From positions 1 through 32,921 of the forward strand of contig JAEUHU010000463.1 in NCBI GenBank assembly GCA_016793305.1: a DNA stretch of 32,921 nucleotides, in the 5' to 3' direction. The notes below the pieces were generated by a model. That model had not been told where the DNA came from and did not search any database. It saw nothing but the letters and a program-made list of their open reading frames with translations. Source of the DNA: Planctomycetota bacterium (GTDB lineage Bacteria > Planctomycetota > UBA1135 > UBA2386). Of the stretch, positions 1 to 32,921 are shown in pieces; the first letter of the stretch is position 1; every line of letters begins with the position of its first letter. The position numbers and the translations under genes were made by a program.

Positions 1-387
1 CCCGACCAGGAACGGCAGCGGCGTCACGTCGGCGAAGCTCTTGCCGAGCGTGAACGCCGGCCCGAAGTCGCCGCGGTGCGCGGTCGCCAGCGCCACCAGC
101 ATCGTGCTGGTCAGCAGCAGCACCGCGTAGCGCGTGCCGAGCCCGAGCAGCAGCAGGATGCCGCCGACGAACTCGATCGTCGCGACCATCGGCGCTTGCA
201 CCGAGGCCAGCGGGATGCCGAGTTCTTCGAAGAACTTCGTGATGCCGGCGAGGTTGCCCAGCTTGCCCCAGCCGGTGACCAAGAAGGCCTGGCCGAAGAC
301 GAGCCGCGTCAGCAGCAGGGCAGTGGGTTCGGTGCGGGAGGAGATCGCCTCGACGGAGGCGGACACACGAGCGAGCAGGGGATGCAT
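1..387 (-). CDS. DoxX-family membrane protein, C-terminus cut by window edge
   Basis: This is a small integral membrane protein of the DoxX family; 129 codons are visible and the reading frame is still open at base 1. The start is the ATG at 387-385 and reads MHPLLARVSASVEAISS. The family signature follows: a first helix with LLLTRLVFGQAFLVTGWGKL (residues ~24-43), a KFFEELGIP segment, then a second helix with EFVGGILLLLGLGTRYAVLL and a third containing TSTMLVALATAHRG. DoxX proteins have four helices and are linked to redox or thiol handling in several bacteria, but a single biochemical role is not settled. They recur beside Cys-rich bufferin or metallophore RiPP genes, and here the gene is divergent from such a candidate at 614-997. 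No Shine-Dalgarno site precedes the ATG. The family call is confident; the link to the peptide is inferred. Confidence 0.85.
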   Translation of the reverse strand, partial: MHPLLARVSASVEAISSRTEPTALLLTRLVFGQAFLVTGWGKLGNLAGITKFFEELGIPLASVQAPMVATIEFVGGILLLLGLGTRYAVLLLTSTMLVALATAHRGDFGPAFTLGKSFADVTPLPFLVG

Positions 388-503
388 GGCGGGCCGCTGT
401 TACGGCGACGCCGTGCGGGCGTTCCGCAGCGCTCGTGTTCGCCGGTCGTGTGCGTGCACGACGAGCGCGGGGCCGAGCCCCTCGCAGCGTTCGCCGACGA
501 AGC

Positions 504-535
504 GGGGATCGCTTCGCGACGAACGTCGTATCCCC
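504..535. other. Imperfect inverted repeat between DoxX and Cys-rich gene
   Basis: The 226-base divergent spacer (388-613) has no gene. It holds an outer inverted repeat GGGGAT (504-509) / ATCCCC (530-535) enclosing an inner one, CGACG (517-521) / CGTCG (524-528), with a 7-base bulge on the left arm. It ends 78 bases before the ATG of the Cys-rich gene, so it could be an operator or an RNA hairpin in the leader. Short GC-rich inverted repeats are common by chance at this composition. Confidence 0.3.
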
Positions 536-613
536 GGCCCGCGTGCAGCCGTCGCTGCACCGTTCTCCTGCGCCACTCCAGCGCGCTCCATCCACAGCTC
601 CTTCGCCACGATC

Positions 614-997
614 ATGAAGACCACCCGCACCAAGCTCCTCTCCGTCGCCGTCGCCGGCCTGCTGCTCGGCGCCACCACCCTGACCAGCTGCTCGGGCGAG
701 ACCAAGCCGAGCGGCAACACGCCCGCCGCCGGCCAGGCCGCGGCGGCCGCCGACAAGCACGCCTGCAAGGGCATGAACAGCTGCAAGGGCCAAGGCGGCT
801 GCAAGGCCGGTGACAACGGCTGTGCGAGCAAGAACTCGTGCGGCGGCAAGGGCGGCTGCGCCACGGTCGCGCACCACTCCTGCAAGACGCAGAACGGCTG
901 CAAGGGCCAAGGCGGCTGCAAGTCGGGCGACAACGGCTGCGCTGGCAAGAACTCGTGCAAGGGCAAGGGCGGCTGCGCCGTGCCCGTGAAGCACTGA
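614..997 (+). CDS. Cys-rich exported bufferin-like peptide (putative RiPP precursor)
   Basis: This is a 127-residue exported Cys-rich protein. The start is the ATG at 614; upstream in-frame codons do not look coding. Residues 1-25 form a signal peptide: basic TTRTK, then VAVAGLLLGATTL. It ends in L-T-S-C26, which fits a lipobox, so the product may be a lipoprotein. A low-complexity Ala/Pro/Gly linker (27-48) follows, then twelve cysteines at 51, 57, 63, 70, 76, 82 and 90, 96, 102, 109, 115, 121. The repeated motif is CKGxNSCKGQGGCKxGDNGC. This matches the 'CKG..SCKGKGGC' peptides called bufferins, exported copper-binding RiPPs whose cysteines are modified by MNIO (DUF692) enzymes. The modifying enzyme is not in the window and could lie beyond base 1 past doxX. 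The bufferin assignment rests on motif and context, not on a search. The alternative is an unmodified metal-binding lipoprotein. Confidence 0.85.
   Translation: MKTTRTKLLSVAVAGLLLGATTLTSCSGETKPSGNTPAAGQAAAAADKHACKGMNSCKGQGGCKAGDNGCASKNSCGGKGGCATVAHHSCKTQNGCKGQGGCKSGDNGCAGKNSCKGKGGCAVPVKH
764..994 (+). repeat. Internal tandem duplication of a six-Cys unit
   Basis: Codons 51-89 (764-880) and 90-127 (881-994) are two copies of one unit with the same cysteine spacing, 6-6-7-6-6. The DNA is also similar between copies, for example AAGGGCCAAGGCGGCTGCAA occurs in both, which points to a fairly recent duplication. Six-residue sub-repeats (C-K-G-x-x-x) suggest the unit itself grew by smaller duplications. 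Confidence 0.85.
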
Positions 998-1089
998 GAC
1001 CGAGCGGCGAGCGCGCGCCGCGCGGTGGCGCGAGCAGCGACTGGACCGAGCCACCGTTCGCCCGGCCGAAGCCGCGCGCGCCGACGGCC

Positions 1090-1704
1090 TCACGCATCCG
1101 GTCGTTCGGTGACCGCGCGCGCGACCGGCGGCGGCAGCGCACGCTTCCGCCCGCCGTGCGCCTCGCCGTCGAGCAGCGCCGGCACGTCGTCGTACGCGTA
1201 GACGACCGGCGGCTTGTCCTTCGGCAGCCCACCGGTGTCGGCACTCGGCCCGTAGGTACTGTGCAGGTCGCGGCCGAGCATGCGCAGCAGCGCCGTCTGC
1301 TGGCCGCGGTGATGCGCCGTGTGCGCGATGCGCCGCACCAGGATCCAGGTGCGCGCGCGCGCCACCTCGAAGAACGGTACGACCGCCTCCCACCACGCGT
1401 CGTCCTTGCCCAGCAGCGCCACGCGACGGAACTCTGCCGCCGCTGCGTAGTGCCGCAAGAACGCCTCGCGCGTCGTCGCCGCCGGCAGCACGTCGCCGGG
1501 CGCCACGATGCCGAACATGCCGGAGAACCAGCCGTGCTCGCTCTGGCACTGGTGGATCATCTGTTCGCGCAGCGTGCGGCCGCGTCGATCCTGTGGGCGC
1601 GGCCGCGTGTCGAGGTCGGCGTCGCCGGCCATCGACCAGACCGACAGCACCTTCAGGATCTCGGTCGCGTAGGTGTCGACGAGGAACGTGTAGCGACTCG
1701 GCAT
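1090..1704 (-). CDS. DinB-like metal-dependent protein
   Basis: This is a DinB/YfiT-superfamily four-helix protein of 204 residues from the ATG at 1704. Members of this fold bind a divalent metal through three histidines and act as thiol-dependent transferases or have unknown roles. Likely ligands are H51 in MIHQCQSEHGWF and H128 with H131/H132 in RRIAHTAHHRGQQ. The helix after it, TALLRMLGRDLHSTYGP, and the tail with TGGLPKDKPPVVYAYDD fit this group. An in-frame GTG at 1734 with a GAGG five bases upstream would add ten residues (start TRAARDHGA). I prefer the ATG because MPSRYTFLVDTYATE looks like the natural beginning, but the GTG cannot be excluded. The lipoprotein gene upstream ends only 36-66 bases away, so the two may be co-transcribed. 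The substrate is unknown. Confidence 0.85.
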   Translation of the reverse strand: MPSRYTFLVDTYATEILKVLSVWSMAGDADLDTRPRPQDRRGRTLREQMIHQCQSEHGWFSGMFGIVAPGDVLPAATTREAFLRHYAAAAEFRRVALLGKDDAWWEAVVPFFEVARARTWILVRRIAHTAHHRGQQTALLRMLGRDLHSTYGPSADTGGLPKDKPPVVYAYDDVPALLDGEAHGGRKRALPPPVARAVTERPDA

Positions 1705-1770
1705 CGCCCCATGGTCGCGCGCTGCACGGGTCACGACAACCTCGTTCGCGTGGCGTCAGGGCGCGTGGTG

Positions 1771-2811
1771 TCAGGGCGTTTGGCGCGTGCGCTCGACGCC
1801 GTCCTCGACGAAGGCCAACAGCCCGAGGCCCGCGCCGAACACGAACTCGAGGTCGGTGCTGCCGGAGGGTTGGTCGTTGCCGCTCCAGCCGAGGCTCACG
1901 CGCAGCCGGATCGTGTCGGCGACCAGCTGGTCGACGACGAACTGCGGCCGATCCCAGTACCAGGCCCCGAACACCACCATCGCGCCCAGCACCGGAGCCG
2001 TGCCGATGGGTTGCTCGAGCAGGAACGGCCGCGCCGCCGGCGGTGGCGGCAGCGTGCGATCGCCCTGGCGCCAGACCTCGACGCCCGACGCCAGCTGTTC
2101 GCGCCGATCCTCGATCGTCGACTCGCGGCCGACCAGCAGTTCGTCGGCGAAGTACAGCATCAGGTCTCCGGCCGGACCGCTGACGCGCCAACGTTCGTCC
2201 GCGCTGGCGTGGAACGGCGAGTCCGCGGGCACGGCTTCGGCGACGAACACGATGCCCGAGCCGAGATCGACGACGTCGCCGAGCGTCGGTCGGTAGTCGT
2301 CGAGTGCAGCGACCGGACCCGGCACGACGCGGCAGGCACCGAAGCGATCGATCGTCGTCACCATGCGGCGCGCGGCGAGGTCGACGAGCACCGGCGGGCG
2401 GTCGACGGTGAGCCCACCGACCGACGTGCGCACCACGACGTTGCCGGGCGCCGTCTCGTAGACCCGTTCCGGGAAGTAGGGCACCCGGAGGGTCGCGGGA
2501 GCCAGCAACACCAGCGACTCCGGCTCGATTCGGAACACCTGGCTCGCTGCGGGCAGCGTCACCAGCATCGGCTGCGGCTCGAACACCGCCACCAGCCGCA
2601 CCTCGGTGTCCCCGGCGAGCGCGCCGGGCGGCACGAGGAGCTCCAGGCCGGCGTAGTCCCCCGCGTCGACGACCAGCGCGCCGCCGGCCGGCCCGATCGA
2701 TGCCGCGGCCAGCACCGGCTCGGTTTCGCTGCGGCCGCTGGAACGGGCACATCCCGAGGGGATGGCCACGAGCAAGGTTGCAGCGACCAGGAAGCGGGCG
2801 AATGGGTTCAT
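1771..2811 (-). CDS. Lipoprotein with ZU5-like domain
   Basis: This is a predicted exported lipoprotein of 346 residues. The N-terminus MNPFARFLVAATLLVAIPSG is followed by C21, a usable lipobox (P-S-G-C). Residues ~39-76 read IGPAGGALVV...LELLVPPGALAGDTEVRL, the usual pattern of bacterial ZU5-like domains, which are short beta modules found in surface and receptor proteins. After that the protein is beta-rich, with a Pro run (LPPPP) near residue 265, and I recognise no catalytic motif. The C-terminal part, containing AWYWDRPQFVVDQL and LGWSGNDQPSGSTDLEF, may be a second beta domain. No Shine-Dalgarno site is seen before the ATG at 2811. It sits divergent from the chemoreceptor at 2976 and just upstream of the DinB-like gene. 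A role at the cell surface is likely; the function is unknown. Confidence 0.8.
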   Translation of the reverse strand: MNPFARFLVAATLLVAIPSGCARSSGRSETEPVLAAASIGPAGGALVVDAGDYAGLELLVPPGALAGDTEVRLVAVFEPQPMLVTLPAASQVFRIEPESLVLLAPATLRVPYFPERVYETAPGNVVVRTSVGGLTVDRPPVLVDLAARRMVTTIDRFGACRVVPGPVAALDDYRPTLGDVVDLGSGIVFVAEAVPADSPFHASADERWRVSGPAGDLMLYFADELLVGRESTIEDRREQLASGVEVWRQGDRTLPPPPAARPFLLEQPIGTAPVLGAMVVFGAWYWDRPQFVVDQLVADTIRLRVSLGWSGNDQPSGSTDLEFVFGAGLGLLAFVEDGVERTRQTP

Positions 2812-2950
2812 GGCGCTGCGCAGTAGCCGCGCCGTCGTTCGAGGTCACGACCGCTGCGGTCTACGCCCTCCGGAGACTAGGGGAAATCCCGGCTCGCGGG
2901 TGCAGACTGGAAACGCACCGAGCCGATAGGGACGCCGTCCTGGATCGCCA

Positions 2951-2964
2951 TTCCCGTTCGGGAA
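2951..2964. promoter_or_regulatory. Short inverted repeat just before chemoreceptor start
   Basis: The perfect inverted repeat TTCCCG-TT-CGGGAA ends 11 bases before the ATG of the chemoreceptor gene. It may be an operator or a small hairpin near the start codon. No Shine-Dalgarno site is visible between it and the ATG. Confidence 0.3.
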
Positions 2965-2975
2965 CCGCATAGCCC

Positions 2976-5024
2976 ATGCTCATCCGCACCAAGCTGCTCC
3001 TCAACAACCTCGGCCTCGCCGGCCTGGCCCTGACCGTCGGCGTGCTCGGCATCGTCGGCCTGCGCAACCAGATCCAGACCAGCGAGCACCTCGCCGGCCC
3101 GTTGTGGCAGACCGCCGATGCGACGATGGAGCTGCGCATCGACCTGCAGACCCAGCAGCTCGCCGTCGCGTCGATGCGGCACTACGAGAGCCCGGCGAAC
3201 GCGGCCCGACAGCGCATCGCCGAAGCAGGCAGGAACGCCGCCACGCACGTCGGCGAACTCGCCGAGCTCGGCATCGCCGGCAAGGAAGAGCTCGCGGCGT
3301 GCCAGCAGGCGCTCTCCGCCTACGACGGCAACCTCGCGGAGTTCCTGGCTGCACACGAGTCCTGGGCCAGGGTCCGGCGCGAGCTGAAGGAGAACACCGA
3401 TCTGTTCGAAGCGCTCGGCATGGAGATGGAGGACATGGGCGACGGTGCCGTCGAGCAACTCGAGAAGGAGCCGACGCGCGCGGTCACCTGGCAGGACGAC
3501 GTCGCCGCGGCCTGGGCTGCGGCCGACGGCTGCATGGAGGGCCGCATCTACATGCTCGAGCAGGTGCACTGGCTCGACAAGCTCGACGCCGGCGACGCCC
3601 GCGCCTCGGACCAGCTGGAGAAGGCCCTGCAGACCCAACGCGACGCGTTCGAACGGGTCGCCGCGGCCCCGGTGTTCCAGCAGCAACGCACCCGCGACGG
3701 TCGCAAGGTGCTCGACGTCTACCGCAATGCGCTGGCGACGCGCGCGACCCTGCTGCCGAAGTACGTCGACGAGTCGACCCGCTTCGGCGCGGTCGGCCGG
3801 AACCTCGACGACGCCATGGCGCGCGTCGAGACCCTGCTGGCAGCGCTCGAGGAAGACTGCGATGCGACCCAGCAGCAGTCCCTGCAGGCGTCGGCCGCCA
3901 CGGCGAACCGGCTCGACACCATGCTGACGACCACGGTCGTGATCACCGTGGTGCTCGGCGCCGCGGTGGCGTTCCTGCTGAGCCGCTGGCTCGGTCGGCG
4001 CCTCGACGGGCTGCACGCGCGCGTGCGCGACATCGCCGACGGCGAAGGCGACCTCAGGAAGCGTCTCGACGCGGGCACCGACGACGAGGTCGGTCGCATC
4101 TGCGGCACGTTCAATTCGTTCCTCGCCAAGCTGCAGCGCACCGTGCAGCAGATCGCCGAGAAGGCCGAGCGCGTGGCGCACGCCGCTGGCGAGACGACGG
4201 CCACGGCCCGCTCCCTCGCCCAGGGCGCCGAAGCGACGCGCACGCAGTCGACGCAGGCCGCGGCCGCGTCCGAGCAGATGGCGGCCAACATGGCGACCGT
4301 CGGTTCGTCGAGCGACTCGATGACCGCGACCATCCGCAGCGTCGCCGCCGCCGTCGAGGAGCTGACCGCAAGCATCGCCGAAGTGGCGAAGAACGCCGAC
4401 AGCTCGGCCCAGATCGCCAACTCCGCGGCCCAGCTGACCCGCGCCAGCAACGAACGCATGGCGGCGCTGGGCAGTGCGGCCAACGAGATCGGCCGGGTCA
4501 TCGAGTCGATCCAGGACATCGCCGAGCAGACCAACCTGCTGGCCTTGAACGCGACCATCGAAGCGGCGCGCGCCGGCGAGGCCGGCAAGGGCTTCTCGGT
4601 GGTGGCGAACGAAGTCAAGGACCTCGCGCGGCAGACCGCCGAAGCCACCCAGGACATCCGGAAGCGCATCGAGCACATCCAGTCCTCGACCGCGGCGTCG
4701 GTCGGTGCGATCGGCGAGATCGACCAGGTGATCGCCAAGGTGAGCGCGTCGGCGCAGCAGATCGCCGGCTCGGTCGGCGAGCAGCGCAGCGCCACGCAGG
4801 AGATCTCGGGCAACCTGGCGCTGAGCGCGCGTTCGATCGAGGCGGTCCACAAGAACGTCGCCGAGAGCGTCGGCGCGACCAAGGACATCAGCCGCGCGAT
4901 CGCAGAGGTCGACGGCCAGACCCGTTCGACCGCGTCCGCCGCCGAGGAAGCCTCGGTCGCCGGACGGCAGCTGACCGAGCTGTCGACCGAGCTGAAGCAG
5001 CTGGTCGGCCAGTTCCAGGTCTGA
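2976..5024 (+). CDS. Methyl-accepting chemotaxis protein, transmembrane
   Basis: This is a transmembrane chemoreceptor of 682 residues that would signal to a CheA/CheW array. It has TM1 at ~9-29, a largely helical periplasmic sensor of about 285 residues (30-315), TM2 at ~317-336, a HAMP linker at ~337-392 with the [12 protein letters not shown] signature, and a long cytoplasmic coiled coil. The conserved signalling tip is clear at ~510-553: [20 protein letters not shown] followed by [20 protein letters not shown]. The sensor is longer than the usual 4-helix bundle (~150 residues) and could be an HBM-type double bundle. It has few cysteines and no PAS or Cache motif that I can see. There is no CheR-binding pentapeptide at the C-terminus, which ends LVGQFQV. 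No other chemotaxis gene lies nearby, so it is an orphan receptor. The start is the ATG at 2976, because it places a short basic segment (IRTK) before TM1. Confidence 0.95.
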
Positions 5025-5044
5025 CCGCGCCCGGTGCGCTGCCG

Positions 5045-5082
5045 GGCCCCGCGGGCGCAGATGCGCGCGGGCCTGAGGGGCC
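5045..5082. terminator. GC-rich stem-loop after chemoreceptor gene
   Basis: Twenty bases after the chemoreceptor stop, GGCCCC (5045-5050) can pair with GGGGCC (5077-5082). Alternatively, CCCGCG (5048-5053) can pair with CGCGGG (5066-5071). No T-run follows, so this is at best a weak terminator candidate. Confidence 0.25.
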
Positions 5083-5191
5083 ACGCGGGCCGCCGCATCC
5101 AGGGGAACGGTGCCCGGCGAACGTCGCCGTGGGCCGCAGCGGCAATTCCCGCCGACCGCGGCTCATTGCCCAGGAACCGGGCCGGCGACGG

Positions 5192-5219
5192 TTGCAGCGC
5201 ACCCGGCGGACCCTACCTT
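5192..5219 (+). promoter_or_regulatory. Candidate sigma70-type promoter of mqnC
   Basis: TTGCAG (5192-5197) and TACCTT (5214-5219) are separated by 16 bases, and the second box ends 10 bases before the ATG at 5230. The leader would be only a few bases and is pyrimidine-rich with no Shine-Dalgarno site, so the transcript could be nearly leaderless. The rest of the 205-base gap shows nothing else. Confidence 0.4.
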
Positions 5220-5229
5220 CTCCCTCCCC

Positions 5230-6444
5230 ATGACGCCCGCCGTCACTGCCGATCCGATCCGCCTGCGCGACCTGGCCCAGAAGGCCACCGACGGCGGCAC
5301 GCTCTCGCCCACCGAGGCCCTCGAGCTGTTCCGCGGCCTCGACCAGCCGTCGCTCGGGCTGTGCGCCAACGACGTGCGCCTGCGGCTCAATCCGGCCGGC
5401 CCCGACGGCAAGGTGCGCGTCACCTACATCGTCGACCGCAACCTCAACCCGACCAACGTCTGCGTCACCGACTGCGGCTTCTGCGCGTTCTACCGTTCGC
5501 CCGGCGACGCCGACGCCTACGTGCTGCCGCGCGAGGTCATCTACCAGAAGGTCGAGGAGCTGATCCAGAAGGGCGGCATCCAGCTGCTGCTGCAGGGCGG
5601 TCACCACCCGCGCCTGAAGAGCGACTGGTTCGCCGAGCTGTTCCGCGACCTGAAGCAGCGCTACCCGCAGGTGTGGATCCACGGCATGAGCCCGCCGGAG
5701 ATCACGCACCTGAGCAAGCTCGAGAAGCGGCCGGTGCTCGACGTGCTGAAGGACCTGCAGGCCGCTGGCCTCGACAGCATTCCCGGCGGCGGCGCCGAGA
5801 TCCTGGTCGAACGCGTGCGCAAGGTGATCGCGCCGAAGAAGGCCACCACCGACGAGTGGCTCGAGGTCTACCGCCAGTGGGCGAAGCTCGGCGGCAAGGG
5901 CACCGCGACGATGATGTTCGGCCACGTGGAGACCGACGCCGAGCGCATCGAGCACATGACGCGCATCCGCGAGCTGCAGGACGAGACGATCCGAGCGCAC
6001 GGCAGCGGCGTGTTCACCGCGTTCATCCCGTGGACGTTCCAGCCCGAGAACACGGCGATGGGCACGGTGATGCTGGCCGAGCGCGGCGGGCTGAAGGCGA
6101 CCGTCGCCGAGTACCTGCGCACACTGAGCATGGCGCGGCTCTACCTGCAGAACGTCCAGCACGTGCAGTCGAGCTTCGTCACGCAGGGCATGAAGACCTG
6201 CCAGATCGGCCTGTCGATGGGTGCGGACGACTTCGGCTCGGCGATGCTCGAGGAGAACGTGGTCAGCTCGGCCGGCTGCACGCACCCGACGTCGATCCCG
6301 GAGATCGAGCGCCACATCAAGGACGCCGGCTTCGTGCCGCAGCGTCGCAACATGATGTACGAGCCGGTCGAGACGCCGGCGACCGACAGGTTCGGCAACC
6401 CGGCCGGCGCGAAGAAGGCCGTGGTGTCCGCCGTACAGGCCTGA
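5230..6444 (+). CDS. mqnC: Cyclic dehypoxanthinyl futalosine synthase (MqnC), radical SAM
   Basis: This is a radical SAM enzyme of the futalosine pathway to menaquinone. It cyclises dehypoxanthinyl futalosine, the step before the naphthoate product is released. The [4Fe-4S] site C78-x3-C82-x2-C85 is seen in NVCVTDCGFCAFYR, the MqnC form of the motif. Other family stretches are GGIQLLLQGGHHPRLKSDWF (~115-135), HGMSPPEI, SIPGGGAEIL and GKGTATMMFGHVE. It has 404 residues from the ATG at 5230. An upstream in-frame start (5110) would add 40 residues rich in Arg and Pro that do not look coding. No other mqn gene is nearby, so the pathway is scattered in this genome. It implies menaquinone-based respiration. 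A weak sigma70-like promoter precedes it, and two hairpins follow it before the thioredoxin-like gene. Confidence 0.95.
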   Translation: MTPAVTADPIRLRDLAQKATDGGTLSPTEALELFRGLDQPSLGLCANDVRLRLNPAGPDGKVRVTYIVDRNLNPTNVCVTDCGFCAFYRSPGDADAYVLPREVIYQKVEELIQKGGIQLLLQGGHHPRLKSDWFAELFRDLKQRYPQVWIHGMSPPEITHLSKLEKRPVLDVLKDLQAAGLDSIPGGGAEILVERVRKVIAPKKATTDEWLEVYRQWAKLGGKGTATMMFGHVETDAERIEHMTRIRELQDETIRAHGSGVFTAFIPWTFQPENTAMGTVMLAERGGLKATVAEYLRTLSMARLYLQNVQHVQSSFVTQGMKTCQIGLSMGADDFGSAMLEENVVSSAGCTHPTSIPEIERHIKDAGFVPQRRNMMYEPVETPATDRFGNPAGAKKAVVSAVQA

Positions 6445-6466
6445 CGCGCGGCGGCCGAACCCCACG

Positions 6467-6509
6467 GGTCGGGAACCCTTCCCCACCCCGACCGAGGGAA
6501 CTCCCTCTT
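6467..6509 (+). terminator. Two adjacent hairpins after mqnC
   Basis: GGTCGGG (6467-6473) pairs exactly with CCCGACC (6487-6493) around a 13-base loop. Immediately after it, GAGGGA (6494-6499) pairs with TCCCTC (6502-6507), followed by TT. This is the best terminator-like structure in the window and lies 23 bases after the mqnC stop. The T-run is only two bases, so it may attenuate rather than stop transcription into 6544. Confidence 0.4.
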
Positions 6510-6543
6510 CGCGACCGCCACGACGGCTGCCGATCAGTCGCGC

Positions 6544-7188
6544 GTGGGACAGCCACCCTCGCACGATCGACTCACCACGCCAGCACTGCCACGCGTCGTG
6601 GCGACGTTCACGTTCGCCTCGCTCGCGCTCGCGGCGATCGCCTGGGTGTTCTGGGACCAGGACGTGCGCTACTCGCTGCCAACGCCTGCACCCGCCGGCC
6701 TGCAGCAACCGCCGCGCGGCACCACGATCGCCTTGCCGGCCGGCTTCGTCCTGCCGCCGGACGCGGTCGGACGGCCACTGCTGCTGCACTTCTACAACCC
6801 GGACTGCCCCTGCTCGCGATTCAACCGCGACCACGTGACCGGGCTGCACAAGCGGCACGGCGAACGGGTCACGTTCGTCGCGGTGCTCGAGCGCGACGTC
6901 GCCCACCGCGACGAGGACAGCGGCCTCGACCTGCCGCACTTCGTCGACGGCAAGGGCGAGCTCGCCGCGGCGCTGGGGGTCTACTCGACACCGCAGGCGG
7001 TACTGCTCGACCCCGAGCGACGCCTCGTGTTCCGCGGCAACTACAACACGAGCCGATACTGCAGCGATCCGGGCACCGAGTACGTGCGGCTGGCGATCGA
7101 GGCGCTGCTCGACGGCAGGACCTACGCCCCGCCGACGCAGGCGACCACCAGCTACGGCTGCGAACTGCCCGAGGAGGAGACGCGATGA
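6544..7188 (+). CDS. Membrane-anchored thioredoxin-fold protein (DUF6436-like)
   Basis: This protein of 214 residues has an N-terminal anchor (~19-36, VVATFTFASLALAAIAWVF) and a periplasmic thioredoxin-like domain. The core reads GRPLLLHFYNPDCPCSRFN, with cysteines C88 and C90 in a C-P-C arrangement instead of the usual C-x-x-C. The later LGVYSTPQAVLLDPERRLVF carries the cis-Pro loop (TP) of the fold. Further cysteines lie in SRYCSDPG and SYGCELPE. The CPCSRFN pattern resembles DUF6436 proteins as I remember them. The start is a GTG at 6544 because no ATG precedes the anchor; the upstream region has no Shine-Dalgarno site. Its stop overlaps the ATG of the hybrid histidine kinase (ATGA at 7185-7188), so the two are translated together. 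A redox or metal-sensing partner role is inferred. Confidence 0.85.
   Translation: MGQPPSHDRLTTPALPRVVATFTFASLALAAIAWVFWDQDVRYSLPTPAPAGLQQPPRGTTIALPAGFVLPPDAVGRPLLLHFYNPDCPCSRFNRDHVTGLHKRHGERVTFVAVLERDVAHRDEDSGLDLPHFVDGKGELAAALGVYSTPQAVLLDPERRLVFRGNYNTSRYCSDPGTEYVRLAIEALLDGRTYAPPTQATTSYGCELPEEETR
7171..7177 (+). promoter_or_regulatory. Shine-Dalgarno site for hybrid kinase
   Basis: GAGGAGG ends seven bases before the ATG at 7185. It lies inside the end of the thioredoxin-like gene and fixes the kinase start despite a longer open frame upstream. Confidence 0.75.
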
Positions 7189-9263
7189 ACGCGCCTGCGC
7201 CCGAAGCCGACGTCGCGCTCGTGCTGCGACCGATCCACCAGCGCGGCGACCGGCTGATGGCCGTGCTGCTGGGCGCCCACGCCTTGGCGGCGCTCTGCTT
7301 CGCCACCTTCTACGAGACGTGGCTGGTGACGTTCGTGGTGACCGGTCTCGCGCTGGCCATGTTCGCCTTCTCGTGGGCGCTGCTGCCCGCCACCCTGACC
7401 ACCAGGACCATCGCCGGCGTGTCGCTGCAGGCGTTCGTGGCGCTGCACATCTACCAGCTGCACGGGCTGGCGGAGATGCACTTCTTCTTCTTCACCGCCT
7501 TCACGGCCATGGTGGTCTACCAGGACTGGCGCTGCATGTGGGTCGGCGCCCTGCTGATCATCGGGCAGCACATCCTGTTCGCGGTTCTGCACAACCAGGG
7601 CACCAACTACCTGTTCTTCGAAGGCGACTACATCGGCGCGACCAAGCTGGCCTTCCACTTCGGCATCGCCCTGCTGCACGTGCTGCTGTGCAACCTCTGC
7701 GCGCACCTGCTCCGCTCGCAGACGCTGAAGGAAGCGGCGGCGCGGACGGAGCTGGCCGCGGCCCGCGGGCTCGCCGAACGGGCCTCGCAGGCCAAGACCG
7801 AGTTCCTCGGCACGATGAGCCACGAGCTGCGCACGCCGCTGTCGGGCGTGCTGAGCATGACCGAGCTGATGCTGCAGCGAGACCTGCCTCCCGAGCAGCG
7901 CGAGGAGCTCGCGATCGTGCACGGCTCCGCCGCGGCGATGGTCGCCATCGTCAACGACTCCCTGGACCTCGACCGCATCGAGGCCGGGCGCCTCTCGCTC
8001 TGCGACGAACCGCTGGACCTGCGCCGCCTCGCCGAAGAGGTCATCGAGCTGCTGACCCAGCGCGCCACGGTGGCCGACGTCGAACTGGTGCTCCGCTGGC
8101 GCCCGGGCGGCCCACGGCACCTGCGCGGCGACGCCGGTCGCTGGCGGCAGGTGCTGACCAACCTGGTCGGCAACGCGATCAAGTTCGCGAGCGGTGGCCA
8201 CGTGCTGCTCGACGTGGACGTCGCCGCGACGCCGGTCGGCGAACCCGCCGACGTGACGATCCGCATCGACGACAGCGGCCCGGGCATCCACCCCGACGTG
8301 CTGCCGCGACTGTTCCAGCGCTTCGAACAGGGCACCGCCGGCGTGTTCGCGAGCCACGGCGGCAGCGGCCTCGGCCTCGCCATCAGTCGCGAACTCGTGC
8401 ACCGCATGGGCGGAACCCTGACGGCTCACAGCGTGCTCGGCGCCGGGGCGACGTTCGTGATCCGCGCCGCCATGAAGGTGATCGCCCCCGCCGAGCCGGA
8501 GCCGCACATCGACACGCACGTGCTGCTGGTCGGCGAGCGCGAGCTGACGCTCGCGGTGCTCGCCGAGCAGCTGGAAGCCATGGGCGCCACCGTGGCCACG
8601 GCCCCCGACGCCGCCACGGCGCAGCAGCTGCACGCCCGCGGTGCGGCGGGACGACGGCCCTACGAGCTGCTGTTCTGCGATCCGGACCTGCTGGCCCGAC
8701 TCGAGCCGATCGCCGGTGCGATGCGCGTGGTCCAGCTCGGCGGCAGCGACCACCCCGGCCGGGAGCGCATCGTCTGGTTGTCGCGCCACGACGAACTGCG
8801 ACGGGTCGCCGCCGGGCGCCTCCGACCGAAGCACCAACCGGGGGCCCTGCCGCAGTTCGGCCTGCGCGTGTTGCTCGCCGAGGACGATCCGGTGTGCGTG
8901 CGCGTGGCGAGCCACATGCTGCGGCTGCTCGGCTGCACGACGGAGCACGTCGGCAACGGCGCCCTCGCCGTCGAGCGCGTGGCGACGCAGCGCTTCGACG
9001 TCGTGTTGATGGACTGCCGCATGCCGATCGTCGACGGCTACGAGGCGATGCAGCAGATCCGCGCCGCCGAGGCCCCGGGCGTGCGCGTGCCGATCCTCGC
9101 GCTGTCGGCGAACACGCAGCCGGCCGACCAGGAGCATTGCCTGGCCTGCGGCGCCGACGGGTTCCTCGGCAAGCCGGTGCAGTTGGGCCCGCTGGTCGCA
9201 GCCCTGCAGCGCGTCGTGCGGACCGCGCCGTCGGTCAGCGCGAGCCCGGCCGTTCCCGGCTGA
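7185..9263 (+). CDS. Hybrid histidine kinase with C-terminal receiver
   Basis: This membrane-bound hybrid sensor kinase has 692 residues. Residues ~22-176 hold about six helices, with the conserved segment HIYQLHGLAEMHFFFFTAF (88-106) known from a group of 7TM-like sensor domains. A short coiled coil leads to HisKA with the phospho-acceptor H213 in MSHELRTPLSGVL. The HATPase domain shows the N box NLVGNAIKFA (N330), G1 DDSGPGI (362-368) and G2 GSGLGLAI. A first receiver-like domain (~444-545) has lost the Asp pocket (VLLVGER..., LLFCDPD) and looks degenerate. The second receiver (~560-675) is intact: AEDD (565-568), D610 in VLMDCRMPIVDG, and K663. It is co-translated with the thioredoxin-like protein upstream, which suggests a shared periplasmic signal. 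No separate output regulator is nearby. Its 3' end overlaps the convergent helicase gene by 29 bases. Confidence 0.95.
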   Translation: MNAPAPEADVALVLRPIHQRGDRLMAVLLGAHALAALCFATFYETWLVTFVVTGLALAMFAFSWALLPATLTTRTIAGVSLQAFVALHIYQLHGLAEMHFFFFTAFTAMVVYQDWRCMWVGALLIIGQHILFAVLHNQGTNYLFFEGDYIGATKLAFHFGIALLHVLLCNLCAHLLRSQTLKEAAARTELAAARGLAERASQAKTEFLGTMSHELRTPLSGVLSMTELMLQRDLPPEQREELAIVHGSAAAMVAIVNDSLDLDRIEAGRLSLCDEPLDLRRLAEEVIELLTQRATVADVELVLRWRPGGPRHLRGDAGRWRQVLTNLVGNAIKFASGGHVLLDVDVAATPVGEPADVTIRIDDSGPGIHPDVLPRLFQRFEQGTAGVFASHGGSGLGLAISRELVHRMGGTLTAHSVLGAGATFVIRAAMKVIAPAEPEPHIDTHVLLVGERELTLAVLAEQLEAMGATVATAPDAATAQQLHARGAAGRRPYELLFCDPDLLARLEPIAGAMRVVQLGGSDHPGRERIVWLSRHDELRRVAAGRLRPKHQPGALPQFGLRVLLAEDDPVCVRVASHMLRLLGCTTEHVGNGALAVERVATQRFDVVLMDCRMPIVDGYEAMQQIRAAEAPGVRVPILALSANTQPADQEHCLACGADGFLGKPVQLGPLVAALQRVVRTAPSVSASPAVPG

Positions 9264-11559
9264 TCATCAGGCCCGGATCGCGTCGGTCGGGGCGCCGAGC
9301 GCGCCGTTCGAACTCGGCGGCGACGGCGACGGCGACCGTGAACGTCGTCTTGCCGGCGTGCACGTCGATCGCACCGACCATCTTGCCGTCGATGTCGCCA
9401 CGGCGGCAGACGTGCGCCAGGATGCGGCGCGGATCGGCACCATCGCGCGCGCCCCAGTTGATCTGGAAGCGCACGCCGTCGGCGGCGTCCCGACGATCGG
9501 GGCGGGCCGGGCGACGGTCGTCGCGATCCCGCGCCTCGAAGCGTTCGGGCCGGCCAGGGCGGTCCGGACGTTCGCGGCGATCGCTGCGCTCCACCCGGCG
9601 GAACGGCGCTTCGCCCGTTCCCGACGTCGCGGCGTGCGACGTCGGTGCCGTGTCGGCCGGCTGCTGCCAGCGCGGCAACGCCAGGGGACGGCCGCGGCGC
9701 GCCAACGGCAGCGGGGCCGCCGGCCGAGCCGGAGCCTCGCCAGGGGCAGGCATCGCGGGCGCGACGCGGTGGGTCTCCTGCGGCACCTCGGCTGCGTCGC
9801 TCGCCGGCGAGAACGCCGGCGAAACCGGCGCCGAGCGCTCGGCACGACGTTCGACCTCGTAGCGATCGCCACGCGGGATCGTCGGCGACGGCGCTGCGGT
9901 CCGAACCGGCGCAACCGGCGCCGCACTCGCCGGACTCACAGCCGACGGCGTCACGACGGCCTTCGCCACCAGTGCCTTGGCCGCTGCGTCCTTCGCCTCG
10001 GGAGCCGCCGGAGCCGACGGCATCGCCATCGCGAACGGCACCGCGGTGCGCTCCATCTTCACTTCGAAGGGGTCGCACACGCCCGCCGCGGCCGCGGCCA
10101 GCAACGCCGCCACCACGGCTTCGGGCTCGCGGCCAGCCAGCAACCGCAAGGCTGCCGCGCGCAGTTCGGGGGTCGTCGCGACGTCGAGCTGCCCCTGCGC
10201 CTTCTCCGCGGCCCGCTGCCGCTGCGCCGCCCGCACTTCCGCGGCTCCGGGCGGACCTTCCCAGCGCGCGGCGACGCCCGCCGTGTGGTAGATGCGCCGC
10301 ACGAAGTTCGCGCGCGGCTTCTGCACCAGCATGCAGCTGGTGCCCTTCTGCCCGGCACGGCCGGTGCGGCCGCTGCGGTGCACGTAGGTCTCGCCGTCGA
10401 TCGGTGGATCGAAGTGCACGACCAGCGTCACGTCGGCGATGTCGAGCCCGCGCGCGGCGACGTCGGTGGCGATCAGCGTGTGGATCGCACCGCGGCGGAA
10501 CGCGTTCAGCGTGCGCGTTCGTTGTGCCTGCGCGAGGTCGCCGTGGATCGGCAACGCCAGGAACCCGTCGCCGGCCAGTTCGTCGGCGAGCGCCTGCGTG
10601 TCCTCGCGCGTGCGCACGAACACCAGCGTTCGCTGGTCGCCGGCGAGCAGCAGCAGGTTGACGAGCGCGCCGTAGCGTTCGCGCGACGCGACCTTCAGCG
10701 CCACGTGCTCGATGTCGGCGTGCGCGCGACCGACGGTGCCGTTCACCGACAGCGGCTTGTTCTGGAAGCGGTCGGCGAGTTCGCGCACCGCGTCGGGGAA
10801 CGTCGCCGACACGAGGTGCGTGCGGCGCTCGGCCGGCAGGGCCGCGAGGATCGCGTCGAGCTCGTCCTTGAAGCCGAGGTCGAGCATCTGGTCGGCTTCG
10901 TCGAGCACGAGCTGCCGGACTGCCGACAGGTCGAGCGCCTGGTTGCTCAGGTGGTCGAGCAGGCGTCCGGGCGTGCCGACGACGACCGCGGGCCGGCGCG
11001 ACAGCTGCATGCGTTCGCGCGCGATGTTGGTGCCGCCGGTGACGACCGCACACTGCACACCGGGGACGTCGGCGAACAACCACGACAGCTCTTCCTTGAC
11101 CTGCGCCGCCAGTTCGCGCGTCGGCGCGATCACCAGCGTCGTCGGACCCGGCCGCTGGCCAGCGCCGCCGGCGACGCGCGCCGCGAGCGCCAAGCCGAGT
11201 GCGACCGTCTTGCCGGAACCGGTCTGCGAACGGATGCGCAGGTCGCGCACGCCGTCGTCGGCGTGCAGCACCGCGGCCTGCACTTCGGTCAGGCCCGGGA
11301 AGCCGCGGCGCTGCAAGGCGGCGCGCAGCAAGGGCGGGACGTCGGCGAACGGGTCGGCAGCGGCGCTCGCCGCCTCGCCCGTGGCCGGCTCGCCAGCGTC
11401 CTGTTCGCCAGCGTCCTGTTCGCCAGCATCCAGCTCGCCCTCGGCCGGCTCGCCGTCGAGCGGTTCGGAGTGGGCGGCCACCGCAGGTTCGGAAGGGGGC
11501 ATCGGCGCCGTTGCGCCCGATGCCGGGTCGGACGCCAGGGCGCCCTCGTCGGAGTACAT
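9235..11559 (-). CDS. DEAD-box RNA helicase with DbpA-like RNA-binding tail
   Basis: This ATP-dependent RNA helicase has 774 residues. All core motifs are present: Q-motif region LQRRGFPGLTEVQ, motif I SQTGSGKT (111-118), Ia PTREL, Ib TPGR, II DEAD (220-223), III SAT (251-253), V ATDVAARGLDI and VI HRSGRTGRAG. Residues ~694-755 (RFQINWGARDGADPRRILAH... KMVGAIDVHAGKTTF) match the DbpA RNA-binding domain, which in E. coli DbpA recognises 23S rRNA, so a role in ribosome assembly is likely. Between core and tail is a linker of about 200 residues rich in Ala and Pro that ends in an Arg/Asp-rich stretch. The N-terminus is acidic with DAGEQ repeats (44-57). The start is the ATG at 11559, because the upstream reading frame lies under the divergent glycosyltransferase and does not look coding. 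No Shine-Dalgarno site is seen. Confidence 0.93.
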   Translation of the reverse strand: MYSDEGALASDPASGATAPMPPSEPAVAAHSEPLDGEPAEGELDAGEQDAGEQDAGEPATGEAASAAADPFADVPPLLRAALQRRGFPGLTEVQAAVLHADDGVRDLRIRSQTGSGKTVALGLALAARVAGGAGQRPGPTTLVIAPTRELAAQVKEELSWLFADVPGVQCAVVTGGTNIARERMQLSRRPAVVVGTPGRLLDHLSNQALDLSAVRQLVLDEADQMLDLGFKDELDAILAALPAERRTHLVSATFPDAVRELADRFQNKPLSVNGTVGRAHADIEHVALKVASRERYGALVNLLLLAGDQRTLVFVRTREDTQALADELAGDGFLALPIHGDLAQAQRTRTLNAFRRGAIHTLIATDVAARGLDIADVTLVVHFDPPIDGETYVHRSGRTGRAGQKGTSCMLVQKPRANFVRRIYHTAGVAARWEGPPGAAEVRAAQRQRAAEKAQGQLDVATTPELRAAALRLLAGREPEAVVAALLAAAAAGVCDPFEVKMERTAVPFAMAMPSAPAAPEAKDAAAKALVAKAVVTPSAVSPASAAPVAPVRTAAPSPTIPRGDRYEVERRAERSAPVSPAFSPASDAAEVPQETHRVAPAMPAPGEAPARPAAPLPLARRGRPLALPRWQQPADTAPTSHAATSGTGEAPFRRVERSDRRERPDRPGRPERFEARDRDDRRPARPDRRDAADGVRFQINWGARDGADPRRILAHVCRRGDIDGKMVGAIDVHAGKTTFTVAVAVAAEFERRARRPDRRDPGLMISRERPGSR

Positions 11560-11752
11560 CCGACGAGTGTCCGCGATTTCGGCCGGCGCGTCCACCCGCC
11601 CATCGAGATCGCGCCCCGCGAGCTCGGCCGTTCGCCTCGCCGGCCGGTGCCATCGGGCCCAATGCACCGTCGGTGCTCGAGCCACCGTGGTGTGCACGCG
11701 TCGGCTCGTTATGGTCCGCGCCCACGATGGCTGGCGATGTTGGACCAGTGCG

Positions 11753-13126
11753 ATGCTGAAGGGCCTGCGCAGCTGGCTGAAGGCCGCGTTGCGTCGCCGC
11801 CGCGATCGCCGCACGCGGGCCCGGCTCGGCCACCTGGCCGCCAGCGGCGGGGCCTTCGTCACGGCGTCGACCTGGGTCTTCCCGAACCCGACGCACACGT
11901 TCGTGCTGCAGGAGCTGCTCGGCCTGCGCGACCTGGCGACCAGGCACGGAGCCGGCTTCGTGGTGCTGCACGGCGAGGCGGCCGATGCGACCGGACTGGC
12001 CCAGCGCTTCGTGCCGCTGCTGGCGCACACGGCTCGGCTCGAGACGCTCGCCACGCTGCACCGCCGTGATCGGGACGCACTCGAACGCGCCCACCCGGGC
12101 CGCATCGACACGTTCCTGCAGCGCGTCGCCGCGGCGACAGGGCGCGAGCTGGCGGCGCTGCGCGACGAACCGCTGGTGCTGCGCGCCTGCACGTTCACCC
12201 GGCTGTGCGAGCTCGCCGGCGCCCGCTACCTGCAGACGTGGTTCTGCTACGACGAGTCGTTCTGCGCGATGTTCGCGGCGGCGGTGCTCGGCATCCCGCG
12301 CGGGCTGTCGTGCCACGTCGACCACGTGCTCGCCGACCATCCGTTCAAGCTGGTGGCGCTGCAGCTGGCGACCGCAGACGTGGTCACCGCGATCGGGGCG
12401 CGCACCCGCGACGAACTGCTCGCGATCGGCGGGCCGGCGTGCGCGCCACGCATCCTGGTGAAGCGCATCGGTGTCGACGGCTCGCTGCTGCGGTCCTTGC
12501 GGAGCCGACCGCGGCCGCGGGCTCCGTTCGAGCTGCTGTCGGTCAGCCGGCTCGAGCCGAAGAAGGGCCTGGCGGTGCTGCTCGAAGCCACGGCGTCGCT
12601 GCGCCGCGCGGGGCTCGACGTGCGGGTGCACGTGGTCGGCGGCGTCGACGCCGGACACGCCGCGAGCGAAGCGTACGCACGGCGCTTGCACGAGCTGGTG
12701 CGCGAGCTCGCGCTCGGCGACGTGGTCACGCTGCACGGAGCCGTGGCCAACGACGCGCTGCCGGAGTTCTTCGCGCGCGCCACCGCGTTCGTGGCCCCCT
12801 ACGTCGTGCTCGCGTCCGGCGACAAGGACGGCATCCCGACGTCGCTGGTCGAAGCGATGGCCGCCGGGGTGCCGATCGTCGCCAGCGACGTCGGCGCGAT
12901 CGGCGAAGTGGTCGTCGACGGCCAGGAAGGACTGCTGGTCCCGCCCGGCGAGCCGCAGGCGCTCGCCGCGGCGTTGCTCCGCGTGGCGAACGACCAAGCC
13001 CTGGCACAGCGGCTCGGCGAAGCGGCGGCGCGTCGCTTCGACCAGGAATTCGACGCACGAGGCACGGAGACCGAGTTGCACGCGCGCATCACGGCGTTGC
13101 TGGCTGTATCGCAGCCTCGCTGTTGA
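11753..13126 (+). CDS. Glycosyltransferase family 4 (GT-B fold)
   Basis: This retaining glycosyltransferase of 457 residues has two Rossmann-like halves. The C-terminal half shows the GT4 pattern: LLSVSRLEPKKGLAVLLEA (~260-278), HVVGGVD, VTLHGAVANDALPEFFA, then DKDGIPTSLVEAMAAGVPIV (357-376), where E367 belongs to the E-x7-E nucleotide-sugar site. The N-terminal half, with WVFPNPTHTFVLQELLGL and ARYLQTWFCYDESFCAMF, would bind the acceptor. It likely builds an exopolysaccharide or lipid-linked glycan; the sugar and acceptor are unknown. The start is the ATG at 11753 (LKGLRSWLKAAL), with an alternative ATG at 11711 adding 14 residues. It is divergent from the helicase across a 193-base spacer in which I see only short inverted repeats. 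It ends 16 bases from a convergent gene. Confidence 0.9.
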   Translation: MLKGLRSWLKAALRRRRDRRTRARLGHLAASGGAFVTASTWVFPNPTHTFVLQELLGLRDLATRHGAGFVVLHGEAADATGLAQRFVPLLAHTARLETLATLHRRDRDALERAHPGRIDTFLQRVAAATGRELAALRDEPLVLRACTFTRLCELAGARYLQTWFCYDESFCAMFAAAVLGIPRGLSCHVDHVLADHPFKLVALQLATADVVTAIGARTRDELLAIGGPACAPRILVKRIGVDGSLLRSLRSRPRPRAPFELLSVSRLEPKKGLAVLLEATASLRRAGLDVRVHVVGGVDAGHAASEAYARRLHELVRELALGDVVTLHGAVANDALPEFFARATAFVAPYVVLASGDKDGIPTSLVEAMAAGVPIVASDVGAIGEVVVDGQEGLLVPPGEPQALAAALLRVANDQALAQRLGEAAARRFDQEFDARGTETELHARITALLAVSQPRC

Positions 13127-13142
13127 TGAGTCGCCGTGGAGC

Positions 13143-15149
13143 TCACGGCAGGCGCAGCGTCACCTCGACCACTTCGCGCAGGCGAACCGTCACGTGCCGA
13201 TGCAGCGGCGCCTGCCCTTCGAACTCGAGCAGCAGCTCGTAGTCGCCCGGCGGCAGGATGCGCTCGTGCCGGTTCGCGACGCCATGCAGCAGTTCGCCCG
13301 GGGCGCCGCTGTCCAGGTGGCCAGCGCGCACACTCGCGAAGGTCCCGGTCCAATCGCGACCTGCGGCATCGCGTACGGTGCAGCGGCCGCCGACGAGCCC
13401 ACCGTTCGCATCGGTAGCCGCGACGGTGAACGTCCCGCCGAACGCCGCCGGCAGCTGCAGGTCGATCGGCAACGAGCCGACCTCGACGTCCCGTTCGCAG
13501 GGCAGCAGGAACATGCCGTTGTGCTCGCCCCCGAGTGCGCTCGCGATCAGGCGGTAACGGCCCGGCTCGAGGAACAGGCGGAACGGACCGGCCCGATCGT
13601 CGCGCAGGAGGCGTTCGCGGCCGGCCTGGCCGTCGTCGCGACGCCATTGCAAAGTCGTGTTGCGCACGCGCACGTCCCCCGTGAACTCGAGGCGCACCTC
13701 GGTGGCCACCGGCACCAGCTCGAGGTCGACGGTGGTGCCGGCGTCGTCAGGGCCCAGCGCGCGCCAGGCACTGCGGCGACCTTCGTGGCCGGCGCGAACC
13801 CGCGCCTGGCCGTTCGGCACCAGGGACAGCTCGCCGTCGGATTCGGCGAAGCTGCGCCTCCACGTGTCGGCCTCGATCAGGCTGCCAGGCACCACGACGC
13901 CGGCCGCGACGGCGCGGACCAGCACCGGGCGCGGCAACTGGAACAGCACCGGCTGGCCTTGTACGGCAGGCAGGACCACGGTCTGTTGCACAAGGTGATG
14001 GGACGGACGTTGGCCGAGGTTGACGAGTTGCACGTCGAGGGCTGCCCCCGGCGAGGCCGGCAGCACGAACCGACCGCTCGAGTCCGTCTGCGCCTGCGCG
14101 CTCGGCGACAACGTGCCGTCGGGGTGACGCTGCACGAACGTGCTGTGGAAGAGCTCCAACGTGCGGCCGCCGCGCGGCAACGCCTGCACCCAGACCCCGG
14201 GCAGCGGTTCGCCATCGACCCAGCGGACCTCGCCGTGGAGCGCGGCGGCGGCCGACAGCACCAGATCCGGCACTCGCTTCGGTGCGCCCACACTCCCGAC
14301 CACGGTGGTCGACGCAGGGAGCAGGTCGCTGCGCACAGTCATGTCGTCGGGCACTTCCAGGTCTCGCTCGGCGGCGCGGCTCGCTTCCGCAGCGGGATTC
14401 ATGGCGACCGCCATCACGAACAGAGGCGTTCCCGTCAACACCTGGAACTCCCAGGTCCCGTCGGCGCGCGTATTGGTGTGCGCGACCTCTCCGTCGAGCG
14501 GTTCGTGGTCGCGCAGCGTGTAGGCGGTGACACGAGCCGCGGCGATCGCTGTGCCAGCGGCGTCGACGACGCGACCGGCGAGACGCGCCGCGACCTGCAC
14601 GTCGACGACGCGTTCCTGCGCGAGGTCCAAGCCAGGACCGAACGTGTCCGACAGCGGGCGGTAGTTCGGGTCCTGCGCCGCGAGCCGCCCGTTCGACAGA
14701 TCTGCGGGAGCCCAGGCGGGCAGCAGGAAGATGGCCGTCCCGTCGGCAGCGACCGCCGCGTCGAGCTGGACCCCGACGTAGCGCCCCGTCGCTCGGTCCG
14801 TGCCGCGCACGTAGCAGGTCAGCGGCATCGTCCACGGCGCGTCGGGATGCAGGCCACGCAAGCGAACGCGCAACCGCGGGGCGTGCAGACCGTCGACAAC
14901 CTCCGGCGACGCTGCGGAACTCGGCGCGACGACACGCTCGTCCGTCGTTCGCTCCGGATCGCGCGTCGGCACGGCGCCGCCGGCGGGCGTCGGCCCGCTC
15001 TCGCGCACCACCCCGTCGGCGGAGTTGCCGGGCGGTGCGGCGAGCTCGTCGCGCGCGAACCATGCGACCGCCGCGAGCAGCAGGATGGCGAACCCGACCA
15101 CGAGCCGCCGCGACGACGGCTCCGGCGTGTGCTGGCGGCTCGGGTTCAT
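13143..15149 (-). CDS. Anchored protein with carboxypeptidase-regulatory-like domains
   Basis: This large protein of 668 residues has an N-terminal membrane anchor (~15-32, RLVVGFAILLLAAVAWF) and an exported region made of beta-sandwich modules. Recognisable carboxypeptidase-regulatory-like stretches are LAGRVVDAAGTAIAAARVTA with NTRADGTWEFQVLTG after it, and LHGEVRWVDGEPLPGVWVQA with DSSGRFVLPASPG after it. The C-terminal module ends with LPPGDYELLLEFEG and a beta-rich tail. I see no catalytic motif. Such proteins are frequent in planctomycetes, usually with unknown roles in the envelope. The start is the ATG at 15149 (NPSRQHTPEPSSRR before the anchor). An earlier in-frame start at 15206 would add 19 residues. 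A TATCCT box about 35 bases upstream could be a -10 element, but no good -35 pairs with it. Confidence 0.8.
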   Translation of the reverse strand: MNPSRQHTPEPSSRRLVVGFAILLLAAVAWFARDELAAPPGNSADGVVRESGPTPAGGAVPTRDPERTTDERVVAPSSAASPEVVDGLHAPRLRVRLRGLHPDAPWTMPLTCYVRGTDRATGRYVGVQLDAAVAADGTAIFLLPAWAPADLSNGRLAAQDPNYRPLSDTFGPGLDLAQERVVDVQVAARLAGRVVDAAGTAIAAARVTAYTLRDHEPLDGEVAHTNTRADGTWEFQVLTGTPLFVMAVAMNPAAEASRAAERDLEVPDDMTVRSDLLPASTTVVGSVGAPKRVPDLVLSAAAALHGEVRWVDGEPLPGVWVQALPRGGRTLELFHSTFVQRHPDGTLSPSAQAQTDSSGRFVLPASPGAALDVQLVNLGQRPSHHLVQQTVVLPAVQGQPVLFQLPRPVLVRAVAAGVVVPGSLIEADTWRRSFAESDGELSLVPNGQARVRAGHEGRRSAWRALGPDDAGTTVDLELVPVATEVRLEFTGDVRVRNTTLQWRRDDGQAGRERLLRDDRAGPFRLFLEPGRYRLIASALGGEHNGMFLLPCERDVEVGSLPIDLQLPAAFGGTFTVAATDANGGLVGGRCTVRDAAGRDWTGTFASVRAGHLDSGAPGELLHGVANRHERILPPGDYELLLEFEGQAPLHRHVTVRLREVVEVTLRLP

Positions 15150-15268
15150 GGCGGATGCAGGGCGGGCGCCCCTTCGGGCCGAGGATACCTCGCCGTCCCG
15201 CTGCATCGAGCGGACTGGCCTCGCTCGTCACCAGCCAGGGCGCCGCGGCCCCGCGCCACCGCCGTTCG

Positions 15269-16357
15269 TCAGGCCGCGGCCTTGCGCCCGCGCAGCACCC
15301 GGAACGCGACCACCGCCATGGTCAGCACGGTCAGTGGGATCACGAACTGCAGCATGATCCGGCCGTAGTCGTGGCGCGACTCGTGCTGCTTCGCGTCGAG
15401 CACCAGGTAGACGGTGTAGGCGGCGTAGTACAGCAGGAACAGCGCACCCTCCCAGCGAGGGATCGTGAAACCCCGCGCGAAGAACGGCAGGCACGCCACC
15501 GCGACCGCGATCATCACCGGCAGGTCGAAGCCGACCATCGAGTCGACGACAGTGAGCCCGGCCGGCGACACCAGTCCCGACAGGCCCAGCACGCCGAGGA
15601 TGTTGAACAGATTGCTGCCGACGACGTTGCCGACCGCGATGTCGCGTTCGCCCTTCATCGCCGCGGTCAGCGAGGTGGCGACTTCCGGCAGCGACGTGCC
15701 AGCCGCGACGATCGTCAGGCCGACCACGACGTCGTCGACCCCGAACCACTTGGCCATCGCGACCGCCCCGTCGACGAGCCAGCCCGAACCGACCACGAGC
15801 AGCGCGAGCCCCAGAACGATGAGCCCGACGCTCTGCCAGACGGGCTGGCTGCGAGCCTTGTCGCCGCCGTACTCCTGTTCGTACTCGGCTTCGACCTCCT
15901 TCGACTCCCGCCGGCTCACCCGGATGATCCAGACCGTGTAGGCGACCAGCGCCAGGAACAGCAGCGCCCCGTCGAGGCGCGTCAGCTGTCCGTCGCGGGC
16001 GATCGCCCACAGCACCAGCGACACCAGGATCATCACCGGCACGTCGCGGCGGACCAGTTGCTGGGCCACAACCAGCGGCACGATCAGGGCCGACGCGCCG
16101 ATGATGAACAGCACGTTGAAGATGTTGCTGCCGACGACGTTGGCGATCGCCATGTCGGCGTTGCCGGCCCAGGCCGCCTTCACGCTGACGGCGAGCTCCG
16201 GGGCACTCGTGCCGAACGCCACCACGGTCAGGCCGATCACCAGCGACGAGACGCCGGCGGCGGCGGCAACGCGCGACGCGCCCTTGACCAACCAGTCGGC
16301 GCCGACGACCAGCAGCACGAGACCGACGACGAACAGGACAGCGGTGATCCAATCCAT
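15269..16357 (-). CDS. Calcium/sodium antiporter of the YrbG type (CaCA family)
   Basis: This inner-membrane cation exchanger of 362 residues has about ten helices, the usual size for YrbG-like members. The two inverted alpha-repeats are plain. The first reads GTSAPE (49-54) with NVVGSNIFN (73-81); the second reads GTSLPE (220-225) with NVVGSNLFN (244-252). The acidic residues E53 and E224 with N80 and N251 lie where the family binds Ca2+/Na+. Between the halves is a charged cytoplasmic loop (~148-172, RRESKEVEAEYEQEYGGDK). The start is the ATG at 16357 (DWITAVLFVVGLVLLVVGAD); the frame open upstream of it does not look coding. The exact ion pair is not proven by sequence. It stands alone between convergent or divergent neighbours, so it is probably monocistronic. 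Confidence 0.93.
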   Translation of the reverse strand: MDWITAVLFVVGLVLLVVGADWLVKGASRVAAAAGVSSLVIGLTVVAFGTSAPELAVSVKAAWAGNADMAIANVVGSNIFNVLFIIGASALIVPLVVAQQLVRRDVPVMILVSLVLWAIARDGQLTRLDGALLFLALVAYTVWIIRVSRRESKEVEAEYEQEYGGDKARSQPVWQSVGLIVLGLALLVVGSGWLVDGAVAMAKWFGVDDVVVGLTIVAAGTSLPEVATSLTAAMKGERDIAVGNVVGSNLFNILGVLGLSGLVSPAGLTVVDSMVGFDLPVMIAVAVACLPFFARGFTIPRWEGALFLLYYAAYTVYLVLDAKQHESRHDYGRIMLQFVIPLTVLTMAVVAFRVLRGRKAAA

Positions 16358-16505
16358 GCAGAGTTCCAGGACGAACGGGGGGCGAACAGGGTAGCGAAGC
16401 ACCGAGCCTTCCGCATCGGTGCCGGCGTGAAGAAGCGGACCCGGAAATGCCGATGCCATGGGCGTCCGGTCGCCCGCCCCCGAAAGCCCGGCCCGCCCCA
16501 CCCGC

Positions 16506-18419
16506 ATGCACACCATCCTGATCGGCGCCCCGGTGCGCCAAGAGGCCGTCATCCTGCGCGAGTTCCTGCGCTCGCTGGCGGAGCTCGACACGACCGGCCT
16601 GCAGGTCGAGTTCGTGTTCGTCGACGACAACGTCGAGGCGGAGTCGACGGCGCTGCTCGAGGAGTTCGCGCAGCGGCACCCGACCTTGCTGCTCGACGGC
16701 GGTGACGCGCCCGAGATCTACCGGAAGGACGAGTACGGCCACGTCTGGAACGACGAACTGATCTGGAAGGTCGCGCGCTTCAAGGACACCATCCTCGAGC
16801 ACGCCAGGAGCCGCGGTCACGACGGCGTGTTCCTGGTCGACAGCGACCTCGTGCTGCACCCGCGCCTGCTGCACCACCTGATCCGGCAAGGCGTCGACGT
16901 GGTCAGCGAGGTGTTCTGGACGCGCTGGGCGCCGGGCATGCCCGACCGCCCACAGGTGTGGGTGCGCGACCAGTACACGCTGCACCAGCAGCGCCGCGAC
17001 GAGGTGCTGACGCAGGAGGAGATCGACAAGCGCAAGCAGCAGTTCTTCCTCGAGCTGCTGCGGCCGGGCCTGCACCGCGTCGGCGGCCTCGGCGCCTGCA
17101 CGTTGCTGAGCCGGCGCGCGCTGCTCGCCGGCGTGAACTTCCAGGCGATCCCGAACCTCGGTTTCTGGGGTGAGGACCGCCACTTCTGCATCCGCGCGGC
17201 CGTGCTCGGCCTGTCGTTGCACGCCGACACCTGCTACCCACCGCTGCACGTCTACCGGCAGAGTGAACTGTCGCGCGTCGAGACCTTCCGCGCAGCACGC
17301 CCGCTGATGCAGCGCCGCGTGCAGGCGCTGGAGGCGTTCCGCACCGGCATCACCGCGTGGGGCACGATGCACCACGCGACCACCGACGGCCGTGAAGGGC
17401 TCGCCGCGTTCACGCCCGGCATGCAGCAGAACCTGTTGGCGTCGGCGAACGACCGGGTGGCGCTGCAGCAGCGCATGCGCAGCGTCACGCGCACCCACGT
17501 GGTGTGGCTCGCGCAGAAGGACCTCGCCGACGGCGCCATGCAGATCGGCGGCACGCTGGTGCGCGAGGGCAGCCACGACGGCTCGCCGTTCCGCGACGAC
17601 TTCGGCGTGCTCGCGACCCTGCGCGACGAACGCGGCGACGGGGCGTTCCGCATCGCCGACCTGCAGCTGCAGCGCGTGAACGAGACCCTGGCCGTGCCCG
17701 TGGTGCGCAAGACGCACGGCAATCGCGTCCTGCTGTCGATGCTGGTGCACAACGAGGCGGGGCGCTTCCTGCGCGAGGTGCTCACCGAGGCCGCCCGCTA
17801 CGTCGACGAGGTGCTGATCGTCGACGACGGCAGCACCGACGACAGCGTCGCCGTCTGCCACGAAGTGTTGCGCTCGGTGCCGCACCGCGTGGTTTCGCTC
17901 GGCCGCTCGCAGTTCCACGACGAACACCGCCTGCGGCGCCTGCAGTGGGAGCTGGCGCGTGCCCAGCGTCCCGACTGGATCCTGTGCCTCGACGCCGACG
18001 AGATGTTCGAGTCGCGCATGGCGCAGGCGCTGCGTGGGCTCGTCGACCAGGACCGCTTCGACGCGATCGCGTTCCGGCTGTTCGACTTCTGGGACCAGGA
18101 CCACTACCGCGACGACGCGCTGTGGCGTGCGCACCGCACGTTCCGCCACTTCCTGGTGCGCAACCTGCCGGACCTCGACGATGCGTTCCGCGCCACGGCG
18201 CAGCACTGCGGCCGCTGGCCGCTGGCCGTCGACCGGCTGCGCATTGCGACCAGCGACGTGCGGCTGAAGCACTTCGGCTGGGCACTGCCCGACGACCGGG
18301 TCCGCAAGTACGAACGCTACCGCCAGCTCGATCCCGAGGGTCGGCACGGCAGCCTCGCCCAGTACGAGTCCATCCTCGACCCGAGCCCGAACCTCGTGAA
18401 GTGGACGGAGGGGCCATGA
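16506..18419 (+). CDS. Two-domain glycosyltransferase (GT-A, family 2-like)
   Basis: This protein of 637 residues has two GT-A-like domains. The N-terminal one (~1-260) starts MHTILIGAPVRQEAVILREF and has the metal-site motif D112-S-D114 (FLVDSDLVLHP) and the acceptor-site pattern FWGEDRHFC (W221-D224). The C-terminal one (~405-637) is a family 2 enzyme with LLSMLVHNEAGRFLREVL, VLIVDDGSTDDS (436-447) and D496-A-D498-E (LCLDADEMFE). A linker domain of about 130 residues lies between them. Both active sites look complete, so the enzyme may add two sugars in sequence. The start is the ATG at 16506; an in-frame start at 16458 would add 16 residues rich in Pro and Arg. It overlaps the methyltransferase gene by four bases (ATGA), suggesting that one glycan is built and methylated. 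The sugar identity is unknown. Confidence 0.88.
   Translation: MHTILIGAPVRQEAVILREFLRSLAELDTTGLQVEFVFVDDNVEAESTALLEEFAQRHPTLLLDGGDAPEIYRKDEYGHVWNDELIWKVARFKDTILEHARSRGHDGVFLVDSDLVLHPRLLHHLIRQGVDVVSEVFWTRWAPGMPDRPQVWVRDQYTLHQQRRDEVLTQEEIDKRKQQFFLELLRPGLHRVGGLGACTLLSRRALLAGVNFQAIPNLGFWGEDRHFCIRAAVLGLSLHADTCYPPLHVYRQSELSRVETFRAARPLMQRRVQALEAFRTGITAWGTMHHATTDGREGLAAFTPGMQQNLLASANDRVALQQRMRSVTRTHVVWLAQKDLADGAMQIGGTLVREGSHDGSPFRDDFGVLATLRDERGDGAFRIADLQLQRVNETLAVPVVRKTHGNRVLLSMLVHNEAGRFLREVLTEAARYVDEVLIVDDGSTDDSVAVCHEVLRSVPHRVVSLGRSQFHDEHRLRRLQWELARAQRPDWILCLDADEMFESRMAQALRGLVDQDRFDAIAFRLFDFWDQDHYRDDALWRAHRTFRHFLVRNLPDLDDAFRATAQHCGRWPLAVDRLRIATSDVRLKHFGWALPDDRVRKYERYRQLDPEGRHGSLAQYESILDPSPNLVKWTEGP
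18407..18411 (+). promoter_or_regulatory. Shine-Dalgarno site for methyltransferase
   Basis: GGAGG inside the last codons of the glycosyltransferase gene ends four bases before the ATG at 18416. It supports this start and translational coupling. Confidence 0.65.
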
Positions 18420-19147
18420 ACCCCTCGCCCCAAGCGGCGGTCGGCGTCGCCCCGACTCACCCGTCGCCGTCGCCCCGCCTCCATCGCTCCCTCCGGATCC
18501 CCGACCCGCCGACGGTGTCCCGCTTCGTGCGCGCCGACGACCCGCACACGCGGCACTTCGTGTTCCCGCTGCCGGCCACCTGGTGGAGCCGCGGCCACGA
18601 GTACGCATGGGCGTTCCAGTTCGCGGCGCAGGACCATGTCGTACTCGACGCCGCCTGCGGCATCGGCCATCCGCTGAAGTTCGCGCTGGCCGCGCGCTGC
18701 CGAGCGGCATTCGCGTGCGACCTCGACCCGCGCATCGACGACCCGGCCGCGATCGTCGCCGACATCCAGGCCGACTTCGGTGCTGCGGCGGCGCGCACGC
18801 TCGATCCGGCCCTGCTGCACCGGCTCGGCCGCGCGCGCTGTTCGATCACGGCGACTCCGTACGGAGCCCGTGTGTTCGATCGCGTGTTCTGCATCTCGGT
18901 GCTCGAGCACCTGCCGCCGGCCGATCGCGCCGCGGCCCTCCTCGAGTTCGCGCGGATCGTGCGCGACGACGGACTGGTCGTGCTGACGATGGACCACCCG
19001 CTGGTCGACCTCGGCGAGTTCGTGCGCATGGTATCCGCGGCGGGCCTGCGGTTCGTCGGCGACGTGCGGCTGGACGTGCCGCAAGACGCCCTGTGGTCGC
19101 ACGCCTACCGGCTGCGCTGCTTCCGGGCGCTGCTGCAGCGAGCCTGA
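18416..19147 (+). CDS. Class I SAM-dependent methyltransferase
   Basis: This protein of 243 residues has the Rossmann methyltransferase signature. Motif I is VVLDAACGIGHPLKFALAA (76-94), the acidic end of strand 2 is ACDLDPR (D102/D104), and the strand 4 region is FCISVLEHLPPADRAAALLE (~157-176). LTMDHPLVDLGEFVRMVSAAG follows, as in family 11-type enzymes (Methyltransf_11). The first ~45 residues are Pro-rich with little structure. Its start overlaps the stop of the two-domain glycosyltransferase (ATGA, 18416-18419) and has a good Shine-Dalgarno site. A sugar or glycolipid acceptor made by that enzyme is therefore the likeliest substrate, but sequence alone does not show whether it methylates oxygen, nitrogen or carbon. 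The gene ends 56 bases before the peptidase gene in the same direction, which may belong to the same transcript. Confidence 0.88.
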   Translation: MNPSPQAAVGVAPTHPSPSPRLHRSLRIPDPPTVSRFVRADDPHTRHFVFPLPATWWSRGHEYAWAFQFAAQDHVVLDAACGIGHPLKFALAARCRAAFACDLDPRIDDPAAIVADIQADFGAAAARTLDPALLHRLGRARCSITATPYGARVFDRVFCISVLEHLPPADRAAALLEFARIVRDDGLVVLTMDHPLVDLGEFVRMVSAAGLRFVGDVRLDVPQDALWSHAYRLRCFRALLQRA

Positions 19148-19203
19148 CCCCAGGCCCCGAGCGCAGGCTGGACAGCACCGGCGGCGCGCGCCACTGTCCG
19201 CGC

Positions 19204-20586
19204 GTGAACCGCACGCTCCGCTTCGCCGTCGCCACCCCACTCGTCCTCGGCCTGTGCGCCTGCGCGCTCGGCTCCGGGGACGAACGTCCGACGACCAAGG
19301 CACACGAGCGCTGTGCGGCCCTGGTCGAACGCGCCCTCGACGACAACCGCGCCATCGCCTTGCTCGGCGATCTCGTGGCCGCAGCGCCGAAGCGCCTCAG
19401 CGGCTCGCCCGGCAGCGCCGACGCCGTGCAGTGGGGCCTGCGCACGATGCGCGAACTCGGCCTGCAGAACGTGCGCGCCGAGCCGTGCCTCGTGCCGCAC
19501 TGGGAGCGCGGTGTCGAGACCGCGGCGATCGTCGGCGACGGCGAACCACTGCGCGTCACCGCGCTCGGCGGCAGCATCGGCACGCCCGCCGAGGGCCTCG
19601 AGGCCGAGGTCGTCGAGGTCCGTTCGTTCGAGCAGCTGCAGCAGCTCGGCGACGCCGCCCGCGGCAAGCTGGTGTTCTTCAACCGGCCGATGCCACGCGC
19701 GCTGCGCGCGGTCGGCCAGGCCTACGGCGAAGCGGTGCCGCAGCGCAGCAACGGCGCGGTCGAGGCGGGCAAGGTCGGCGCGATCGGGGCCATCGTGCGC
19801 TCGGCGACGACGGCGATCGACACGCTGCCGCACACCGGCGCCATGCACTACGACCCCGAGGTCCCACAGGTGCCCGCTGCGGCGATCGCGACGCTCGACG
19901 CCGAACGGCTGCACGCGGCCCTGCAGCGCGGCCCCGTGCGCGTGCGCCTGCAGCTCGGCTGCCGCCCGCTGCCCGACGCGCCCGGCGCGAACGTGGTCGG
20001 CGAACTGGTCGGCAGCACGTTCCCCGAGCGGATCGTCGTCGTCGGGGGCCACCTCGACGCCTGGGACCTCGGCCAGGGGGCGCACGACGACGGGGCCGGC
20101 TGCGTGCACGCGCTCGAAGCCGTGCGCCTGCTGCAGGCCTGCGGCATCCGGCCGCGGTGCACGATCCGCGTGGTGCTCTACGCCAACGAGGAGAACGGCC
20201 TGCGCGGGGCCCGCGCCTACGCGGACGCGCATCGCGACGAATTGCGCCACCATGTCGCGGCGCTCGAGAGCGACAGCGGGGGCTTCGCACCTAGCGGCAT
20301 CCTCACGTCGCTCCGCGACGAGGCTGCCGCGGCGATGCGCGCCGCACTCGCACCGCTGCAGGACCACGGAGCCGGCACGTTCCTGCCGGGAGCCGGCGCG
20401 TGCGGGGCCGACATCGGTCCGCTGCACGACGCCGGCGTGCCGTGCTTCGGGCTGCACGTCGGCAGCCAGCGCTACTTCGACCACCACCACGCCGCGAACG
20501 ACACGCTCGAGGCCGTCGACGACCGCGAGCTGGCGCTCGGGGCCGCGGTGGTCGCGTTCACGCTGTCGGTGCTCGCCGACGGCTGA
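19204..20586 (+). CDS. Exported M28-family metallopeptidase
   Basis: This zinc aminopeptidase or carboxypeptidase of family M28, close to carboxypeptidase Q in layout, has 460 residues. The N-terminus is a signal sequence ending L-C-A-C20, so it may be a lipoprotein. Residues ~130-250 form an inserted PA-like domain (GKLVFFNRPM, VGAIGAIVRSATT). The catalytic part shows all ligand motifs: H283 in GGHLDAWDLG, D295 in AHDDGAGC, E329/E330 in ANEENGLRGARAY, D357 in LESDSGGF, and the C-terminal His in YFDHHHAANDT (427-429). It would trim peptides in the periplasm or outside the cell. The start is a GTG at 19204 because it gives a complete signal peptide and follows the methyltransferase stop; no Shine-Dalgarno site is seen. 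The downstream 75 bases have no clear terminator. Confidence 0.92.
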   Translation: MNRTLRFAVATPLVLGLCACALGSGDERPTTKAHERCAALVERALDDNRAIALLGDLVAAAPKRLSGSPGSADAVQWGLRTMRELGLQNVRAEPCLVPHWERGVETAAIVGDGEPLRVTALGGSIGTPAEGLEAEVVEVRSFEQLQQLGDAARGKLVFFNRPMPRALRAVGQAYGEAVPQRSNGAVEAGKVGAIGAIVRSATTAIDTLPHTGAMHYDPEVPQVPAAAIATLDAERLHAALQRGPVRVRLQLGCRPLPDAPGANVVGELVGSTFPERIVVVGGHLDAWDLGQGAHDDGAGCVHALEAVRLLQACGIRPRCTIRVVLYANEENGLRGARAYADAHRDELRHHVAALESDSGGFAPSGILTSLRDEAAAAMRAALAPLQDHGAGTFLPGAGACGADIGPLHDAGVPCFGLHVGSQRYFDHHHAANDTLEAVDDRELALGAAVVAFTLSVLADG

Positions 20587-20661
20587 CGCGACCGGCTCGG
20601 CGCCTCCGCACGAATTCTCGCGCCCGGTGTAACCGATGACGCGAGCCATGCACATTCAGGC

Positions 20662-21714
20662 ATGGAACCGATCCGATCGCACGACGGACTGTTCCGGTTC
20701 GTGTTCGGCGAGCCGGAGCAGATGGCCGAGCTGCTGCGCGGAGCGCTGCCGCCACCGCTGGCGGCGGCGATCCGTTGGCAGACGCTCCGCCGACTGCCGG
20801 ACACCTGGGTGGACCAACTCCTCGAGGCACGGGCCGGCGATCTGTTCTTCGCCGCCGAGCTCGCGGGCACCACGCTGCTCCTCCAGGTGCTCGTCGAGCA
20901 CAAGGCCAAGGTCGAACGCTTCACCGCGCTGCAGCAGACCGGCTACACCGTGCGACTGCTCGAGCACTGGCGCACCGAGAACCCGGTCTCCCGCGCGCTG
21001 CCCGCCGTGCTGACCTGCGTGCTCTACCACGGCGACACGGCGTGGAGTGCCCCCACCAGCGTGCACGAACTGGTCGACACCACCGGCTGGGACGACACCC
21101 TGCGCGATCTGCTGCTCGCTCGCCAGCTGCGCCAGCCATTCGTCCTCGTCGACCTGTCCCACCTCGACGAGGACCGCCTCGACGCCCTCTGGCCCGCCGC
21201 GATCCCGCGGCTGGCCCTGCGCTTCCTGCAGTTCCTGCGCGGACTGCGGTTGCCCGAGGCGATGGCGACCATCCGCTCGTGGCGACAACTCGTCGCCGCG
21301 GTCCAACGCCACCCGCGCGGCGTCGACGTGCTCACCGCGCTATGCTCGTGGTACCTGGGGCGCGACCCCGAGCATCCGGAAACCCTGCGCACCGTCATGG
21401 CCAAACTCGGCGAAGAGGATCAACCCATGCGCACCATGCTGGATCTCGTGTTGGAGATGGGCGAAGAACGCGGCGTCGACCGCGGGCGCCAGGAAGGGCG
21501 GCAAGAGGGTCGGCAGGAAGGGCGGCAAGAGGGTCGGCAGGAAGGGCGGCAAGAGGGCGTTCGCGCCGTGCTGCTGAGCCAGCTCGAAGCACGCTTCGGC
21601 CAACTGCCTGCCGACGCCCACGAGCGCATCGCCCGCGCCGAACTCGCCACCCTGGAGCGCTGGAGCCTGCGCGTTCTCACTGCCCGCAGCCTCGACGAGG
21701 CACTGGTCGACTGA
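20662..21714 (+). CDS. Rpn-family recombination-promoting nuclease / putative transposase
   Basis: This Rpn/YhgA-like protein of 350 residues has a PD-(D/E)xK nuclease domain at the N-terminus: HDGLFRFVFGEPEQMAELLR (residues 7-26), then LLLQVLVEHKAK with the E-x-K catalytic pair, and VLTCVLYHGDTAW. The family includes E. coli RpnA-E, DNA endonucleases that stimulate recombination and can act in phage defence. The C-terminal part has a hydrophobic helix (MRTMLDLVLEMGEERG), six tandem RQEG units (276-299) and a final helical domain. Length is near normal for the family. An internal ATG at 21427 has a good Shine-Dalgarno site and could give a short C-terminal form. The gene is not flanked by IS ends. 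The start is the ATG at 20662, preceded only by a weak CAGG. Confidence 0.88.
   Translation: MEPIRSHDGLFRFVFGEPEQMAELLRGALPPPLAAAIRWQTLRRLPDTWVDQLLEARAGDLFFAAELAGTTLLLQVLVEHKAKVERFTALQQTGYTVRLLEHWRTENPVSRALPAVLTCVLYHGDTAWSAPTSVHELVDTTGWDDTLRDLLLARQLRQPFVLVDLSHLDEDRLDALWPAAIPRLALRFLQFLRGLRLPEAMATIRSWRQLVAAVQRHPRGVDVLTALCSWYLGRDPEHPETLRTVMAKLGEEDQPMRTMLDLVLEMGEERGVDRGRQEGRQEGRQEGRQEGRQEGRQEGVRAVLLSQLEARFGQLPADAHERIARAELATLERWSLRVLTARSLDEALVD
21427..21714 (+). other. Possible intragenic short Rpn product (RpnS-like)
   Basis: This is an in-frame internal reading segment of 95 residues starting at Met256 of the Rpn protein (MRTMLDLVLEMGEE). GAAGAGGA (21412-21419) lies seven bases upstream of the ATG, better than the site before the full-length start. 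The product would keep the RQEG repeat and the C-terminal helices but lack the nuclease. In E. coli, short forms made from within rpn genes are known to block the long toxic nuclease. The same arrangement here is inferred from the start site and architecture. Confidence 0.4.
21487..21558 (+). repeat. Three 24-base repeats encoding (RQEG)6
   Basis: Three in-frame 24-base units occur back to back, each made of two 12-base halves that encode RQEG with different synonymous codons (CGGCAGGAAGGG then CGGCAAGAGGGT). The units differ only at the third base of the first codon (CGC in unit 1) and the last base (GGC in unit 3). The fixed alternation shows growth by whole 24-base steps, so copy number can change without a frameshift. 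Confidence 0.95.
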
Positions 21715-21720
21715 CGCTCC

Positions 21721-21957
21721 GTGCCTGACGCTCCAACCAGGAACTCGGCTGCGTTCTCGAGCCGATGGCGCGGCAAGTGCCAGAGCCCCTCGTGGTGGCG
21801 CCGGCTCGGGGTCGGCCTGGTCCTGGCAGCGATCCTGCCGCTCTGCTTCGCCGAAGGGCACGGCGAGTTCGGGCCAGGTGATGCCTTCGCGATCAGCGCG
21901 CTCCTTCTGATCGCAGGTGTGTGCTGCTACCTCGTCGGCCTCGCCACGAGGAGCTGA
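21721..21957 (+). CDS. Small predicted membrane protein
   Basis: This is a possible 78-residue protein beginning with GTG six bases after the Rpn stop. It has a basic, Trp-containing lead (SSRWRGKCQSPSWWRRL) and two hydrophobic helices: GVGLVLAAILPLCF (~30-43) and FAISALLLIAGVCCYLVGLA (~56-75), joined by an acidic turn EGHGEFGPGD. The composition looks like a real small membrane protein, and the frame fills the gap between two convergent genes. I do not recognise a family and no Shine-Dalgarno site is seen. It may be co-transcribed with the Rpn gene. Confidence 0.5.
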   Translation: MPDAPTRNSAAFSSRWRGKCQSPSWWRRLGVGLVLAAILPLCFAEGHGEFGPGDAFAISALLLIAGVCCYLVGLATRS

Positions 21958-21971
21958 ACCGCTCGCCCGAC

Positions 21972-22286
21972 TCAGCGTGACGTGTTGGTGGCGAACGGGT
22001 CGTACCAGTTGCGGCACGGGTCGCGCGCGTCGCCGGTCAAGGCCTGCACGTCGCTGACGATCCCGGTCACCAGCCCCACACCAGCACCCGCCGCAGCGAA
22101 GAACGCGAACAGCGCCAGAACGGCTCGCCCATCCCCATGGCACCCGCAGCCTCCTGGCCCAACGAACTGTGCCCCGAACACCGGCCCTGTGAACGCCCCG
22201 ATCACCGGCTTCACCAAGGTGCAGCTGCCCGCGGACGCGAGCACCAGGAACGACGCCGCCAACAGGGTTCGCGAGAGGGCTGGCAT
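21972..22286 (-). CDS. Small lipoprotein, unknown function
   Basis: This is a predicted 104-residue lipoprotein. The signal sequence ALSRTLLAASFLVLASAGS leads to C22 (A-G-S-C, a slightly unusual lipobox). After it come a Gly-rich segment with the cluster GGCGCHGDG (C47, C49, H50), one hydrophobic helix (AVLALFAFFAAAGAGVGLV, ~55-73), and a C-terminal tail with C91 in RDPCRNWYDPF. A second membrane contact through the helix is likely. I do not recognise a named family, though small lipoproteins of this shape are common in envelope-rich bacteria. The start is the ATG at 22286; the frame stays open upstream but is Arg/Gly-rich and lacks the look of coding sequence. No Shine-Dalgarno site is seen. 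Confidence 0.65.
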   Translation of the reverse strand: MPALSRTLLAASFLVLASAGSCTLVKPVIGAFTGPVFGAQFVGPGGCGCHGDGRAVLALFAFFAAAGAGVGLVTGIVSDVQALTGDARDPCRNWYDPFATNTSR

Positions 22287-22383
22287 GCGCAGCAAGCGCG
22301 GAGCCTCGACGGAGCGTGCCGACGCCACGCCTCGCAACGCGGCAGGCCCCGGGGCACGGCCCCCGACCGGCCGATGCCACCGG

Positions 22384-22746
22384 CTACCGCCGCCGCACCC
22401 GGATCGGCCCCTTGGCGGTCGACGGATCGACCACCCGCCCACCCTGCGTGACCCCCGCAAACCCTGCCGCCACCAGCCGTCGCGCTGCTTGCCGCGCCGG
22501 CTCCATCAGCGGCCGCCAGTCGAGCGTCAAGGCCCGCGCCGCCTCCGACGGACAGATGGTCGCACCGAGCGGCCGAGACTCGAGCAGCTGCTGGATCGCC
22601 AGCTCGAGCGAACGATCGGTCGCATCGAGGCCACGGCGGCAGCCGGCACTGCAGTAGCGAACCTGGTCCCAGGAACGCGCCCAGCGCTTGCGCCAGGCGA
22701 TCGTCCGGCCACAACGCTCGCAGGTCTTGTCGGCGGGCACCGTCAT
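22384..22746 (-). CDS. DUF2256-DUF3253 fusion protein
   Basis: This is a 120-residue protein made of two small domains. Residues ~7-40 form a four-Cys zinc ribbon of the DUF2256 type: C9-x2-C12 in CERCGRTIAWRKRW and C32-x3-C36 in YCSAGCRR. Residues ~48-118 match DUF3253, a winged-helix-like domain: LLESRPLGATICPSEAAR, then LVAAGFAGVTQGGRVVDPS and the closing AKGPIRVRRR. The combination occurs in other bacteria. The presence of a zinc ribbon and a winged helix suggests nucleic-acid binding, but no function is established. It is divergent from the ECF sigma factor across 130 bases and could share that control region. No Shine-Dalgarno site precedes the ATG at 22746. Confidence 0.85.
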   Translation of the reverse strand: MTVPADKTCERCGRTIAWRKRWARSWDQVRYCSAGCRRGLDATDRSLELAIQQLLESRPLGATICPSEAARALTLDWRPLMEPARQAARRLVAAGFAGVTQGGRVVDPSTAKGPIRVRRR

Positions 22747-22876
22747 CGCGTTCGCCGCCTGTTCGGTGGCCCACCGCGCGTGGATGCGTCGCGCGCCCCC
22801 GCCGTGCGCGCCAGGAAATCCGCAGCCCGACCAATCCGGGATCGTCGACCGGCGTCTTCACCGGCACGATCGATCC

Positions 22877-23407
22877 ATGACCGCCGCGGACGCACCGCTC
22901 CCCGAGCTGTTCCAGGCCCATCGCCAGGGCCTCGCGGGAGCCGTGCGTTCGGTGCTCGGTCCCTCGGCCGACGTGCCCGAACTGCTGCAGACCGCCTTCC
23001 TGAAGTGCTGGTCGAAGTGGCAGCAGGGCACCCGGCCGGCGGACCCGGTGGCCTGGATCTTCGTCGTCACCTGGAACACGGCGGTCGACGCGCGACGGGC
23101 GCGCCAACGCCGGCCGCAACACGAACCGCTCGACGAAGGAACCACCGTGGCACCCACCCTCCATCCGTCGCCGTCGCACGCGCTCGAACATCGCGAAGCG
23201 GTGGCCGAAGCCCAGGCCGCGATCGCGCGGCTCAGCGACCCCGAGCAGCAGGTGTTCCTGCTGCGCACCGCCGCCGAACTGTCGTTCGAGGCGATCGCGA
23301 ACGAACTGGCGATCCCCGTCGGCACGGCGAAGACGCGCATGCGCAGCGCGCTGCAGAAGCTGCGCACCACCCTCGGTGTCCCGACCCGACAGGAGAGTCC
23401 ACGATGA
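22877..23407 (+). CDS. ECF-type RNA polymerase sigma factor
   Basis: This is a sigma-70 family factor of 176 residues with regions 2 and 4 only. Region 2 covers ~9-80 (LFQAHRQGLAGAVRSVLGP, ELLQTAFLKCWSKWQQG and PVAWIFVVTWNTAVDARRAR for the -10 contact). Region 4 covers ~115-168 (AIARLSDPEQQVFLLRTAAE, then the helix-turn-helix LSFEAIANELAIPVGTAKTR). The linker between them (~81-110) is poorly conserved. The start is the ATG at 22877; the open frame extends further up but reads like non-coding Arg/Pro-rich sequence. Its last bases overlap the start of the alpha-2-macroglobulin gene (ATGA, 23404-23407), so the two are co-translated. That protein's cytoplasmic N-terminus is therefore the likely anti-sigma factor. 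No convincing autoregulated GGAAC/CGTC promoter was found upstream. Confidence 0.93.
   Translation: MTAADAPLPELFQAHRQGLAGAVRSVLGPSADVPELLQTAFLKCWSKWQQGTRPADPVAWIFVVTWNTAVDARRARQRRPQHEPLDEGTTVAPTLHPSPSHALEHREAVAEAQAAIARLSDPEQQVFLLRTAAELSFEAIANELAIPVGTAKTRMRSALQKLRTTLGVPTRQESPR
23391..23395 (+). promoter_or_regulatory. Shine-Dalgarno site for alpha-2-macroglobulin
   Basis: AGGAG ends eight bases before the ATG at 23404 and lies within the sigma-factor gene. It decides this start within a reading frame that is open for another 1.4 kb upstream. Confidence 0.75.
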
Positions 23408-26400
23408 GCCAGCACCCCGAGTTCTCTCCCGCCGAACGCGACCAGCTCGCCCAGGAACTGCTCGAGCTGCACTTCGGCTGCCACGAAGACCCGACCGCAC
23501 TGCAAGCGCGTCTCGCCGCCGAGCCGGCCCTGCGGGCGCTGCAGCAGGAGGTGCTGCAGAAGGCACGGGTGCTCGAGGCGGCGGTGAAGCCGACGATCGA
23601 CCCGCTGCCGTTGCCGGCACCTGGATCGGCGTCGAAGGCCGACCATGCCCATGGCCGCCCGGAGTCCCTGCCGCGGCGACTGCTGCGCACTCCGTTCGGA
23701 CGCCTCGGCACGCTGGCCAGCATCGCCGCAGCCGCCCTGCTTCTGGGCCTCGTGTTCGCGTTCGTCGCAGCCCGCGAGCACGCGCAGTTCCAGCGCGAAC
23801 ACCTGCACCTGACCGTCACCGCTCCACGCGCAGTGCCCGGTGGGGCGGCTTGGAGTTTCACCGCCGAGACGCGCGATCTGACCGGCAGCCCCGTCGACGG
23901 TGAACTGCGCTGGCAGGCGTTCGCCGCGAACGGCACCCTGCTGGCGCAGCAAACGACCGCGACGCAGCACGGCAAGCTGGTCGCGACACTCGCCGCCCAT
24001 CCGGACCTGCAGGCCCCGGCTCGCCTGGTCGTCACTGCCGCCACCGCGACCGACGAGGTCTCGCACGTGCTGCCGCTGGCGACGCAGGCGGCGGGCCCGC
24101 TGGTGCACGTCACCACCGATCGCGCGGTCTATCGCCCGGGGGAGCCGCTCTACGCGCGCGCCGTCGTGCTCGACCGCGTCACACGCCTGCCACTCGACAA
24201 GCAGCCGCCGATGCGCGCGCGGCTCGTCGAGGCCAACGGCACTGCCGTCGCGTTCGACCAGGATCCGCAGCCGCACGGCGGCACCAGCGCGTTCACCCTC
24301 GGTCTGCCGGCCCACGGCCCGAGCGGCCCGTTGACGCTCGAGGTCGACGCCGCCGACGGCTCGCTGCCGGTCGAACGCTGCGAGATCGTCGTGCGCAGCT
24401 TCCAGCCGCCCCAGCTGCAGAAGAAGGTTATGCTCGACCGCAGCAGCTACGCACCGGGTGCCCGCGGTGCGGCGACGGTGACGGCGCTGCGGCTCGCCAC
24501 CGGCAACACCGGGGCCTCGGGTGCCTCGGCGACCGCGATGCTGGTGATCGACGGCACCGAAGTGTGGCGCGAGAAGCGTGTGCTCGGCGCACTCGGCGAA
24601 GCGACCTTCGCCTTCGTGGTGCCGAAGGACATCGCCCAGGGTGCGGCACGCTTCGTCGCGACCATCGACGACGGCGGCATCGTCGAGACCGAGGTGAAGC
24701 CGTTCGTGGTGCCGACCGGCAAGGTGCTGGTCGGCTTCTTCCCCGAAGGCGGCGAGCTCGTCGCCGGCGTCGACAACCGCGTCTACGTCGAGTGCACCGA
24801 TCCACTGGGTCGCGCGATCGACACCGTCGGTGATCTGCTCGACGAACGGGATCGTCCGATCGCGAAGTTCCACACCGCCCACCAGGGCCGCGGCATCGTC
24901 GCGTTCGTGCCGAAGGCCGGCACGAGCTACCGGCTGCGCCTCACCGGCCAGGCGGAGCCGTTCGCGCTGCCGGCCGCTCAGGAACGCGGCCTGGCGCTGC
25001 AGCTGCGCGGCGACGAAGTCGCGGCGGCAGCACCGGTGCGCCTCTCGCTCGCCGGCCGCGGCGACGGACCGTGGCTGGTCGGCGTGTTCTGCCGCGGTGT
25101 GCTGGTCGGCCAGACCACGGTGCGCGCCGACGGCAACGGCGAACTGCGCGCCGACGTCGAACTGCCGCTGCCGCCCCACGTCGCCGGCGTACTGCGCGCC
25201 ACGGTGTTCGACCGCAAGCTGCAGCCGGTGGCCGAACGCCTGCTGCGCCGTGCTTCGGCGCAGCACCTCGCGATCGCGATCCGAGCCCAGAAGCCCGAAC
25301 TCAGCCCCGGCGAGCGCCAGCAGCTGACCGTGCAGACGAACGACGAGACCGGCCGCGGCCGCGCGGCCCTCGTCGGGCTCTCGGTCACCGACGACTCGAT
25401 CCACGCGCTGGCCAGCGAGCCGCGCATCGGCCTCGTCGACCATGCGCAGCTGTTCGCCGACGTCGACCGCGGCCTCGAGAAGCTCGAGGCGTTCGGCGAC
25501 TTCTTCCTCGGCGCGGACGGCGCCTCGGCCCACGCCGACCTGCTGCTCGGCACGCGCGGCTGGCGCCGGTTCGTGTGGCGCAACGACGCGAGCGCGCAGG
25601 CGGCGCTGCTCGCGCGTGGCCCCCGGGCGACGGAGTTGCTGGTTCGCGAAGGGTTCGCGCAGGTGCCACAGGTCGCGAGCAACCTCGCCGGTGCGGCCGC
25701 GAAGGGTTCGGCGTTGGCCGACGCGGCGGCGATGGCCGACGAACGCGTGCGCAGCTGGGCTGCCTTGGCGCTGGTGATGCTCGCGACCGCCATCGCCCTC
25801 GAAGGCCTCGCTGCCTTCGTGCGACGCGACCGACGGCGCTGGATCCCGACCCTGGCCGGAACGACGGCGCTGGTGGCACTGATCGCCTTGCTCGTGCCGC
25901 AGATGGCCGAGAGCTCGGCGCCGCCGCCGGGAAGCGCGAGCATGGACGTGCTCAACTCGGCCAACTTCGCGAAGGCCGGCGGCGTCGCCGGTCTCGACGA
26001 CTTCGACATCGTGACGGCCCAAGCGGCGGCCGTGCCGTTCCTGCTCCCCGCCGACGCTCGCGGCGAAGCCAAGGATCCGTTGGCCGGCCCCTTGGCCGGC
26101 GCGTTCTACGACGACGGCGACGAGAGCGACCTCAGGGCCTACCGCCTCGTGCGGCTCGGGTACTGGGACGTCGGCGGGTTCGGTGTGGTCGATGAGTTGG
26201 AGGACCTGTCCGAGGAGATCCTGCAGGAACGCCTCGCCATCCGCAGGCTCCGCGACTGGAGCGGCCCTCGCCACTACGCCCACCAGCACACGCCGACCGA
26301 CGAACGCCGCGACTTCACGCCGACGATCTTCTGGAACGCGCTCGTCGTCACCGACTCGACCGGCCAGGCGACCGTCGAGTTCGCGACCAGCGACGCCGTG

Positions 26401-28404
26401 ACGACGTGGCGTGTGCACGCCGACGCCCACACGGTGTCCGAGAACGGGCGGCTCGGGCAGGCGAACGCGACCTTCTCGGCACGCTTGCCGGTGCAGGTCG
26501 AAGCGAAGCTGCCCGACGAAGTGGCCGCCGGCGATCGCCTGCAGCTGCCGGTGAACGTCGTCGTGCGCGACACGACCGCGACCGAGGTCTCGCTCGTGGC
26601 GAACGTCGGCGACGGCCTGCGGCTCGCCGGCGCTGCGCCGACCACGATCGCGCTGCGCGCAGGCCGCGGCCGCGTGCTGCTGCCGATCGACGTGCAGGAC
26701 CGCCCCGGCCACACGACCGTTCGCCTCGCCGTGCGCCACGGCCGCTTCGAAGACCGCCTCGAGCGCACCGTGGCGATCGCCCCGCGCGGCTTCCCGCACC
26801 GCCGCTCGCACGGCGGCACGCTCGTGCCCGGCACGCCGAGCGAGGTCACGCTCGCGGTGCCGGACCGGTTCGTGCCGAACACCGGCCATGCAACGCTACG
26901 GCTGTTCCCGACGCCGCTCAGCACGCTGACCGCCGGCCTCGAAGGCATGCTGCAGGAGCCGCACGGCTGCTTCGAACAGACCAGTTCGACGAACTATCCG
27001 AACACGCTGGTGCTGCAGTTGCTCGACGAAGGCGGCGACTGCGTGCCGACGGTGGCGCTACGCGCCCGCGACCTGCTCGCGAAGGGCTACGCGCGCCTCG
27101 TCGGCTTCGAGTGCAAGCGCGGCGGCTTCGAGTGGTTCGGCGGCGATCCGGGCCACGAGGCGCTGACCGCCTACGGGCTGCTGCAGTTCCACGACATGGC
27201 GCAGGTGTTCGACGTCGACGCGGCGATGGTCGCGCGCACGCGCAGCTGGCTGCTCGGCCGCCGCAACGGCCGCGGCGACTTCGTGCACGAGGGCACCGAC
27301 CACCACGCGTTCGGACGTTCGCAGCTGCTGACCAACGCCTACTGCGTCTACGCGCTGCTGCAGTCGGGCAGCGCCGCGAACGAACTGTCCACCGAACTCG
27401 ACGCGCTGCTGGCCCGTGGACACAGCAGCGACGACGCCTACGAACTGGCCCTGATCGCCAACGCGCTGCAGCTCGCCGGCCGCGCCGACGCCGCGGCAGT
27501 CCGCCAGCGTCTCGCCGAACGGCAGAAGCCCGACGGCTCGTTGTGCGGCACGACCACGTCGATCACGCAGAGCAGCGGCCGCGACCTCGCGGTCGAGACC
27601 ACCGGCCTCGCGGCCCTGGCGTGGCTCGCCGATCCGGCGTTCGCGAGCCGCACCCGAAAGGCGCTCGAATGGCTGCAGTCCTGCCGTTCGGCGAACGGCA
27701 CCTTCGGCGCCACCCAGGCGACCGTCTGTGCGCTGCGCGCGCTGGTCGCCTACGCGCGCTCGGCGCGGCCGATGCGCACCGCCGGCCTGCTGCGCATCCA
27801 CCGCGGCGACACGCTGCTGGCCGAACGCGCGTTCGCAGCCGACGCGACCGAACCGCTGACCGTCGAGCTGTGGGCGATGCTCGAGCCCGGGGCGCAGACG
27901 CTGCGGCTCGAAGTGACCCGCGACGGCTCCGCCGCGCCCGACGCCACAGCCCCGACGATGCCGTGGGCGCTCGACGTCGCCTACCGCGCCGAACAGCCGG
28001 CCGACGACCCCGACGCTCCGCTCGTGCTGCGCACCACCCTGCGGTCGCGTTCGGTCCAGGAGGGCGAGCCCGTGGCGCTCGACGTCGCGCTCGAGAACAG
28101 CACCGGCGCCGACGTGCCGACGCCGATCGTGCGCCTCGGCCTGCCGGCTGGCTGCGAGCTGCCGACGCGGGTGCTCGAGGACCTGCAGCGCAGCGGCCGG
28201 TTCGACCACTGGGAGCTGCAGGGCCGCGACCTCGTGCTCTACTGGCGCCAGATGCCCGCACGCAGCGAGCGCACGTTCGTGCTCGACCTGGTCGCCCGCG
28301 TGCCCGGCACCAGCAGCGGTGCCGCATCGCGCGCGTGGCCCTACTACGCGCCGACCCGGCACCGCTGGGCCGCCCCGCTGGAGATCGAGATCCGGGCGAA
28401 GTGA
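23404..28404 (+). CDS. Membrane alpha-2-macroglobulin with anti-sigma-like N-terminus
   Basis: This giant envelope protein has 1666 residues. Residues 1-100 are cytoplasmic and helical (LAQELLELHFGCHED..., LQARLAAEPALRALQQEVLQ), like the N-terminal domains of anti-sigma factors. TM1 is at ~101-124. Then come periplasmic macroglobulin domains, with MG2 at ~233-345 (DRAVYRPGEPLYARAVVLDR). TM2 (~785-803) and TM3 (~813-832) flank a basic turn RRDRRR, which fits positive-inside topology. The alpha-2-macroglobulin core (~970-1060, NALVVTDSTGQATVEFATSD) follows, then the thioester domain (~1170-1490) with C1189-F-E-Q1192 in PHGCFEQTSS, so the covalent trap is intact. A final beta domain closes the protein. 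E. coli YfhM is the related trap; it is usually paired with PBP1c, which is absent here. The ATGA overlap with the ECF sigma gene and the N-terminal domain suggest signalling; this is inferred. Confidence 0.95.
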   Translation: MSQHPEFSPAERDQLAQELLELHFGCHEDPTALQARLAAEPALRALQQEVLQKARVLEAAVKPTIDPLPLPAPGSASKADHAHGRPESLPRRLLRTPFGRLGTLASIAAAALLLGLVFAFVAAREHAQFQREHLHLTVTAPRAVPGGAAWSFTAETRDLTGSPVDGELRWQAFAANGTLLAQQTTATQHGKLVATLAAHPDLQAPARLVVTAATATDEVSHVLPLATQAAGPLVHVTTDRAVYRPGEPLYARAVVLDRVTRLPLDKQPPMRARLVEANGTAVAFDQDPQPHGGTSAFTLGLPAHGPSGPLTLEVDAADGSLPVERCEIVVRSFQPPQLQKKVMLDRSSYAPGARGAATVTALRLATGNTGASGASATAMLVIDGTEVWREKRVLGALGEATFAFVVPKDIAQGAARFVATIDDGGIVETEVKPFVVPTGKVLVGFFPEGGELVAGVDNRVYVECTDPLGRAIDTVGDLLDERDRPIAKFHTAHQGRGIVAFVPKAGTSYRLRLTGQAEPFALPAAQERGLALQLRGDEVAAAAPVRLSLAGRGDGPWLVGVFCRGVLVGQTTVRADGNGELRADVELPLPPHVAGVLRATVFDRKLQPVAERLLRRASAQHLAIAIRAQKPELSPGERQQLTVQTNDETGRGRAALVGLSVTDDSIHALASEPRIGLVDHAQLFADVDRGLEKLEAFGDFFLGADGASAHADLLLGTRGWRRFVWRNDASAQAALLARGPRATELLVREGFAQVPQVASNLAGAAAKGSALADAAAMADERVRSWAALALVMLATAIALEGLAAFVRRDRRRWIPTLAGTTALVALIALLVPQMAESSAPPPGSASMDVLNSANFAKAGGVAGLDDFDIVTAQAAAVPFLLPADARGEAKDPLAGPLAGAFYDDGDESDLRAYRLVRLGYWDVGGFGVVDELEDLSEEILQERLAIRRLRDWSGPRHYAHQHTPTDERRDFTPTIFWNALVVTDSTGQATVEFATSDAVTTWRVHADAHTVSENGRLGQANATFSARLPVQVEAKLPDEVAAGDRLQLPVNVVVRDTTATEVSLVANVGDGLRLAGAAPTTIALRAGRGRVLLPIDVQDRPGHTTVRLAVRHGRFEDRLERTVAIAPRGFPHRRSHGGTLVPGTPSEVTLAVPDRFVPNTGHATLRLFPTPLSTLTAGLEGMLQEPHGCFEQTSSTNYPNTLVLQLLDEGGDCVPTVALRARDLLAKGYARLVGFECKRGGFEWFGGDPGHEALTAYGLLQFHDMAQVFDVDAAMVARTRSWLLGRRNGRGDFVHEGTDHHAFGRSQLLTNAYCVYALLQSGSAANELSTELDALLARGHSSDDAYELALIANALQLAGRADAAAVRQRLAERQKPDGSLCGTTTSITQSSGRDLAVETTGLAALAWLADPAFASRTRKALEWLQSCRSANGTFGATQATVCALRALVAYARSARPMRTAGLLRIHRGDTLLAERAFAADATEPLTVELWAMLEPGAQTLRLEVTRDGSAAPDATAPTMPWALDVAYRAEQPADDPDAPLVLRTTLRSRSVQEGEPVALDVALENSTGADVPTPIVRLGLPAGCELPTRVLEDLQRSGRFDHWELQGRDLVLYWRQMPARSERTFVLDLVARVPGTSSGAASRAWPYYAPTRHRWAAPLEIEIRAK

Positions 28405-28431
28405 CGGCAGGGCGGAGCAGGCGACAGCCGA

Positions 28432-28437
28432 TAGGAT
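28432..28437 (+). promoter_or_regulatory. TAGGAT box before secreted protein gene
   Basis: TAGGAT ends six bases before the ATG at 28444. As a -10 element it would place the transcript start on the A of the ATG. The AGGA within it could instead serve as a Shine-Dalgarno site at a seven-base spacing. No matching -35 box is clear, so both readings stay open. Confidence 0.3.
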
Positions 28438-28443
28438 GCGGCC

Positions 28444-29859
28444 ATGACGACCCGCTCCGCCACCGTGGTTCTCGTCACCGGGCTGCTGGCGCTCACTGCT
28501 GCAGCCCAGGACACCGCACCACCGAAGGTGCCGACACACGTCGGTGATGCGACGCTGCACCACGAGCCAGCACGCGAAGTGGGTGCTTCGCAATGGTCGC
28601 TGTGGATGGCGCTCGACCCGCAGACCCGATCGGTCGACGACGTGCGTGCGCACCTCGAGGAACTGCAGCGCCGCTTCGAGAAGCAGCCGCTGCGGATCGG
28701 CGTCGTGCTGCAGGACGCCGCTGCGAAGGCGCTCGCCGCCACGGCACCACGGTTCACGGTCGTCGGCACGGAAGGGTCCATCGCCGTTCCCTCGCTGGCG
28801 ACCGCATCGATCACGGATGCCACGGGCTCGCTCGTAGCCGAGCTGTCGCTCGACTACGCCGAGGACGTGCTGGCGGCTCTGCTCGACGGCAAGGCGGTCG
28901 ATACGATCATGGGGAGCATCGCCCTCGCCGAGAGCCAGCTCGCCACCGTTGGCGATGCCGAAGCCCATCCGCCGACCATCAACGAGCTGCTCGCCGCCCT
29001 GCCGCACAGCGGTCGGGTGCGCGCGCTCGCCGTCCTGGAGCCGTGGTGGTGCCGCGGCGAACACGCCCCGGCCCTCGAAGCACTCGACACCGGCCTGCGC
29101 GAACTCGCCGGCCACACCTATGCGTTGGCCCAGTTCGTCGACCTGGTCGGCCGTGGCGACGACAGCGACCCGACGGTGCGCCAGCGCCTCGCCATCGAGA
29201 TGGCCCCGGTCGCAGCCGCCGCTGGCGACGACCCGTTCGTCCAGTTGGTCTTCCTGCGGTCGCTGCTGCGCGCGAACCGTACGCGACTCGCCGAGCGCGT
29301 GACCAAGCGGCTCGACGCGCAGCTGCAGAAGCGGGGCGATGCCTTCCTGCGGCTGCAGTTCGCCGAGGTGCTGATGGACGCGAAGGACCCGCGCCCGTTG
29401 CGCGCCCTCGCCCAGGCGCATCTCGACGCGATCGCCGACAGCGCGCTCGACCTGGAAGGCATGGCGATGGTGCGCCACAAGCTGCTGCGCCGCTGCGGCG
29501 ACGACAAGGCCGCCGCCGAGCTGCTGAAGCAGTTCCTGCCCGACGAGACCGCGTCCGGCCTCAACAACCACGCCTGGTACACGTGTGTGCGCCTCGACAC
29601 GATGGGCCGGTTCCCCAACTGGGCGAACGACCTCGCCGACCGCATGCTCGCCAGCGATCGGGAACGCCTCGAATCGAACTACCGCGACACCGTGGCGCTG
29701 GCATTCTTCTGTGCTGGACGCGTCGAGGCGGCGGCCGAGCAGCAGACGATCGCCATCGGCGAACACCAGGGCGACCCCCGCTACGCCGGCCGGTTGCGCC
29801 GCTTCGAAGATGCGCTGGCGCGGCAGCGACGCGTGCCGCCGCCGCCTAGCCCGAAGTAG
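28444..29859 (+). CDS. Secreted helical (TPR-like) protein of unknown function
   Basis: This exported protein has 471 residues. A signal peptide is clear (TTRSATVVLVTGLLALTAAA, cleavage likely near residue 22 before QDTAPP). The mature part begins with an alpha/beta segment (~40-150, with DDVRAHLEELQRRFEKQPLR) and continues as an all-helical array typical of tetratricopeptide-like repeats. Examples are DPFVQLVFLRSLLRANRTRL, KRGDAFLRLQFAEVLMDAKD and, near the C-terminus, YRDTVALAFFCAGRVEAAAE. It ends in a Pro-rich tail PPPPSPK. I recognise no enzyme motif. It follows the alpha-2-macroglobulin gene by 39 bases in the same direction and could be the third gene of that operon or have its own promoter. 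A scaffold or partner role in the periplasm is possible but not shown. Confidence 0.75.
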   Translation: MTTRSATVVLVTGLLALTAAAQDTAPPKVPTHVGDATLHHEPAREVGASQWSLWMALDPQTRSVDDVRAHLEELQRRFEKQPLRIGVVLQDAAAKALAATAPRFTVVGTEGSIAVPSLATASITDATGSLVAELSLDYAEDVLAALLDGKAVDTIMGSIALAESQLATVGDAEAHPPTINELLAALPHSGRVRALAVLEPWWCRGEHAPALEALDTGLRELAGHTYALAQFVDLVGRGDDSDPTVRQRLAIEMAPVAAAAGDDPFVQLVFLRSLLRANRTRLAERVTKRLDAQLQKRGDAFLRLQFAEVLMDAKDPRPLRALAQAHLDAIADSALDLEGMAMVRHKLLRRCGDDKAAAELLKQFLPDETASGLNNHAWYTCVRLDTMGRFPNWANDLADRMLASDRERLESNYRDTVALAFFCAGRVEAAAEQQTIAIGEHQGDPRYAGRLRRFEDALARQRRVPPPPSPK

Positions 29860-29880
29860 CGAAGGTCCCGACCCGAACGC

Positions 29881-31734
29881 TCAGTAGGCCTCGATGCGCA
29901 CGGTGTAGGAGACCTGGGTCGCCATCGACGCAGCGTCGACGTCCTGCGTGGTGAGCTCGCTCGCCGCGGTCACCACGAAGGCCACGTAGTAACACTGGGT
30001 CGCAGGGTCGAATCCACCCAAGGATCCGGGCGGGAGCCCCACGGCCTCCATTTGGTCTTCGACGTACATGCGCAGCTGGTCGTGCGTCACGACGAGGTCC
30101 ACGGAGCCGTTGCCCTGCACGGTGTGGGCCACAGAAGGCCCGCCGAGGAAGCCGATCTGGGTGACCTCCAGCTCGTGCGTGCTGGTCACCCCACCCGAGC
30201 TCGTCATCGACGCCTGGAGGACCGCCCTCTGGAACGGCCGCAGGCGCACGACCTGCTGCCCGGTGAGGGCGCTGGCCAGTCGCACAGGTTCCATCATGTC
30301 GCTGATGCTCGCTTCCATGTAGCCGGCGGTGATCTCGAACTGGGTCGGCTGCCGCAGTTGGACTCGAGTGCGATCGACCGACGCCGTGACCTGGTAGTCA
30401 GCACCGGTGGGCCCCGCGTGGACCTGCAGGGAAGCACTCGGCATGGTCTCGATCAGGAACAGGGGATTGGAGGTGTTCGGCCACGACCTGGCGTCGATGT
30501 AGGAGTGGGAGAGCAGCGGGATGTCCGATCCCACCGCAACGAGGCCCGCGGTAGGCTCGGAATAGCGGAACACCTGGTTGCCGCCCGAGGCCGTGCTGAC
30601 CACGTACCCGGCCGGGACGGCGGAGGCCAGGACGGTCCAGTCCATGTTCGGGTCGGGAACGCACGCGTTGACCGTCAGCGTTGCGAACTGGTCCTCGTTG
30701 GTGAGGGTCCGCACCTCGGAGACGCGCCGCGAGAGCCCCTGACAAGTCCGCAGATGCGCCACCGCACGAATCGACCGCTCTCCAGGCACGCTCCAGTAGC
30801 TGCCGAACGGATCGGTGACCACGACCGCCGCGGAACAGAGCACATCGGAGGAGAGGGCCACGTTCACGCAGAACAGGTTGGCACTGAGGCTGGCGAGTGC
30901 GCACAGCAGCGGCGCGTTCGGCCCGAGCACGGTCAAGCCAGCGCATGTCTGGGTCAGCAGGTCACTGACGGCCGCATCGTCGGACATGGCGCAGAGTCGT
31001 CGGAGCTGACTGACGAGCGCCGCGCACTGGTCGGTCCGCCACTCGTACGGCGTGAGGTTGCGCGGCAGGTTGGCGCGGAACACGTCGCCGTCGCGAGTTG
31101 CCGGAAAGACGGCACTGCCGACCGCCGACACGAACTCGATCTCGCACTTCTCGATGTCGGCGATCGCGGGCGACTGGGCCGTGCCACACGAAGCGAGTTG
31201 CACGGTCACCGCCAGGGGCTGGTCGGCGGCGAGGCCGTACGACTGTGCTGGGAGAGCGCGCGGCGTCGCGGGGAGCGCACTCTGGATGGCGAGGGCACTC
31301 GCCGACGGCCGGGGCACCTCGAGGAACGTGTTCCGGTCCATCCAAGCTTCCTCGGTGACCGCCCCCCGTTCGTCGTGGAATCGCAACCAGAGCAACCCCT
31401 CGAGCCATTCGAGCCGGATCCCCTTTCCGTCGGCCGTCACGAACCGGACCGGGCGCCCATCCGGGTCCAAGGCGACCTCGACCGTCTCGGCTCCCGGCGA
31501 CTGGACCACGACCCGGTCCAACGCGGTCGCCACTCCGTTGCCGTCCTTGCGTCCGTGGTAGACGAATTCCCGGCCCTGCGCGTCGACCGAGCGCAGGAGG
31601 CGGGAGTCGTACGGATTGGCGAACACTTCGACGACGGGATCCTGCGGCAGTTCGCCGACAGAACCAGAACCGCCTCCCCCGCAGCCGAGCAGCAGCAGGG
31701 TGGTGGCGAGACAAGGATGGAGGGGAATCTTCAT
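29881..31734 (-). CDS. Large lipoprotein of unknown function
   Basis: This predicted lipoprotein has 617 residues. The signal sequence KIPLHPCLATTLLLLG ends at C18 (L-L-G-C), followed by a flexible GGGGSGSV linker. The first part (~35-135) has short beta repeats reminiscent of YD/RHS-like strands (GREFVYHGRKDGNGVATALD, DPDGRPVRFVTADGKGIRLE), but only two or three are seen. A central region (~225-310) is unusually Cys-rich for an exported protein (TDQCAAL, RRLCAM, QTCAGL, LLCAL, LFCVN, VLCSAA), so disulfides are likely. The C-terminal half is beta-rich without known motifs. By eye its DNA is less GC-rich than its neighbours, which may mean later acquisition or weaker codon bias; I did not count it. 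It is convergent with the secreted helical protein (21-base gap). Confidence 0.7.
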   Translation of the reverse strand: MKIPLHPCLATTLLLLGCGGGGSGSVGELPQDPVVEVFANPYDSRLLRSVDAQGREFVYHGRKDGNGVATALDRVVVQSPGAETVEVALDPDGRPVRFVTADGKGIRLEWLEGLLWLRFHDERGAVTEEAWMDRNTFLEVPRPSASALAIQSALPATPRALPAQSYGLAADQPLAVTVQLASCGTAQSPAIADIEKCEIEFVSAVGSAVFPATRDGDVFRANLPRNLTPYEWRTDQCAALVSQLRRLCAMSDDAAVSDLLTQTCAGLTVLGPNAPLLCALASLSANLFCVNVALSSDVLCSAAVVVTDPFGSYWSVPGERSIRAVAHLRTCQGLSRRVSEVRTLTNEDQFATLTVNACVPDPNMDWTVLASAVPAGYVVSTASGGNQVFRYSEPTAGLVAVGSDIPLLSHSYIDARSWPNTSNPLFLIETMPSASLQVHAGPTGADYQVTASVDRTRVQLRQPTQFEITAGYMEASISDMMEPVRLASALTGQQVVRLRPFQRAVLQASMTSSGGVTSTHELEVTQIGFLGGPSVAHTVQGNGSVDLVVTHDQLRMYVEDQMEAVGLPPGSLGGFDPATQCYYVAFVVTAASELTTQDVDAASMATQVSYTVRIEAY

Positions 31735-31899
31735 GGGGAACCCGCGTGGTCACGGCGCCAGCACCGGCGATTCGGCCGAACGGCGCACCGCCCCCGAGCG
31801 CATGCGACCCGACCAACCCGCAGACCCACCCGAACTTCGTGGGGGCGCCCGGCAAACCCCCTGCGCTGGCCGCGGCAGTGCGGCTATCCTGCCGACCCC

Positions 31900-32921
31900 A
31901 TGCGTTCTGCGCTCCTCGTCCCGACGGCGGTCGCCGCCGTCGCCGCCACGCTCTCGGCCCAGGCCCCGCCGACCTACTACAACACGGTCAACACGACGAC
32001 GCCGGCCCTGTTGCGCAGCACGCTGCACGCGGTGATCGACGACCACACGAAGATCCCCTACACGGCGAGCGCGACCGACACGTGGGACGTGCTCGAGGTC
32101 GCCGACCAGGCCCCGAGCAGCAGCACGCAGATCCTCGACCTCTACAAGAACGCGCTCTACACGAAGCAGGGCGGCGGCAACTCGTTCTACAACCGCGAGC
32201 ACAGCTGGCCGAACAGCTACGGGTTCCCGAACGACGGCGCGACCAACTACCCGTACACCGACTGCCACCACCTGTTCCTGTGCGACATCGCCTACAATGG
32301 CGCGCGCGACAACAACCCGTTCCAGGCGGGCACCGCCAGCTGGACCGAGTGGAGCACGGTGGCGAACGCCGGCCAGGGCGGCGGCAGCGGCACGTTCCCC
32401 GGCAACTCCAACTGGTGGACTTCGGCAGCACCGGCCGGCGGCTGGCAGACGTGGAACGGGCGCAAGGGCGACGTGGCGCGCGCGATGTTCTACATGGACG
32501 TCCGCTACGAGGGTGGCACGCACGGCGCTACGGGCGCCAGCGAGCCCGACCTGATCCTCACCGACGACCTCAACCTGATCGACAACAGCGCGACCGGCAG
32601 CAACACGACGATCGCCTACATGGGCAAGCTCAGCGTGCTGCTGCAGTGGCACCTCGACGACCCGGTCGACAGCAAGGAGATCGCGCGCAACAACGCGATC
32701 TACGCCGAGCAGGGCAACCGCAACCCGTTCATCGACCATCCGGAGTGGGTCGCGTGCATCTACCAGAACGCCTGCCAACGCGTGCGGCTGCCGGAGATCT
32801 GGATCAACGAGTTCCACTACGACAACAACGGCACCGACGTGAACGAGCTGGTCGAGATCGCCGGCCCGGCCGGTGAGAAGGTCGACGACTGGATGCTGGT
32901 CGCCTACGACGGCGCCAACGG
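31900..32921 (+). CDS. Endonuclease I family nuclease with lamin-tail domain, cut by window edge
   Basis: This is an exported nuclease; 340 codons are visible and the frame is open at the window end. The signal peptide is RSALLVPTAVAAVAATLSAQA. The endonuclease I (NucM/Vvn/EndA type) domain spans ~25-290. It has the beta-beta-alpha-metal motif N98-R-E-H101-S-W-P, the DCHHLFLCD stretch (121-129), GDVARAMFYMDVRYEG (190-205), and the closing LLQWHLDDPVDSKEIARNNA and RNPFIDHPEW motifs. From ~298 a lamin-tail domain begins (PEIWINEFHYDNNGTDVNEL, then VEIAGPAG...DDWMLVAYDG). Such enzymes cut DNA and RNA outside the cell for nutrient supply. The lamin-tail domain may bind a surface or substrate. The start is the ATG at 31900; a TATCCT box ends nine bases before it and there is no Shine-Dalgarno site. 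More domains or a sorting signal may follow beyond the edge. Confidence 0.93.
   Translation, partial: MRSALLVPTAVAAVAATLSAQAPPTYYNTVNTTTPALLRSTLHAVIDDHTKIPYTASATDTWDVLEVADQAPSSSTQILDLYKNALYTKQGGGNSFYNREHSWPNSYGFPNDGATNYPYTDCHHLFLCDIAYNGARDNNPFQAGTASWTEWSTVANAGQGGGSGTFPGNSNWWTSAAPAGGWQTWNGRKGDVARAMFYMDVRYEGGTHGATGASEPDLILTDDLNLIDNSATGSNTTIAYMGKLSVLLQWHLDDPVDSKEIARNNAIYAEQGNRNPFIDHPEWVACIYQNACQRVRLPEIWINEFHYDNNGTDVNELVEIAGPAGEKVDDWMLVAYDGAN

Follow-up and report, generated by a model that had tools for sequence, protein, structure and literature searches.

The feature at positions 22877..28404 of the window (the whole 32,921 nt stretch of contig JAEUHU010000463.1 that was analysed) appears to encode a sigma factor together with its anti-sigma factor, the latter being itself a membrane-threaded alpha-2-macroglobulin (A2M). 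The trap would report cleavage of its bait to its own sigma factor and so replenish itself. We give this reading a probability of roughly 0.55; within it we infer the binding, the protease trigger, the transmission, the capture, the release and any regulon larger than the operon. The architecture occurs in many planctomycete bacteria and suggests a trap that, once sprung, also signals to the genome.

Results

The domains, the relationship of the anti-sigma-like domain (ASD), the hairpin, the linker, the gene linkage and the promoter conservation are read from sequence. The features are as follows.

22831..22859, + strand: ECF-like promoter CCAATCC-N15-CGTCTTC, 18 nt from CGTCTT to the sigma ATG
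22877..23407, + strand: ECF sigma factor gene, 176 aa, ATG at 22877, stop TGA at 23405-23407
23404..28404, + strand: A2M-type membrane protein gene, 1666 aa, ATG at 23404, ATGA overlap with the sigma stop
23440..23586, + strand: probable zinc-less class I ASD core, residues 13-61 (model helices, hhalign, PDB profile match)
23713..23769, + strand: first membrane segment (TM1), residues 104-122
23803..25392, + strand: first part of the macroglobulin ring, residues 134-663
25765..25896, + strand: transmembrane hairpin TM2-RRDRRR-TM3 at the bait position, residues 788-831
25897..26262, + strand: bait-like linker (disorder, length variation), residues 832-953
26323..26595, + strand: A2M domain PF00207, residues 974-1064, E=1.3e-11
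26929..27753, + strand: thioester domain (TED), residues 1176-1450, TED_complement E=2.1e-26

The sigma protein matches Sigma70_r2 (E=1.6e-10, residues 11-79) and Sigma70_r4 (E=3e-10, residues 115-163). Since other sigma regions are absent from its domain listing, it consists of sigma2 and sigma4 only and belongs to the ECF group. Its PDB relatives include RpoE/SigE, SigL, SigK and SigW. The initial annotation had proposed an ECF sigma gene followed by an A2M gene of 1666 residues, and the open reading frames and Pfam domains bear this out. The ATGA overlap with a Shine-Dalgarno site that it described also follows from the coordinates, with AGGAGAG upstream of the A2M start. An identical 4-base overlap is present in six relatives (L001, L002, L003, L011, L046 and L055). 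Since the overlap recurs in these relatives and the ASD core is conserved in length and identity, the pairing is beyond chance. An Endonuclease I gene lies behind the A2M gene in close relatives; it is displaced in the window and was left out of the system.

The promoter core AATCC-N15-CGTCTT is conserved in the window and six of seven close relatives (L001, L002, L003, L005, L007 and L010), and the seventh (L008) retains CGTCTT and the spacing alone. With up to one mismatch allowed, 0.11 matches are expected in the window, and the only one present is at 22833-22858. The -35 part, CCAATCC, differs from the usual ECF motif, and a generic ECF pattern has no match upstream of the window sigma gene. 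Outside the operon, exact matches number two in the five genomes searched. With one mismatch allowed, three genomes yield 41 sites, three of which are the operon itself, vs 18 for a backwards control; per genome the counts are 22, 9 and 10 vs 4, 8 and 6, so most of the excess comes from one genome. When these one-mismatch sites in the three genomes were inspected by eye, no shared target stood out and several looked coding. On this basis we claim no regulon.

Relatives and profile comparisons make a zinc-less class I ASD the most likely identity of the N-terminal domain. The structure model places helices at residues 9-23, 30-39 and 41-61 with a pLDDT of about 92, forming the helix 1-3 bundle of such domains, and a model of L030 likewise has three ASD helices. 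Residues 62-94 are predicted to be disordered and a fourth ASD helix is not predicted; in known complexes a flexible linker joins helix 4, which contacts sigma2 (excerpts of PMC7406223). The core has a nearly fixed length of 48-49 residues and a mean pairwise identity of 62% among 38 aligned family members, the same value as the TED in these members. Three relatives with MG2, A2M and TED domains (P0331, P0334 and P0352) have zf-HC2 over the cut-off at the N-terminus, and P0334 is annotated at source as anti-sigma factor RsiW. In hhalign, the window-type ASD matches the Pirellulales type (98.3%, E=2.2e-14) and the Pirellulales type matches the zf-HC2 type (96.7%, E=4e-10), while the direct match of the window type to the zf-HC2 type is weaker (60.6%, E=8.3e-5); controls with reversed profiles and secreted A2M give at most 0.4%. 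These stepwise links, together with zf-HC2 at the same place in relatives of the same architecture, support the class I reading. A family ASD profile, built from 15 rows that mix ASD types, has the anti-sigma factor RslA as its best PDB match, and this match is weak (E=0.028).

Pfam finds no ASD in the N-terminal 119 residues of the window protein (best match PaaX_M, E=0.26), and NCBIfam finds none. The Hx3Cx2C zinc motif is absent from the window ASD and occurs in 19 of the 234 proteins that two A2M searches gave together. Since the motif is missing in about 44% of known ASDs, a domain that lacks it can still be a class I ASD; zinc and non-zinc forms are mixed within groups of class I anti-sigma factors, and class I ASDs hold ECF sigma factors (excerpts of PMC7406223). 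A single-chain sigma-ASD model, used as a stand-in for the complex, has confident domains and a well-folded ASD whose placement is not fixed. With an rmsd of about 10-16 A across the two domains, its sigma2/sigma4 arrangement departs from the inhibited complexes of known structure, and the model is not taken as evidence of docking; the VIA rows for this model cover residues 1-169 only, with the ASD outside them. The roughly 100 cytoplasmic-side residues that had been noted before TM1 agree with the position of the first membrane segment, and their likeness to anti-sigma domains is now backed by the hhalign chain, the zf-HC2 relatives, conservation and co-inheritance with the sigma gene. Short zf-HC2 forms that lack a TED (P0103, P0104, P0105 and P0109) also occur and are possibly partial gene models. 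Culturable relatives, among them Rubripirellula tenax and a Stieleria species, have an A2M with an N-terminus of this kind.

TM1 has a hydropathy of 2.57 and lies in a model helix at residues 97-132. Beyond it, MG2, A2M and TED_complement are over the Pfam cut-off, as in thioester-type A2Ms, and the structure model recovers the A2M ring fold. Its closest structural matches include C3, C5, CD109 and TEP1 in addition to protease traps. The thioester motif CFEQ at residues 1189-1192 (26968-26979) is intact, as had been claimed, and each of its four residues is invariant across the 38 aligned members. The hairpin at the bait position is formed by TM2 (788-806) and TM3 (813-831), with hydropathy of 2.25 and 2.03 and model helices at 769-808 and 810-835. 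In relatives, insertions at this position reach 4-8 membrane segments. The linker is disordered, variable and situated before the A2M domain, as expected of a bait region, but a membrane hairpin precedes it. Residues 832-935 have a modelled pLDDT below 50 (about 33), and across the 38 members the linker is 63-222 residues long with 23% mean pairwise identity. The Pfam bait family A2M_BRD scores under its cut-off (18.8 vs 22.7 bits). The bait-position hairpin, the conserved promoter and selenocysteine-like codons in relatives were all absent from the initial annotation.

Linkage was counted in the 95 distinct A2M genes whose upstream DNA was long enough, using an MG2 anchor from a profile alignment. 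The search for the same pair across relatives that had been proposed did recover it: a sigma gene lies upstream in 26 of the 28 A2M genes with a recognised ASD vs 3 of the 67 without. The sigma gene is present for 29/33 A2M genes with a mid-chain membrane segment at the bait position vs 0/62 without one, and among the 95 genes sigma linkage occurs only where this insertion is present. The sigma label needs about four changes on the tree, at least two of them forced, and the Fisher test of such counts ignores relatedness. Two exceptions (L084 and L098) have a zf-HC2-like N-terminus and neither a hairpin nor a sigma neighbour; four others (L104, L108, L115 and L120) have mid-chain membrane segments and neither an ASD nor a sigma gene. 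The combination of a separate anti-sigma gene and an unconserved N-terminus in relatives, which the initial annotation had named as counter-evidence, is not what the loci show. One split locus (L118) has the order sigma, probable separate anti-sigma gene, A2M, and elsewhere the N-terminus is highly conserved. The separate ORF in L118 matches the ASD profile weakly (7e-4) and gives nothing in Pfam at E <= 0.01.

At the position of the thioester cysteine, 14 of 125 sites in relatives have TGA, and none has TAA or TAG. Four of these 14 A2M genes are sigma-linked. In 13 of them the open frame extends over at least 922 codons ahead of the TGA and at least 384 past it, and the remaining gene (L111) has an additional break 315 codons before. 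A SECIS-like hairpin follows the codon in 10/14 TGA vs 35/111 Cys sites by a crude ad hoc rule (p=0.006), and the folding-energy z after the codon is about equal (TGA -0.67, Cys -0.52). The tRNA-Sec scores above 60 bits in 8/10 TGA genomes vs 23/28 comparison genomes, and above Rfam's own 47 bits in 9/10 vs 24/28; SelB is over its cut-off in 8/10 vs 24/28. Since this machinery is common in the phylum, it does not discriminate the TGA genomes. From the codon pattern, the TGA probably encodes selenocysteine, which suggests a selenoester A2M. The literature search listed no report of a selenoester A2M. The word macroglobulin does not occur in the main text of PMC4807772, whose supplements list selenoprotein candidates and might include an A2M.

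Discussion

In the proposed mechanism the cytoplasmic ASD would hold the sigma factor, and TM1 would lead to the extracytoplasmic macroglobulin ring. The TM2-TM3 hairpin would tether the bait segment to the membrane; the long disordered linker comes next, and then the thioester arm. On entry into this compartment a protease would cut the linker, the ring would collapse and the thioester would bind the protease. In E. coli A2M, bait cleavage causes large movements (excerpts of PMC4498604). TM1 may pass the change on, either directly or because the stalk becomes open to regulated intramembrane proteolysis, and the ASD would then lose the sigma factor. The freed sigma factor would transcribe at least its own operon, replacing the spent trap.

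The arrangement resembles that of RseA, RsiW, RslA, RskA and ChrR, class I anti-sigma factors of ECF sigma factors: the gene follows an ECF sigma gene immediately, and its product begins with a helical ASD on the cytoplasmic side of a membrane segment. It differs from these proteins in its outer part, a complete thioester A2M some 1500 residues long, and in a chain with at least two more membrane crossings. CD109 is anchored by lipid. The window protein shares the order of ring, bait position and TED with CD109 and human A2M, which are among its best structural matches; these matches begin at chain residues 28-39, which we take to be MG1. Unlike either, it has a probable anti-sigma domain, and unlike CD109 it has a transmembrane hairpin in the bait region. 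E. coli A2M (ECAM) and Salmonella SaA2M share the macroglobulin ring, the CxEQ thioester and inner-membrane anchoring; however, the match of the window model to E. coli A2M starts only near residue 383, and the window protein adds the ASD and the internal hairpin. Two additional MG domains stand at the N-terminus of bacterial A2Ms, and ECAM is often in an operon with pbp1C (excerpts of PMC4498604). RsiV of Bacillus subtilis is likewise an anti-sigma factor whose outer part meets an attacking agent (excerpts of PMC4183432 and PMC5014341); it binds lysozyme, whereas the outer part here has a protease-trap fold, a thioester motif and a bait-like linker.

The same pair could instead serve abundance feedback. 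The ASD would gauge the amount of intact trap, loss of trap would raise free sigma and refill the pool, and the A2M would be an effector and not a receptor. That sigma and trap lie in a single operon, preceded by a conserved ECF-like promoter with only two exact matches elsewhere in five genomes, is consistent with this; however, simple titration needs no insertion at the bait position, where sigma linkage is concentrated, and we consider the explanation rather unlikely. Complement C3/C4 and insect TEPs bind or tag ligands other than proteases. A non-protease sensor, whose ring and thioester would bind or tag a nucleophile, surface glycan or envelope polymer and so free the sigma factor, would suit structural matches such as C3, C5, CD109 and TEP1 and the insertions of up to 4-8 membrane segments. 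It is unlikely, given that a long, disordered and fast-changing linker stays at the bait position, as a protease bait would.

It is also conceivable, and very improbable, that the N-terminal domain is no working ASD, that the gene order was inherited by chance and that the A2M is an ordinary anchored trap. The absent zinc motif, the blindness of Pfam and NCBIfam to the window domain and the unfixed sigma placement in the single-chain model would fit this, but relatives have zf-HC2 there, the ASD core is as conserved as the thioester domain and sigma linkage is found in distant groups.

The main reading, in which the sigma factor is informed of bait cleavage, has a bolder form, which we hold tentatively. 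One protein would be both receptor and weapon, with a hairpin-pinned bait, covalent capture outside that frees the sigma factor inside and, in some lineages, a faster selenoester warhead. The literature search listed no paper describing a sigma-reporting membrane-threaded A2M or selenocysteine at an A2M thioester, and the text on planctomycete ECF systems has no occurrence of macroglobulin. The CAGE paper (PMC12485934) and the BREX paper (PMC12839542) concern other proteins (excerpts of both).

The tie between sigma linkage and the bait-position insertion points to the place at which to look for signalling. If the proposed mechanism is true, thioester chemistry like that of innate immunity would be joined to transcriptional control in one polypeptide. 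This would account for the way in which a bacterium might sense proteases attacking its envelope, and it would supply a concrete, testable signal for a set of planctomycete ECF factors that are so far unstudied.

The sigma factor and A2M gene pair

The pair consists of an ECF sigma factor gene and an alpha-2-macroglobulin (A2M) gene:

22877-23407, + strand: ECF sigma factor gene, start ATG at 22877, with Pfam sigma regions 2 and 4
23404-28404, + strand: A2M gene, start ATG at 23404, with Pfam MG2, A2M and TED_complement (thioester domain, TED)

In the window sequence the sigma stop and the A2M start overlap as ATGA, with AGGAGAG located 5' of the overlap. The thioester motif CFEQ begins at A2M residue 1189 and its cysteine codon is present. 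These features and the Pfam domains confirm the overlapping pair with an intact thioester described in the initial annotation. The bait-region domain scores under the Pfam cut-off. The closest named relatives are planctomycete MAGs.

A small DUF2256 and DUF3253 protein (22384-22746, -) is divergently oriented to the sigma operon, and a peptidase M28 family gene (18583-20586, +), which may bear on protease biology, lies 2.3 kb 5' of the sigma gene. Further upstream, 2976-9263 (+) encodes an MCP-type chemoreceptor and, after it, a hybrid histidine kinase that has a receiver domain. Directly 3' of the A2M gene is a 471-residue protein (28444-29859, +) with a signal-peptide-like start, which has no Pfam match and no homologue in the 17 relatives' loci compared. 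An Endonuclease I family gene (about 31897-32919, +), also with a signal-peptide-like start, continues past the window end. BLAST places homologues of it 3' of the A2M gene in the related loci L002, L005, L007, L008 and L010; the Pfam check covered the window and L002 copies.

The A2M N-terminus as a probable anti-sigma domain

The structure model has three high-confidence helices spanning A2M residues 9-61. The core of this putative anti-sigma domain (ASD) is 48-49 residues long with a mean pairwise identity of 62% in 38 aligned members, a selection from the 114 found; in the same members the TED has 62% and the first macroglobulin domains 49%. The HxxxCxxC of zinc-binding anti-sigma factors occurs at the A2M N-terminus in 19 of 234 proteins from two A2M searches. 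Among five of these tried, zf-HC2 is above the Pfam cut-off in four (P0331, P0334, P0352 and P0104, the last without a TED) and slightly under it in P0091.

Profile comparison links the window-type ASD to the Pirellulales type (98.3%) and the latter to the zinc type (96.7%). The direct comparison of window and zinc types is weaker (60.6%), and reversed and secreted controls give at most 0.4%. When 15 family ASDs of differing types are combined into one profile, its top PDB match is M. tuberculosis RslA (E=0.028), a score which is weak alone. A single-chain model of the sigma factor with the ASD gives good domains (pLDDT 87, pTM 0.65), with the sigma domains arranged unlike those in solved inhibited complexes; the contact between sigma factor and ASD is putative. 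The proposal of an anti-sigma-like N-terminus gains from the stepwise profile links and conserved core. Neither Pfam nor NCBIfam recognises the window domain. Its reading as a probable anti-sigma domain is well supported.

Sigma linkage across relatives

The first locus set comprised the best 80 by similarity. The sigma gene is directly 5' in 17/17 A2Ms that align into the N-terminal region on a contig continuing upstream (L006, at a contig edge, was left out). First-set loci aligning only from residue 185 or later, some cut by contig ends, have no sigma gene within 3 kb. The second set sampled 149 genomes evenly across the phylum, and scoring was limited to a few top candidates in each; matches at E <= 1e-60 came from 34 genomes. 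From these 46 stretches were taken, omitting the contig-edge G047:C121 and G048:C457 and four genes already in the first set. Both sets together, excluding the window, contain 95 different A2M genes whose sequence reaches 1.5 kb or more upstream of MG2; those removed were 13 with short upstream sequence, 30 frames lacking the N-terminal part and 5 duplicates.

The pair recurs across genomes, as the initial annotation had suggested checking: 29 of the 95 A2M genes are preceded by a sigma gene, 26 of them with a recognised ASD. The association is compared below.

Sigma gene 5' of A2M in 95 genes (p-values take no account of relatedness)
Recognised ASD: 26/28 with, 3/67 without; Fisher 8e-18
At least one bait-position membrane segment: 29/33 with, 0/62 without; 2e-20

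An earlier count with a poorer anchor gave 21/25 with an ASD and 3/69 without. In a quick thioester-region tree, the sigma label (24 sigma-linked cysteine rows) requires about 4 changes, of which 2 or more are forced. Exceptions occur in several combinations. L084 and L098 have a zinc-finger-like N-terminus with neither hairpin nor sigma gene; L104, L108, L115 and L120 have membrane segments with neither ASD nor sigma gene; L097, L101 and L118 have a sigma gene and no recognised ASD.

L118 has a different gene order:

2697-3985 counted along the strand, -: sigma gene, separate ORF, A2M gene

The separate ORF contains HLADCEDC and a hydrophobic segment. It matches the ASD profile weakly (7e-4) and has no Pfam match at E <= 0.01. 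The L118 A2M has the hairpin and no ASD, and the locus is probably a split form of the sigma, anti-sigma and A2M set. The bait-position membrane insertion is larger, at 4 to 8 segments, in L097, L099, L101, L103, L104, L108, L115 and L117. The L097 A2M frame opens with a different N-terminal domain, reminiscent of FecR-type anti-sigma starts, and has a weak sigma match upstream (9e-7).

Promoter

CCAATCC-N15-CGTCTTC lies 5' of the sigma gene, with 18 nt from CGTCTT to the ATG. It is kept in the window and 6 of 7 close relatives inspected; L008 retains only the second half. CGTC is a usual -10 element in ECF promoters. The -35 part, CCAATCC, differs from the usual ECF -35, and a generic ECF pattern had no match upstream of the window sigma gene. 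Exact AATCC-N15-CGTCTT in five relatives' genomes found the operon itself in four and two other sites, with 0 in the backwards control. One-mismatch counts in three genomes were 22, 9 and 10 against 4, 8 and 6 backwards. The conserved promoter and these counts suggest that the sigma factor regulates its own operon; the searches (five genomes exact, three one-mismatch) establish no regulon beyond it.

TGA at the thioester cysteine

At the thioester cysteine, 81 of 125 sites in the fetched loci have the codon TGC, 30 have TGT, 14 have TGA and none has TAA or TAG; the sites include a few genes fetched twice.

Loci with TGA at the GCFEQ position
L096, L098, L102, L103, L104, L108, L109
L111, L112, L114, L115, L116, L119, L122

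In 13 of the 14 the open frame extends at least 922 codons 5' and at least 384 codons 3' of the TGA; L111 has an additional frame break 315 codons before. The genes are spread over 10 genomes, several of which also carry a cysteine A2M, and TGA rows fall at two or more places in the tree, intermixed with cysteine relatives. Four are sigma-linked (L102, L103, L114 and L122). The first genome scan was biased against the TGA type because its search patterns included GCFEQ.

All 10 TGA genomes have tRNA-Sec, SelB or both. A tRNA-Sec exceeds 60 bits, a line of our own since other tRNAs appear to reach about 50, in 8/10 and Rfam's 47 bits in 9/10; SelB is above cut-off in 8/10. Among 28 comparison genomes with an A2M and no TGA found (G047, G082, G126 and G157 left out), the values are 23/28, 24/28 and 24/28, so the machinery is widespread and does not discriminate the TGA genomes. 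A crude SECIS-like hairpin follows 10/14 TGA sites compared with 35/111 cysteine sites (p=0.006), and folding energies do not differ between the two. This evidence is permissive but not decisive for a selenocysteine reading. Judged from sequence, the TGA probably encodes selenocysteine, which would make these selenoester A2Ms.

Proposed mechanism

Among the matches listed from open-licence PMC full text, no paper describes an A2M joined to an anti-sigma domain or a selenocysteine A2M. PMC12839542, on BREX, concerns other proteins. The E. coli A2M is described in PMC4498604 as changing shape strongly upon bait cleavage, with the thioester arm displaced by the cut bait.

In the planctomycete protein, cleavage of the bait linker would change the macroglobulin ring. 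This change may be transmitted through TM1, or may make the stalk accessible to site-1 and site-2 proteases, the route of RseA-type systems. The sigma factor would then renew the trap. The bait-position hairpin (TM2-TM3, residues 788-831) sharpens the protease-sensor reading of the initial annotation. It is plausible that the sigma/A2M set could act as a protease sensor.
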